From positions 1 to 54,346 of the forward strand of contig JAEUSP010000094.1 in assembly GCA_016788565.1 (NCBI GenBank): a stretch of 54,346 nt of DNA. Reading direction: 5' to 3'. The position numbers and the translations under genes are program-made. The notes beneath the pieces were generated by a model. It was not told the DNA's origin and did not search any database. It saw only the letters and a list, made by a program, of their open reading frames with translations. Positions 1 to 54,346 of this stretch are shown in pieces (positions within the stretch are counted from its first letter, which is position 1; every line of letters begins with the position of its first letter). The stretch is from Chlorobiota bacterium. GTDB taxonomy: Bacteria; Bacteroidota; Ignavibacteria; OLB7.

Positions 1-2510
1 GCTACCTCCAACTCGAGTTGCTCGGTTGGTGTCGGCGATGCTCCCTGCGTTTGGATGCTCACTTCTGCAGAGCCGCCAACGCCCACTCGGTACTCACGGC
101 CAATGCTGAACTCACGGTGCTGCGGCTGGCTCACCTCCACCAGCACACTGTCCTCTGCGCGGCAGCCTTCGGCGGTTTCTACCTGCACTCGGTAGGTGGT
201 GGTTGCTGTGGGGCTGGCAAGCGTTGTTTGGCAACTGTCGCAGCTGAGGCTCTCACTTGGAGTCCAGCGAACTCGCGAGATCGGGATGGAGGTTTCCACG
301 TGCAAGCTGGCGATGCTTCCCGAGCAGATGGTTGTGTCACCAACGGCAGTTGCTGTTGGTGGCTCGGCGACGCGAACGGTGATGCTGTCGCGAGCTATGC
401 AGCCGCTGGAGGTGAGTACGGTTGCGGTGTAGGTGGTGGTTCTCAGTGGACGAGCATCGGTCTCCGCGCAGCTGTCGCACGTCAAACCTTCGCTGGGACT
501 CCAACGGATATTTCCAACATCGAATCTTGCTTGCAGTTGCGTGGATTCACCTGCGCAAAGTTGAGTGTCGCCCTGCAAGCCAAGCGTGAGTTGCGGTTGC
601 GGGTGAACCACCACCAGCACCGAATCGCTCAACGGAATCCCACACGCTGTCACCCCTTGCAGGCGGTAGAGTGTTGTGGTCGTTGGGCGAGCTTCTGTCT
701 CCGCGCAGCTGTCGCAGGCGAGGCCAGTGGTGGGGGTCCATTGCACCCGTTGAATGCCAGCAGAAACCACTCCGCGAAGCATCACTCTTTCTCCGGCACA
801 GATGCTATCAACTGGCTCCACGCGCAGGCTGCCGCTGTCGGCTACGGTGACGTGAATGGTGTCGTGCGCAACGCAGCCGGTGCTGTTGCGGGCGGTGAGA
901 ATGTAGCTTGCCGATTGCCGAGGAACGGCGATGGGATCGGGGCAATTCCAGCAGGATAAATCGTTGGTGAACGCCCACGAGAGCGCGCCGCTCCCCGTGC
1001 CGTGCAACTGCAGAGTATCGCCCGAACAGATGCTGGTATCTCGCCCAGCACTCACCGTTGGCGGCGCAACCACACGAAGAGTTGCGCGGGCAGTATCGGA
1101 GCCGAACTCGTTGAAGACGATGAGTTCAACAGTAAAGGTTCCCGCCGAATCGTAGCAGAGCGGGGGTGGAATAACAAGCGTTGAAGTATCCGGCCATGCC
1201 CCGGGAAACCGCCACAACCTCCCCGACGGCAACCCAAACTGTGCCGATGGCCGCGAAGTATCCTGCAACCGAAAACACTCCCCCAAACAAACCACCGAAT
1301 CGCTGATAGTGAACCTCGCCTGAGGCGGCAAGCAGCGAATGGGGTTGGGGTCGTACCAGCTATCAACAAGGTTGGGGAGGGTACCGGCTGAGTATTCTTT
1401 CAAGTCCATCCAATGCTCGACATAGCCACAGGCAGGTGCTGGCTCGTTTGGGTGTTCAAGAACAGCAAGAGAATACCCCACCCCCCCAACCACAACCATG
1501 CCGTTCGGTGCTATTTGCAACATCAAGAACCTTCCTGTTTTATGCAAAACATCAAAGGTGGCGACCAGCGTTTTAGTAGATAAAAAATCTGTGACGTTCA
1601 GGTCGAACTGGAAGAGGCTATCACGATAGTCCTTCTCGTTGTATGGGCGAATAACATAGAGCTTGGAGCTGTTGGGGGAAAAACTGAGTCCAAATATCCA
1701 TCGTCCGATAGGGATGAGTTGAGAGTTTGAGACCTTGCCAGTGGTGTTATCAAAATCGGCAAGCTCAACGGTTCCATCCCACATGATGGCGGCTGCAAGT
1801 TTTTTTCCGTTGGGGGAGATTTTCAGGTAGCCACGAGCATTGTGGGTCATTTTATCACGGTACTCATGGTTCACCCCAGTGCGTGAGATCACCGGCTCAG
1901 CAATGCCAGTATCGCTGACATGGTAGGCGTAGTAACGGTCATCGTTCCACCCGTGGGCAAGCACCCAGTAGCCTTTGCCAGTGCAATCTTGGGTGGCTGC
2001 AAGTTTTTCGGCAGCAGGCTTAAAAAGGGGGATGTTTTTTTGCACAACATCACCCAACCCCTCATCACGTCGCATATCCACCACCGAGTAATTAATGCCT
2101 CGACGCTGCACACCAGCAGAGTCATCATAATAGGGCTGCCAGTCTGATGTGAAGATGTAGTAGAGCATGGTATCGGCGGGGTCGGGGACGATCAAGGCTG
2201 GTTGTGAGGTTGAACCATGTCCCCAAAGTCCACCAGCCGCAAAACTGGCATTGGGCATTCTCTTATGCTTCCGATTCCAAATCTCCATGCCATTAGTATA
2301 AAGTAGCCACTGCTTTCCGCTATGATCGGAAATACTTGCAATTCCCTCACCACCATCGAACGGATCACATCCCGGAAAGGGTGTTGGAGGTGTAGTATTG
2401 AAATCCAAGCCAACACTAACACTAATCCAGACATTTCCTTCCTTTTGTGCGCAGAGCAGCATGGTGGTACATAACCATGTTATTGTGAGCATCAGAATTT
2501 GTCGTTTCAT
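1..2510 (-). CDS. Secreted PKD/Ig-like repeat surface protein, 3' end outside window
   Basis: This minus-strand frame stays open for about 836 codons from an ATG at 2510 to the window edge, so the protein is C-terminally incomplete here. The start follows a GGAGAT ribosome binding site and encodes a signal peptide (MKRQILMLTITWLCTTMLLC, then AQ). Residues of roughly 25-380 look like the WD40/TolB-type segment that precedes PKD domains in Bacteroidota gliding and adhesin proteins, including a LPNLVDSWYDP segment that recalls the common 'LPNF..S' motif. A PKD-like domain follows (about 390-480). Then come at least four Ig-like repeats of about 75-80 residues, each with a CxxC near its middle (CWNC, CDSC, CDSC, CDSC). 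These repeats resemble SprB/CHU-type surface repeats. A T9SS sorting domain would be expected beyond position 1. The role is probably surface adhesion or motility; function is inferred from architecture only. Confidence 0.85.
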   Translation of the reverse strand, partial: MKRQILMLTITWLCTTMLLCAQKEGNVWISVSVGLDFNTTPPTPFPGCDPFDGGEGIASISDHSGKQWLLYTNGMEIWNRKHKRMPNASFAAGGLWGHGSTSQPALIVPDPADTMLYYIFTSDWQPYYDDSAGVQRRGINYSVVDMRRDEGLGDVVQKNIPLFKPAAEKLAATQDCTGKGYWVLAHGWNDDRYYAYHVSDTGIAEPVISRTGVNHEYRDKMTHNARGYLKISPNGKKLAAAIMWDGTVELADFDNTTGKVSNSQLIPIGRWIFGLSFSPNSSKLYVIRPYNEKDYRDSLFQFDLNVTDFLSTKTLVATFDVLHKTGRFLMLQIAPNGMVVVGGVGYSLAVLEHPNEPAPACGYVEHWMDLKEYSAGTLPNLVDSWYDPNPIRCLPPQARFTISDSVVCLGECFRLQDTSRPSAQFGLPSGRLWRFPGAWPDTSTLVIPPPLCYDSAGTFTVELIVFNEFGSDTARATLRVVAPPTVSAGRDTSICSGDTLQLHGTGSGALSWAFTNDLSCWNCPDPIAVPRQSASYILTARNSTGCVAHDTIHVTVADSGSLRVEPVDSICAGERVMLRGVVSAGIQRVQWTPTTGLACDSCAETEARPTTTTLYRLQGVTACGIPLSDSVLVVVHPQPQLTLGLQGDTQLCAGESTQLQARFDVGNIRWSPSEGLTCDSCAETDARPLRTTTYTATVLTSSGCIARDSITVRVAEPPTATAVGDTTICSGSIASLHVETSIPISRVRWTPSESLSCDSCQTTLASPTATTTYRVQVETAEGCRAEDSVLVEVSQPQHREFSIGREYRVGVGGSAEVSIQTQGASPTPTEQLELEV

Positions 2511-2520
2511 CGGTATCTCC

Positions 2521-2566
2521 ATAAAAAACTGCTACACCCCCTCGGCAAGTGCCGAGGGGGTGTAGC
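2521..2566 (-). terminator. Strong intrinsic terminator directly before the next gene
   Basis: A perfect 16-bp stem (2531-2546 with 2551-2566, loop of 4) is followed on the minus strand by AGTTTTTTAT. It lies 10 bases past the stop of the 604-residue protein gene. Its T-run runs straight into the GGAGAT ribosome binding site of the downstream gene starting at 2510. Confidence 0.85.
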
Positions 2567-2576
2567 GTGTTGACAA

Positions 2577-4391
2577 TTAACGACGCAGGATAAACGTGGT
2601 GTTCATCACTGTTTCTCCGATCTGTACCCGTACTCGGTAGCTGCCTGTTGGCCAGCCCGAACCATCAATCCGTAATTCGTTCAGACCGATGCGGATATTC
2701 TGCTGCTTCGTCCCCACCAAGTTCCCATCCGCGCCGTAGATGCTGACCAACGCTGGACCGCTTCCGGCTGCCAACGTTAGTGGAATGGTGGTCAACCCTG
2801 TGGTTGGGTTCGGAACCGGTTCCCCCACTGAAGCCACCACACTGCTCCCGATGCTGCTTGCGCTTCCAATGGTTGGTGTTTCCGGCGCAACCAGTTTCTT
2901 AGGCGGTATCCCTGGATTCGACGGCGGTTCCTCATCCCACCCTCCGGTGCTGTCAACGGTGATGGTATCGTTGTTATACTGATCTATCGTGATCCAGTTG
3001 ACAACATCAAGATTTGAGCAGCCGCAGAGCAAGAACTTGATGCAGTCGCACGGCTCAATTGGCGGCCCGTCAAAAATCCACACGGTTGATGGGGGAATTG
3101 GAGGACTGAATAAATTCCAAGCACCACTATGTGGTGGCAGTACAGCGATCCCCGCACACGTCGTTCCCACATCAATCACCACGCGGGTGAACTTCGTATT
3201 CCCAGTCCCCTTGCTTCCGCCGCACTGCGTGTTGCTGGTGTTCTTGTTGCAGATGATCAGCGTATCGCACGACCCCGGGATGCCACTGCGGCCTAACCGC
3301 CCTTCGTCTTTATCCAAGTAGCAGTCCGGGCAATCTAATTTCGGGAACGTGTGTTGGATGCGGGGCGGATTGTCTCCACCGCTCCCACCCGATCCCGAAC
3401 CTGGCCCCCAATATCCGCAGAACCCTTCCCCAGGTTGGATGTACATCGTGCTATCCTCCTCCGTGCAGCAGAACGGTATCCTGATCTTGAATGAATCGCA
3501 CGGTTTCAAACCTTGGTTCGGCGACGTGAACGCCAAATATGTTCGATCCAGTGTGTCCTTCTGCGTCGTCACCCAATCGCGGAATTTGGGATTGTTGGCT
3601 TTCGTGCAGAGCGACATCCCGCCAACCCAGAACTCAATCCGCTTGAGCGGTGAGCATTGCGGGAAACTGTGGTCGTTGATGATTGTGATCTCGGCATAAT
3701 CGCACCCAAACGTCACATCCCAACTGTTGCACGTCGAGCCGTAGAACGTACACAACCCGCACGACGGCAAGTTGCAGACCGGAGGCCGAAGCCCAATCCG
3801 CTCGTAGGTGCGGCCACCGGTGGTCTCATTCACACACGATGGGTCTCCAGCGGCATCGCTGAAATAGACCTTGAAATCGAACCCACCATTGGCACAGGTC
3901 GAGTCAATCCCTTTGGTGATGCAGTTGATGCAGATCAAAAACGTGTCAATCTCACATCGTTTGAAGTCTGGTGCTGGTGGCGGCGGAGTGTTATTCCGTT
4001 GCCAGATGATCTTGTTCGGATGCCCGACCGAATTGCTGTAGCTTGTATAGGTTACGCCACCCAAATCAAAGTGCCACGTGTTGGCTTTGACGGGCGTAAT
4101 CTGTACATCCACACTGTCATAACAGGCAGCGTTGAGGAACTCCATCGTCAAAAAGCGTTCGGTGTTGTACAGTGAGCACAGGGGATTGCTGGATGTGCTA
4201 AATTGGTTGTTATAGACAATCAACCGATAGCAGGTAGTGCTTGGTGTTTTGGAGGCAACCTCTATCTCGGTTTCGATGCAGTTCGTGGTTTTGTCTCGGT
4301 CAGCCGGACACGGGTTGCATTGCCCAAACAAGGGCGCAGAGTAAGACCCGAACAGCAGGATAGCTGTTACGAGCAAGGATAGTAGTCTCAT
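2577..4391 (-). CDS. Cys-rich secreted protein with T9SS type A sorting domain
   Basis: The 604-residue product begins with a clear signal peptide (MRLLSLLVTAILLFGSYSAP, cleavage near FGQ). It ends with a type IX secretion C-terminal domain of about 85 residues: a VGEPVPNPTTG opening, a VSIYGADGNLVGTK strand, and a final GSYRVRVQIGETVMNTTFIL strand pair. The middle is unusually rich in cysteine (for example CNPCPADRDKTTNC, CGLCTFYGSTCNSW, CPDCYL), which suggests disulphide-stabilised extracellular modules. A Gly/Ser-rich linker lies near residue 335 and a Pro-rich linker precedes the sorting domain. I do not recognise the central domains. It is probably a secreted, surface-attached or released protein. 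It may be transcribed ahead of the giant gene at 2510, but a strong terminator separates them. Confidence 0.85.
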   Translation of the reverse strand: MRLLSLLVTAILLFGSYSAPLFGQCNPCPADRDKTTNCIETEIEVASKTPSTTCYRLIVYNNQFSTSSNPLCSLYNTERFLTMEFLNAACYDSVDVQITPVKANTWHFDLGGVTYTSYSNSVGHPNKIIWQRNNTPPPPAPDFKRCEIDTFLICINCITKGIDSTCANGGFDFKVYFSDAAGDPSCVNETTGGRTYERIGLRPPVCNLPSCGLCTFYGSTCNSWDVTFGCDYAEITIINDHSFPQCSPLKRIEFWVGGMSLCTKANNPKFRDWVTTQKDTLDRTYLAFTSPNQGLKPCDSFKIRIPFCCTEEDSTMYIQPGEGFCGYWGPGSGSGGSGGDNPPRIQHTFPKLDCPDCYLDKDEGRLGRSGIPGSCDTLIICNKNTSNTQCGGSKGTGNTKFTRVVIDVGTTCAGIAVLPPHSGAWNLFSPPIPPSTVWIFDGPPIEPCDCIKFLLCGCSNLDVVNWITIDQYNNDTITVDSTGGWDEEPPSNPGIPPKKLVAPETPTIGSASSIGSSVVASVGEPVPNPTTGLTTIPLTLAAGSGPALVSIYGADGNLVGTKQQNIRIGLNELRIDGSGWPTGSYRVRVQIGETVMNTTFILRR

Positions 4392-4690
4392 TGTTTTAGA
4401 GATTTGATATCGTTGATGTGTTTTTTGCGTCGGCGAATCGGCCCCGGTGGGCCGCCTGTAATTCCGTCATTCGATTGCCAGATCGACTGTGGCTGTACAG
4501 CTACAACTAATGATGTGTTTTACGGCGCGTGGTCCATCGGGGCCTCCTGTTGGTTAGTTGGGAAATGATGATAGTGAGAACGATTGCAGCAACCACCTGC
4601 TCTGGCTGCCATACCAACAGCAGAGCAAGAAAGCAGGTATAGTCGGCGCAAATTGGTTTGCGAAATTCTACTCAGCCAGGTGTGGTATGG

Positions 4691-4710
4691 ATTCCCGCTT
4701 TCGCGGGAAT
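4691..4710. repeat. Palindromic 'attcccgc-gcgggaat' extragenic repeat
   Basis: A perfect 8-bp inverted repeat with a 4-base loop, flanked by GG and GACAGTGA. Read on the plus strand it gives the peptide WIPAFAGMT, a well-known artefact of this repeat type in many bacterial genomes. One copy is seen in this window. Confidence 0.7.
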
Positions 4711-4829
4711 GACAGTGATTGAGTTTTTCGCAAACCACTCTGTTTGGAGTATAATCACCACGATGATGATTTGCGAGACGTTCGGGAGCTTGAGTTACGG
4801 CACGGCGGTGGTGAAGCCCGGGCACGGGC

Positions 4830-4881
4830 TTCGTCGGATGACTTCGTCGGATGACTTCGTCGGATGACTTCGTCGGATGAC
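4830..4881. repeat. 13-bp tandem repeat, four exact copies
   Basis: The unit TTCGTCGGATGAC is repeated four times without mismatch and followed by a degenerate fifth copy (TTCGGTCGG). It is non-coding and lies in a region without genes. Exact identity suggests recent slippage, so copy number may vary between strains. Confidence 0.9.
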
Positions 4882-5246
4882 TTCGGTCGGGAAAGCAAGG
4901 GTTCTGAGCCTTCCCTATTCATCAACAGGTTATGGGTCGGGATCATACCAGCTCCACAAAGCAGTAAACAGTGAACAACAACAATTTCTCTGCTGCCGCA
5001 ACAACTCCAAGCCTCTACGCTTGTAGTCTTTGCAGTGCAAACAACGGTTGGATCGGCACAACTGTACCCTTGTGCAGCCGACATTTGGTGGGTGTTTTAA
5101 AAACTGTGCATAAAATAGCCAACAAGGATTGGCGAGGCAACACCGTTGAGCGATGTTGCCAATGTTTTTTTTGTACCTGGGGTATCTGAATCGCGGATTA
5201 TGCGGATTGCACGGATTGCGCGGAGAAGAAGAGAAATACTCCGTCC

Positions 5247-5303
5247 GGTGGCTCCCGCTCATACTTCGACGGGGCTCAGCATGAGCGGAGGGCGGGGTTT
5301 GGG
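5247..5303 (+). repeat. Dispersed hairpin repeat, family A copy 1
   Basis: This copy matches the consensus GGTGGCTC..GCTCATACTTCGACGG, then GGCTCAGCATGAGCGGAGGG. The arms CCGCTCAT and ATGAGCGG can pair. Eight further copies are found in this window. Confidence 0.85.
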
Positions 5304-5317
5304 GTGGTGGGGATGAG

Positions 5318-5368
5318 AAAAAAAACTTGCCCCTACCTCTCCGCGCTGACGCATGGAGGTAGGGGCAA
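5318..5368 (-). terminator. Intrinsic terminator of the metH-ugd operon
   Basis: A 13-bp perfect stem (5327-5339 with 5356-5368, loop of 16) is followed on the minus strand by GTTTTTTTTC. It lies 45 bases past the ugd stop codon. Confidence 0.85.
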
Positions 5369-5413
5369 TGCGGTTCAAACTCAGTCTTTCACCTTAAATC
5401 TTTCATTTCCATT

Positions 5414-6763
5414 CTATCCTTCCTCCACCCCGGTCTGCAAGGGGCGGCCAACGGAGTAGTAGCGGAAACCGCGCTGGGCAACATCCTCGCCGTTGAACAG
5501 GTTGCGGCCATCGAAGATCACATTGCCCTGCATTCCATCGCTCAGCCGTTGGAAGTCTGGGTTGCGGAACTCGTTCCACTCGGTCAGCACCACCAGCGCG
5601 TTAGCATCGCGGATGGTTTCGTACATCCCGGCCCCGTAGCGGATGCGGTCGCCGTAGCGTTGGCGCGCTCCCTCCATCCCTTCCGGATCGTAGGCGGTAA
5701 CGTCGGCCCCAGCCTCGATCAGCAGGTCAATCACCCGGAACGCTGGCGACTCGCGAACGTCGTCGGTGTTGGCCTTGAATGCCAGCCCCCACGCTGCAAA
5801 CCGGACACCTTGCAGCTTGCCATCAAAGTGCGCCATGATCTTCTCGAAAAATAGCCGCCCCTGTTTATGGTTCACCCGTTCAACTGCGTTGATAAGCTCC
5901 AGTTCGGCACCATGGTCGGTAGCGGTTTTCAGGATTGCACGAACGTCTTTCGGGAAGCAGCTTCCGCCGTAGCCAATGCCCGGGAACAGATATTTTTTTC
6001 CGATGCGGGAATCCGAGCCGATCACCACGCGAATCTCATCAATATCGGCCCCAACTTGCTCGCAGAAGTTCGCCATCTCGTTCATAAAACTGATCCGCAT
6101 GGCAATGAAAGAGTTGGCGGCATACTTGGCCACTTCGGCACTCCGCTCGGAGACCATGTAGATGGGGTTTCCGCTCCGGACGAACGGCTCGTACAGCTCC
6201 ATCATCACCTTGCGGGCACGGGGGCTGCTGGTCCCAACAACCACACGCTCGGGCCTCATGCAGTCCTCCACGGCGTGCCCTTCGCGCAAAAATTCTGGGT
6301 TGCTGGCAACGTCGAACTCGGCATCGGGGGCTTGCTGGCGGATGGTGTCGCGGACAAGCTCGGAAGTGCCGGCCGGGACCGTGCTTTTGTCCACAATCAC
6401 TTTGTAGCCAGCATCGGGGTTGCGCTGAAGTATCTGGCCGATGTCGTGGGCAACCTGAAGCACATACTGAAGGTCCGCCGAGCCATCTTCCCCCGGTGGA
6501 GTTGGAAGGCAGAGGAAGATGATCTCCGATTTCAGAACGGAGGTTTCCAAATCCAGCGTGAAGCGGATGCGGCGTTCGCGGATGTTCCGCTCCAGCAGAA
6601 GATCCAGCCCCGGCTCGTAAATCGGGATTCCCCCCGATTCCAGCATCTCAATTTTTTTGGGATCAACATCCACGCAAAGGACTTGATTCCCCGATTCAGC
6701 AAAGCAGGTTCCGGATACCAACCCGACGTATCCAGTCCCAACAACAGCAATGGTAAATGGCAT
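5414..6763 (-). CDS. ugd: UDP-glucose 6-dehydrogenase
   Basis: The enzyme oxidises UDP-glucose to UDP-glucuronate with two NAD+, supplying uronic acids for capsule, exopolysaccharide or LPS sugars in the cytoplasm. The 449-residue product has the N-terminal Rossmann motif VVGTGYVGLVSGTCFAESG (about 7-25). The central linker helix carries the family's NSFIAMRISFMNEMANFCEQ. The catalytic cysteine C269 sits in YGGSCFPKDVRA, and a C-terminal UDP-binding domain contains GLAFKANTDDVRESPA. Its length is normal. It is the last gene of a five-gene minus-strand run, 55 bases after the DUF1361 gene, and is followed by a terminator. Close UDP-sugar dehydrogenases (for example UDP-ManNAc dehydrogenase) are less likely given the motif pattern. 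Confidence 0.96.
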   Translation of the reverse strand: MPFTIAVVGTGYVGLVSGTCFAESGNQVLCVDVDPKKIEMLESGGIPIYEPGLDLLLERNIRERRIRFTLDLETSVLKSEIIFLCLPTPPGEDGSADLQYVLQVAHDIGQILQRNPDAGYKVIVDKSTVPAGTSELVRDTIRQQAPDAEFDVASNPEFLREGHAVEDCMRPERVVVGTSSPRARKVMMELYEPFVRSGNPIYMVSERSAEVAKYAANSFIAMRISFMNEMANFCEQVGADIDEIRVVIGSDSRIGKKYLFPGIGYGGSCFPKDVRAILKTATDHGAELELINAVERVNHKQGRLFFEKIMAHFDGKLQGVRFAAWGLAFKANTDDVRESPAFRVIDLLIEAGADVTAYDPEGMEGARQRYGDRIRYGAGMYETIRDANALVVLTEWNEFRNPDFQRLSDGMQGNVIFDGRNLFNGEDVAQRGFRYYSVGRPLQTGVEEG

Positions 6764-6818
6764 GGTGCTCGATGATGTTTTTATGATGAATTTTCTGAAC
6801 TACGATTTTTCTGTTGGC

Positions 6819-7538
6819 CTATTTTCCCCCCGCGCCTCTGTCCCGTGCCATCACCACCCAGCAGCCGTAGGCCAGCAGTAAGAATACTGCCATTCCAACC
6901 GTCAGCGCAAGCCCCTGGGCAATGGTGGCGGGGTGGGCGATGCTGGAGAAAATATCGGCAAGCAACGCCACTGGCTGCACCGCAAGGTCCCAACTATTCC
7001 ACCGCTGAAACCGCCCCAAGTAGGTTCCATAACTGGCGGCAACGATCACCCCCACCACAAGGCTCCACCCGATTCGGCCCCCATATTTTTTGCTGATTAA
7101 CCACTGCATCAGCGCAAGCGATTGAAAGCCCAGAATCAGCCCAGCCCAAGCAAAGCCGCCAATCATCACGGCATCGAACCAGAGGGAGATTGCGTTGCGC
7201 GAGCCAAGATGAACAAAATCGGTGATGATGTAGGGCGCGTTCGGGAAAAACAGCAGCCACAACAGCGACCACAACATCACCCACCACCTCCCTTTTCCCG
7301 ATGCTACGCTCCGCACGGCAACCCTGGCAAACAACAGTGGAAGCACGGCCAAAAACAGGTTCCAACAAAGGAACAGAAATGACGGATGCCCAACGATGAT
7401 GGAGCGAACCACCACCAACCCAACGCTTGCTGCGGAAACCACCGCCACCCCACGCATTCCCCGTTGTGATAGGGGTTGTGATAGAGGTTGTGATAGAAGG
7501 CGCGGCGGCGGGTTTGGATGCGCTGATGTTGCGGCCAT
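6819..7538 (-). CDS. DUF1361 family membrane protein
   Basis: The 239-residue hydrophobic protein has about six predicted membrane segments. It contains the hallmarks of DUF1361: LLFFPNAPYIITDFVHL (about 95-111) and a conserved YLGRFQRWNSWD before the last segments. Its function is unknown in all members I know of. The N-terminus reads LLSQPLSQPLSQRG and is encoded by a 12-bp tandem repeat (7462-7497), so the true start could be the ATG at 7457 just after the repeat. Neither start has a strong ribosome binding site. It lies 39 bases after larC and 55 bases before ugd on the same strand, suggesting co-transcription but not a shared function. Confidence 0.85.
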   Translation of the reverse strand: MAATSAHPNPPPRLLSQPLSQPLSQRGMRGVAVVSAASVGLVVVRSIIVGHPSFLFLCWNLFLAVLPLLFARVAVRSVASGKGRWWVMLWSLLWLLFFPNAPYIITDFVHLGSRNAISLWFDAVMIGGFAWAGLILGFQSLALMQWLISKKYGGRIGWSLVVGVIVAASYGTYLGRFQRWNSWDLAVQPVALLADIFSSIAHPATIAQGLALTVGMAVFLLLAYGCWVVMARDRGAGGK

Positions 7539-7577
7539 TCAGGGTTTTGTGGATGTTCTGGTTCCGGGACCTGGCGG

Positions 7578-9059
7578 CTACGATGGCTCCCCTTGTTGCT
7601 TCGATAACGTGCTGGCGGCTTGGCGTGCAACATCCCCCAACTTGCGAAGCACCAGTTGCAGCGGCAGCCCACGCTCGCGGGCGATTCGCTTTGCTTCGTC
7701 GTACTCCGGTATCACCCGAAGCTCCCCCGCGCTGTTGATTTTCTTCATCCGCACCACTCCATATTCCGATGGAGTTAGGATTTCTTCGCGAATCAATTTG
7801 CGGCGGGTCAGGGTTTGGTAGCGCACCCCGATTGTGGTGGTCTCGCGGTACATCACTTTCGTCAGTTCATCTACCGCGCCGTGCGGGGCCAGCACCGAGA
7901 GCACCATCCCGGGCCGCCCTTTTTTCATGATGACCGGGGTCAAGTAGGCCTCCACCGCCCCCGATTCCAGCAGCCGCTCGAGCAAGAACGGATAGACTTG
8001 GGGATTCATGTCGTCAATGTTGGTTTCAATCAGCGTCACGGTGTCGCACTCCTCCTCACCGATCATCTCGCCAATCACCACCCGCAGCAGATTTGGCCGA
8101 TCCGAAAGCTCGCGCGTGCCGGCACCAAACCCCACCCGCTCCACCTGAAGTTGCTCAAGCTCAATCGTCCCGCTGGAGAGTGCTTTCAGGATGCCAGCGC
8201 CGGTTGGGGTTGTTAGCTCCATCGGGATGTTGGTCAGCGTGATGGGATAGCCTTTTAAAATTTCCAGCGTGGCCGGTGCCGGAAGCGGCATCACGCCATG
8301 CTGCGTTCGGATCATTCCCCCCGATCCCAACGGAACCACCGAGGAATAGACCCGATCCACCCGCAAATGCTCCAAACAGAGCGCGACCGCGACGATGTCG
8401 GCAATGGAGTCCAGCGCGCCAACTTCGTGGAAGTGAACCTCACTTACATCCATGTTGTGGATGCGCCCTTCGGCAATGGCAATCGTTCGGAAAATTTTCC
8501 GAACCCGCTCCTTCACCCCTTCCTCCAAACTGCTTCCATCAATCAACTCCATGATCTGGGCGTAACTGCCGTGATGATGATGACCGTGATCGTGATGACC
8601 GTGATCGTGATGACCGTGATCGTGATGATGGCTGTGGCCTTCTTCCTCATGCTCACTCACAACATCGGTTGCAGCGTGGCTGTGGTCGTGAGTGTGGCTG
8701 TGGCCGTGATCGTGAGTGTGGCCGTGGTCGTGAGTGTGGCTGTGAGAGTGGTTGTGAGAGTGGTCGTGAGAGTGGCTGTGGCCGTGAGAATGGCCGTGGC
8801 CGTGAGAATGGCCGTGGCCGTGATGCCCCCCGGTTTCAGCATCGAAGCTCCCTCCATCTGGCCGAAGGACATCGAACTTTATCGCGTGGATTTGGCTGCG
8901 GACAATCGGGCGGGTGCGGACCGTCAGCTGGCTTGGGGAAAGGCCAAGCCGTGCAAGCCCTTCTTCCACCACGCCAAGCGGCACGCCGGCATCCAGCAAT
9001 GCACCAACGGCCATATCGCCGCTGATTCCCGAGAAACAATCGAAATATGCAATCTTCAT
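7578..9059 (-). CDS. larC: LarC nickel insertion protein with extended His-rich loop
   Basis: LarC inserts nickel into pyridinium-3,5-bisthiocarboxylic acid mononucleotide to make the nickel-pincer cofactor of lactate racemase and related enzymes. The N-terminus YFDCFSGISGDMAVGALLDAG (about 5-25) and downstream blocks (HFHEVGALDSIADIV, ELTTPTGAGIL, ETNIDDMNPQVYPFLLERL) are diagnostic of this family. The 493 residues exceed the usual roughly 400 because residues 79-164 form a loop with about 40 histidines in GHSH/DHGH units, probably a nickel store. In Lactobacillus the protein is made by programmed frameshifting between larC1 and larC2; here it is a single frame. No larA, larB or larE is visible nearby. 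It sits between waaA (48 bases) and the DUF1361 gene (39 bases). Confidence 0.95.
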   Translation of the reverse strand: MKIAYFDCFSGISGDMAVGALLDAGVPLGVVEEGLARLGLSPSQLTVRTRPIVRSQIHAIKFDVLRPDGGSFDAETGGHHGHGHSHGHGHSHGHSHSHDHSHNHSHSHTHDHGHTHDHGHSHTHDHSHAATDVVSEHEEEGHSHHHDHGHHDHGHHDHGHHHHGSYAQIMELIDGSSLEEGVKERVRKIFRTIAIAEGRIHNMDVSEVHFHEVGALDSIADIVAVALCLEHLRVDRVYSSVVPLGSGGMIRTQHGVMPLPAPATLEILKGYPITLTNIPMELTTPTGAGILKALSSGTIELEQLQVERVGFGAGTRELSDRPNLLRVVIGEMIGEEECDTVTLIETNIDDMNPQVYPFLLERLLESGAVEAYLTPVIMKKGRPGMVLSVLAPHGAVDELTKVMYRETTTIGVRYQTLTRRKLIREEILTPSEYGVVRMKKINSAGELRVIPEYDEAKRIARERGLPLQLVLRKLGDVARQAASTLSKQQGEPS

Positions 9060-9107
9060 CCGTTAGCTCCGAAATTGGGGGGCAAAGATAGAGATTTCAG
9101 AGAAGGT

Positions 9108-10364
9108 TTACGCCAGCCACCCCTTCTTCAAAAGTGTTGAAATGATTCGTTCGGTGGCGTTGGCTCGTGACTTCACAAACTGCTGCGCCGCCTCACCCAA
9201 CCGCCGCCGCTCCGTTGGGTTTTCCAGCAGCCGAAGCAAAGCCTGGCGAAGCGACGCGGCATCCTTCACCACCAACAACGCTCCCGATTCCTGCATTGCC
9301 ACGGCATCGCGCGAGCGTTCAATCCCGGGGCCGCAGAGTACAGGAATCCCGTAGGCCGCAGGCTCCAGCACGCTGTGTACCCCCGCCCCAAACCCGCCGC
9401 CAACGTAAGCGATTTCCCCCTGCCGATAGAGCCCGGAAAGGATTCCAGTTCGGTCCACAATCACCGTGTGGAGCTTTGCTCGGTTGGTGGTTTCAAGCTC
9501 TGGCTCAAGCTCCGACAGCAGCACCGATTCGGGGAATTGCTTCCGCAACGGGAGCAGATGCTCCGGGGTCGGTTCGTGCGGAACCAGCACAACCCGAAGT
9601 CGGGAATCGCTGGATTGGGCAATCAGCCGCTCGTCGTCGGGCCAGGTGCTTCCGGCAATCAGGGTGAGTCCGTGCTCGGCCAGATGCGGGGCAATCGTTG
9701 GGGCGGCTGAGGGCTGCTGGGTGCGGGCAAGAACGCGGTCGTAGCGGGTGTCGCCAGCACGATGGAGTTCAAGGGTTGGAGCAAGTTTCTGGAACGCAGC
9801 CGCGTCGTCGGGGCCGACAACGCAGGCAAGGGTGAGTTGGCTGTACAGCCAACGGAAGAAATACCGCACCACCGGAAGCATCCGTGCCGAACTTCGATGC
9901 AGCACACCGCAAACCAGCACCACTGGGATCCCACGGCGTTTCGATTCGGCCAGAAGCACGGGCCAGAGGTCGTAGCGAACGATGATGATAAGCTGGGGGC
10001 GAACCCGCTCAAGGAACTCGCGGATTTCTTTGGGGCGGTCGGGGGGAAGGCCACAGGCGGCATCAATCCCGGCGTAGCTTCCCTGCTGCTGCATTCCGCT
10101 GGATGAGAAAAAGCTGGCGGTGATAACGCTTTGCTTGAAGTGAGTGCGTAATTCTTCAATAATCGGCTTTGCCTGCTCGAACTCACCCACGGAAGCCGCA
10201 TGAAAATGAACCCGCACCCCCACCGTTTGGGGAAGCCGTTGCAACCCGCTTCTCCACCCTCTTCTCCCCTGCCACGTCAGCCGCGCCTTCGGAGACCAGA
10301 TGGCCATTGCCCGAAGCAGAAAATCAAGCAGCGGGCGGATCAGATAACGGTAGAATGGAAGCAC
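9108..10364 (-). CDS. waaA: 3-deoxy-D-manno-octulosonic acid (KDO) transferase
   Basis: WaaA transfers KDO from CMP-KDO to the lipid A precursor at the inner face of the cytoplasmic membrane, so the cell makes LPS. The 418-residue product has an N-terminal membrane-anchoring helix, then the GT-B N-domain motif FHAASVGEFEQAKP (about 54-67) with the presumed catalytic Glu, then VRYDLWPVLLAE. The C-domain includes AGSTWPDDE, LVPHEPTPEH and the donor-binding region YVGGGFGAGVHSVLEPAAYG. Length and motifs are normal. It starts 36 bases after the metH stop and is followed 48 bases later by larC, all on the minus strand. Confidence 0.95.
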   Translation of the reverse strand: MLPFYRYLIRPLLDFLLRAMAIWSPKARLTWQGRRGWRSGLQRLPQTVGVRVHFHAASVGEFEQAKPIIEELRTHFKQSVITASFFSSSGMQQQGSYAGIDAACGLPPDRPKEIREFLERVRPQLIIIVRYDLWPVLLAESKRRGIPVVLVCGVLHRSSARMLPVVRYFFRWLYSQLTLACVVGPDDAAAFQKLAPTLELHRAGDTRYDRVLARTQQPSAAPTIAPHLAEHGLTLIAGSTWPDDERLIAQSSDSRLRVVLVPHEPTPEHLLPLRKQFPESVLLSELEPELETTNRAKLHTVIVDRTGILSGLYRQGEIAYVGGGFGAGVHSVLEPAAYGIPVLCGPGIERSRDAVAMQESGALLVVKDAASLRQALLRLLENPTERRRLGEAAQQFVKSRANATERIISTLLKKGWLA

Positions 10365-10400
10365 GGCAGAATGCAGGCTAATCTCTCGATTGTGAGGATA

Positions 10401-12239
10401 TCACCCTACTTGGGTGGCCACCTCTTCATACTTCCGGTTATCGAAGGTGAGGTCGGTGGCAAGCTCAACGCCACGCTCGTCCAGACGGTAGAGCGGCGTG
10501 ATTTTGCTGGCGTGAACAATCGCCATATCCAGCCCAGCCTCCACGGCATGATGGAGGAAAACGGAGTTCAGCACTTGGCGGGTAAGGGGGGATAATCCGA
10601 AGGAGCAGTTGCTGAGGCCAAGCACGGTTTTTGCCCCCGGCATCCGCCGCTTAATCTCGCGAATGGCATTGATGGTATCCAGCCCGCTTCGGCGCAACTC
10701 CTCCTGTCCGGTCCCAAGCGTGAAGGTCAGCGCGTCAAAAATTAGGTCTTCTTCGCGAAGCCCGTGCTGCTGGACGGCGTAATCGCGGATGCGCTGGGCA
10801 ATGGCCACTTTCCGGTCGAAATCTACTGCTTGCCCCTCTTCATCAATCACCAGGGCAATCACCGCCGCGCCAAATTTTCGGGCAAGCTCTAGCACGGCAT
10901 CGGCTTTTTCGGTGCCATCCTCAAAGTTGATGGAGTTGATGATTGCGCGGCCACCGTACAGTTTCAGCGCAGCTTCCAGCACGGGAGTTTCGGTGCTATC
11001 AATGCAGAGTGGAAGCGCGACTTGGGTTGCCATTCGCTTGACGGCTTCGGTCATGTCGCGCTGTTCGTTGCGGCCAACGTAGGCCACGCACACATCCAGA
11101 ACGTGCGCCCCTTCGCGGACTTGTTCTTTGGCCATTGCGACCATCGCGTCGTAGTCTTCGCGCGCCAGCAACTCGCGGAATTTTTTGGAACCGTTGGCGT
11201 TGCAACGCTCGCCAATCAACAGCGGGGCAGGGTCCACACGCATCGCCACTGCGGAGTAGAGCGAGGCGACCGAGGGGGTGTATTCCCATTGCCGATTTGC
11301 GCGTGGGGTGGTGTCGATCAGTTGGCGCAGTGCTTTGATATGTTCCGGGGTTGTGCCGCAGCAACCGCCAATCACCGCCACGCCGAACTCACCCACAAAC
11401 TTCTTCATCCAAGCGGTCATCTCCTGCGGCGTAAGGTGGTAGTGGGCCTTGCCGCCAACGTTTTCTGGAATGCCAGCGTTCGGCATCACAAAGATTGGCT
11501 TGGGGGAGTTTTGGCAAAGGTAGCGGAGGTTTTCCTCCATCTCCTTCGGGCCGGTGGCGCAGTTCATTCCGATGACGGTGATGATCTCGTAAGGCTCAAG
11601 GATTGCCAGCGCGGCAGCAATCTCGGTTCCCATCAGCATGGTTCCGGTGGACTCAATCGTCACCGAGGCGATGATCGGGACTTGGCGGCCACTTTCTTGG
11701 AAGTAGTTCATGGCCCCGTACAGCGCGCATTTGGTTTGCAGCGGGTCCTGGCAAGTTTCGATGCAGAGAAGGTCCGCGCCGCCATCAATCAGCCCAGCAA
11801 TCTGTTCTTGGAACGATGCCGCCATGGTGTCGAAATCAATCTGGCCAAGCGATGGGAGTTTGGTGGTGGGGCCAACCGAACCAGCAACAAAACGGGGGCG
11901 TTCGGGGGTGCTGTACTGGTCGGCACAGGTGCGGGCAATCTGGGCGGAAAGGCAGCTCAGTTCGTAGGCGCGGTCGGCAATGCCGTACTCGGCAAGGACG
12001 ATGGAGGCCGAACCGAAGGAGTTCGTCTCGATGATGTCGGCCCCAGCCTCCAAGAATCCATGATGAACCTTCCGGACTGCTTCGGGGTTGGAGATGCAGA
12101 GGTATTCGTTGCACCCTTCAAGGTTGTGCCCGCCAAAGTCTTCGGGGGTTAGATATTGGGTTTGCAGTGATGTCCCTGTTGCGCCGTCGAACAGCAGAAC
12201 ACGCTCGTTCAGAAGCTGGAGGAATTGCTCGGTTGTCAT
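10401..12239 (-). CDS. metH: Methionine synthase N-terminal half (homocysteine and folate domains only)
   Basis: The product (612 residues from ATG 12239; a GTG at 12284 would add 15) matches the first half of cobalamin-dependent methionine synthase. Residues about 10-305 form the homocysteine S-methyltransferase barrel, with FDGATGTSLQ and the zinc-binding cysteines in GMNCATGP and GGCCGTTPEH. Residues about 340-610 form the pterin-binding barrel, with GERCNANGSKKFRELL, DVCVAYVGRNE, INSINFEDG and ALTFTLGTGQ. The frame stops at the end of the folate domain (DLTFDNRKYEEVATQVG), and waaA begins 36 bases on. There is no cobalamin-binding or reactivation domain. It must work with separately encoded corrinoid modules, or be a remnant. 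No frameshifted continuation is visible. It is the first gene of the metH-waaA-larC-DUF1361-ugd run. Confidence 0.93.
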   Translation of the reverse strand: MTTEQFLQLLNERVLLFDGATGTSLQTQYLTPEDFGGHNLEGCNEYLCISNPEAVRKVHHGFLEAGADIIETNSFGSASIVLAEYGIADRAYELSCLSAQIARTCADQYSTPERPRFVAGSVGPTTKLPSLGQIDFDTMAASFQEQIAGLIDGGADLLCIETCQDPLQTKCALYGAMNYFQESGRQVPIIASVTIESTGTMLMGTEIAAALAILEPYEIITVIGMNCATGPKEMEENLRYLCQNSPKPIFVMPNAGIPENVGGKAHYHLTPQEMTAWMKKFVGEFGVAVIGGCCGTTPEHIKALRQLIDTTPRANRQWEYTPSVASLYSAVAMRVDPAPLLIGERCNANGSKKFRELLAREDYDAMVAMAKEQVREGAHVLDVCVAYVGRNEQRDMTEAVKRMATQVALPLCIDSTETPVLEAALKLYGGRAIINSINFEDGTEKADAVLELARKFGAAVIALVIDEEGQAVDFDRKVAIAQRIRDYAVQQHGLREEDLIFDALTFTLGTGQEELRRSGLDTINAIREIKRRMPGAKTVLGLSNCSFGLSPLTRQVLNSVFLHHAVEAGLDMAIVHASKITPLYRLDERGVELATDLTFDNRKYEEVATQVG

Positions 12240-12290
12240 GGTTTGCTTATCGGTTGCTGTTGCCAGAAAGTAGAATCTTCCCACAAACTA

Positions 12291-12327
12291 ACGCGCCGAA
12301 CGGGACACGTCAACCCGTTCGGCGCGT
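12291..12327 (-). terminator. Hairpin terminator after the sigma/anti-sigma pair
   Basis: A perfect 14-bp stem (12291-12304 with 12314-12327, loop of 9) lies 56 bases past the anti-sigma stop codon and before metH. The T-run on the minus strand is weak (TAGTTTGTGG), so it may be a leaky terminator. Confidence 0.6.
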
Positions 12328-12382
12328 AACGGTGTATCGCTACTGAAAAGGACACACCGGAGAACAATGCTCTTTGTCTTTG

Positions 12383-13108
12383 CTATTTGTCTTCCGCCGC
12401 TTTCTCTTTTGTCACTCTGGCTTCACCCTGTTGCGAGGTGGAGGTTGGCGGAAGCCCGTGGATATCATCGCCGCTGTTGAATTGTTCAGAGTTTCCACCG
12501 GAAGCTCTATCCAAGTTTCCACCCTGCTTTGTCGTGCTGTTGGGAACTCCGTGCCGTTTTGTGGGTTCGGCAGCCTGCTGCTGTTGCGCAGGTTGCTTGG
12601 TGGTTGGCGCGGTTGGCGGTTGAAGTTGCGGCGGCAGTACTTCAAGTTGGCGTTGAACTGGGGCCGCGTTCGGGGTTGCAGGTTGGTCGCTGCTGCTGAG
12701 TTGATCGGCGACGTACAGAGTTCCGCCAACAAGGGATAGCCCCAGGGCGGTTCCAAGTATCACCTTTGTCAGGATGGTTCCGGTGGCAACCGATCCGGCG
12801 GCGGCAGCACCCGCACCAGCTGCGCCAGAGCCAGATGCTGCGCCGGAAACCCCGGCACCAATACCGGCCCCGCCAATCACCTGGGTGGTGGCAAGCAATG
12901 CCATGATATTGGTGCGGTAGGCCGCCTGCTGCGGGACAGCGGTCTGCATATCCGAAGCAAGTGCGCGGCGCAAAGTGTGCTGCGCCCGAAGCGTCTGGCG
13001 TAGGTTATTATCAAGTGCCACGTTGATGAAAAAGTCGCTCTCCTCGGCGATGCTCATATCGCCGGCAAGGTACTTCTCAACAAGTATCTCGTGATCATTC
13101 TGTGTCAT
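12383..13108 (-). CDS. Probable membrane anti-sigma factor
   Basis: The 241-residue protein is encoded immediately after an ECF sigma factor with a 4-base ATGA overlap, the usual arrangement for an anti-sigma factor. Residues 1-60 are a short soluble domain (HEILVEKYLAGDMSIAEESDF) resembling the N-terminal helices of anti-sigma proteins, but without the HxxxCxxC zinc motif. A Gly/Ala-rich stretch (about 78-108) runs into a predicted membrane helix (ILTKVILGTALGLSLVGGTLYVA, about 110-132). The remainder is a Gln/Pro/Thr-rich low-complexity tail, likely periplasmic. I see no homologous enzymatic domain. The role as regulator of the neighbouring sigma factor is inferred from position and topology. 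Confidence 0.65.
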   Translation of the reverse strand: MTQNDHEILVEKYLAGDMSIAEESDFFINVALDNNLRQTLRAQHTLRRALASDMQTAVPQQAAYRTNIMALLATTQVIGGAGIGAGVSGAASGSGAAGAGAAAAGSVATGTILTKVILGTALGLSLVGGTLYVADQLSSSDQPATPNAAPVQRQLEVLPPQLQPPTAPTTKQPAQQQQAAEPTKRHGVPNSTTKQGGNLDRASGGNSEQFNSGDDIHGLPPTSTSQQGEARVTKEKAAEDK

Positions 13109-13722
13109 CGGTCGTTCTCTCCAAGTATATCACCAGAGGGAGGCCGTTCTTCCTCCCCCTTGCTGATGTCAATCACGGCTGAAATCATGCGGCCTAATTT
13201 GGTGCGTGCCCGCATTGCCCGCATTTTCACCGAGCCAAGCGTCTCCCCTCGCATCGTCGCAATTTCTTCGTAGGGATATCCCATGTAGTGGTGCAGCACC
13301 AGGACTTCCCGTTGGTCAATCGGCAGCTTGGGGACGTACATTGCCACAAGCTCCTCAAGGTGCGATTGCTCATGGTGTTCGGCGGCTGGATGCTCCGATT
13401 CCAGAAGGTCATCCAGCGAAGTATGGCGGCGCGTGCGTTGCACATATTTCAGGCAAAGGTTGCGCGCCATTGTCATGAAGTACTTTCCCGGCTCGTTAAT
13501 CTGGACCGGTTCGCGCCGCATCCGGATCACCCGCTCCCACAACTCCTGCACTAAATCTTCGCTTACCTGCTGGTCGCCAACGATTTTTATACAGTAGAGC
13601 CGCAGCCGGCGGTCGTAGCGTTCAAACAGTTGCACGAACGCTTGGTCATCCCCCCCCAGGAATTGTTGGAAGATTTCCACCTCCGAAGCATTGGCGTAGT
13701 GTGCGGTTGTGCGGGTCATCAA
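13105..13722 (-). CDS. ECF-type RNA polymerase sigma factor
   Basis: The 205-residue protein has the two-domain layout of extracytoplasmic-function sigma factors. Region 2 (about 20-95) contains AFVQLFERYDRRLRLYCIKI, SEDLVQELWERVI and YFMTMARNLCLKYVQRTRR. Region 4 (about 125-185) contains LPIDQREVLVLHHYMGYPYEEIA and a helix-turn-helix ending GSVKMRAMRARTKLGRM. There is no region 3 or region 1.1. It directs RNA polymerase to a small regulon, probably in response to an envelope signal through the overlapping membrane protein. A possible promoter and inverted repeat lie just upstream (13746-13778). It is divergent from the ASH-repeat protein gene at 13860. Confidence 0.93.
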   Translation of the reverse strand: MMTRTTAHYANASEVEIFQQFLGGDDQAFVQLFERYDRRLRLYCIKIVGDQQVSEDLVQELWERVIRMRREPVQINEPGKYFMTMARNLCLKYVQRTRRHTSLDDLLESEHPAAEHHEQSHLEELVAMYVPKLPIDQREVLVLHHYMGYPYEEIATMRGETLGSVKMRAMRARTKLGRMISAVIDISKGEEERPPSGDILGENDR

Positions 13723-13745
13723 TGCGGTTGATCCGATGGTTGCGC

Positions 13746-13778
13746 CAAAGGTAACGCCACAATGGTTTTTCTGTGGCG
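13746..13778 (-). promoter_or_regulatory. Possible Bacteroidota-type promoter and operator before the sigma gene
   Basis: On the minus strand TACCTTTG (13753-13746) matches the Bacteroidota -7 consensus TAnnTTTG and lies 24 bases before the sigma ATG. Directly upstream is an inverted repeat CGCCACA/TGTGGCG (13755-13761 with 13772-13778, loop of 10) that could be a regulator site. I cannot identify a convincing -33 element. Confidence 0.3.
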
Positions 13779-13859
13779 CGGTTCTTTGTCGTTACTTTAT
13801 GTGGTGCAGAGTAATCTTTACTGCAACGTGATCTGAACGGCTTTCTACCTTTCCCAGCT

Positions 13860-16800
13860 ATGAACACACCTTCCATCGGCGGGCATACTTTTGCGTTTCG
13901 GGGCTTGGCAGCGGCATTGCTTCTGCTTGCGGTGGGGATTTGGGGTTCGGCGAATTGCGCAGCGCAGTTAGCAATTTTGCCCGATCAGTTAGAGTTCACC
14001 GGATGCATCCAGGCGGGGAAGGACACCGCCACCAGAACCGTGCGCCTGGAGAATCGCTCACTGACCGACTCCCTCCGCATTGATGGCCTGTTCACCGAAA
14101 AGCAAATTGGGTTCCGCCCAGCCCAAAAATCCCGCACCATCGCCCCTCGCGCATTCACCGATGTTGAGGTCACGTTCACTCCCAAATTCCCCGGCAAGTA
14201 CACCGATAGGCTGATTATCCGGTGGTCGGTGAAAGGGGTGGAGAAGGTTGCTGTGCAGGTGAACCTTTCGGGGCAGGCACAGATTTCGTGGCTTGAGCTT
14301 TTCCCGAACCCCAACGCCCCCGGCCCCAAAAAACCGATCTTGGACACTGCTGCGGTGGGGGACACCACCTTCCGGCAACTTGTCTTCCGGAATCCTTCCA
14401 CCTGCTTCCCGTTCATCGTTAGCTCGGTTGAGCTTGACGACGGCAACGGCCAATTTTTTCTGGAACGCGCCGGCGCAATCCCGCGCACCATCCCTCCGAA
14501 TGGCTTCGACACTGTACTGGTCAAAATTGTGCCACGGCAAACGGGCCGAATCCAGACGAAGCTCTGGCTGAACCATCATCACGATGATTGGTTTGAGTTG
14601 GAGGTGTGGCTTGATGTTGTTGTGCTCCGCTCCAAGTATCTGATCCGCCCCCGCAGTATTCAGTTTGGTGAGGTCCCGGTTGGGGCGGTTAGCCAGGAGC
14701 AGCGGGTTGCCATTTCCGTGCTTGGGGCCGACGACAAACGGTTCACCAGCATCCAACTGGCCGGGGCCGATGCTAAGGACTTCCAGATTCTCCCCCTTCC
14801 ACTCCCCTACCAATTGAAGCGTGGGATGCAAGATTCGTTGGTGATTGGCCTTGAGTGTGCGCCATCCGCGGTTGGCCCCCGCTTGGCGGAGCTTCAGTTG
14901 CGGGCCCAGGATGGCGACCTTCTCCGAATCCCAATTTCCGCCACCGGCAAGGATGAGGGATTTGCGGTGCGGCCACGGTTGGTTGATGTTGGCAACATCG
15001 CCATTGGCGACACCATCACCCTTGCCGACACCATCCTTCTCAGCAAACTGATGCCCCCGCCAGCAACCATCCCGCAAGTGCAGGTTGGTGGCCCCGATTC
15101 GGCAATGTTTGCGGTGCTGGGCAACCTTCCGGCCAGCTTCGATCAAACAAACCGAACTCACCGTTTCGGCGTGCAGTTTATCCCAAAACGGGTTGGGAAC
15201 TGCGTTGCGCAAGCCAACTTCCTGCTTCCGAACAACAACCGTATCAGGGTGGAGCTTCGCGGGGAAGGAATCACCACCGACCGAAGGCTTGATTGGATTG
15301 CGCCAACAACCAATTTCGGCAACGTGCGGGTGGATTCCACACGAACGTTGCGGGTGGGGTTGGTCAATCGGGGAAACACCACCGAGCGCGTCGCCACCGT
15401 GGCAATGGAAGGAGCCGCTTCGGGGGATTTCGCAATCCTTCCGCTGAACCTTCCAGCAACCGTGCGCCCCCTTGCCGACACCCTCTGGGCTGATATTCGA
15501 TTTACTCCAACGGCTTCCGGTTCACGCACGGCAAGCATTCGGGCAACCGCTGCATCGGGCGCAACTTCGGCGCTGTTGATGCAGGGCACCGGGGAAATTC
15601 GGGGCATTCAAGCCACCCCTGCAGAGCTTGATTTTGGCGATGTCGTGAATGGAAGCTCTATCACCGCCACCGACACCATCGTGGTGGACAACACCGGAAC
15701 CGCAACGATTGCCCTCACCGGGGCAAGCATGGAAGGGGATGCCGACAACGTGTTCGCAGTGAAAGGTGCAACCGATGTGAAACTGGCAGCGGGGAATCAA
15801 ACCAGCTTCAGCATAACCTTTGCCCCAACCAGCGTGAAGAATTTTTCTGCCGAGGTGGTGATCGCTTTTTCCGATGGCACTCCAATTCGGATTCCGGTGC
15901 GGGGCCGCGCACTTCCACGCCCGCCACAGCTTCGGTTGATTAATGCCCCGGCCGAGTTCGGGCCGGTGCAGATTAACACCATCAGCCCCCCAATTCGGAT
16001 CGGGATCACCAACGTGGGCGAAGCCACCGCAACGGTTAGTTCGGTTGGGTTTGCCAGCAATCCCGACAACGTTTTTGCGGCGCAGTTCCCGCAAGCAACC
16101 CAGCAATTAGGTGGGTTTGGGGCCGATACGTTGTGGATTTCAGCAACGTTCGCGCCGGTGGCGGCCACCCCGTATCAAGCAGAAATTTCACTGATTGGAT
16201 TTGGCGGAACAACCGCAATCCAACTGCGTGGCGAAGGGACCACCAACGGCGTTGCTGCCGACCCGATACGGCTTGATCTTGGCGCGGTGATGAACAAAAC
16301 TCACTTGCTGGCCACCGATGCCTTGCTTGTCCGCAACCGCACCAACGACCCAACTGAGGTCACCGGTTTCCGCTGGCAATCTGGCGACAGTGCGGATTTC
16401 ACCGTGGCGGGGCAATTCCCCGTCACGCTTGCGCCCGCCGCAACGGCGCGCTACTCGGTGGAGTTTTTCCCGAAAGAGATCAGAAGCTACCAGGCCGAAG
16501 GGATGTTCCTGCTGAACGATGGCGGCGCAATCCCCGTGACCATCACCGGAAGCGGCAGCCCACCTCCGTTCGTCTATCTGGACACCGCCTACCAGAAGGT
16601 GAACCAGAAATTTGACCTGCGATTGTACACCTCCGCATTCCCCGGAACAGCGGCGGCTGGCGGCGGATACCGGGCGCGCATCCGGTTCAACCCGGCATCG
16701 CTTCTGCTGCGTGATGTTGCCGGGCGCGGGGTTGCGTGGCAGCGAATTTCGGCTGGGGTGATTGAGCTGAGTTCCACCGATCCTTCCGCGCTTGCCAGCG

Positions 16801-17228
16801 TTGAGCTTGCGCGGATAACAATGGAGGGCTTGGTCACCGGAAAGCCGGAGAACGAAGTGGTGATCGAGGAGTTCAGATTGCTGGAACCGGGAACAGCGTT
16901 GGCAACCTTTTCCGGGGCCGTGTTCCTGGATGGATGCCAGATTGACCAAGCGGAGTTGTTCGGAAGGCCGGCAAAAATCAACGGGCTGTTCCCTTCACCC
17001 GCCACTGCCGGGGCCACGTTGCGATTCACGGCCCCGGAAGGAACTCACCCCGTGGCAGTAGTAATTGACCCCACAGGGCGCGACGTGGCCACTATCCCGC
17101 TTCCGGAAGGGACTGGAAAGGAGACCGAAACAGGGCTGACCTTCGGCAATGTTGGCTCCGGTTTCTACTTTCTTGAGCTGCGGCTTGGGACGCAACGGAG
17201 CGTGATTCCGGTGATGATTTCGCGGTGA
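13860..17228 (+). CDS. Large secreted protein with eight ASH-type repeats and T9SS sorting domain
   Basis: The 1122-residue product starts with a signal peptide (hydrophobic core LAAALLLLAVGIWGSA, cleavage near CAAQ). It then carries about eight 'choice-of-anchor D'/ASH Ig-like repeats of about 100 residues. Each opens with a phrase such as IQFGEVPVGAVSQEQRVAI, TNFGNVRVDSTRTLRVGLVN or LDFGDVVNGSSITATDTIVV and ends with DFAIL or NVFAV. Residues about 900-1030 resemble a cohesin-like beta-sandwich (FDLRLYTSAFPG, YRARIRFNPASLLL). The last 80 residues form a T9SS type sorting domain (INGLFPSPATAGATLRF to GFYFLELRLGTQRSVIPVMI). It is probably a surface or extracellular structural protein. It is transcribed divergently from the sigma/anti-sigma pair, so it is a candidate target. 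Confidence 0.88.
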   Translation: MNTPSIGGHTFAFRGLAAALLLLAVGIWGSANCAAQLAILPDQLEFTGCIQAGKDTATRTVRLENRSLTDSLRIDGLFTEKQIGFRPAQKSRTIAPRAFTDVEVTFTPKFPGKYTDRLIIRWSVKGVEKVAVQVNLSGQAQISWLELFPNPNAPGPKKPILDTAAVGDTTFRQLVFRNPSTCFPFIVSSVELDDGNGQFFLERAGAIPRTIPPNGFDTVLVKIVPRQTGRIQTKLWLNHHHDDWFELEVWLDVVVLRSKYLIRPRSIQFGEVPVGAVSQEQRVAISVLGADDKRFTSIQLAGADAKDFQILPLPLPYQLKRGMQDSLVIGLECAPSAVGPRLAELQLRAQDGDLLRIPISATGKDEGFAVRPRLVDVGNIAIGDTITLADTILLSKLMPPPATIPQVQVGGPDSAMFAVLGNLPASFDQTNRTHRFGVQFIPKRVGNCVAQANFLLPNNNRIRVELRGEGITTDRRLDWIAPTTNFGNVRVDSTRTLRVGLVNRGNTTERVATVAMEGAASGDFAILPLNLPATVRPLADTLWADIRFTPTASGSRTASIRATAASGATSALLMQGTGEIRGIQATPAELDFGDVVNGSSITATDTIVVDNTGTATIALTGASMEGDADNVFAVKGATDVKLAAGNQTSFSITFAPTSVKNFSAEVVIAFSDGTPIRIPVRGRALPRPPQLRLINAPAEFGPVQINTISPPIRIGITNVGEATATVSSVGFASNPDNVFAAQFPQATQQLGGFGADTLWISATFAPVAATPYQAEISLIGFGGTTAIQLRGEGTTNGVAADPIRLDLGAVMNKTHLLATDALLVRNRTNDPTEVTGFRWQSGDSADFTVAGQFPVTLAPAATARYSVEFFPKEIRSYQAEGMFLLNDGGAIPVTITGSGSPPPFVYLDTAYQKVNQKFDLRLYTSAFPGTAAAGGGYRARIRFNPASLLLRDVAGRGVAWQRISAGVIELSSTDPSALASVELARITMEGLVTGKPENEVVIEEFRLLEPGTALATFSGAVFLDGCQIDQAELFGRPAKINGLFPSPATAGATLRFTAPEGTHPVAVVIDPTGRDVATIPLPEGTGKETETGLTFGNVGSGFYFLELRLGTQRSVIPVMISR

Positions 17229-17279
17229 GCGGGGAAAAGATTTGGGATCACCTTGAAGATGGGAAATCGGTGGCTTCTC

Positions 17280-17328
17280 GGTTCGGTGGCTCCGCTCATA
17301 CTTCGACGGGCTTCAGCATGAGCGGGGA
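17280..17328 (+). repeat. Dispersed hairpin repeat, family A copy 2
   Basis: TTCGGTGGCTCCGCTCATAC, then TTCGACGGGCTTCAGCATGAGCGG. It lies 50 bases after the stop codon of the ASH-repeat protein and before a convergent terminator. Confidence 0.85.
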
Positions 17329-17382
17329 CGATATTCGGCGACTGGGCTTCTACAAGAGCCAAAAAAATTTGCCGCAACAATT

Positions 17383-17432
17383 GAACGGGCGTGGGATTGC
17401 TTGCCAACAGCAGTGCAATCCCACGCCCGTTC
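17383..17432 (-). terminator. 18-bp hairpin between convergent genes
   Basis: A perfect 18-bp inverted repeat (17383-17400 with 17415-17432, loop of 14) separates the convergent genes ending at 17228 and 17472. On the minus strand a T-run (AAATTTTTTTGG) follows about 12 bases past the stem; on the plus strand TTGTTGATT follows. It probably stops transcription from both sides. Confidence 0.7.
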
Positions 17433-17471
17433 TTGTTGATTACTCACCCCAACCGAACAGCCCGAGGGTGC

Positions 17472-17999
17472 TCAGTTGAAATAGTAGTACATCCCAAATT
17501 CTGGCAACGGCAAAAACTCCGAGGTGTACGGGAAGTAGTGAATGGCCGCCGCGATAGAGAACGCAAAATTCCGCGAGGTGAACCATTCGTAGCCAAGCCC
17601 AAGCCCAAAGCGGAACGGGTTGGCAACACGGTTTCCTGGCTTGGAAGTGTCGCTGGTAGTGGAGTGGTAGTATCCCGCGCCCAGAAGGCTATACACCCCC
17701 CCTTCGCGGTCGCGGGTGAAATGGTACTGGATTTCTCCCCCCATGTTGAAGTGGAAATAATCCCCCAGCGTAATCACAAAAAACGTGGGCTGGACTGAAA
17801 CTCTGGGAGTGAGAAATACCTGCCCCGAAATCCCCGCGCCGGAGAGCAACCCGATATTCCCACCAATGGCGTACTTCTCCCCCGAAGCACTTGGGATGGT
17901 GAGTGCCGTCGCGGAGGTGGTGTCGGGCTGGGCCGTGGCGGCAGCGTTCAAAACGAACAGAAGCAACGCCGCAAAGACGGCTGTGCGAACAATGGTCAT
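17472..17999 (-). CDS. Small outer-membrane beta-barrel protein
   Basis: The 175-residue protein has a signal peptide (MTIVRTAVFAALLLFVLNAA, cleavage near ATAQ). The mature part alternates hydrophobic and polar residues in strands with Gly turns (KYAIGGNIGLLSGAGISGQV, GDYFHFNMGGEIQYHF, VYSLLGAGYYHS, FRFGLGLGYEWF, FAFSIAAAIHYFPY). It ends in aromatic residues (MYYYFN), as expected for an eight-stranded OmpW/OmpX-like barrel inserted by the BAM complex. I cannot name the family more precisely. It converges on the ASH-repeat gene and diverges from the lipoprotein gene at 18378. Confidence 0.75.
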   Translation of the reverse strand: MTIVRTAVFAALLLFVLNAAATAQPDTTSATALTIPSASGEKYAIGGNIGLLSGAGISGQVFLTPRVSVQPTFFVITLGDYFHFNMGGEIQYHFTRDREGGVYSLLGAGYYHSTTSDTSKPGNRVANPFRFGLGLGYEWFTSRNFAFSIAAAIHYFPYTSEFLPLPEFGMYYYFN

Positions 18000-18377
18000 A
18001 GCTGCAAAGGTGTGTTAGTTGATAAGTTGATGAGTTCCCACCGGCAAAGTAGGAAGTTCGGCGGAAAGCAAGCAAGGGTGTAGCCGCCGCAAGAAGTAAT
18101 TTTTTGGCGATTTCCCTACTGGAAGAATCCGATGTTTAGCCGCCTTCCCATCTCCACTTCCCCCCGTTACCATCCCGCTATTTGCTGGATCAAGGAGAGT
18201 GAGTAGCAGCACAGATAGGGCGCAAGCGGGTACCAAGTTTCTGCAGGAGCTTCGCCACAAAATCAGGCTGCACCAGATTGCCAAAATGCGCGGGGCAAAG
18301 TCGGTCGGCACTGCCGAACGCGCGGGCTACCAGAGCCACACCAAAACGCCGGCCACAAACTCACAACAGGATCGCCA
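18000..18377. other. Divergent intergenic region, no clear gene
   Basis: This stretch should hold the promoters of the beta-barrel gene (minus) and the lipoprotein gene (plus). One plus-strand frame (18199-18495, GTG start, about 98 codons) has AAGGAGAG too close before it, overlaps the lipoprotein start and has no recognisable product, so I do not call it a gene. Confidence 0.5.
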
Positions 18378-19145
18378 ATGGTTCGCACACATATTCTCTC
18401 GTTTGTGGGGGCGCTTGCCCTCACCCTCGGCTTGGTTAGCTGTTCCGATTCGGCCAGCACTGCGCCAACGGATTCGGCCAACGAGTCAGCGTTGAAATTC
18501 CAGTCGGAAAGCCGTGATCTGCTTGCTTCAATTCAGGAAATTGAGGCTATCGAGATCACCACGGATGACACCCCAATCAACATTGTTTCCGGCCCGCACG
18601 ATCCCGCCAGCGGCGGGCATGGGCGCGGCCACGATGGGCGCGACAGCGTGAAAAAAGATGGACGCGACAGCGCAAAAAAACCTCACGACAGCACCCGCCA
18701 CCAGCCACCCAGCCCCGATGAACGCCGGTTTGCTCACATCATCAAATACTACCAGCGTATCCTTTCCCAGCTTGATCTTAGCGATGAACAAGTTCCGCTG
18801 GTTCGCGCCTGCATCACCGCGTTCAAGGAGTGCTTCGATGCCGCAACCGCGCGCTACCGCCAAGCCCGTGCCGACCTTATGGCCGATGCCCGCGCAGCCG
18901 TTGCCGAGCTAAAGCAGCAAGTGACCGACGGCACGCTGACCCCAGAAGAAGCACGCGCACAACTGAAAGCCCTACGCGAACAACTCCGCGCCGACATGAA
19001 GGCACTGGATCAGGCCTACACCGCCGCTGTCCGTGAGTGCCGCCAAGCAATGGAAGAGTGCATAAAGTCGCACCTGACACCGGAACAATTGGAGCAGTGG
19101 AAACGGCTTGTTGGCCAGGGCGGCGGAACCGGAAGCCACGGATAA
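18378..19145 (+). CDS. LTXXQ/Spy-like lipoprotein with twin CX6C (paralog A)
   Basis: The 255-residue product has a lipobox (LVSC, lipidated C22), so it should be an envelope lipoprotein. A His/Asp/Lys-rich linker (GGHGRGHDGRD, about 79-89) leads to an all-helical domain from about 115. That domain begins with an LTXXQ-like motif (LDLSDEQVPLV) and ends with a second (HLTPEQLEQW), as in the Spy/CpxP/ZraP group of periplasmic stress chaperones and metal sensors. Four cysteines form two CX6C pairs: C145/C152 and C221/C228. A paralog at 21659-22276 keeps the same pairs with the same 76-residue spacing. The OmpA-family gene follows 264 bases later, with a terminator hairpin in between. Confidence 0.8.
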   Translation: MVRTHILSFVGALALTLGLVSCSDSASTAPTDSANESALKFQSESRDLLASIQEIEAIEITTDDTPINIVSGPHDPASGGHGRGHDGRDSVKKDGRDSAKKPHDSTRHQPPSPDERRFAHIIKYYQRILSQLDLSDEQVPLVRACITAFKECFDAATARYRQARADLMADARAAVAELKQQVTDGTLTPEEARAQLKALREQLRADMKALDQAYTAAVRECRQAMEECIKSHLTPEQLEQWKRLVGQGGGTGSHG

Positions 19146-19268
19146 TCAAATCAATCAGGCCAATGAACAGGAAGACAAGCGTGTGGAGCCGGCACGATGA
19201 GATAGCAATGACTCAGATAGCAACAAGCATGATTCGCTGAACAAAACCTCACGCACGCATTCGCCCAG

Positions 19269-19300
19269 AAGGGATGGCAAGAAATTGTCATCCCTTTTGG
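19269..19300 (+). terminator. Terminator after Spy-like lipoprotein A
   Basis: A 12-bp stem with one G-T pair (19269-19280 with 19285-19296) and a GAAA loop is followed by TTTTGGTTGTT on the plus strand, 123 bases past the stop codon. Confidence 0.7.
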
Positions 19301-19409
19301 TTGTTAGGCCTCCTTCCCCCTTTTTCGGCAATGCCCCTGCTGTGGCAAGCGATGGGAAACTGTATCTTCGCGGAATCGTCCGATCTTCCTCTCCCTTCAG
19401 CCAGCAACC

Positions 19410-21527
19410 GTGACCGCTTCGGCGCATTCATACGTTCATTCCCAAGTATTGCACAGCCCGCTGTGGCTGGCCATTGCCATATTGGTGATGGTGGCTGCTA
19501 CCCCCCCTTCCCGGCTTGCCGCCCAGCAACCGCGCCACGACACCACACGGCAATCCACATTTCTGATTGGCCCGTTTGGTTCCTACCTGCTTGGCGCGCA
19601 AACCGGGACGTTCCAGGTGTTTGCTGGCTCGCCCGGGTGCGGCACGTTCGACGGCGCGCAGCTTACCACAACGCTGTTCGGGATTGCAGCGGCTTACCGC
19701 CGCGACACCAGCGACCAAATTTTCATCACTGCCCGCGCAAGTTGGGCCCGCGCCGAAGCGACCTATGCCGCTGCTCCGATTGAGGATCAACGGCTGTTCG
19801 ATACCGTGGCGCAGCAGGTGATTGAGTTGCAGCGTGAGTACCGCCTAACCGCCACCACAACACGGCTTTGCCTGGACCTTCTTGCTGATTACCAGCCGAT
19901 GCCGGGCCTGCTCCTTTCGGCTGGGCCGTGGTTCGGCTACCGGCTTGGCGGAACATTTCAGCAAACTGACAACATCCTTGCCCCTGCCGACCGCAGTTTT
20001 AACGATGGCGAACGGCAGCGGAACATGGCCCAGGGGCAACAGCTTACCGCCAACCAGTTTGGGTTTGGGCCGCTGATTCGCGTTGCCGCCGATTTCCCGT
20101 TTGCCAAACGTATGCGGCTGCAACCGGAACTTGCCGCACGTGCCCAGCTAACGTCGGGGGTTCAGGAAATGGGGTGGTACGGCATCAGCGGAGCGGCGGG
20201 GCTTTCGCTGTTGTTTGATCTTTCACCGGCTCCCGATACTTCAGCAACCCCAACGCAAATTCCCACTCCACCACCGCCCGACACCACGCAGCCTAAGCGC
20301 GCACCAACGTTGCAAGCGTCCTTAAAAATGTCTGGGATGGATGAAGCCGGGAAGCCGTCGCCGCAGGCATGGATTAACGTGCGCGAAATCATCCAACGGA
20401 CAACAACGCCCTTCCTTGCCTCCATTTTTTTTGATTCAGCAGAAACGGAGTTGCCACAGCGATACCCGCAATTAGCAAAAGCGGAGGCCGACACCTTCAC
20501 CATTGCGTTGCTTGTTGGAAAAGGCCCATTGGAGTTGCACCAGCAAGGGCTGAACTTGCTGGGGCTTCGGATGAGAAACGACCCAACCTCACGGCTTGTT
20601 CTGCTTGCTTCAGCGGCCCCGAACGAGCCGGTGGGCATTGGCCAGGAGCGGGCAAAAAAAATTCGTGAGTATCTGGCTTCTGTCTGGGATGTTTCCCCCC
20701 GCAGGGTAGAGCTGCGAGCGGCCCCCGCAACCACCTCATCCCCGATGGACCCCGCACGCGACCAGCAAGCGGAGTTGCGGAAAGTGACCTTTGCATCCAC
20801 TACTCCCCTGCTGACGGCATCGCTAACCACCGAGCAGTTGGTGCGTGATTTCAACCCACCACGCATCAACCTTTCGCCAACCTGGGATGCCGAAGCGGGG
20901 CTGCTGCGTTGGGAGATTCGGATGATGCAGGGGGATCACACCGTTGCCAATTTCAGCAGCGACGACAGCACCGCCGAGTCATCCAAAAATTTTGCGTGGC
21001 AAATTCAGGATCAACGGATTGATAGCACGTTGGGGAATATCACCGCCCAGTTAACGGTGGTGGATTCCGCTGGGCAATCGGTTACGGTGCGCGACTCCAT
21101 CCTGCTGAAAATGCGGCGCGACACCTCGGTGATTGAAACAAGCCGCGTTCAGCAGGGGAAATTGGAGCGCATCACACAAATGCTTGTTGGGTTCGATTAC
21201 CGCGCCGCACAAGGGAACAACGACCACCAGCGATTGATCCGCGAACTTTCCGAGCGGGTTGCCCCCGGTGCGGAGATCACGATCACCGGCTACACCGACC
21301 GCATCGGCGACGACCGAGCCAACCAGCAGCTTTCCCGCGAGCGCGCCGAGTACGTTGCTGGATTGCTTCGCCAGTTGCTGGCGCAACGGGGAATCGGCGA
21401 TGCAACCATTACCACAATCGCCGCCGGGGCCGAAACCTCACGATTCCCTAACTATCTTCCCGAAGGCCGAATTTTATCACGAGGGACAGTGATTGTGGTG
21501 GAGCAACAACGGAACGGGAAATGGTAG
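19410..21527 (+). CDS. OmpA-family outer-membrane/peptidoglycan-binding protein
   Basis: The 705-residue protein uses a GTG start and has a signal peptide (SPLWLAIAILVMVAAT, cleavage near LAAQ). Residues about 45-280 read as a beta-barrel (FLIGPFGSYLLGAQTGTFQV, LLLSAGPWFGYRLGGTF, FGFGPLIRVAADFPF). A Pro/Thr-rich hinge follows (about 285-300). A middle region contains IFFDSAETELPQRYPQL and LVLLASAAPNEPVGIGQERA, which looks like a first, degenerate OmpA-type domain. The C-terminal domain has the peptidoglycan-binding OmpA signature GAEITITGYTDRIGDDRANQ, LSRERAEYVAGLL. It should link the outer membrane to peptidoglycan. It lies between two paralogous Spy-like lipoproteins, suggesting a shared envelope role. 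Confidence 0.88.
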   Translation: MTASAHSYVHSQVLHSPLWLAIAILVMVAATPPSRLAAQQPRHDTTRQSTFLIGPFGSYLLGAQTGTFQVFAGSPGCGTFDGAQLTTTLFGIAAAYRRDTSDQIFITARASWARAEATYAAAPIEDQRLFDTVAQQVIELQREYRLTATTTRLCLDLLADYQPMPGLLLSAGPWFGYRLGGTFQQTDNILAPADRSFNDGERQRNMAQGQQLTANQFGFGPLIRVAADFPFAKRMRLQPELAARAQLTSGVQEMGWYGISGAAGLSLLFDLSPAPDTSATPTQIPTPPPPDTTQPKRAPTLQASLKMSGMDEAGKPSPQAWINVREIIQRTTTPFLASIFFDSAETELPQRYPQLAKAEADTFTIALLVGKGPLELHQQGLNLLGLRMRNDPTSRLVLLASAAPNEPVGIGQERAKKIREYLASVWDVSPRRVELRAAPATTSSPMDPARDQQAELRKVTFASTTPLLTASLTTEQLVRDFNPPRINLSPTWDAEAGLLRWEIRMMQGDHTVANFSSDDSTAESSKNFAWQIQDQRIDSTLGNITAQLTVVDSAGQSVTVRDSILLKMRRDTSVIETSRVQQGKLERITQMLVGFDYRAAQGNNDHQRLIRELSERVAPGAEITITGYTDRIGDDRANQQLSRERAEYVAGLLRQLLAQRGIGDATITTIAAGAETSRFPNYLPEGRILSRGTVIVVEQQRNGKW

Positions 21528-21579
21528 TTGTGGCTCTGGATTTCTGCCCCGGCCTTTGCCCCACCGAAACATTCACACA

Positions 21580-21617
21580 AAAACAAAACGGTGTCCATCA
21601 TTGGTTGATGGACACCG
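21580..21617 (-). terminator. Bidirectional terminator between ompA-like gene and lipoprotein B
   Basis: A perfect 12-bp stem (21589-21600 with 21606-21617, loop TTGGT) lies between convergent genes ending at 21527 and 21659. On the minus strand the T-rich tract TTTTGTTTTTGTG follows. The plus strand reads CGTTGTTTGTG. Confidence 0.8.
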
Positions 21618-21658
21618 CGTTGTTTGTGCCTTCCTCTGGCTCTCTCTCTGTTCGTTGA

Positions 21659-22276
21659 TTATCCTTCGTGGCTGGTCATCTCATTCCAGATTGCCAACTG
21701 CTCGGGGGTTAAGTTCCCGCCAACGCACTCACGAAGCGCGGAAAGGCATTCAATCAGTTGGTTGCGAAGTGCTTCGTTCAGTGCCTTCACATCTTCGCGG
21801 TAATCGGCAAGAAGTGGCTCGATATGTGCCTTTGCTTCTTCGCGAGTAATAGCTCCGGAATCGTAGGCGGCTTTAATTGGGACAATATCCGCTTTCAGTG
21901 CTGTGAATCGGGCCGTGCGTGCTGCGCGGTAGCTTTCGCGATCCGATTGGGCGCACTCACGGTGTGCTTGGAAGCAGTTTTTAATCGCCTCTTTCTGTGC
22001 ATCGGTCAATTCCAATTCGCGAACAATGTGACGCCAAGCGCGTGGCACCAACCGCCCAAACTCACGCCCTCCTTCTTGTTTCAAAAATGCTGTCCCAGCA
22101 AGCACCGCATCGGCGGTGGGGACTTCCGAAAAATCTGTCAAATCGGCTTCGTCGGCTTTATAAACCACGTACAAATCGTCGGTGGCATCGGTGGGCGCGG
22201 CTGGGTCGGAGCAGCTGGTGATCGTGGCGGCAAGCGTTAGGCACAGTGCTGCGAGTGCTATGATTCTGGTCTTCAT
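21659..22276 (-). CDS. LTXXQ/Spy-like lipoprotein with twin CX6C (paralog B)
   Basis: I choose the ATG at 22276 because it follows GGGAGAG and opens a clean lipoprotein signal (MKTRIIALAALCLTLAATIT, lipidated C22 in TSC). The 205-residue product is an acidic N-terminal linker followed by a helical domain. That domain has an LTXXQ-like motif (LELTDAQKEAIK) near its start and LTPEQLAIW at its end. The cysteine pairs C101/C108 and C177/C184 match those of the lipoprotein at 18378 (both CX6C, 76 residues apart). The helix between them (YRAAR, ITREEAKAHIEPLL, REDVKALNEAL) also aligns without gaps. It is convergent with the OmpA-family gene. It could be a periplasmic chaperone or a redox or metal sensor; the partner is unknown. 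Confidence 0.8.
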   Translation of the reverse strand: MKTRIIALAALCLTLAATITSCSDPAAPTDATDDLYVVYKADEADLTDFSEVPTADAVLAGTAFLKQEGGREFGRLVPRAWRHIVRELELTDAQKEAIKNCFQAHRECAQSDRESYRAARTARFTALKADIVPIKAAYDSGAITREEAKAHIEPLLADYREDVKALNEALRNQLIECLSALRECVGGNLTPEQLAIWNEMTSHEG

Positions 22277-22496
22277 GGTGGGTTCTCTCCCTGTATTTTT
22301 GTTGTTGATGTTTTCTGGTTTTTCGGAACTGCTTTGCTGATGTTGGCCAACTGGCAGCTTAGTGACCAAAGGAAATCGCCGGTTCCCAGAAAAAATCAAT
22401 CCACAGCATTTTTTTTGATGAAGCCACTGGAGTGTGGAAATGCTATTTTTACGCCACGTTCAATCCTTCTTAACACTATCACAGTTCCCCACCACC

Positions 22497-23147
22497 ATGC
22501 ACGATACGGCAACCAACAACATGCTAATCATCACCGACATCCTTCCCCAACGTAGCCGGACCCAGCCACGGCGCGTCCGCCTTTCCGACGGGTTCACTTT
22601 TCCGATAAGCGACGACACCATCGTCCGGTTTGGGTTGGCAAAAGGGGTGGTGGTTTCCGATGAACAGGTGCGGGAAATTCGGAGCCAAGAAGAAACGTTC
22701 CAAGCAAAACAGGCCGCGCTGGCAATCTGCGGAAGACGGCTGCGGAGCAGAAAGGAATTGGAGGAAAAATTGCGCGAAAAAGAATTCAGCAGTGAAGCGA
22801 TTGAAGCCGCAACAACCTTCGCTGCCGAATATGGCTACTTAGATGACCTTAATTTTGCGCAAGCCTTCATCCGCGACCAAGTATTGCGCCGCCCCGTTGG
22901 CCGCCAACGGTTGCAGCTGGAGCTTCAACGGCGCGGCGTGGCCAAGCAGGATATTGCTGAAGCGTTGTCGTCCGTTTTTTCCGATAGTGAGCAAGAATTG
23001 CAGCTTGCGATTGCGGCAGCCAAAAAAAAATTAGCCACTTCACGCATCACCGATCCACAAAAACGGGAACGCTCCCTTGCTAATTTTCTTGCTGCACGCG
23101 GGTTTGGGTGGGAGGTTGTGCGGAAGGTACTCGAGGAGTTGAAGTAA
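22497..23147 (+). CDS. recX: RecX regulatory protein
   Basis: RecX binds RecA filaments and limits recombinase activity. The product (216 residues from ATG 22497; ATG 22521 and an upstream ATG at 22434 are alternatives) has an N-terminal extension. It is followed by RecX three-helix repeats: AALAICGRRLRSRKELEEKLREK (about 73-95), EYGYLDDLNFAQAFIRDQV with the conserved Y-LDD, and GRQRLQLELQRRGVAKQDIAEAL. A third repeat near the C-terminus reads RSLANFLAARGFGWEVVRKVL. Length is slightly above the usual 150-200. No recA is seen nearby. It is divergent from lipoprotein B and convergent with the large membrane-protein pair. Confidence 0.9.
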   Translation: MHDTATNNMLIITDILPQRSRTQPRRVRLSDGFTFPISDDTIVRFGLAKGVVVSDEQVREIRSQEETFQAKQAALAICGRRLRSRKELEEKLREKEFSSEAIEAATTFAAEYGYLDDLNFAQAFIRDQVLRRPVGRQRLQLELQRRGVAKQDIAEALSSVFSDSEQELQLAIAAAKKKLATSRITDPQKRERSLANFLAARGFGWEVVRKVLEELK

Positions 23148-23175
23148 CCTTGCCTGCCACCTCTCTTCTTCCCCG

Positions 23176-23250
23176 CTCTGTGTCCTCTGTGTCTCTGTGG
23201 TTTTTCCCTCTTTTACTCAAAAGAACCACAGAGGCACAGAGAGCACAGAG
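23176..23250. repeat. Dispersed 'CACAGAGGCACAGAG' inverted repeat
   Basis: Two 27-base arms (23176-23202 and 23224-23250) are complementary except for three positions and surround a T-rich loop. A related half-copy occurs at about 41593-41620. This repeat type is widespread in bacterial intergenic DNA. Here it may also end transcription of recX. Confidence 0.7.
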
Positions 23251-23303
23251 GGAAGAAAAGAGAGAGAGTTCGTTGCCTCCCGTGAATTTTCATTGAATCG
23301 GAA

Positions 23304-25298
23304 TTACCGTCCCATCTGCTCCATCCGCCGCACTGATTTGGCTCCATTATCGGTTGTCACCATTTCTTCATGCAGCCGGTAGCAGCGTTCGGCAATGCCA
23401 TATTCTCGTAGCCGCTCGAACGCAATTCCAGTGTTGAAAATTAAATCGGGATAATTAATGGTGCTGCGGCGCATCCCCTCGATGCCGATCTGGGCTGCCG
23501 CGTTGTTCCACCCCAACCGCAGGCAGGCTTTCACCATATCGCTTTCGCTTGAGGGTGAGTATTGCTGGCGGAAAAAGCCATCAAAAAAACCATCAGGGCT
23601 AAAATTCGCCAGGATTGACTTCATCTGTTCCTTGCTCCGTTGCGGGCCGGTGGAGTACAAATCGCGCTCGGTAATCGTCGGAATCTGGGGAGCATATCCC
23701 TGCTTCAAAAATACCACAGCCACTTGGTCAAGATAGACAAGCCTCCAATCGGGACGGCTTTGGAAAAAGCGAAGCCACGGTGGCTCGTTTTTATGCGGAA
23801 ATGAAATAATCACCGGGTGATATTGCTCAATCAACGCCAGCTTGCCAGTGTCGGTTGCCATGCGCAGATATTCGGCAAAAAACTTCTCGCCGATTACCTC
23901 ATTTCTTGCATCAATAAAAATTGGCTGGCGGAGTTTCCACATGAAAATCCCGCCAAAATTTATCTGATTCAAAATGCGGCCATCAAGGTTGTTGCTGCGG
24001 ATAAATTCGGCAGCTTTAATCGGCATTTTGTTGTCGGCAAAGTGATAGCCGAACGTCCCCAGCCCACGCCACGCCACCCAATAATCGTTGGTGATGACAC
24101 GGACGCAGGTTGCAACGCACAGCACACCAACAGCGGCCAAGCTCCAACGTGTGGCGGTTGTGGTTGCAGTGTTGGTCGGCGCATTATTTTCACTGACAGT
24201 ATCACCTCCATTTTTCTTCACCAACGAAGCAAACCCAGCCGCCACAATCGGTGCAATCGCCACCACGAAATAGCCGATATTCTTGAAGGCCGACAGAAGA
24301 ACGAAGGTGAAAAAAATAAAAAGCAGGATTTCGTGCCAGCGCACGCCGCCGCGTATCCACCGAATCAGCAACCCGGTTGCCGTCAGCAGAATAAAAAGAT
24401 GAAAGAAAAAGGCTGGCTGAAACAGGATAAAACCTCCATCCAGCGTGTACCAGACAAAGGTGAAACCTGAAAATGGCGACATATATTCGCCGATCATATC
24501 CTTGTATAAATTCCCCGACTGTAAAAAGCCGAATTGCTCCAGCGGCAGAAGCACCGCGCCTTTGTAGAAATAGGGGTTGACAAAACAAGCCGCCACCGCA
24601 ATCGCCGACCATTTCAGCAGATTGACATCTATTTTTCGGTGCTGCAAGCTATCGCCAACGAAATAGCAGAAAAAGACGATCCACCCAAGAATAAACAGGG
24701 CGTGGGTATTGACCCACAGAAGCATAATCACGGCAATTGGCCACAGCGAGGCCGAGCGGTTGCTGCGGTAGCGTTCCAGAAAAAAGAGCAGGAGGTTCAG
24801 GAATATCCAACTAAAAATGTGAGGTCGGATAAAAAAGAAATAGCTGCACGTCATCACGGCCACGAAGAGCACCGGCACAACGTAGCTGTTGCGCAACGGG
24901 GTCAGCTGGGCCGTCCGGCGGAACAGCAAAAAAACGCTGGCCCCCACCGCAAGCGCGTTCAGCAGAACCATGCCAAATTCGCCGCCGGCGTAATTGGAAA
25001 TTGCCAGCACCACTTGGTACAGCCAATACATATCAATATACGGGCGGTCGGTGATGGTGTAGGTGAAGGTGTCATTTCCGGGAAACCGCATATTCTGCAG
25101 AATCCACTCACCCGCCTTCAGATGAAACCCAATATCTAAATCGCGAATTTCCTGGAACGCCAGCATCATGGCCATCACCGCCATTATCGCAAGTATCCAC
25201 CACACTCCTTTCCCCCAATCGCCGGTCAATAATCCAGAAATTTCACTGCTGTTGTTGGCAGCAACGGTGTGCTGCGGTTCTTGCTGTTCATTCAACAT
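23304..25298 (-). CDS. GT-C-like polytopic membrane protein (paralog 2 of tandem pair)
   Basis: The 664-residue protein has a short soluble N-terminus, about ten membrane segments, and a soluble C-terminal third. After the first helix comes AFQEIRDLDIGFHLKAGEWI, followed by FPGNDTFTYTITDRPYIDMYWLYQ. This resembles the first periplasmic loop of GT-C glycosyltransferases (PMT/ArnT-like), where an Asp at this site is catalytic, although I cannot assign a substrate. The C-terminal region includes KIDARNEV-like and DWRLVYLDQVAVVFLKQGY blocks and ends in a TPR-like segment (LIFNTGIAFERLREYGIAER). It lies 14 bases after its paralog at 25313-27421, so the two are surely co-transcribed. It might add sugars to lipid, protein or exported polymers. 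Confidence 0.7.
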   Translation of the reverse strand: MLNEQQEPQHTVAANNSSEISGLLTGDWGKGVWWILAIMAVMAMMLAFQEIRDLDIGFHLKAGEWILQNMRFPGNDTFTYTITDRPYIDMYWLYQVVLAISNYAGGEFGMVLLNALAVGASVFLLFRRTAQLTPLRNSYVVPVLFVAVMTCSYFFFIRPHIFSWIFLNLLLFFLERYRSNRSASLWPIAVIMLLWVNTHALFILGWIVFFCYFVGDSLQHRKIDVNLLKWSAIAVAACFVNPYFYKGAVLLPLEQFGFLQSGNLYKDMIGEYMSPFSGFTFVWYTLDGGFILFQPAFFFHLFILLTATGLLIRWIRGGVRWHEILLFIFFTFVLLSAFKNIGYFVVAIAPIVAAGFASLVKKNGGDTVSENNAPTNTATTTATRWSLAAVGVLCVATCVRVITNDYWVAWRGLGTFGYHFADNKMPIKAAEFIRSNNLDGRILNQINFGGIFMWKLRQPIFIDARNEVIGEKFFAEYLRMATDTGKLALIEQYHPVIISFPHKNEPPWLRFFQSRPDWRLVYLDQVAVVFLKQGYAPQIPTITERDLYSTGPQRSKEQMKSILANFSPDGFFDGFFRQQYSPSSESDMVKACLRLGWNNAAAQIGIEGMRRSTINYPDLIFNTGIAFERLREYGIAERCYRLHEEMVTTDNGAKSVRRMEQMGR

Positions 25299-25312
25299 CG
25301 CGCAAATGCCTT

Positions 25313-27421
25313 TTATTGGTCAAGCAGGTTATTGGTGTCGGCATTTTCCTCATGCTGTGTTTCGGGAGGAGCCTGGGTTGTGGATTGTTCGGGGATCGCC
25401 CCACGCTGCTGGCGCGTGGCCATCTGCTGGCAGTATTGAATTTTCCTTGCCGATTCGGTTGTTGGGTTTGCGGTGTGATATCGGCGGTAGCAATAAATCG
25501 CACGCTCCCAATCGCCACGCAGGCGGAAGGCTTCGGCAAGATTGTAGTACATCTCGGGAACATCCACAGTGCTGCGGCGCAACCCTTCCACACCGTAGCG
25601 GATTGCTGGTTCAATCCACCGCATTGCCAGCATCCCACCAACCATATCCATCTCCTCGTTCGGGAAATACTGCGGCGTGAAGAATCCACTGAAAAAATTA
25701 GAATGCTTCGGCTGGTAGATGATCTCATCAATCTGCCGCAACGAACGCGCTGGTGCGCCGCTGGCCGCTTTGTTGGAATCGAGCGTGGGGATTTGTGGCG
25801 CGTAATCTTTTTTCAGGAATATCACCGAAATATCATCCAGATAGACTAACCGCCAATCGGGTGAGGTACGCAAGTAGCGTAACCATGTTTTCTCCTCGAC
25901 ACGGCGCGGGAAGGCAATGATTTCCGGGTTGTATTTTCGCAGAATTGCTTCGCGCCCTTTTGGGGTACGGAATGAGGTGAACTCCTTGAAAAATTCCTCG
26001 CCGATCACTTCGTTTCTGGCATCAATAAACACTTTTTGCGGGAGCATGTGCATGTAAATTCCCCCAAAATTAATATGGTTGAACAGCCGCCCCGTCAGGC
26101 CATTATCGCGCAGGAACTGGGCCGAGCGCATCGGCATATTGTTGGTGCTGTAGCGGTAGCCGGTAATATCGCGCGAACGCCAGCCGATGTAGTAGGCGTT
26201 GGTGGCAACGCGCATGGAAGCAAGCACCGTCACAACGATCATCCCAACGCTTCCCCACAGCAGCATTTTCTCCGAAGTAAGCGCGGTTGGCAAGGCATCG
26301 CGAAGCCGGTTTCCGGCGGGGGTGATGCGGTCGCGGTGGCGGTAGAATAATGCGCCAATTCCATGAACCACCATCGGCATCAGGGCCATCAAAAAGTAGC
26401 CGATATTTTTGAAGGCGGAAGCCATCAGGTAGCTGAAAATCACCACCAACAGGATTTCGTGAATTTTGATGATTTTCTCTTTCAACAGCCGAACTCCAAC
26501 GGCAACCAGTGTCAGCAGCAAAAACAGGTGGAAAAAGAAATTCGGTTGGAACAGCACAAGCCCACCATTCAGCCAATACATTCCGGTGAAAGCGCGACCT
26601 TTGAACGGCGAGGCATATTCGCTAATCATTTTTTTGAACAGGTTCCCCCCCTGCAAAAAACCAAATTGCTCCAGCGGCAGCAAGAAGCAATGGTAGGTGT
26701 AGGGGTTCAGCAAGCAGATCATCACACCGATAGCACACCATTTCAGAAGGTTCATATCTACCTTCCGTTGCTCGATGGAAATGCCCACGAAATAGCAGAA
26801 AAAGGCAACCCAACCGAGCACAAAAATCGTGTGCATATTCACCCACAGCAGCATAATGACCGGAAGCGGCCAGAGCTTTGTGGAGCGGTCGCGGTAGTAA
26901 TTTTCCAGCACCAGCAGAATAAGGTTCAGGAACAGGAAGGAGAAAATATGGGGGCGGATGCCGAAGTGGTAGCTGGTTGCAAAAATGCCAACGAACATCA
27001 CCATGCCGAAACTAAATTGGCGGATGGAGCCAAGCTGCTGCGTCCGCTTGATAACCAGCCAGAAATTCAGCGCCACCAACAGGGCGTTGATGGCCACAAT
27101 CAGGAACTCGCCACCGATGGAGTTGATGACGGAAAGCACCACCTGGTAGCCCCAATACATATCAATATAGGGGCGGTCGTTGATGGTGTAGGTGAAGACA
27201 TCGTTGCCGGGCCAGCGGAAATTTTGCAGCATCCAATCGCCGGCCTTCAGGTGGAAGCCGGTGTCAAGGTCGCGGATTTCGCGGAAGGCCAGCGTGAACG
27301 CCAACGCCAGCAGCAACGCAATCAGCACCTGCTGGGCAGTGGTGGCCGAACGGAGCGTTTCGGTGAGAGAAGGCTTGGTAGATGATTGATCGGGCGCGAG
27401 CGGAAGTTCCTGGTGCATCAA
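25313..27421 (-). CDS. GT-C-like polytopic membrane protein (paralog 1 of tandem pair)
   Basis: The 702-residue product shares its whole architecture with the 664-residue neighbour. Common blocks include AFREIRDLDTGFHLKAGDWM with WPGNDVFTYTINDRPYIDMY, LPVIMLLWVNMHTIFVLGWV, LLPLEQFGFLQGGNLFKKMI, VFIDARNEVIGEEFF and DWRLVYLDDISVIFLKKDYAPQ. About ten membrane helices are followed by a soluble region with a TPR-like repeat (EMYYNLAEAFRLRGDWERAI). The tail is rich in Gln/Thr. The family resembles GT-C glycosyltransferases by its Asp-containing first loop. I do not know a characterised close homolog. Transcription would come from the region left of 27646 on the minus strand. Confidence 0.7.
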   Translation of the reverse strand: MMHQELPLAPDQSSTKPSLTETLRSATTAQQVLIALLLALAFTLAFREIRDLDTGFHLKAGDWMLQNFRWPGNDVFTYTINDRPYIDMYWGYQVVLSVINSIGGEFLIVAINALLVALNFWLVIKRTQQLGSIRQFSFGMVMFVGIFATSYHFGIRPHIFSFLFLNLILLVLENYYRDRSTKLWPLPVIMLLWVNMHTIFVLGWVAFFCYFVGISIEQRKVDMNLLKWCAIGVMICLLNPYTYHCFLLPLEQFGFLQGGNLFKKMISEYASPFKGRAFTGMYWLNGGLVLFQPNFFFHLFLLLTLVAVGVRLLKEKIIKIHEILLVVIFSYLMASAFKNIGYFLMALMPMVVHGIGALFYRHRDRITPAGNRLRDALPTALTSEKMLLWGSVGMIVVTVLASMRVATNAYYIGWRSRDITGYRYSTNNMPMRSAQFLRDNGLTGRLFNHINFGGIYMHMLPQKVFIDARNEVIGEEFFKEFTSFRTPKGREAILRKYNPEIIAFPRRVEEKTWLRYLRTSPDWRLVYLDDISVIFLKKDYAPQIPTLDSNKAASGAPARSLRQIDEIIYQPKHSNFFSGFFTPQYFPNEEMDMVGGMLAMRWIEPAIRYGVEGLRRSTVDVPEMYYNLAEAFRLRGDWERAIYCYRRYHTANPTTESARKIQYCQQMATRQQRGAIPEQSTTQAPPETQHEENADTNNLLDQ

Positions 27422-27607
27422 GGGAAGGGAATTGGTACTTGAGTGATGAGTAAATCACGACAACAAGATAACACACCGTGCAGATTCGGGCGCGGCAAGG
27501 GGGTGGAGCGGAATTGATAATTGAAAACGAGATGCTTCGATGGGAGCAGCTGGAACGGGGGAAATTTGGGGTACATCACCCCGAGGCATTCCTCTCTTTT
27601 TTACCCC

Positions 27608-27640
27608 CAAAAACAGCGAAAGCCTGCTGTTGCAGGCTTT
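27608..27640 (-). terminator. Terminator downstream of tRNA-Pro
   Basis: A 9-bp stem (27619-27627 with 27632-27640, loop of 4) is followed on the minus strand by CGCTGTTTTTGGGGG, just past the tRNA 3' end. Confidence 0.75.
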
Positions 27641-27646
27641 CTGGAG

Positions 27647-27720
27647 TCGGCGTGGCGGGATTTGAACCCACGACCCCCACTACCCCAAAGTGGTGCGCTA
27701 CCGGGCTGCGCTACACGCCG
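27647..27720 (-). tRNA. tRNA-Pro, anticodon GGG
   Basis: The minus strand folds as a full cloverleaf. The acceptor is CGGCGTG/CACGCCG with discriminator A. The D arm is GCGC/GCGC around AGCCCGGTA. The anticodon arm is CCACT/AGTGG with loop TTGGGGT. The T arm is GTGGG/CCCGC with loop TTCAAAT. The loop gives anticodon GGG, reading CCC and CCU. The CCA end is not encoded. It lies 59 bases past the stop of the MerR gene on the same strand and is followed by a terminator, so the two may share a transcript. Confidence 0.96.
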
Positions 27721-27779
27721 AATATGTTGTTTGCTGGTGCTTCTGTTCTGCTTGTTTTTCCCCCACCACTGTTGCCCCG

Positions 27780-28280
27780 TCAGGTTGCTACTGTTTTCTG
27801 GGCTGGCGCGGCATCCAGCGCGTTCAGTATTTCCACCAGTGCCCCACGGATTGCCCGCAAGTCGCGGCGGACATCACCAGAAATTGGGCCAGAAACCGGG
27901 CCGGTGGAGTTGGCTGGGATTGCCGGGGCTTCATCGGTTGCCAAGTCCGTGGCTGGGTTGGGTGCTGGCTCGGTTCCTGGGATTGTGAACTCTGCCGTTT
28001 CGCCGTCGGCGGTTGGTGCCAAAATCGCCTCAAGGTCCATCGTCTCCAAAATCTGCCGCGCCCCTTCGATAGTGTAGCGATGCTCGCGGGTCAGCTTTTT
28101 GATGAGCTTCACCAACTCAATTTCTTTGTTGGTATAAACCCGATTCCCCGCACGGTTTTTCTGCGGGCGCAGCTGCTCGAACTCCGACTCCCAATAGCGA
28201 AGGACGTACTGCTCCAATCCCACCATCTTGCTGACCTCACTGATGGAATAGTAGAGTTTTTTTATCTGGAAGTCCTTCAT
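27780..28280 (-). CDS. MerR-family transcriptional regulator
   Basis: I take the ATG at 28280, which gives a 166-residue protein beginning MKDFQIKKLYYSISEVSKMV. The N-terminal winged helix-turn-helix (YYSISEVSKMVGLEQYVLRYWESEF, about 10-34) and RAGNRVYTNKEIELVKLIKKL are typical of a MerR subgroup common in Bacteroidota. The effector domain is replaced by an Ala/Pro/Thr-rich linker and a short C-terminal helix (VRRDLRAIRGALVEILNALD). No metal-binding cysteines are present, so it is not a metal sensor. The target and signal are unknown. It is upstream of tRNA-Pro on the same strand. Confidence 0.88.
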   Translation of the reverse strand: MKDFQIKKLYYSISEVSKMVGLEQYVLRYWESEFEQLRPQKNRAGNRVYTNKEIELVKLIKKLTREHRYTIEGARQILETMDLEAILAPTADGETAEFTIPGTEPAPNPATDLATDEAPAIPANSTGPVSGPISGDVRRDLRAIRGALVEILNALDAAPAQKTVAT

Positions 28281-28450
28281 TGTTGATAACCTCGCCGCTG
28301 ATTCGGAACAAGCGGGGCGCAACATAGTGAATGAGCGGTGGCGGTGCAAGAGTTCGTAGAAAATTGGGCGGGTGTCCTCGCACACTGTCACAGTGGCGGC
28401 CAACGCGAAGAGTGAAGAGTGAAGAGTGAAATGGAATCAAAGCCAAGAAC

Positions 28451-28524
28451 TGACCAATGACCAATGACCAATGACCAATGACTAATGACCAATGACCAAT
28501 GACCAATGACTAATGACTAATGAC
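28451..28524. repeat. Heptamer array ATGACCA/ATGACTA
   Basis: About ten tandem 7-base units alternate between ATGACCA and ATGACTA. There are no spacers, so this is a simple sequence array and not CRISPR. Length variation between strains is likely. Confidence 0.9.
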
Positions 28525-28534
28525 CACACCGCGA

Positions 28535-28590
28535 ATCCAGCCCTCCGCTCATGCTGAGCCCCGTCGAAGTATGAGCGGAGCCTCCGAACT
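28535..28590 (-). repeat. Dispersed hairpin repeat, family A copy 3 (inverted)
   Basis: The reverse complement matches the family consensus (GGCTCCGCTCATACTTCGAC, then GGGGCTCAGCATGAGCGGAGGG). Confidence 0.85.
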
Positions 28591-28697
28591 CGCGTCGTCA
28601 CTGCCTTCCCCTCCCGATCTCCGACACCCGCCCCCCCGAACTCCCTCCGGTTTTTTGTTTAGATTCGGACATTCTCTTCAAGAACCAACTCTATTTC

Positions 28698-29432
28698 ATG
28701 CCCTCCCCTCCCATCTTCCTCACTGGCCAGTGGCGGCATTTGGTGATGCTGAATTATCTGGTTGATCCGGCAACACTCCTTCCGCTGGTTCCACATGGGA
28801 CCGAGCTTGATGCTTGGAACGGACGAACCTACATCAGCATGGTCGGCTTCCTGTTTTTGGGGACCAAAGTGATGGGGCTGCCGATCCCCTTCCACCGAAA
28901 TTTTGAGGAGGTGAACCTACGGTTCTACGTTCGCCGTGTGGTTGGCGGGGAGACCCGGCGGGGTGTGGTGTTTATCAAGGAGATTGTTCCGCGCTGGGCG
29001 ATTGCCGCCGCCGCACGGTTGCTCTACAACGAACGATACGTGGCACTGCCAATGCGAAACCGATTGCAGCTGAATGGCGACGCGGTGGCAATCAACGGAA
29101 GCATTGAGTACGGGTGGAAACTGAACGGCAACTGGAACAGCATCACCGCGCAAACCAGCGGCGCGCCGCAGCCGATTGCCGAGGGATCGGAGGAAGAGTT
29201 CATTACCGAACACTACTGGGGATACGCACGCCAACGCGACGGAGGAACCGTGGAGTACCAAGTGGAACACCCCCGCTGGAGGGTGCGGAGCTGCGCAACC
29301 GCCCAACTGGTTTGTGATGCCGCACAGCTGTACGGAGCGGAGTTTGCCCCGGCACTGAGCACCCCACCGCTATCGGCATTCATGGCCGAAGGCTCGGAAA
29401 TTATCGTCAGGAAAGGAGTACGAATCGGATGA
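28698..29432 (+). CDS. DUF2071 (YqjF-like) protein
   Basis: The 244-residue protein has the DUF2071 pattern: WRHLVMLNYLVDPATLLPLVP near the N-terminus, then GRTYISMVGFLFLGTKVMG, FEEVNLRFYVRR, GVVFIKEIVPRW and FITEHYWGYAR. The family has an acetoacetate decarboxylase-like fold, but its function is not established. The stop overlaps the start of the DCC-family gene by four bases (ATGA), so the two are translationally coupled. This pairing suggests a common pathway, possibly redox handling of a small molecule, but that is inference. Confidence 0.88.
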   Translation: MPSPPIFLTGQWRHLVMLNYLVDPATLLPLVPHGTELDAWNGRTYISMVGFLFLGTKVMGLPIPFHRNFEEVNLRFYVRRVVGGETRRGVVFIKEIVPRWAIAAAARLLYNERYVALPMRNRLQLNGDAVAINGSIEYGWKLNGNWNSITAQTSGAPQPIAEGSEEEFITEHYWGYARQRDGGTVEYQVEHPRWRVRSCATAQLVCDAAQLYGAEFAPALSTPPLSAFMAEGSEIIVRKGVRIG

Positions 29433-29827
29433 TTCACCAGGACGGAAAACACCACTTGCTGTTCGATGGCGATTGCGGAATCTGCACGTGGATAGCAACC
29501 AACATCTGCCCAAAAATTGACCGCAAAGGGGCGTACCGGATCGAGCCATATTTCCAGCACAGCGAAGAAGCGTTGAAGCAGTACGGCATCAGCTATGAAG
29601 ATTGCGCCAAGCGGTTGTATGTCATCACCAAATCGGGGAAACACTACGGCGGGGCGTTTGGGGTGAACTGGTTCCTACTCAGCCTGCCGCCGTGGACGCT
29701 GTTGGCACTGCCGTTTATCTTGCTTCCGCCGTTGCTGTTGTTGGAAATTCTTGCCTACAAATTGGTGGCCGTCAACCGCCACCACATCTCGCGCTGGTTT
29801 GGGCTAACCGCCTGCAAACTGCGCTAA
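29429..29827 (+). CDS. DCC-family (DUF393) thiol-disulfide oxidoreductase-like protein
   Basis: The 132-residue protein carries the family signature LLFDGDCGICTWIA near the N-terminus. The CGIC motif is the thioredoxin-like active site from which the DCC family takes its name (DxxCxxC). It also contains KRLYVITKSGKHYGGAFGVNW and a C-terminal hydrophobic helix (LLALPFILLPPLLLLEILAY). Members are predicted thiol-disulphide oxidoreductases; substrates are unknown. It overlaps the DUF2071 gene and ends 11 bases from the convergent coaE. Confidence 0.88.
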   Translation: MIHQDGKHHLLFDGDCGICTWIATNICPKIDRKGAYRIEPYFQHSEEALKQYGISYEDCAKRLYVITKSGKHYGGAFGVNWFLLSLPPWTLLALPFILLPPLLLLEILAYKLVAVNRHHISRWFGLTACKLR

Positions 29828-29838
29828 GTTGGAAGTTC

Positions 29839-30555
29839 CTACTCGGTATCTTCCGCTCCCGCCCCCTCATCTTCTTCGTCGCCAATCTCAAGCTCCATCT
29901 CGGCCCGTGGCGGAAGCCCTTTCAGCAGCATGATGATGAACCCGGCATTGCGGCGAAGCTCACCTTCGGTGCCGTCGTTGCGGATGACGAAATCGGCCAT
30001 CTCCACTTTTTTTGCGGCTGGGATTTGGGCTGCGTCGCGGCGTTGAATTTCTTCCACCGGAACTCCATCGCGGCTGGCGGCGCGTTGGTAGCGGATTTCC
30101 GGTTTGGCATCCACCACCACAATGTAATCGAACCGTTCCTGGCCTCCGCTTTCGTAAATCAACGCGGCTTCGCAGGCAACAACCCGTTTCCCGGCGTTGG
30201 CCAGCGCAACCGCGCGGCGGCCTTGTTCGGCAATGGTTCGCGGGTGAACCAGCGCGTTCATTGCCGCTAATTGGTCGGGGTTGTTGAATATCTGCTGGGC
30301 AATCCAAGTTCGGTTCAGCTGGCCATCAACGTAGGCTTGCTGGCCGAACTGCTGGGTGATCGCTTTGCGCAATTCTGGATCGTTGTTCATCAGCTCCTTT
30401 GCGATTGCATCGGCCTGAAGCACTGGGATTCCCTCGGCCTCCATCATCTTCCCCACCGCCGATTTCCCCGACCCAATCGAGCCAGTAAGCCCCACCAACA
30501 CGTACGGGGCGTTGGCCAGTGGCTTGGTGTACTTCTGCGAAGTTTGTTGCTTCAT
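29839..30555 (-). CDS. coaE: Dephospho-CoA kinase
   Basis: CoaE phosphorylates the 3'-hydroxyl of dephospho-CoA, the last step of coenzyme A synthesis, in the cytoplasm. The 238-residue product has the P-loop GLTGSIGSGKSAV (about 23-35), VLQADAIAKEL with the conserved Asp, LVHPRTIAEQGR, and the lid region RYQRAASRDGVPVEEIQRRD. A typical CoaE is about 200 residues; the extra length is an N-terminal extension of about 18 residues and an acidic tail (GDEEDEGAGAEDTE). It is convergent with the DCC gene and divergent from iscS. Confidence 0.95.
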   Translation of the reverse strand: MKQQTSQKYTKPLANAPYVLVGLTGSIGSGKSAVGKMMEAEGIPVLQADAIAKELMNNDPELRKAITQQFGQQAYVDGQLNRTWIAQQIFNNPDQLAAMNALVHPRTIAEQGRRAVALANAGKRVVACEAALIYESGGQERFDYIVVVDAKPEIRYQRAASRDGVPVEEIQRRDAAQIPAAKKVEMADFVIRNDGTEGELRRNAGFIIMLLKGLPPRAEMELEIGDEEDEGAGAEDTE

Positions 30556-30675
30556 CTATTTCTGGAATTATGCTACGTTGAACGGCGGCAAACATAGCGA
30601 TGACAGAGCCAGCTATCGCCGAAAATTTTCAGCATTCTGGTAATCCCCGGTTGCCGCAAACTCCAGTTTTTCCCA

Positions 30676-30708
30676 TTCTTCATTCGACATTCGACATTCC
30701 AACATTCC
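30676..30708. repeat. Short tandem 'ATTCGACATTC' leader repeat before iscS
   Basis: CATTCTTCATTCGACATTCG, then ACATTCCAACATTC, lies immediately before the iscS start codon. Nearly the same 35-base sequence precedes the unrelated gene at 44632. Confidence 0.85.
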
Positions 30709-30709
30709 C

Positions 30710-31867
30710 ATGATCTATCTTGACAACCACGCCACAACCCCCGTAGATCCGCAAGTTCTGGCGGCAATGCTCCCCTGGTTTACCGAGCAGTTTGGAAACG
30801 CTGCAAGCCACACCCACCCCTACGGTTGGGCTGCCGATTCGGCGGTGAAGCAGGCGCGCCAGCGGATTGCCGAAGCAATCGGTGCCGAGCCGATGGAGGT
30901 GGTGTTCACATCGGGGGCGACGGAGTCGGATAACCTTGCAATCAAAGGGGTTGCCCAGGCGTATGCTGGGGTCGGGAATCACATCATCACCGCCGCAACC
31001 GAACACAACGCCGTGTTGGATACCTGCCGCTATCTGGAACAACATGGGGTTGCCGTCACTTACTTGCCGGTTGATGCCGAAGGATTTATCAACCTTGATG
31101 AGCTTCAAGCAGCATTCACCAGCCGCACGGTGCTGGTCAGCATCATGAACGGGAATAACGAGGTGGGAACGATTCAGCCGGTTCGCCAGATTGGCGAACT
31201 CTGCCGACAGCGGCGCGTGCTGTTCCACACTGATGCGGCCCAAACGCTCGGGAAAATTCCGTTCAATGTTGATGATCTGAACCTGGACCTTGCCTCCTTC
31301 AGCGCCCACAAAATGTACGGCCCAAAAGGGTGTGGCGCGTTGTTCGTCCGCCGCCGGAAACCACGGGTTCACCTGGCCCCGCAACTGCATGGCGGCGGGC
31401 ATGAACGTGGGTTCCGTTCTGGCACGTTGAACGTGCCGGGAATTGTTGGCTTTGCCGAAGCTGTCGGGCTTGCAACGGAGGCGTTGGCAACCGAGCATGC
31501 CACAACGCAAGCCTTGCGCGATCTTCTGCTGACACTCCTTTCTGAACAAGTCCCTGGGCTTCGGATCAACGGCCCCGACCCACGCATCCATCCCGCATTG
31601 CGCCTTCCCGGAAACCTCAATCTCTCCTTCCCCACCATCGAAGCCGCCGCGTTGATTGGTGCGGCGCGTGGGGTGGCGTTTTCAACTGGCTCGGCATGCA
31701 GTTCGGAGCAACCGGAGCCAAGCCACGTGCTGCAAGCGATGGGGCTGACCGAGCGTGAGTTGCGGTCGTCGGTGCGGTTTGGGGTTGGGCGGTTCAACAC
31801 CCGCCAGCAGATTCTTGAGGCGGCCCAGATATTGATTCAAGCAACGAAGCGTTCCACCGTTGCCTAA
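30710..31867 (+). CDS. iscS: Cysteine desulfurase (IscS/NifS type)
   Basis: This PLP enzyme removes sulfur from cysteine as a persulfide for Fe-S clusters, thiolated tRNA and cofactors. The 385-residue product has the N-terminal YLDNHATTPVDPQVLAAM, the PLP-contact SGATESDNLAIKG and NEVGTIQPV. The PLP lysine lies in SFSAHKMYGPKGCGAL. The catalytic cysteine loop is STGSACSSEQPEPSHVLQAM, followed by RSSVRFGVGRFNT. Class I IscS/NifS features are intact. No iscU or other Fe-S assembly gene is adjacent. It starts directly after a short tandem-repeat leader and is followed by the DUF1800 gene after 30 bases. Confidence 0.93.
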   Translation: MIYLDNHATTPVDPQVLAAMLPWFTEQFGNAASHTHPYGWAADSAVKQARQRIAEAIGAEPMEVVFTSGATESDNLAIKGVAQAYAGVGNHIITAATEHNAVLDTCRYLEQHGVAVTYLPVDAEGFINLDELQAAFTSRTVLVSIMNGNNEVGTIQPVRQIGELCRQRRVLFHTDAAQTLGKIPFNVDDLNLDLASFSAHKMYGPKGCGALFVRRRKPRVHLAPQLHGGGHERGFRSGTLNVPGIVGFAEAVGLATEALATEHATTQALRDLLLTLLSEQVPGLRINGPDPRIHPALRLPGNLNLSFPTIEAAALIGAARGVAFSTGSACSSEQPEPSHVLQAMGLTERELRSSVRFGVGRFNTRQQILEAAQILIQATKRSTVA

Positions 31868-31897
31868 CCAACGTGCTTCCCCTATTTTGCCACGGCT

Positions 31898-33514
31898 ATG
31901 AACCGAAGATCATTTCTCACGGGGTTGCATCGAACTTCCCAGCCTGCGGGAAGTGAACTTGCGGCTTCCCCACCAAGCCTTGCTCCATTTTCCGGCACTT
32001 GGAACCGCACAACCGCTGCGCACTTGCTGCGGCGTGCAATCCTTGCGCCCACGGTGCAGGAGCTTCAGTCGGCAACGGCTTCAACAATGAGTGCTGTTGT
32101 GGATCAGCTTCTGACCCCGGCCCCGCCGGCTGGCCCGCCACGGTTTGTGAACGAGTGGCTGAAGGCAAGCATCATCCCCTGGAATTTTACGGGGGTCAAT
32201 CCCGGCGTGTTCTACAACGAGCTGCGCCGCTGGTGGTGCGGGCTGATGCTGAACGGCGGAATCAGCCTAACCGAGCGGATGACCCTTTTTTGGCACAACC
32301 ACTTTGCCACCAACGAAGGCGCGGTGCAGGATGGACGGTTTGTGTACAACCACAACCAGCTTCTGCGGCAACACTCGCTGGGAAATTTCAAGCAGTTGGT
32401 TCGGCTTGTCACGATTGACAAAGCCATGCTCGATTTTCTGGATGGACGCTACAACAAAAGCGATTACCGGCTTCAGGAAAACTACGCCCGCGAGCTTCAA
32501 GAGCTGTTCACCATTGGCATTGCCGACAACAACGGCAACCCCAACTACACCCAGCAAGACGTTGTGGAGGCCGCACGCGCACTCACCGGCTGGGATTGGC
32601 TTGGCGACCACAACGCGGGGGTTCTCTGCAACATCCTTACCGGCCACGACATCAAGGATAAAACCATCTATGGCAAAACCATCAAGGGGAGCACCGAGGG
32701 GGCGCCGGAACTTGCGGCACTGCTGGATATTATTTTCGAGAAAGAGGAAACCGCACGCTACGTGATCCGCAAACTCTACCGTTTTTTTGTTTATACCGAT
32801 TCCCCGCTCACCCCCGTCGCGCCAATCAGCAGTGAGGTTGAGGAGAACATTATTGCACCGTTAGCGGCGGGGTTCCGGCAAAGCGGGTGGGAGATTTCCA
32901 CGGTGCTGCGGACGCTGCTTTCCAGCGAACATTTCTACGATTCGGAGATTATCGCTGCCCAGATAAAAAGCCCGGTAGATCACCTTGTTGGAACGCCCCG
33001 CGCTTTGCGAACAGCGGCCATCACCGGCGAGCCATTCGATTTCCTGATGCAGACAATCCAGATGCGGGCAACCCGGTTGGGGATGGAGTTGTTCGCCCCG
33101 CCCGGCGTGCAAGGCTGGCAATTCTACCGCCCCTGGATCAGCACCAGCACCCTTCCGCAACGCCGCGCCGACACCGACGCGCTGATTGATGGAACCAACG
33201 TGAGCATCGTGGATATGCTCAACCCAATTTTCACCGGCCCGATGTACCGCAACGGCCAAACCAAGCTGAACGCCCTGGCCTACGCCAAGCAGTTCCCCAG
33301 CTTTGCCGACGACCCCGAGCAATTGGCTGCCGACGTTGCCGAGCATCTGCTGGCCTACCCGGCATCGCAAAAAACGTTGGGGAAATTCCGCGATGCGTTG
33401 CTGCAAGGGCAGCCCGCGTACGAGTGGGCGGGGGCATCCGAGCAGGTGAAAGAAACAAGGATTCGTGCGCTTCTGAAAAGCATCATGCGAACCCCGAATT
33501 ATCAACTGATGTAA
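31898..33514 (+). CDS. DUF1800 family exported protein
   Basis: The 538-residue protein belongs to the DUF1800 family: HLLRRAILAPTVQEL near the N-terminus, MTLFWHNHFATNEGAV (about 125-140), NYARELQELFTIGIADNNGN, YTQQDVVEAARALTGW, and the C-terminal FAPPGVQGWQFYRPWI. The N-terminus MNRRSFLTGL resembles a twin-arginine signal, although a hydrophobic core is not obvious. Members are usually encoded beside a DUF1501 gene, as here (26 bases downstream). They are presumed to be secreted or periplasmic, but the biochemical role is unknown. Confidence 0.92.
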   Translation: MNRRSFLTGLHRTSQPAGSELAASPPSLAPFSGTWNRTTAAHLLRRAILAPTVQELQSATASTMSAVVDQLLTPAPPAGPPRFVNEWLKASIIPWNFTGVNPGVFYNELRRWWCGLMLNGGISLTERMTLFWHNHFATNEGAVQDGRFVYNHNQLLRQHSLGNFKQLVRLVTIDKAMLDFLDGRYNKSDYRLQENYARELQELFTIGIADNNGNPNYTQQDVVEAARALTGWDWLGDHNAGVLCNILTGHDIKDKTIYGKTIKGSTEGAPELAALLDIIFEKEETARYVIRKLYRFFVYTDSPLTPVAPISSEVEENIIAPLAAGFRQSGWEISTVLRTLLSSEHFYDSEIIAAQIKSPVDHLVGTPRALRTAAITGEPFDFLMQTIQMRATRLGMELFAPPGVQGWQFYRPWISTSTLPQRRADTDALIDGTNVSIVDMLNPIFTGPMYRNGQTKLNALAYAKQFPSFADDPEQLAADVAEHLLAYPASQKTLGKFRDALLQGQPAYEWAGASEQVKETRIRALLKSIMRTPNYQLM

Positions 33515-33540
33515 AACTGCTGTAACCGCAAGGCTTCCTG

Positions 33541-34869
33541 ATGAAACGCCGTTCCTTCCTGAAATCCGCCGGCGCAGCCGCCACGCTACCGCTGGCGTTG
33601 AACGGGCTGCAATTCACCCTGCTTGCCCGCACCCCGCAGGTGGAACACCTGATTCGCATGGCCGCCGGAAGCGACAAAGCGTTGGTGATTATCCAACTGG
33701 AAGGGGGCAACGACGGCCTGAACACCGTTGTTCCGGTGGAAGACAGCAACTACTACACCTTCCGCCCCAGCATCGGAATTGCCAAAGAAACCGCGCTGCC
33801 GCTGGATGGCAACCCACTGCTTCGGCTTCACCCCGCAATGACCGGAATGCAGCGGATGTTCAACGATGGCCTGTTGGCAATCCTTGACAACGTTGGCTAC
33901 CAGCGGAACTCCTTCAGCCACTTTGAGGGGACCGAAAATTGGAACACCGCCTCCATCGCCGACTTCAGCCAGCGACTGCAAACCGGGTGGGTCGGAAGGT
34001 TTTTGAAAGAAGAATTTCCCGGCTATCCAGAAATTTTGCCGGAAGACCCTCCGGCGGTGCAGATCAGCGCGGCGGTTAGCTCCATATTTTCCAGCAGCAG
34101 CGGCTCGATGGCGATTTCGCTGACCGACCCAGCGGAGTTTTACGCACTGGTCAACGGCGGCCCGGCGGCAGTTGATGAGCAAGAGCCAGATACGAAATCG
34201 GGGCGTGAGTTCAACTACATCGCCTTGATTGGAAACCAGGCGTTGGATTACTCGGAGTCCATCCGGCGCGCAGCGGAAAAGGCGACCAACAAGGCCACCT
34301 ACCCAACCGAAAGCGCGTTGGCGGCATCGCTGGGGATTATTGCCCGGCTGATTGCTGGCGGATTGCAAACCCGCGTCTTCATGGTGAAACTTGGCGGGTT
34401 CGACACCCACGCCAACCAACTTGCGCGCCAGGCAGAGTTGCTGAAAGAACTGAGCGAAGCGGTTGCAGCTTTCACCCAAGATTTGCAGCAGCTTGGAATT
34501 ATTCACCGTGTGGTGGGAATGACGTACAGCGAATTTGGCCGCCGCGTGCGCGAAAACGGCGGCGGAACCGACCACGGCACTGCATCGGCACATTTTGTTT
34601 TTGGTGGGTTGGTTGCTGGCGGGAATATCCACGGCGGGCTTCCAAACCTGGCCGATTTAGCTGGCGGCACAAACCTGAAACACGCAATCAATTTCCCCTG
34701 CTACTACGCCTCGGTGATCGGCCCGCTGTTCAACATCCCGCCAAGCAGCTTGGCCAAAATTTTCCCGCTTGGTTTATGCGACACCCTGATCCCGCTGTAC
34801 AGCCAACAACCAACGGGAGTTGAAGAAATTTCAAACCAAGAAATTCCTGCAACAATGGATTTGCAGTAA
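33541..34869 (+). CDS. DUF1501 family Tat-exported protein
   Basis: The 442-residue protein starts with a twin-arginine signal (MKRRSFLKSAGAAATLPLAL). DUF1501 features follow: KALVIIQLEGGNDGLNTVVP (about 43-62), LRLHPAMTGMQRMFNDG, GYQRNSFSHFEGTENW, RVFMVKLGGFDTHANQLARQ, MTYSEFGRRVRENGGGTDHG, and AHFVFGGLVAGGNIHGG. The metal-binding Asp/His pattern is like alkaline phosphatase/sulfatase superfamily members, so a hydrolase is possible but unproven. It pairs with the DUF1800 gene 26 bases upstream. Confidence 0.92.
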   Translation: MKRRSFLKSAGAAATLPLALNGLQFTLLARTPQVEHLIRMAAGSDKALVIIQLEGGNDGLNTVVPVEDSNYYTFRPSIGIAKETALPLDGNPLLRLHPAMTGMQRMFNDGLLAILDNVGYQRNSFSHFEGTENWNTASIADFSQRLQTGWVGRFLKEEFPGYPEILPEDPPAVQISAAVSSIFSSSSGSMAISLTDPAEFYALVNGGPAAVDEQEPDTKSGREFNYIALIGNQALDYSESIRRAAEKATNKATYPTESALAASLGIIARLIAGGLQTRVFMVKLGGFDTHANQLARQAELLKELSEAVAAFTQDLQQLGIIHRVVGMTYSEFGRRVRENGGGTDHGTASAHFVFGGLVAGGNIHGGLPNLADLAGGTNLKHAINFPCYYASVIGPLFNIPPSSLAKIFPLGLCDTLIPLYSQQPTGVEEISNQEIPATMDLQ

Positions 34870-34907
34870 ATCTGAAAATTTCAACAAAATACCAGAACAA
34901 CAACCGC

Positions 34908-36131
34908 ATGATGAAGCAATTTCACCTCGCCCTATTTCTGAGCCTGCTGTACTTGCTGCCAACGGCAATGGCCGTTGGGCAGACGAATGAGGAAAAAGCG
35001 CGCCAGCATTACAACAACGGCATTGAAAAAATAAACAGCCATGATATCAACGGCGCAATTCAGGATTTCACAAAAGCGATTGCGGAGGATCCAAAATTTG
35101 CCGAGGCATACGCCAATCGTGGAATACTTTACTACCAGAACCAAAACGCGAAGGATGCTTTTTCGGATTTATCAAAATCCATCCAGCTGAAGCAAGATAT
35201 TCCACAAGCATTTTTTGGGCGCGCCGGAATTTATTTCGACCGTGAGCAATTCGACAGCGCAATTGCTGATTACACCAAAGCGATTGCACTTAGCCCAGAG
35301 CTTGCCACGGCCTACAACAACCGTAGCTATGCTCGATTTAAAAACGGTGATATGGCCGGTGCCGAATCCGACGCGACAAAAGCGATTCAGATCACCCCAA
35401 ATTTTGCCAACGCCTACAACAACCGGAGCAATATCCGGGGGGCAAAAGGGGATATTCCAGGAGCAATCGCCGATATTGACAGCGCGATTGCTATCGAGCC
35501 AACAGTATCCGAGTCATATTTGATGCGGGGCGTTTTGCGGAACAGAGCTGGCAACGTGGAAGGTGCGTTGGCCGATTTCACAAAGGCGATTGAACTGAAC
35601 CCAAGCAACCTTACTGCTTACAGCAACCGTGCCGCCATACGCTCGATGAAAGGCGACCAGAATGGCGCGATTGCTGATTTAACCAAAGCAATCGAACTAA
35701 AAGGGAAGGATGCGATTGCCTACTACAACCGTGGAATTTCACGGATGAACAACAACGAATACAACAGCGCGATTGCCGATTTCAGCAAGGCGATAGAGGT
35801 TAATCCACGATTTTTTGAAGCACTGTCCGCCCGTGGAGGCGCGTATGCACAAATGAAAAATTCCGACAGCGCGATTCTTGATTTTAACAAGGCTATTTCT
35901 CTTCAACCAAAAAATGCAGAACTCTATTTCTACCGGGGAACAGAGTATGTCGGAAAAGGGAAACTTGACAACGCGCTTGCCGATTTCGATAAAGCTATTT
36001 CGCTGAAGCCGGCATTTGCCCAAGCGTACTACAACCGTGGTGTGGTAAAACAGCAGAAAGGGGATGCAAAAGGGGCCGATGCTGATTGCGAAAAAGCGAA
36101 ATCGCTGGATGCCAGTATAAAATGCGATTAG
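34908..36131 (+). CDS. Secreted/periplasmic tetratricopeptide repeat protein
   Basis: The 407-residue product has a signal peptide (FHLALFLSLLYLLPTAMAVG) followed by about eleven consecutive 34-residue TPRs covering the rest. Typical units are AIQDFTKAIAEDPKFAEAYA and AIADFSKAIEVNPRFFEALS. TPR arrays bind peptides or protein partners. No catalytic domain is present. It follows the DUF1501 gene by 38 bases and precedes hmgA by 97 bases. It could be an assembly factor for secreted proteins, but the partner cannot be read from the sequence. The ATG three bases downstream (the second Met) is an equally good start. Confidence 0.85.
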   Translation: MMKQFHLALFLSLLYLLPTAMAVGQTNEEKARQHYNNGIEKINSHDINGAIQDFTKAIAEDPKFAEAYANRGILYYQNQNAKDAFSDLSKSIQLKQDIPQAFFGRAGIYFDREQFDSAIADYTKAIALSPELATAYNNRSYARFKNGDMAGAESDATKAIQITPNFANAYNNRSNIRGAKGDIPGAIADIDSAIAIEPTVSESYLMRGVLRNRAGNVEGALADFTKAIELNPSNLTAYSNRAAIRSMKGDQNGAIADLTKAIELKGKDAIAYYNRGISRMNNNEYNSAIADFSKAIEVNPRFFEALSARGGAYAQMKNSDSAILDFNKAISLQPKNAELYFYRGTEYVGKGKLDNALADFDKAISLKPAFAQAYYNRGVVKQQKGDAKGADADCEKAKSLDASIKCD

Positions 36132-36228
36132 CCCCATGAGTGATGATGATTGCCCGATAAGCGCTACTATCAACTACGCAATTAGAATACTTTTCTCGGG
36201 GTTTCAAACACAACCAACATAAACCATC

Positions 36229-37584
36229 ATGAACTCACCAGAACTTCTTGAAACCGCGCTGGCCAATGGCCATGCAACGGAGACTGCCGATGGGCTGACG
36301 TACATGTCTGGCTTCGGAAACGAGTTCGCTACCGAAGCCTTGCCCGGCGCACTCCCTGTTGGCCGGAACTCACCGCAACGCCCCCCCTACGGGTTGTATG
36401 CCGAGCAGATCAGCGGCACACCGTTCACCGCACCGCGTGGCCAGAACAAACGGAATTGGTTTTACCGCATTCGCCCTTCGGTGGTGCATAAACCGTACCG
36501 CCAAATTGACCCGCGACTGATGCGCAGCACACCGTTCAGCGAGGTCCCGATTACGCCAAGCCAGCTACGGTGGGATCCGCTGCCGATGCCAACCGAACCG
36601 ACCGATTTTGTTGATGGAATCGTCACCATGGCCGGCAATGGCGATGCCGCCATGCACTCCGGCGTTGGCATTCACCTGTACGCTTGCAACCGTTCGATGG
36701 AGGATCGTTTTTTCTACAATGCCGACGGCGAAATGCTAATTGTTCCGCAAGCAGGGCGGCTGACGCTGCGGACTGAGTGCGGGGTGATTGAGGTTGGCCC
36801 GTGCGAGATTGCAGCGATTCCACGCGGGATTAAATTCCGCGTTGAGCTTCCCGATGGCGAAGCGCGCGGATATATCTGCGAGAATTACGGGACCATGTTC
36901 CGCATCCCCGATTTGGGGCCGATTGGCGCGAACGGGCTTGCATATCCGCGTGATTTTATCACCCCGGTTGCGGCCTACGAAGAACGGGAAGGGGAATTTG
37001 AGATGGTGGCAAAATTCCAAGGTGGAATGTGGGCCGCAGACATTGGCCACTCGCCGTTGGATGTTGTTGCATGGCACGGAAATTACGCGCCGTACAAATA
37101 TGATCTGCGCCGATTTAACGTTATCAACACCGTCAGTTTCGACCACCCCGACCCTTCGATTTTCACGGTGCTGACAGCTCCTTCGGAAATTCCAGGAACC
37201 GCAAACTGCGACTTTGCGATTTTCCCGCCACGCTGGATGGTGGCCGAAAACACCTTCCGTCCACCCTGGTTCCACCGCAATTTTATGAACGAATTTATGG
37301 GGCTGATTTATGGAGAATATGACGCAAAAGCCGAAGGATTTCTTCCTGGCGGATGCAGCCTGCATAATTGCATGTCGGGACACGGCCCCGACGCGGCCAC
37401 GTATGAGAAAATGACCACTGCCGAGCTGAAACCAGCAAAAATTGAGGGGACAATGGCGTTTATGTTCGAGACACGTTTCGTCTGCCGGCCAACAAAATTT
37501 GCGATGGAGAGCGACCTGTGGCAGGGGAATTATTTTGAGGTTTGGCAAGGACTGGGGAAAACGTTCAACCCGAACGCGCGGTAG
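36229..37584 (+). CDS. hmgA: Homogentisate 1,2-dioxygenase
   Basis: HmgA opens the ring of homogentisate with O2 to give maleylacetoacetate in phenylalanine/tyrosine catabolism. It is a cytosolic non-haem Fe(II) enzyme. The 451-residue product has the family start [20 protein letters not shown] (about 25-44) and [15 protein letters not shown]. The iron-binding region is [20 protein letters not shown] (His and Glu), with [12 protein letters not shown] supplying the third His. Length is normal. No other genes of the pathway (maiA, fahA, hpd) are seen nearby. A strong terminator follows. Confidence 0.96.
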
Positions 37585-37607
37585 GTTGCTGCAGGTAGAG
37601 TTGGAAT

Positions 37608-37655
37608 AAAAAAAAAGAGCGGCACAACTTGATTGTTGTGCCGCTTGTTTTTTTT
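37608..37655. terminator. Bidirectional intrinsic terminator after hmgA
   Basis: An 11-bp perfect stem (37618-37628 with 37635-37645, loop TTGATT) is flanked by an A-run on the left and TGTTTTTTTTTT on the right. It serves both hmgA and the convergent gene ending at 37681. Confidence 0.9.
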
Positions 37656-37680
37656 TGAATACTCCGCTACCGGTTGAGCC

Positions 37681-38652
37681 TTACCGTGAGCTAACGGTGA
37701 TGGTGCTTTGCACGGCTATCGGAACATTTTTCAGCATATCGGGGATATTTTCTCCGCTGATGCTCATCGTGCCGAACAGGTTTTGTTTCAGCGATGAAGT
37801 GTCCACCCAGCCATTCTCCACATTCACCTTCATTGTCCCTTTTTGTGTGCCGGAAAGATTGTAGTTCATCTCCATCCCCATCATCTCCATTGGTTTTGCG
37901 TTGGCGTTGTTGGCCACGGTGGATTGCACGCCAAGTTCGGCCACGCCGTTGGTGATATTTTTCAGGGTGTAGGTGGTGCTTACCGTCATCGGCATCCCGA
38001 TTGCTACCTCCATTGTTTGCTTCCATGAATCGCCAACCTTCACCGGCGTTGCTGGATAGATGTTCATGGACCGCTCAATCGTTTCGGCCATTGCTTCGTT
38101 GCTGATCATTTTCTTCAGCGATTGCTCTATCGCTGCTTTCTGTGCGGGTTCCTGCGTTCCCATTCCATTCACGATTTTCGCCATTAATTCATCAACACCG
38201 GTGATGCTTTCCACCTTTCCCGCTTTTGTTAGCTTCATCGTGAACTGTGCGCCCAGCATTGCTTTGTATGCCTCGGTTCCCGGGGCGGATTCGCCGGTGT
38301 CGGGGTTGGCGGAGTTGAACTCTGTTTCCCCCATCGGGGTGACGCTTCGGATCACAACGGAGTCGTAGGTCATGTTGATGGTGGCGGTTCCGGCGGCATC
38401 AACGCTTTGTACTTCGTAGCGGTAGCCCATCCCCATCATCTGCTTGACAACAATTTTTTGCCCGGATATATCCTGCGTGATATCCTGGTCGGTGGACATC
38501 CACATCCGGTAGGTTTTCCCTGGCTTCAGTTGCAGCTTCAGCTCAATAGCGGCGGCGGGCTTGGTTTTGCTTTTCCCTTTTTGTGCGAATGCGGCCGGGG
38601 CGAAAAGCAGAGCGGCCAGAAGCAGATAGAGTGTTGGTTTGATTCGTTGCAT
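37681..38652 (-). CDS. DUF6263-like secreted protein
   Basis: The ATG at 38652 starts a clear signal peptide (MQRIKPTLYLLLAALLFAPA, cleavage near AFAQ), giving 323 residues. The mature protein has beta-rich blocks (IELKLQLKPGKTYRMWMSTD, GMGYRYEVQSVDAAGTATIN, NIYPATPVKVGDSWKQTMEV, TTYTLKNITNGVAELGVQST, GTQKGTMKVNVENGWVDTSS). This pattern fits the DUF6263 family of Bacteroidota envelope proteins, whose role is unknown. It is rich in Met. The leader upstream of the start contains a TTTGATTG-type tandem repeat. It is convergent with hmgA and divergent from the operon starting at 38896. Confidence 0.72.
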   Translation of the reverse strand: MQRIKPTLYLLLAALLFAPAAFAQKGKSKTKPAAAIELKLQLKPGKTYRMWMSTDQDITQDISGQKIVVKQMMGMGYRYEVQSVDAAGTATINMTYDSVVIRSVTPMGETEFNSANPDTGESAPGTEAYKAMLGAQFTMKLTKAGKVESITGVDELMAKIVNGMGTQEPAQKAAIEQSLKKMISNEAMAETIERSMNIYPATPVKVGDSWKQTMEVAIGMPMTVSTTYTLKNITNGVAELGVQSTVANNANAKPMEMMGMEMNYNLSGTQKGTMKVNVENGWVDTSSLKQNLFGTMSISGENIPDMLKNVPIAVQSTITVSSR

Positions 38653-38895
38653 CGTATGCTCTGTTGAATGTTTGATTGTTTGATTGTTTGCGTGATCGGT
38701 TCCGTGAATGGACTGCGCTTGTTGTTTGCGAGCGAATATACGCGATTGAGGAAGCAACCACACTCCACCGGGAACCATCCCCTTGCTGAAGTCTCTTTGC
38801 CGATGCTGAAATTGGTGCGTTGGAATATCTCCACTACTCTATTTTTGCCGCCGGAACAACGCTGCTCTTCCAATTTTTCCCAAACCTTCTCTTCC

Positions 38896-39663
38896 ATGCT
38901 GCTACTCTGGAACACTGCTGGCCGCACGTTGAAGTTCTTCGTTTGCTGCTTGATGCTGCTGTTGGTTGGCCAACGGCTAACCGCACAGCCCGATCATCCC
39001 CCCGCCCCGCCCCCGCCCGACAGCACAGATGCCGGAACAACACTTCTTACCCCCCATCCGATTCCATCGGGTGAGCTTCGCACGGCGGTTGGGGGAACCA
39101 TCACCATCCTTCCGCGCATCGTGGTCGAAGAAGAGTTGCGGCAAGTGCCGATGCTGAACCTTGAGCTTCGATACGGCCTTCCACTCGGCTTTGCGGGGAC
39201 CGGACGGTTTAGCAGTAACGTCATCACCAACCTTGCTTCGGTTGGAGCCGAGTGGCGCGGACGGCTGGGGAGATTTTCCGCAAGCGCGGGCTACTCGGTA
39301 GCGTACTGGTACGGGTTTGCGGCGTTCGAAGGGTTTGCGGTGGATGCGCAAAGCTGGCTGACCTTTCCGGCAGTTAGCGCGGGGTTTGACTTTGATGATT
39401 TCCACCTGAGCGGGCGTGCCGAACTTCAGTTCGTCACCTCGCGAAGTTCGGCCACCGAAGGGATCGAAACGGGGTCCGACCGGAATGCGTTGGGGGGATA
39501 TGCCTTCACTGCCGCAATCGAGCAACCGTTCTGGGGCGCGACCAGCGCGATTATTGGGTTGAAGGTCTATTACTCCCGCTCGATGTATCAATCGTGGCTG
39601 GCGTTCAGCACGTTCAACGAATTTTTATTCTATCCTGAATTTCAGTTTGGGGTGATCCTATGA
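38896..39663 (+). CDS. Outer-membrane beta-barrel protein
   Basis: From the ATG at 38896 the 255-residue product has a signal peptide (LKFFVCCLMLLLVGQRLTAQ). A Pro-rich N-terminal spacer (DHPPAPPPPDSTDAG) is followed by a barrel of alternating strands (LNLELRYGLPLGFAGTGRFS, GRFSASAGYSVAYWYGFAAF, GFDFDDFHLSGRAELQFVTS, AIIGLKVYYSRSMYQSWLAF) and an aromatic end (FLFYPEFQFGVIL). The family is not recognised. Its stop overlaps the GDPD lipoprotein gene by four bases, so it opens a three-gene operon ending at 41539. Confidence 0.75.
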   Translation: MLLLWNTAGRTLKFFVCCLMLLLVGQRLTAQPDHPPAPPPPDSTDAGTTLLTPHPIPSGELRTAVGGTITILPRIVVEEELRQVPMLNLELRYGLPLGFAGTGRFSSNVITNLASVGAEWRGRLGRFSASAGYSVAYWYGFAAFEGFAVDAQSWLTFPAVSAGFDFDDFHLSGRAELQFVTSRSSATEGIETGSDRNALGGYAFTAAIEQPFWGATSAIIGLKVYYSRSMYQSWLAFSTFNEFLFYPEFQFGVIL

Positions 39664-40925
39664 GCCGTTTCTGCTTCCGATTCCACCTCCGATTTCTGCC
39701 GTTGTTGCTGTTGCTGGTGGTCGGTTCTTGCAGCACAGATTTCAATCCAACGATCCCCCAATTCTCCGACACCGAATCGCTGTTGGGGGGTGGCAAGCCA
39801 ATTCCCAAACAGTCCTTTGCGTGGATGAACGGCATCTATCTGGTTCGCAACGGCAGCGATCAGTTTGGCGATACCGTGGTGTTACGTTGGGGGGGGAACA
39901 GTCCCTCCATTTTCTGCGGAAAAAACTCCGCCTTTTTCATCCTTGAAGCGCGCAGTTTGGGGGATACGATCGTGTTTGAAGGATACTGGCGGTATGCCTA
40001 CCAGCAGGAAACCGGGCGCGTCCGGCTGTTCATTGCTCCGAACGAAGGGGGACATCAGATCAGCACTGGTTCGGATCAACCGTCGGCAATCACTATTCGT
40101 GGAGCATCGGGGGGAGTTGATGGAAACCTTCACCACCAGATTGTGATGGAACGGATACGCCCAATCAGGCAGGCAATCAAGAATTTCTGGATACTGGGCC
40201 ACCGTGGCGGCGGGCGAAACAGCGACCTTCATCCCGTCTCGGAAAACAGCCGCGAAATGATCCAGTTTGCCGAACGGTTGGGGTGTAACGGGGTTGAAAT
40301 TGACGTGCGGCTTACCAGCGATGGAGTGCCAATTTTATACCACGATGAAAAGCTGAACACCCGTTTGGTTCGTGGCGATTACATGGTGGGGGCCATCAGC
40401 AATTACGCATTCTGGCAACTGCGGCGGTTCACAACGCTGATTCACGGTGAACAAATACCAACGCTTGAGGAAGCCCTAGAGACAGCCGTGACAAAAACCA
40501 CTTTGAACTTTGTGTGGTTGGATATCAAATCCCCCGAAGTGATTCCGGCGATTATCCCGATGGTAGATTCGTTCAGGGTGAAGGCCACGCAGTTGGGGCG
40601 GAATATCGAGATTGTGATGGGGCTTCCGGAAGAAGATATCTACAACGCCTACCGGAATCTTCCCGAAGCAAACCGCCCGCCAGCACTCTGCGAACTTTCC
40701 ACCCAGCAGACGAACGACATCAACGCCGCGGTTTGGGCACCGCGCTGGACGCTTGGGACGCAGAATGCCGCGGTGGCAACCATGCACAGCAACAACCGCC
40801 GTGCTTTTGTCTGGACGCTGGATAGCCCGATCTATATCCTGCAATTTCTGCGCGAAGGGAGCTTCGACGGAATCTTGACGAACTACCCAACAGTGGTCGC
40901 CTACATGTACTACGTGAAAGAGTAA
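39660..40925 (+). CDS. Glycerophosphodiester phosphodiesterase-family lipoprotein
   Basis: The 421-residue product has a lipoprotein signal (LLLLLVVGSCS, lipidated C24). A first domain of about 150 residues is unrecognised (WMNGIYLVRNGSDQFGDTVV). The GDPD barrel starts near 176. It has the catalytic H181 in ILGHRGGGRNS, the metal ligands E213 and D215 in GVEIDVRLTSDG, and H228 in PILYHDEKLNT. It closes with WTLDSP and FDGILTNYPTVV. The enzyme would cleave glycerophosphodiesters to glycerol-3-phosphate in the periplasm or at the outer membrane. The N-terminal domain is an unusual addition. It overlaps the upstream outer-membrane protein gene and precedes another by five bases. Confidence 0.9.
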   Translation: MSRFCFRFHLRFLPLLLLLVVGSCSTDFNPTIPQFSDTESLLGGGKPIPKQSFAWMNGIYLVRNGSDQFGDTVVLRWGGNSPSIFCGKNSAFFILEARSLGDTIVFEGYWRYAYQQETGRVRLFIAPNEGGHQISTGSDQPSAITIRGASGGVDGNLHHQIVMERIRPIRQAIKNFWILGHRGGGRNSDLHPVSENSREMIQFAERLGCNGVEIDVRLTSDGVPILYHDEKLNTRLVRGDYMVGAISNYAFWQLRRFTTLIHGEQIPTLEEALETAVTKTTLNFVWLDIKSPEVIPAIIPMVDSFRVKATQLGRNIEIVMGLPEEDIYNAYRNLPEANRPPALCELSTQQTNDINAAVWAPRWTLGTQNAAVATMHSNNRRAFVWTLDSPIYILQFLREGSFDGILTNYPTVVAYMYYVKE

Positions 40926-40930
40926 GCCGC

Positions 40931-41539
40931 ATGAAAAACTTCCTACCTCAACTCACCCGTTGTGGCTTGATCGTTGCCATGCTGATTGGCACAGCCAGCG
41001 GGTTGCTTGCACAGCCAAACGCCTACCGGGTTTCTGTTGATCTTACCGGCGGCTACGGCTTCCGAATCAGTAGCAGCCCACCACCCCAGCTTCCCGAACT
41101 TGAGGAAACCAGCGGCGGCGTTAGCGGCTCGCTTCGGGCATTGTGGTGCCCGGAACACCTGCTGCGTGTTGGTTTGGATATTAGCTATTTGCCAGTATCG
41201 GGAATGCGCGCCAAAAATGAAAACTCACGACAAGGTTCCGCAAATCTTTCACTTGTTTCCTGGCCAGTGATGGGGGTGGTTGCAATGGAGAAATATGGGA
41301 TTGACCTGAGCGGCGGAATCGGGATGATCCTGCTGAAAGTCAGCGGAAAAGCAGCCAACGGTGAAGGAATCCAGAGCGACAGTTGGGAGATTGGATACAT
41401 GTTCGGCGCAGGCTACACGTGGCAGTATTCCGAACGGTTGGGCGTTGGTGCCGAGGTGAAATTTATTGAGTTCACCGACCGCCCCATCGGCTCGGTGATT
41501 GCTGGGCTGCGGCTCCGGTGGGCGATGCTGAAGTATTAG
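40931..41539 (+). CDS. Outer-membrane beta-barrel protein, operon with GDPD
   Basis: The 202-residue protein has a signal peptide (LIVAMLIGTASGLLAQ) and a barrel-like mature part with Gly-rich turns (VSVDLTGGYGFRISSS, LLRVGLDISYLPVSG, GIDLSGGIGMILLKVSG, IGYMFGAGYTWQYSERLGVG, VIAGLRLRWAMLKY). It resembles small eight-stranded outer-membrane barrels but I cannot name the family. It is separated from the GDPD gene by five bases, so the three products are made together. Confidence 0.75.
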   Translation: MKNFLPQLTRCGLIVAMLIGTASGLLAQPNAYRVSVDLTGGYGFRISSSPPPQLPELEETSGGVSGSLRALWCPEHLLRVGLDISYLPVSGMRAKNENSRQGSANLSLVSWPVMGVVAMEKYGIDLSGGIGMILLKVSGKAANGEGIQSDSWEIGYMFGAGYTWQYSERLGVGAEVKFIEFTDRPIGSVIAGLRLRWAMLKY

Positions 41540-41592
41540 TGAGGTGGTTCAACGAGAGTGAGTAATCGGCCAGACTCCACCTCTCTTTCTTC

Positions 41593-41620
41593 CCTCTGTG
41601 TTCTCTGTGTCTCTGTGGTT
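41593..41620. repeat. Dispersed 'CTCTGTGT' repeat, second copy
   Basis: CCTCTGTGTTCTCTGTGTCT, then CTGTGGTT, closely matches the left arm at 23176-23202. Its right arm is degenerate here. It lies in the 279-base gap before the 14-repeat gene cluster. Confidence 0.75.
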
Positions 41621-41818
41621 CTTCCTCTTCTTCGCTTCTGGTGAGAAACCACCTCTCTGTAACCCTTCGGCCAACTCCAGGGTCTTCTCTCGCGGGAACA
41701 ATCCCTGCGTTGGTGTAGCTTCACCCTCGCCGAATGGTGCTATATTTCTCCCCAATTCCTTCCACAAACCTTCAACGACTGCGGCAAACCTTCCCAGTTC
41801 CAACCGCCTTGCATCTGA

Positions 41819-44242
41819 ATGAACGATCACGTACCCTTTTCTCGCCTCCTTCTGTGTGCCTTCTTGCTGTTTGCCTTCCACCGCCCGGCGGCGGCGCAAC
41901 CCGGGGAAGACAACCAATTTTGGGATGGAAATTTTAGCTGGAACGGCGTGGGGGGGCTTGTGCTTGCCATTGCCAATAACGCTTGCAACACCTACGTGGC
42001 GGGGCAATTCGCCAGCGAAATTGGGCAAACCAACTACGTGGCTGCCTGGAACAACGGAAGCTGGTCAATCCTGGGAAGCGGGGCCAACAGCAGCGCGAAC
42101 GGCACAATCCTTGCGCTTGCGGCAAACGGAGTCGAGGTGTATGCTGGCGGGAACTTCACAACGATTGATGGCGTTGCCGCAGCCCGCATTGCCCGCTGGG
42201 ATGGCGGCGGGTGGCTGCCACTATCGGGCGGGGTTAGTGGCGGGATTGCCACCACCATCAACTCCATCGTCGTCAACGGCAGCGATCTGTATGTTGGCGG
42301 GCGTTTCAGCAAGGCGGGTGACGTTGCCGCGCGGAACATCGCCCGCTACGATGCCCGCACTGGAACATGGCACCCGCTGGGGGATGGAGTAAACGGAACC
42401 GTCAATTCGATAGCCCTGCATGGCGATGAACTGTTCGTTGGCGGAAACTTCACCCAAGCCGGCGATCAGCCCGCTTCGATGGTGGCGCGCTGGCAACACT
42501 CAACCGGAAAATGGTCGGCAATGGGGAAAGGGATGGATCAAGAAGTCCGCGCACTGGCCTTGATTGGCGACGACCTGTATGCCGGCGGATTGTTCATCCG
42601 TGCCGACGACGAACTGATCTTCTACATCGCCCAATGGAACCTTCGGAACCCAGGCTGGCGCGCAGTTGCCGGCGGCGTGAACGACCGCGTGTACACCCTG
42701 GCCAACAACGGCTTCACACTCTACGCTGGCGGACGATTCACGGTGGCAGGAAACCGACCGGCCCGCTACATCGCCCAGTTAGGAACCAACGGAACATGGA
42801 GCCAAGTTGGCAACGGCGTGAACGACACCGTCTATGCCATTGCCCCCTGCGATGAACGAATCTGCGTTGGCGGCGCGTTCACCCTTGCCGACTCCACCCC
42901 GGTGGATTATCTGGCCGCATGGGATGGGAGCAGATGGAGTTCCTTCCGCAACACTGCCAACAACGGGACCAACGATCATATCTACGCCATTGCTCCGCTG
43001 GGGAACAACAATATCATTGCTGGCGGGCGATTCACGGTGGCGGGGAACCAAATGATAGGCTACATCGGCCAGTGGGACGGAACCGAATGGCAGCCCCTTA
43101 CCACCGGGCTTGATGGCCCCGTCCATGCCGTGGTTGCCCGCGATGGACGTGTGTATGTTGGCGGCCAGTTCAACTACGCCGGAAATATCTACTCACCCAA
43201 CGTGGCCTGGTTTGATGTTGCGACCCGAACGTGGCACGCAATCAACGGCGGCACAAACGGGACCGTCCACGCGCTGGCCACCGACGGGAAGGATTTGTAC
43301 GTTGGCGGCCAGTTCAGCAATGCTGGCGGGGTGGCCGCCGCAAACATTGCCCGTTGGAACATCACGAACGGCAGCTGGTCGGCAATGGGGAACGGATTCA
43401 ACAACACCGTGAACGCCCTTGCCGTTCGGGCGGCCGGCGAAGTGTATGCTGGCGGCCAATTCACCAACGCGGGGGGAATACCCGCAGCACACATTGCTGC
43501 TTGGAACGGAAACGACTGGAACCAAGTTGGCTCCGGATTCGACTCCACTGTTTATGCCCTCACGCTGTTTTTGGGCGACCTGTACGCTGGTGGAAATTTC
43601 CGCAGTTCGGGGGGGATGGTGGTGAACGGTGTGGCGCGGCTTGGCGGAACCGAGTGGCTTCCGATGGCCGGCGGCGTTACCGAAGGGGGTGTTGGAACCT
43701 CCGTCCGCGCGCTGGCACCAGGGCGTGGCGGGCTGTATGTTGGCGGTGAGTTCAGCCTTGCCGGCGGCCGCCCGGCCAACTACATCGCCATTTGGGACGG
43801 CGAAACGTGGACCACGCTGGGGACCGGAGTAAGCGGCTCGCTCCCGACAGTGTATGCCATTGGAGCAACCAACAACGCCTTGTATGTGGGGGGCGATTTC
43901 TCGATAGCAGGCTTCAAACCCAGCAACCACTTGGCCCGATGGACGCGGTTAGTTGGCCCAAGCGGAACCGCCGCCGAATCATCCGCAAAATTTTTCAGCA
44001 TCACCCCAAATCCGGCATCGGGCCAAGCGTTGTTGCGGATGGAGACCCAGGCCGCAAGCAACGCCACTATCCGGCTGGTGAACTCTGCAGGCCAGGTTGC
44101 CGCCACCATCTTTGCTGGCGAACTCCCTTCCGGACCTCACACTCTTTCCCTCCCCCTTTCCCTCCTCCCTGCTGGCGTATATCTCTGCGTGGCCAACATT
44201 GGTGGTGAGGTTCGGACGGAGAAGATTGTGGTGGGGGAATGA
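41819..44242 (+). CDS. T9SS-secreted 14-repeat 'YxGGxF' protein 1
   Basis: The 807-residue product has a signal peptide (LLLCAFLLFAFHRPAAAQ) and then 14 repeats of about 50 residues. The repeat consensus is NGTVxALAxxGxDLYVGGxF, then TxAGGxxAxNIARWDGxxWx, then LGxG; examples are LYVGGRFSKAGDVAARNIAR and LYVGGQFSNAGGVAAANIAR. The pattern fits beta-propeller blades. The C-terminus is a T9SS sorting domain (FSITPNPASGQALLRMETQA to GVYLCVANIGGEVRTEKIVV). Unlike the next two genes it lacks the N-terminal 'DGxLNLS' module. It is the first of three tandem paralogs on the plus strand and follows the GDPD operon by 279 bases. Function is unknown. Confidence 0.85.
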   Translation: MNDHVPFSRLLLCAFLLFAFHRPAAAQPGEDNQFWDGNFSWNGVGGLVLAIANNACNTYVAGQFASEIGQTNYVAAWNNGSWSILGSGANSSANGTILALAANGVEVYAGGNFTTIDGVAAARIARWDGGGWLPLSGGVSGGIATTINSIVVNGSDLYVGGRFSKAGDVAARNIARYDARTGTWHPLGDGVNGTVNSIALHGDELFVGGNFTQAGDQPASMVARWQHSTGKWSAMGKGMDQEVRALALIGDDLYAGGLFIRADDELIFYIAQWNLRNPGWRAVAGGVNDRVYTLANNGFTLYAGGRFTVAGNRPARYIAQLGTNGTWSQVGNGVNDTVYAIAPCDERICVGGAFTLADSTPVDYLAAWDGSRWSSFRNTANNGTNDHIYAIAPLGNNNIIAGGRFTVAGNQMIGYIGQWDGTEWQPLTTGLDGPVHAVVARDGRVYVGGQFNYAGNIYSPNVAWFDVATRTWHAINGGTNGTVHALATDGKDLYVGGQFSNAGGVAAANIARWNITNGSWSAMGNGFNNTVNALAVRAAGEVYAGGQFTNAGGIPAAHIAAWNGNDWNQVGSGFDSTVYALTLFLGDLYAGGNFRSSGGMVVNGVARLGGTEWLPMAGGVTEGGVGTSVRALAPGRGGLYVGGEFSLAGGRPANYIAIWDGETWTTLGTGVSGSLPTVYAIGATNNALYVGGDFSIAGFKPSNHLARWTRLVGPSGTAAESSAKFFSITPNPASGQALLRMETQAASNATIRLVNSAGQVAATIFAGELPSGPHTLSLPLSLLPAGVYLCVANIGGEVRTEKIVVGE

Positions 44243-44315
44243 TTGGAGTGTCGAGTGTCGAATGCCGAGTGTCGAATGCCGAGTGTCGAATGGGGAAATT
44301 TTTACCGAACTCAGT

Positions 44316-44360
44316 CCCCCGCTCGTGCTTCGACATTCGCTCAGCATGAGCGGAGGACAG
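44316..44360 (+). repeat. Dispersed hairpin repeat, family A copy 4 (degenerate)
   Basis: CCGCTCGTGCTTCGACATTC, then GCTCAGCATGAGCGGAGGAC. It has mismatches in the left arm compared with the other copies. Confidence 0.7.
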
Positions 44361-44410
44361 GATTCGGTGGTGGATGCAGACGGATTTCTCCGGAACTCAA
44401 CTCTATCACG

Positions 44411-44471
44411 GTCATCGCGAGGAGTCTTCGACGAAGCGATCTCGCGCGTTTCTGGGATGGCATCGGACACA
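44411..44471 (+). repeat. Dispersed repeat family B copy 1
   Basis: GTCATCGCGAGGAGTCTTCG, then ACGAAGCGATCTCGCGCG, then TTTCTGGGATGGCATCGGAC. The core CTTCGACGAAG is palindromic, and GCGAG/CTCGC arms flank it. Two more copies lie at 51033 and 51326. Confidence 0.85.
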
Positions 44472-44514
44472 ATGCTCGGCGCCGACCCGTCGGGGCGATG
44501 ACGATACTTCGCTG

Positions 44515-44575
44515 TTCGGTGGCTCGGCTCATACTTCGACGGGGCTTAGCATGAGCGGAGGGCGGCGTTTGGTAA
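44515..44575 (+). repeat. Dispersed hairpin repeat, family A copy 5
   Basis: TTCGGTGGCTCGGCTCATAC, then TTCGACGGGGCTTAGCATGA, then GCGGAGGGC. It lies 44 bases after the family B copy. Confidence 0.85.
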
Positions 44576-44586
44576 ACGGAATTTGG

Positions 44587-44631
44587 CATTCTTCATTCGA
44601 CATTCGACATTCAACATTCGACATTTCCATC
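44587..44631. repeat. ATTCGACATTC leader array before 14-repeat gene 2
   Basis: CATTCTTCATTCGACATTCG, then ACATTCAACATTCGACATT, abuts the start codon at 44632. The first 35 bases are nearly the same as those before iscS (30676-30708). Confidence 0.85.
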
Positions 44632-47322
44632 ATGCCCATGCGTTTCCTTCTTCACATCCTTCTGTTCATTGGTGGCGCGGCTTCGTTGCTGGCGCAGGGC
44701 GGGGCCGTTCGTTCTGCCCAGGCCCGCCCGTTAGGTGAGTTGCTTCGGGAGGATGGCTCGCTGAATCTTTCCACTCAGTTTCGTGGCCAGCTTGACCCCG
44801 CCGGCTGGCAACTCACCCTTGCCCCCGACGGCTCTCCCCGTTTCCAAAAATCCAACTCCTCCCTTCTGGCTGCGCACCCCGATGATGTGTATTGGGACGA
44901 ACGCTTCAATATCGGCGGGGCCGGCGGCGCAATCTACACGGTGGCGATTAGCGGTTGCGATGATATTTACATCGGCGGGCGGTTCACGTTTATCGGCGAT
45001 ATCATCGCCAACAACATTGCCCGTTGGGATGGCCGCCAGTGGTCCACCCTGGGCGATGGGCTGCGCGCCGACGGTCGGAACGGAGCCGTCACCGCAATCG
45101 TGGCCAACGGCGAAGATGTGTACGTTGGCGGCGCGTTCGATTCCGCCGGAACAAAGGAAGCCACCAACGTTGCCCGCTGGACCGGGCTGGATTGGGTGAC
45201 GCTTGGTGCCGGATTGGGCCGTGCCGGCGACACCGTCCTGGCACTGGCCGTTGATGGGAACACACTATTTGCCGGCGGCAGGTTTGTTGTTAGCGGAAGC
45301 CTGACCACCGGCCCGATTGCCCGTTGCGATTTGGGAAACTACCGCTGGACTGCGATGGGACCAGGGCTTGGCGGCGATACTAGCTTCGTGGCCGACATTG
45401 CCCTGTATGGCCAGGACCTGTTTGTTGGCGGGAAGTTCACCCGTGCCGGCCAGCTTCAACTGAAAAATCTTGCCCGCTGGAACGCCACAACCGCTTCATG
45501 GCGTGATGTTGGCGGCGGCGCGAACGGCATTGTGGAAGCGGTCGCCGTGCAGGGGAACGACCTGTACGTTGGCGGAAATTTCACCCAAGTGGGAAGCACC
45601 CCAGCGGCCAATATCGCCCAGCGCAATCTTACCGAAGGGACCTGGCACCCACTGGGAAGCGGGCTGAGCGGCGGCGTTACCGGGATTGATATCACCGGTG
45701 GGCGCGTGTTTGCCGTGGGCCGTTTCCGCAACGCCGGAACCCAGGCCGTGAACCGCATCGCAGTCTGGGAAGCCGGAAACTGGGCGCGGCTGGGGAAATC
45801 GGAAGACATCGGTTTGAACAACGATGCCTACGATGTCGTGATCGGCGGAACGAACGTCTATATGGTCGGGAAATTTACCCGCGCCGGAAGCCTGGGGGCC
45901 TACGGAGCCGCATTCTGGAACCTTGCCACACGCACCTGGGGGAGCTTCGATATCACCGTTGGCGAAGGGGTGAACGGGCCGATTTACGCAATCGGAATCA
46001 ACGGGCGCGACGTGTACGTTGGCGGCCGATTCAGCATTGCCGGAAGCATCCGCGCCAACGCCGTGGCAAAATGGAATGGGCTTGCCGGCGCGTGGTCGCC
46101 GCTGGGAACCGGCGTTGGTGTGGTTGATACCACCACCGGCTCCACCCCGGTCGTCTATGCCATTGATGTGAACGGGCGCGACGTCTATGTTGGCGGCCGA
46201 TTCGACCGCGCCGGCAGCGTGGAATCGCACAACATCGCCCACTGGAACGGCGGCGTTTGGCGTTCAATGAACGAAGGAATCGGCTACAATTATCAAGGAG
46301 GAACCTACGATTCTGCCTCGAAAGTTTTTGCCGTGGCCGTACGCAACAACGAGGTGTTCGTTGGAGGTCAATTTGACCTTGCCGGAGGCCAGCGCGCCAA
46401 CCGCGTGGCGCGGTGGGATCAGGCCACGCAAACATGGTCGCCGCTGGGGAACGGGTTGGGCGGAAGCAGTTTCTACACCTTCGCCCAAGCCATTGCTGCC
46501 GATGCCGACAACGTCTATGTTGGCGGTGTCTTCCCCACCGCCGGGAATGTGAACGCCAAAAACATTGCGCGGTGGGATGGCACCAAATGGAATATCTTGG
46601 GCACCGGAAACCAGAACGGCGTGAACAACTCCGTTTATGCCATTCAAATTACCAAGGATGGTAGCGTGGTGGTTGGCGGCGATTTCACCATTGCCGGGGC
46701 AACCCCCGTCAAGAACATCGCCATTTGGCAAAACAACGCCTGGCGGGATGTTGGCGGCGGGGTCAACGGAAAAGTCTATGCCATTGACACCGCCAACGAT
46801 GGCATCTACGTTGGCGGCAGTTTCAACCTGGGCGGCAACCAAGTCCTTTCCCGGATTGGACGCTGGGATGGAGCGGCATGGAGCAGTTTAGGAAGCGGAG
46901 TTGGGCGGGTTGGCAACGGCGAAATTGTTGTTCGCGCAATCGGAAGCACCGGACCGGAAGCCTATGCCGGGGGTGAGTTCACCCTTGCCGGAAGCCACCC
47001 TTCCTACAACATCGGGCGCTGGTTCAAAGGGTTGCCGGGGATGATCTCCGCTGCCGATGATCCAAACCCAACAACGGAAACCAGCAATCAAACTATTTAC
47101 TTCAGCCGTGCTTCCGGGGGGCTTCAGCTTCGCGGATATTTCCCCCGCCCCGCCACGCTTCAACTGCTGAACCTGCGCGGCGAACAAGCCGCCGCCACGC
47201 TTCACGTGGAAGGGGCGCAAGCCCAGTTGTGGGATGCAACCCAGCTTCCAGCCGGACTCTATTTCTGCCGCATCCTGATGGAAGGCCAAGCCAAATCCAT
47301 CCCGGTGATGATTGCTAAATAA
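44632..47322 (+). CDS. T9SS-secreted 14-repeat 'YxGGxF' protein 2
   Basis: I start at ATG 44632 (a second ATG is at 44638) because both lead directly into a signal peptide (MRFLLHILLFIGGAASLLAQ). The 896-residue product has an N-terminal module of about 65 residues (LLREDGSLNLSTQFRGQLDP, then AGWQLTLAPDGSPRF) shared with protein 3. It then has 14 repeats of about 50 residues (such as VYVGGAFDSAGTKEATNVAR and IYVGGSFNLGGNQVLSRIGR). A type A sorting domain closes it (FSRASGGLQLRGYFPRPATL to GLYFCRILMEGQAKSIPVMI). Upstream the frame is open as far as 44374, but that part is made of dispersed repeats. It is likely an extracellular beta-propeller protein of unknown binding target. Confidence 0.85.
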   Translation: MPMRFLLHILLFIGGAASLLAQGGAVRSAQARPLGELLREDGSLNLSTQFRGQLDPAGWQLTLAPDGSPRFQKSNSSLLAAHPDDVYWDERFNIGGAGGAIYTVAISGCDDIYIGGRFTFIGDIIANNIARWDGRQWSTLGDGLRADGRNGAVTAIVANGEDVYVGGAFDSAGTKEATNVARWTGLDWVTLGAGLGRAGDTVLALAVDGNTLFAGGRFVVSGSLTTGPIARCDLGNYRWTAMGPGLGGDTSFVADIALYGQDLFVGGKFTRAGQLQLKNLARWNATTASWRDVGGGANGIVEAVAVQGNDLYVGGNFTQVGSTPAANIAQRNLTEGTWHPLGSGLSGGVTGIDITGGRVFAVGRFRNAGTQAVNRIAVWEAGNWARLGKSEDIGLNNDAYDVVIGGTNVYMVGKFTRAGSLGAYGAAFWNLATRTWGSFDITVGEGVNGPIYAIGINGRDVYVGGRFSIAGSIRANAVAKWNGLAGAWSPLGTGVGVVDTTTGSTPVVYAIDVNGRDVYVGGRFDRAGSVESHNIAHWNGGVWRSMNEGIGYNYQGGTYDSASKVFAVAVRNNEVFVGGQFDLAGGQRANRVARWDQATQTWSPLGNGLGGSSFYTFAQAIAADADNVYVGGVFPTAGNVNAKNIARWDGTKWNILGTGNQNGVNNSVYAIQITKDGSVVVGGDFTIAGATPVKNIAIWQNNAWRDVGGGVNGKVYAIDTANDGIYVGGSFNLGGNQVLSRIGRWDGAAWSSLGSGVGRVGNGEIVVRAIGSTGPEAYAGGEFTLAGSHPSYNIGRWFKGLPGMISAADDPNPTTETSNQTIYFSRASGGLQLRGYFPRPATLQLLNLRGEQAAATLHVEGAQAQLWDATQLPAGLYFCRILMEGQAKSIPVMIAK

Positions 47323-47381
47323 TCTTGAACTCAGCACTTGAACTTTAGAAAACAGCAAACCAAGAAATAACCCTTTCAGCC

Positions 47382-50129
47382 ATGAAACCGATGCGACAAC
47401 TTCTACCATTGCTTCTGATGTTGGCGATTGCTCCATTGCTCAACCCGCTTGCTGCGCAAGTAACGCCAGCAGAAATTGAGTTGGACGGCCAAGCAAAAAT
47501 CCCCCTGGAGCGAATACTGAATCCCGATGGAACCGTCAATCTCTCCGCAGGCATCCAGGGGACGCTGGACCCGAAGGGGTGGCGAATGACGGTAGATCAC
47601 TACGGCCGCCCACGATTTGTGCAAGCCGATGGCACGATGGGCGTTGCCTCGGTTGCCAGCAAGCCGGGCGATGAGCAATGGGACGACCGTTTTGGACAAG
47701 GTGCCGACCAGGGGGGGCTAAACGATGAAGTGTTTGCCGCTGCGGTGTTCAACAAATGGTTGTTTGTTGGCGGGGCGTTCACCCAGGCCGGCTCGAAAGC
47801 ACTGAACTACATTGCCCGTTGGGACGGCTCGGCATGGCAATCGCTTGGCGATGGCCCGCTGAACGGAACCGACGGCTTCGTCTATTCCCTTGCCCTGCGG
47901 AGCGACATCCTGTACGTTGGCGGGAAATTCTCCATGGCGGGCGGCGTTCCGGTGAAGAACATCGCCCAATACTCCATCAGCCAACGGGTGTGGGCCGGGA
48001 TGGGTCCGTTTGGCCCAAGCCCAGTGGGATTGGGGGGAGATGAGCAAGCGTTTGTTGGAGCAATTTTGGTGAAAGACACACTGGTCTATGCCGGGGGCAG
48101 CTTCAACGATGCCAACGGAACAACGGTGAAAAACCTTGCCGTCTGGAGCCTTTCGCAGAAACGGTGGTCGGCGGTTGGCGATCCCGGAAGCGGTGTAAAC
48201 GGAACGGTGAATGCCATTGCCACGCTGAAATCCAAAATTTTTATCGGTGGAAACTTCAGCTCGGTTGGCTCGGTCCCCGCAAGCGGCATTGCTCGCTGGG
48301 ATGGCGCAAAGTGGTCGGGGTTGGGGAACGGAGTCAACGGTTTTGTGAATGCCATTGGGGTGATGGGGGACACACTGTTCGTTGGCGGAAGTTTCTCGAT
48401 GGCTGGCGATAGCGGCGCGAAAAATATCGCCCGCTGGGAAGAAGACTCCATCCGCTGGACCCCCGTCACTGGGGTCTATCAACTGTGGGACTCCATCGCC
48501 CCGTTCCGCGAAGATGACGGCGTGAACGGCATTGTTCGCTCCATCGTCGTCAGCGGGCGCAAGGTCTATGTTTCGGGAACCTTCCAATCGGTCTTCCCCG
48601 GGCAGTACACGTTGAACCGGGTTTATTGCGGCTACGTTGCGGTCTGGAATGAGCTTCCCGAATCGAACATCTGGTGGCAAACGCTCGGCTACGGGTCGCG
48701 CGCCGGGACCGATGGCTTCGTCAATGCGGTTGCCCTAAAAGATGATGACGTGTATGTGGCCGGCAGCTTCACCACTGCTGGCGGTGAGCCGTCGGCGCGG
48801 GTGGCGCGTTACTCCGCCGGGCGGTGGTTCCCGTTCAACAACAACAGCAACGGAACGGTGACAACCATTGCCCGTTTTGGCGAGGATATTTATGCCAGCG
48901 GGAAATTCCGCGCCGGCGCGACCGCGAACCCACTGGATGTGAACATCGCTTCGTTAAACGGCAACGTCTGGTCCAACCTTTCCGGAACCGTCACCGGCCC
49001 GGTCTATTCCATGATCGGCCACGGCGACGACCTCTACATCGCTGGCTCCTTCCGCTCGGGGAACGGCTTGGCAGCCAACAACATCGTCCGTTGGAACAAA
49101 ACCACCAACGATTGGTCGCTGCTGGGAACCGGGGTGAATGCCCCAACCATTGCGTTTATTTCCAGCATGGTACTCAAGGACGACAAGCTGTACGTTGGCG
49201 GATTGTTCGACACCGCCGGGACCACCCTGGCCCAGAATGTTGCGGTGTGGGATTTGACCAACAAAGCATGGTCCAAACTGGGGGAAGGGATTGATGGAGT
49301 AGTGCTTTCGCTGGCAATGGACGATGCCGGAACCCTGTACGCTGGCGGGCGATTTCTGCGGGCCGGCGGAAAACCAGCCAGCAACGTTGCCCGCTGGGAC
49401 GGAACCACCTGGACCCCGCTTGACAGCGGCTTGAACCAGACAGTGTTCACAGTTTCTGTCCGTGGAAATTACCTGCACGCTGGCGGCGATTTCACCGCTT
49501 CCGGATTGCAGCCGCTTGCTCACATTGCCGTTTGGAATATCGAGCAGAAGCATTGGTTCGGCTTGGGCAGCGGCATCGGCGGACACTTTGCCCCCTACGT
49601 GAACGCAATGGCATGGCGCGGCCCGGACCTGTACGCCGGTGGATATTTCTCACTTGCCGGGGGGGATAGCGCGGCGAACGTTGCACGCTGGGATGGCACC
49701 CAGTGGCGACCATTGGGAAGCGGCGTGAACGGAACCGTGCGTGGGATGATCTCCATCGGCAACGACATCTACTTCAGCGGGACCTTCACCAACGCCGGGG
49801 CGAAGGCTTCGTTCTACTTCGGCATCTGGCACGAGGCTCCACTGTCGGCTCCGAACGCACCCGCTTCTGCTGTTCGCGGGTTGCGCAGTTGGCCAAACCC
49901 AACAACCGGCGCAGGGCAGATTGGATTCACGCTGCAACGCCCAACCCACGTCACGGTTGAGGTGGTGAACCTTCGCGGCGAAGTAATCTCAACGCTTCAC
50001 AACGGCATGTTGTATGCTGGCGACCACATCGTCACCCACAACCTGTCGGCCCTTCCCAACGGAACCTATCTCTACCGCCTAAACGCCGAAGGCCGCACCA
50101 GCAGCGGAATGGTCACAGTAGCAAAGTAA
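47382..50129 (+). CDS. T9SS-secreted 14-repeat 'YxGGxF' protein 3
   Basis: The 915-residue product has a signal peptide (LLPLLLMLAIAPLLNPLAAQ). Next comes the module shared with protein 2 (LERILNPDGTVNLSAGIQGT, then LDPKGWRMTVDHYGRPRF). Fourteen repeats follow (for example LYVGGKFSMAGGVPVKNIAQ and LYAGGRFLRAGGKPASNVAR); several central units replace GG with SG or AG. It ends in a type A sorting domain (RSWPNPTTGAGQIGFTL to GTYLYRLNAEGRTSSGMVTV). It lies 59 bases after protein 2 and may share its transcript. Compared with its neighbour the repeats are diverged, so the duplication is old. Confidence 0.87.
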   Translation: MKPMRQLLPLLLMLAIAPLLNPLAAQVTPAEIELDGQAKIPLERILNPDGTVNLSAGIQGTLDPKGWRMTVDHYGRPRFVQADGTMGVASVASKPGDEQWDDRFGQGADQGGLNDEVFAAAVFNKWLFVGGAFTQAGSKALNYIARWDGSAWQSLGDGPLNGTDGFVYSLALRSDILYVGGKFSMAGGVPVKNIAQYSISQRVWAGMGPFGPSPVGLGGDEQAFVGAILVKDTLVYAGGSFNDANGTTVKNLAVWSLSQKRWSAVGDPGSGVNGTVNAIATLKSKIFIGGNFSSVGSVPASGIARWDGAKWSGLGNGVNGFVNAIGVMGDTLFVGGSFSMAGDSGAKNIARWEEDSIRWTPVTGVYQLWDSIAPFREDDGVNGIVRSIVVSGRKVYVSGTFQSVFPGQYTLNRVYCGYVAVWNELPESNIWWQTLGYGSRAGTDGFVNAVALKDDDVYVAGSFTTAGGEPSARVARYSAGRWFPFNNNSNGTVTTIARFGEDIYASGKFRAGATANPLDVNIASLNGNVWSNLSGTVTGPVYSMIGHGDDLYIAGSFRSGNGLAANNIVRWNKTTNDWSLLGTGVNAPTIAFISSMVLKDDKLYVGGLFDTAGTTLAQNVAVWDLTNKAWSKLGEGIDGVVLSLAMDDAGTLYAGGRFLRAGGKPASNVARWDGTTWTPLDSGLNQTVFTVSVRGNYLHAGGDFTASGLQPLAHIAVWNIEQKHWFGLGSGIGGHFAPYVNAMAWRGPDLYAGGYFSLAGGDSAANVARWDGTQWRPLGSGVNGTVRGMISIGNDIYFSGTFTNAGAKASFYFGIWHEAPLSAPNAPASAVRGLRSWPNPTTGAGQIGFTLQRPTHVTVEVVNLRGEVISTLHNGMLYAGDHIVTHNLSALPNGTYLYRLNAEGRTSSGMVTVAK

Positions 50130-50138
50130 AAGAGCCCA

Positions 50139-50190
50139 CTACCAACCACTGGCCACTGACAACAGACCACTGACAACTAACAACTGACCC
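50139..50190. repeat. Degenerate ACCACTGAC leader array
   Basis: Units such as CCACTGGCCACTGACAACAG and ACCACTGACAACTAACAACT run into the start codon of the amidotransferase-like gene at 50191. No clear ribosome binding site precedes the ATG. Confidence 0.7.
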
Positions 50191-50919
50191 ATGCCAATCA
50201 TCGGAATCTCAAAAGGAAGCGGAAGCGCAAAAATGGGACGATATGCAGAATGGCTCAGCAAGGGAAATCCTGAGTTGGAGTTTCTTGACCTGATCGCCAG
50301 CCCCGACCTTGCAGCCGACATGAGCCGGGTGCACGGGCTGGTGCTTACCGGCGGAAGCGATGTTCACCCCGCACGCTACAACGCCCCGCAGGACCTTCCG
50401 CTCTGCCACGATATTGACGAAGCCCGCGACGCAGCCGAGCTGGCGATGACGGAACTTGCTATCCAGCGAAAAATCCCGGTGCTGGGAATCTGCAGGGGGA
50501 TGCAGCTGCTGAACGTCTTTTTTGGCGGAACGCTGATCGCGCACATCCCCGAACGCACCGGCAACGCCGACCACCAAAAAGATGGCGACCACGACCGCCG
50601 CCACGCGATTGAGGTGACCCCGGGAAGCATGATTGCAAAGCTCACCCGCACGCTTGATGGAGAAGTCAACAGCGCGCACCACCAAGCGGTGAACACCCCA
50701 GGAATTGGCCTGACGATCAGCGCCGTTTCCCACGATGGAATCGCCGAAGCTATCGAGCAGAAATCGGACAACCGCGACTCGTTCATCCTGGGCGTGCAGT
50801 GGCATCCCGAACGGATGGAGGACACCGACAACCCGTTCAGCGATTTCATCCGGGAAGCATTTTTGTTCGAGGTGATGGGAACTGAAGTGATGGGAACCGA
50901 GGTGATGGCCGGCGAATAA
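50191..50919 (+). CDS. Class I glutamine amidotransferase-like (PuuD-type) hydrolase
   Basis: The 242-residue protein matches the gamma-glutamyl-GABA hydrolase (peptidase C26) family. It has GLVLTGGSDVHPARY (about 49-63), the nucleophile C101 in VLGICRGMQLLNVFFGGTL, VNSAHHQAV, and the His/Glu pair H205/E207 in GVQWHPERM. Such enzymes hydrolyse gamma-glutamyl amides, for example in putrescine breakdown, but no polyamine genes are near, so the substrate is open. The C-terminus is a threefold 15-bp duplication giving EVMGTEVMGTEVMAG. It follows the 14-repeat trio by 61 bases, over a short tandem-repeat leader. Confidence 0.9.
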   Translation: MPIIGISKGSGSAKMGRYAEWLSKGNPELEFLDLIASPDLAADMSRVHGLVLTGGSDVHPARYNAPQDLPLCHDIDEARDAAELAMTELAIQRKIPVLGICRGMQLLNVFFGGTLIAHIPERTGNADHQKDGDHDRRHAIEVTPGSMIAKLTRTLDGEVNSAHHQAVNTPGIGLTISAVSHDGIAEAIEQKSDNRDSFILGVQWHPERMEDTDNPFSDFIREAFLFEVMGTEVMGTEVMAGE

Positions 50920-50953
50920 CACAGCCCACTACGTTGGCTTACGCTGCTGCTTG

Positions 50954-51012
50954 GTTCGGTGGCTCACGCTCATACTTCGACGGGGCTTCAGCTTGAGCGG
51001 AGAGCTGGGTTC
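50954..51012 (+). repeat. Dispersed hairpin repeat, family A copy 6
   Basis: TTCGGTGGCTCACGCTCATA, then CTTCGACGGGGCTTCAGCTT, then GAGCGGAGAGCTGGGTTCGG. Confidence 0.85.
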
Positions 51013-51032
51013 GGTGGAGTTGACTCCACCCT

Positions 51033-51094
51033 GTCATCGCGAGGAGTCTTCGACGAAGCGATCTCGCGCGTTGCTGGGATGACATCGGACACAC
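51033..51094 (+). repeat. Dispersed repeat family B copy 2
   Basis: GTCATCGCGAGGAGTCTTCG, then ACGAAGCGATCTCGCGCGTT, then GCTGGGATGACATCGGACAC. It follows a family A copy by 20 bases. Confidence 0.85.
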
Positions 51095-51099
51095 TGCTG

Positions 51100-51233
51100 G
51101 CCCCGAATGGGGCGACAGAGTTCACCGGCACCAGCAATTCTTCCGCCCGCTACGGGGCTGTCCAACCGAAATGTTTTTGTGATCCCCAAGGCTTACGCCA
51201 TTGGGCTAAGCTGGCTGTCGCCCCATTCGGGGC
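51100..51233. mobile_element. 134-bp element with 19-bp perfect terminal inverted repeats
   Basis: The ends GCCCCGAATGGGGCGACAG (51100-51118) and CTGTCGCCCCATTCGGGGC (51215-51233) are perfect inverted repeats. Inside is a second imperfect hairpin, CCCAAGGCTTACGCCATTGGG (51185-51205). It encodes no protein. The structure fits a MITE- or REP-like element; no transposase is visible and I cannot see a target duplication. Confidence 0.5.
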
Positions 51234-51250
51234 TTTGGTGGCTTCGCCAT

Positions 51251-51310
51251 CCGGTGGCTCCACTCATACTTCGACGGAGCTCAGCATGAGCGGAGGGCTG
51301 GGTTCGGTGG
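51251..51310 (+). repeat. Dispersed hairpin repeat, family A copy 7
   Basis: CCGGTGGCTCCACTCATACT, then TCGACGGAGCTCAGCATGAG, then CGGAGGGCTGGGTTCGGTGG. Confidence 0.85.
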
Positions 51311-51325
51311 AGTTGACTCCACCCC

Positions 51326-51390
51326 GTCATTGCGAGGAGTCTTCGACGAAGCGATCTCGCGCGTTTCTGGGATGGCATCGGACACACTGC
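51326..51390 (+). repeat. Dispersed repeat family B copy 3
   Basis: GTCATTGCGAGGAGTCTTCG, then ACGAAGCGATCTCGCGCGTT, then TCTGGGATGGCATCGGACAC. As at 51033 it follows the family A unit and GGAGTTGACTCCACC. Confidence 0.85.
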
Positions 51391-51474
51391 CACACGCGGG
51401 ATCGCCACGTCGCTCAACGCTCCTTGTCAAAGACCCCGACCCGTCGGGGCGATGACGAAGAAGAGGGTTACTCC

Positions 51475-51530
51475 GTTCGGTGGCTCCACTCATACTTCGA
51501 CGGGGCTCAGCATGAGCGGGGTTCGCGGTG
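51475..51530 (+). repeat. Dispersed hairpin repeat, family A copy 8
   Basis: GTTCGGTGGCTCCACTCATA, then CTTCGACGGGGCTCAGCATG, then AGCGGGGTTCGCGG. Confidence 0.85.
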
Positions 51531-51800
51531 GTCAGTGGTCAGTGGTGAGTTTCCGGCTTTGTCTTCATTTCACTCTTCCCACCTCACTCTTCACTCTTCG
51601 CTTCGGCTCCCTCTCCCACCCGACGAATGTGAGGCAACCAGCAGCTTCACCCACTTGGGAGAGGGCGGGGGGTGAGGGCAGGCAGCGAAGGGCTGAGTTC
51701 AGAATCTTTCCCTCCTCCCATCTCACTCTTCTACTCCCCCTCCTTATTTTGCCGGCCACAAAAGAAAAAAAAAGAAGTTTCTCTTCTCCAATCCAACACC

Positions 51801-54158
51801 ATGGCCAATCCCGACCCAACCCTTGTCGAACTCCGCGCCGCCGCCGAAGCCGCTGCCACCCCGGCCGAACGCGCCAACGCACTGAACCAGCTTGCTGAAG
51901 CATTAGAGAAGCACAGCCAATACACCGAAAGCCTTGCCGCAGCCGAGGAAGCCTACGGGCTTGCCCAGCAAGTCGAAGCCCCGGCAGCCGAATCAGCGGC
52001 GTTGCGGTTGCAGGGAGTGGTTTATGCGCGCAGAGGTGAGTATAGCGAGGCGTTGCGGTTGTTCGAACAATCACAGAATCTCTGCGAAAAAATTGGCGAC
52101 CGCTCCGGGGTGGCCCGTGTTACCGGCAATATCGGGCTTGTGTACCAGAACCTTGGAGAGTATGGGAAGTCGTTGGAGTATTACACCCGTGCACTTGATG
52201 AAGAACTTGACAACCGCTCTCATGTTGCCAATGTTACCGGCAATATCGGACTTGTGTATCAAAGCCGTTCGGAGTATGGGAAGTCGTTGGAGTATTCCAC
52301 CCGTGCGATTGCCTTGCATGAAGAAATTGGAAATCGTTCTGGGGTGGCCCGTGTTACCGGGAACATCGGGAGCGTGTACTTGGATCTTGGGGAGTATGGG
52401 AAGTCGTTGGAGTATTCCACCCGTGCGATGGCTCTCCACGAAGAACTTGGCGATCGTTCCGGGGTGGCTCGTGTTACCGGGAACATCGGGCTTGTGTACC
52501 AGAATCTTGGTGAGTATGGGAAGTCGTTGGAGTATTACACCCGTGCGATGGCTCTGTTGGAAGAGCTTGGAAATCGGGATGGTGTGGCGATTGTTACCGG
52601 CAATATCGGGAATGTGTACCAAAGCCTTGGTGAGTATGGGAAGTCGTTGGAGTATTACACCCGTGCGATTGCCCTGCATGAAGAGCTTGGCGAGCGTTTC
52701 GGGGTGGCTCGTGTTACCGGGAACATCGGGAATGTGTACCAATCCCTTGGCGAGTATGGGAAGTCGTTGGAGTATTACACCCGTGCGATGGCTCTGCATG
52801 AAGAGCTTGGGGATCGTTCCGGGGTGGCGATTGTTACCGGCAATATCGGGATTGTGTACGCACTCCTTGGTGAGTATGGGAAGTCGTTGGAGTATTTCAC
52901 CCGTGCGATGGCTCTGCATGAAGAGCTTGGCGAGCGTTCCGGCCTGGCCCGTGTTACCGGGAACATCGGGATTGTGTACCAGAATCTTGGGGAGTATGGG
53001 AAGTCGTTGGAGTATTACACCAGCGCGATTGCTCTGCATGAAGAGCTTGGCCAGCGTTCCGGCGTGGCGAGTGTTACCGTGAACATCGGGATTGTGTACC
53101 AAGAACTTGGGGAGTATGAGAAGTCGTTGGAGTATTTCACCCGTGCGATGACCTTGAAGGAAGAACTTGGTGAGCGTTCCGGGGTCGCGAGTGTTACTAC
53201 CAACATCGGCGACCTCTACGCTCAGAAAGAGTTTGCCGACTACAACCCAACCAAAGCCGAAACACTCCTCCAGCAAGCAATCACCCTACACCAAGAATTA
53301 GGAACAAAGCAGGCACTCTACACAAGCCACGAAGCCTTAGCCAACCTCTACGCCCAAGAGAACCGCTGGGAAGAAGCCCTGCAACAGTACAAAAAATATC
53401 ACGAGGCCTACGGCGAGGTTCACACCGAGGAAGCACTGAAGAAGGCAGCCCAAGTTGAACAGCAACGCCAAGTTGCCGAGCTGGAGAAGCGCATCGCCAT
53501 TGAACGCGCCCGCGCCAAAGCCACCGAAGAATTACTCCACAAAACCCTCCCGCCAAGCATCGCCAACCGGATTATCGCTGGCGAGCAAAACATTGCCGAC
53601 CGCTTCGATTCCGCCAGCGTGTTGTTCGCTGATGTCGTCGGCTTCACCCCGATGACCGCACAGATGCCCGCCAGCGCGGTGCTGGAGTTCATGAACTTCG
53701 TCTTCGCTCACTTCGACGGGATAGCCGCCAAGCATGGCTGCGAGCGAATCAAGACAATCGGCGATGGCTACATGGCCGTTTGCGGCGCGCCGGTGGAGTG
53801 CGAGAACCACGCCGAGCGAATCGCGAGAATGGCGATGGAGATGCTGGTGGATGTGAAGCTGCCAGCAAGCATCACCGAGCATTTGCCAGCAGGAGTGGAG
53901 TTTGAGATTCGGATCGGTTTGCACACCGGAAGCATCACCGGCGGAGTGATTGGTGTTGGGAAGCTGGCCTACGACATCTACGGCGACACCGTGAACACGG
54001 CCAGCCGGATGGAGAGCCACGGCGAAGCGGGGAAGATTCACGTGAGCGAAGAGTTTGCAAGTGCGGTTGGGAGCAGCTTCAGTTTTACGGAACGTGGAGA
54101 GTTGGAGGTGAAGGGGAAGGGACTGCTGCGGACGTATTTTTTGGAGGTGGGGAGTTGA
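51801..54158 (+). CDS. TPR-containing class III adenylate cyclase
   Basis: The 785-residue soluble protein (start ATG 51801; upstream codons are repeat DNA) makes a cyclic nucleotide from its C-terminal domain. Metal-binding D611 lies in LLFADVVGFT and D655 in KTIGDGYMAV. K651 and D725 (YDIYGD) are the residues that favour ATP over GTP, and N732/R736 lie in VNTASRMES, so cAMP is the likely product. Residues about 30-500 form a TPR array, including nine near-identical 40-residue units (consensus TGNIGxVYQxLGEYGKSLEY, then YTRAxALHEELGxRSGVAxV). A coiled coil (about 545-590, QQRQVAELEKRIAIERARAK) links the two parts, as in dimeric cyclases. The array probably senses a protein partner. There are no membrane segments or signal peptide. 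Confidence 0.94.
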   Translation: MANPDPTLVELRAAAEAAATPAERANALNQLAEALEKHSQYTESLAAAEEAYGLAQQVEAPAAESAALRLQGVVYARRGEYSEALRLFEQSQNLCEKIGDRSGVARVTGNIGLVYQNLGEYGKSLEYYTRALDEELDNRSHVANVTGNIGLVYQSRSEYGKSLEYSTRAIALHEEIGNRSGVARVTGNIGSVYLDLGEYGKSLEYSTRAMALHEELGDRSGVARVTGNIGLVYQNLGEYGKSLEYYTRAMALLEELGNRDGVAIVTGNIGNVYQSLGEYGKSLEYYTRAIALHEELGERFGVARVTGNIGNVYQSLGEYGKSLEYYTRAMALHEELGDRSGVAIVTGNIGIVYALLGEYGKSLEYFTRAMALHEELGERSGLARVTGNIGIVYQNLGEYGKSLEYYTSAIALHEELGQRSGVASVTVNIGIVYQELGEYEKSLEYFTRAMTLKEELGERSGVASVTTNIGDLYAQKEFADYNPTKAETLLQQAITLHQELGTKQALYTSHEALANLYAQENRWEEALQQYKKYHEAYGEVHTEEALKKAAQVEQQRQVAELEKRIAIERARAKATEELLHKTLPPSIANRIIAGEQNIADRFDSASVLFADVVGFTPMTAQMPASAVLEFMNFVFAHFDGIAAKHGCERIKTIGDGYMAVCGAPVECENHAERIARMAMEMLVDVKLPASITEHLPAGVEFEIRIGLHTGSITGGVIGVGKLAYDIYGDTVNTASRMESHGEAGKIHVSEEFASAVGSSFSFTERGELEVKGKGLLRTYFLEVGS
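52098..53208 (+). repeat. Near-identical 120-bp tandem repeats within the cyclase gene
   Basis: Nine units share TATGGGAAGTCGTTGGAGTA and GTTACCGGGAACATCGGG at a 120-base period. The first unit is six bases shorter. Many silent positions are also identical between units, which indicates recent expansion or gene conversion. Confidence 0.9.
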
Positions 54159-54346
54159 GGTTGGAGTGCTTCTCGATTCGGTGGCTCACGCTCATACTTC
54201 GACGAAGCTCAGCATGAGCGGCGGGCTGGGTTCGGAGGTTGCTTCTCTTTGGAATTACTCCGTGCTTCAGCGCGGAGATTCCGTGCCACCTCACTTCCAC
54301 TCTTCCGTTCCTTCTCGGCTTTGGCCCCCTCTCCCAGCTGACGAAT
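54159..54346. other. Right-end spacer with family A repeat
   Basis: No gene is seen. It contains one family A hairpin (54176-54236) and the phrase CTCTCCCAGCTGACGAA at the very end, which resembles CTCCCACCCGACGAATGT at about 51609, so another copy of that mosaic probably begins here. Confidence 0.6.
54176..54236 (+). repeat. Dispersed hairpin repeat, family A copy 9
   Basis: ATTCGGTGGCTCACGCTCAT, then ACTTCGACGAAGCTCAGCAT, then GAGCGGCGGGCTGGGTTCGG. It follows the cyclase stop codon by 17 bases. Confidence 0.85.

Follow-up and report, generated by a model that had tools for sequence, protein, structure and literature searches.

The window, the whole 54,346-nucleotide stretch of DNA analyzed here, carries three tandem genes whose products we refer to as proteins A, B, and C. 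Protein A is encoded by the ORF at 41819–44242 (807 aa) and protein C by the ORF at 47382–50129 (915 aa). The frame of protein B (896 aa) is open from 44374, with a likely start at 44632 and its end at 47322. The features of the locus are as follows.

41819..44242, + strand: protein A, with a signal peptide, 14 units, and a T9SS sorting tail (Rax2 143.7 bits, TIGR04183 31.6 bits; structure model)
41906..41938, + strand: N-terminal strand d0 of A, residues 30–40 (W35, F39), which would complete blade 14 in ring 2
41939..42949, + strand: ring 1 of A as predicted, units 1–7, approximately residues 41–377 (alignment with the TLE1 WD40 ring over 41..372; profile units)
42950..43954, + strand: ring 2 of A as predicted, units 8–14, approximately residues 378–712 (alignments with single seven-bladed rings over 31/34..711/717)
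44000..44233, + strand: T9SS type A sorting domain of A (36.4 bits)
44632..47322, + strand: protein B, with a signal peptide, 14 units, and a weak T9SS-like tail (14.4 bits, cut-off 23; Rax2 127.7 bits)
44887..44913, + strand: putative N-terminal strand d0 of B, near YWDERFNI (sequence and signature test)
44914..45954, + strand: units 1–7 of B, putative ring 1 (unit profile; ring by homology with A and C)
45955..47031, + strand: units 8–14 of B, putative ring 2 (unit profile; ring by homology with A and C)
47382..50129, + strand: protein C, with a signal peptide, 14 units, and a T9SS sorting tail (Rax2 133.7 bits, TIGR04183 29.2 bits; structure model)
47670..47699, + strand: N-terminal strand d0 of C, near QWDDRFGQG (W100, F104), which would complete ring 2 (aligned ranges 95/99..819/822, ~270 residues aligned)
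47700..48842, + strand: ring 1 of C as predicted, units 1–7 (unit profile and model; ring alignment by exclusion)
48843..49841, + strand: ring 2 of C as predicted, units 8–14 (unit profile, model, and ring alignments)
49890..50102, + strand: T9SS type A sorting domain of C (33.4 bits)
44319-44573; 5243-5302; 17274-17325; 28532-28589; 50954-51106; 51242-51519; 54169-54235: positions of a dispersed repeat

The dispersed repeat, 50–75 bp long, lies in several intergenic gaps of the window around CTTCGACGGGGCT.AGCATGAGCGGAGG and TCGCGAGGAGTCTTCGACGAAGCGATCTCGCGCG. One of these gaps separates the genes for A and B; it measures 389 bp here vs. ~160 bp in the orthologous locus of SJ842, a relative described below. 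Upstream of the triple, 39660–40925 encodes a protein of the glycerophosphodiester phosphodiesterase family with a lipoprotein-like start. We also noted an 828-aa protein (51672–54158) that has many consecutive TPR repeats and ends in an adenylate/guanylate cyclase domain.

A first-pass annotation, made from the sequence alone, had counted 14 repeats by eye in each of the 807-, 896-, and 915-residue proteins and had described their sequences as having diverged a lot. The strict pattern [LVI][YF].GG.F matched 11 times in A, 10 in B, and 8 in C; since this motif undercounts, unit profiles were used for counting instead. A profile built from A, B, and C found 14 units in each protein, with individual units scoring 31–75 bits. 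A second scoring, whose threshold was set on shuffled sequences, gave 14/14/14 again, so the count by eye holds under both procedures. The unit is Rax2/kelch-like and ~49 residues long (consensus TGSWSALGSGVNGTVYALAVSGGDLYVGGSFTTAGGVPANNIARWNGSSW), and units are spaced 46–63 residues apart in the three proteins. The description of their divergence was also correct, as A is only 35% identical to B and 33% to C.

All three proteins scored far above the Pfam curated cut-off for Rax2 (PF12768; 28.8 bits), and their matches to kelch and DUF5122 families in Pfam were weaker than those to Rax2. Kelch_6 (cut-off 25.3 bits) was exceeded in A (34.2 bits) and C (46.5 bits), and B remained below it (13.7 bits). 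No WD40 family was found among the Pfam matches of A, B, and C at E-values up to 1.

Signal peptides are evident by eye in A, B, and C, in agreement with the first reading. The same reading had assigned a T9SS sorting domain to all three proteins, and this stood for A and C, whose TIGR04183 scores exceed the curated cut-off of 23 bits, but not for B. The tails of B orthologs are likewise weak (16.9 and 18.1 bits), hence B can only be said probably to carry a T9SS sorting tail, and its export is presumed. A gene for the T9SS translocon is present in the same genome (SprA_N, 118.7 bits, in a 2214-aa frame), along with at least 150 matches to the T9SS-tail family.

Structures of A and C were predicted with AlphaFold2, that of A with a 40-sequence alignment. 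The model of A had a mean pLDDT of 89.7 and a pTM of 0.72; that of C had a pLDDT of 83.4 and a pTM of 0.53, which makes the relative placement of its rings uncertain. Against solved single seven-bladed propellers, the A model aligned over 265–282 residues at 2.3–3.0 Å, mostly 2.3–2.8 Å. The aligned ranges were of two kinds: 41..372 (TLE1; 265 residues, 2.4–2.5 Å) and approximately 31/34..711/717 (RACK1 and many others). As ~275 residues were aligned within the latter ranges, they must consist of the N-terminal strand plus the second half of A. The C model gave a range of this second kind with single seven-bladed rings (95/99..819/822, ~270 residues aligned). In strand d0 of A, the DSSP assignment shows bridge residues close to W35 and F39, and the ring-2 aligned ranges begin at residue 29–34. 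The known 2 × 7 protein 2YMU aligned to the A model over 538 residues (Z 28.8, rmsd 6.0). Whole-chain Foldseek superpositions on long targets, in which the rmsd is large, were left out of the evidence on ring arrangement.

Two closed seven-bladed rings were thus found in the predicted models of A and C only. The first-pass annotation had left the choice between a pair of seven-bladed propellers and a single large closed array; the former is well supported as a prediction, since both models contain rings that can be overlaid on complete seven-bladed propellers. From the aligned residue ranges, together with a linker signature in units 1 and 8, we infer that the two rings would be interlocked, with the N-terminal strand completing ring 2. 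On the simplest reading of the models, ring 1 would comprise units 1–7, and ring 2 would comprise units 8–14 plus the N-terminal strand. The strand order in the sequence would also permit two serial seven-bladed rings, each closed by itself and not interlocked (the N-terminal strand closing ring 1 and the strand that precedes unit 8 closing ring 2), and 7-unit homologs must close in this way. We nevertheless consider such an arrangement rather improbable. The best alignments start at the N-terminal strand (residues 31–34 in A and 95–99 in C), end at the last blade (711–717 and 819–822, respectively), and cover only ~270 residues, so that the N-terminal strand would belong to ring 2; moreover, the linker of unit 1 is unlike that of 7-unit proteins.

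The linker signature was read from 49 proteins with 14 units. Units 1 and 8 have a longer stretch from the W strand to the core (median 24 vs. 21–22; p = 4e-7 and 3e-4, which, like the p values below, count related proteins as independent and are indicative only). The canonical W..LG.G is kept in 8% of units 1 and 37% of units 8, against 51–76% for the other units, and the linker from strand d to strand a is atypical in units 1 and 8 only. In unit 1, W..LG.G is present in nine of 20 7-unit proteins vs. four of 49 14-unit proteins (p = 0.001, indicative), and a looser N-terminal W-x(2,4)-F/Y test pointed in the same direction (41/56 vs. 8/24, p = 0.001, likewise indicative). Similarity between units peaks at an offset of seven, mostly via units 1 and 8, and the spacing between units 7 and 8 is the most irregular. 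In sequence terms, units 1 and 8 mark the two points at which the chain would pass from one interlocked ring to the other.

These features also bear on the other option of the first reading, a single closed ring of 14 blades. In A and C, the unit spacing gives no clear sign of a linker separating unit 7 from unit 8, and the N-terminal strand could in principle close a large ring. Yet the ~270-residue sets in both models fit complete seven-bladed rings at ~2.5 Å, which would not be expected of an arc, and single-ring homologs have 7 units. The boundary features common to units 1 and 8 argue against the single large ring as well, as does a homolog (L078) whose 156-residue spacing falls precisely at the step from unit 7 to unit 8. 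We therefore give a 14-bladed ring hardly any credence.

The number of units was tabulated across homologs in one phylum sample, in which 48 of 296 genomes have PF12768 matches; from these genomes we took 87 ORFs in which units were clearly matched. Unattended scoring gave 14 units in 49 ORFs and 7 in 20, that is, 69/87 on 7 or 14. When overlong gaps were filled by a fixed rule, the numbers rose to 54 and 22, respectively (76/87). Hand reading of the 18 ORFs left by unattended scoring assigned eight to 14 and five to 7, found three to be cut, and left two off the lattice. With three ORFs dropped (contig end, frameshift, or short ORF), the hand tally came to 57 ORFs with 14 units (29 genera) and 25 with 7 (16 genera), so that 82 of 84 countable ORFs sit on the lattice; this tally was made with the lattice in mind, and the mechanical figure of 76/87 gives a fairer picture. 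The ORFs are related to one another and were picked by their Rax2 match, hence we claim no significance value for independent events.

The clearest exception is an ORF (L102, 4715–8086) with 13 very similar, evenly spaced units, which might be real or an assembly collapse. Another, L116, is a doubtful exception with probably 13 units by hand and 11 by unattended count. Separately, we noted three ORFs (L085, L073, and L137) that still have 14 units although these are very uniform, which suggests recent blade amplification.

The tabulation showed that unit numbers are not freely variable. The first-pass annotation had read the fixed count as a structural constraint, and in this respect the homologs, sitting on 7 and 14, bear it out; the rule is, however, better phrased as multiples of seven than as fourteen. 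Since most related proteins of the phylum have 7 or 14 units, it would be the wheel-like form of the propeller that sets the number of repeats. An open, solenoid-like repeat of free length, with 14 reached by chance in these paralogs, would be in keeping with the variable copy number of many secreted repeat proteins and with the 13 near-identical units of L102. Such a repeat would not be expected to cluster on 14 and 7 over 29 and 16 genera, nor to hold the lattice even where units are very uniform (L085, L073), and the predicted rings are closed. We judge it exceedingly improbable.

Four further full-length paralogs are encoded in the genome, two adjacent on one contig (C70) and one each on two others (C107 and C133), and the profile found 14 units in each. 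A lipoprotein-like paralog of 444 aa on contig C113 (L034, 4255–5589) has ~7 units by hand and is probably a single propeller; its unit 2 is degenerate, and automatic counts ranged from 6 to 8. An alignment of the seven full-length paralogs offered no stretch conserved enough for scanning the sequence collection. A tree of half-rings was mixed, in that most halves had the corresponding half of another protein as their nearest neighbor and those of approximately a dozen proteins were nearest to their own other half. We considered a single ancient doubling as the sole origin of the 14-unit proteins, and in view of this tree we claim no single history.

A single-protein scan returned one relative, the MAG SJ842, which carries the A-B-C triple in the same order at 87–92% identity, with 14 units in each protein. 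This closest named relative (L138) was deposited as "Armatimonadetes bacterium SJ842"; the genome of the window has SprA and many T9SS tails, and the deposited label may be wrong. Against the SJ842 orthologs, dN/dS was 0.135, 0.094, and 0.091 for A, B, and C, respectively, and the substitutions spare the glycines of the motif and the phenylalanine of the core. This computation supports purifying selection on all three genes. The triple also occurs in the same order in a genome of the same family (G128), at 39–42% identity over aligned codons and with 14 units in each protein. The gene downstream of the triple in the window, of the peptidase C26 family, is shared with SJ842, and the surroundings in G128 differ; with the triple conserved as a unit, the neighboring genes gave no clue to function. 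Between the close orthologs, substitution rates differ by ring: 5% in ring 1 and 16% in ring 2 of A, 9% and 3%, respectively, in B, and equal rates in the rings of C. As a lead only, a conserved contact may be carried by different rings in different paralogs.

Collectively, our results lead us to favor, with good though not complete confidence, the view that A, B, and C are T9SS-delivered, interlocked double-propeller binding scaffolds of 2 × 7 blades in which a change by a single blade is selected against. In this mechanism, 14 four-stranded Rax2/kelch-like blades would form two interlocked seven-bladed rings from units 1–7 and units 8–14. The protein's own N-terminus (the "WDxRF" strand) would supply the outer strand for the final blade in ring 2, and blade 7 would retain its own following strand. 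A single chain could then close both rings only with 14 units, or one ring with 7, so that gain or loss of single blades would be selected against. The signal peptide would export the protein, which would fold into interlocked rings and pass the outer membrane via T9SS by means of its C-terminal tail. The exported protein would present two propeller faces and act, attached to the surface or released, as a binding scaffold, which we consider its most likely role. The first-pass annotation had proposed a role of this kind, perhaps toward glycans or proteins.

Seven-bladed kelch-type rings include enzymes, for example galactose oxidase. It is conceivable that A, B, and C share the fold described here and serve as enzymes or signaling sensors instead of binding scaffolds, and the best whole-length Foldseek matches, albeit at low TM-score and large rmsd, included the sensor domains BT4663 and BT4673 of Bacteroides thetaiotaomicron (4a2m and 3ott). 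However, no convincing catalytic family was matched in Pfam or NCBIfam and no signaling domain was seen in A, B, and C, and the C-terminus of A and C is a T9SS tail. We regard an enzyme or sensor role as unlikely, though it retains some weight beside that of a binding scaffold.

In some proteins of the superfamily, the blades are very uniform or the halves are mutually nearest neighbors. A tentative extension of the scaffold model, to which we give less than even weight, is that interlocked closure acts as a length filter: blades would be copied and replaced, and only totals of 7 and 14 would persist. If so, the family would offer a natural setting in which to measure how fold topology sets the number of repeats while amplification continues, and rare 13-unit forms would be intermediates or strand-exchanging oligomers.

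The 7/14 rule and the signature in units 1 and 8 could help to locate ring boundaries, to design constructs, to detect genes that were misassembled, and to study the evolution of blade number, and clear domains are now defined for expression and testing. Many exported proteins whose sole annotation is "T9SS sorting domain" or "Rax2/kelch" could be recognized as defined propellers of seven blades, single or double. In the literature that we searched, we found no description of this rule and boundary signature in this exported family. Nor did we find literature on bacterial Rax2-type propellers or T9SS kelch propellers, in a search mostly outside subscription papers that gives a weak indication.

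Rax2 is a fungal bud-site marker with a role in cell polarity. A, B, and C belong to the same family, the Rax2 C-terminal beta propeller domain (PF12768); unlike fungal Rax2, they are bacterial proteins with signals for export and a layout fixed at 14 units. Their best sequence-profile matches among solved structures were the kelch propellers IVNS1ABP, KLHL12, and KEAP1 (E-value 3e-11 and weaker), which, unlike A, B, and C, are eukaryotic single rings. The Foldseek matches BT4663 and BT4673 differ from them in being sensor domains of two-component systems. The closest parallels in layout are WD40 proteins. In Pwp2 (PDB 5I2T), ring 2 consists of residues 4–11 and 344–706, an arrangement said to conform to that seen in other tandem WD repeats (PMC5466602). 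Pwp2 resembles the layout that we propose, with two seven-bladed rings of which the second is completed by an N-terminal strand, as would be the case in A, B, and C. By contrast, tandem WD40 proteins such as Pwp2 are intracellular, whereas A, B, and C combine a Rax2/kelch-like repeat with export signals. WRAP (Npun_R6612, PDB 2YMU) provides a solved structure in which 14 blades form two seven-bladed propellers (PMC6805158); its blades are WD40 and nearly identical, whereas those of A, B, and C have strongly diverged. A, B, and C are thus a Rax2/kelch-like family in a double-propeller layout already known from WD40 proteins.
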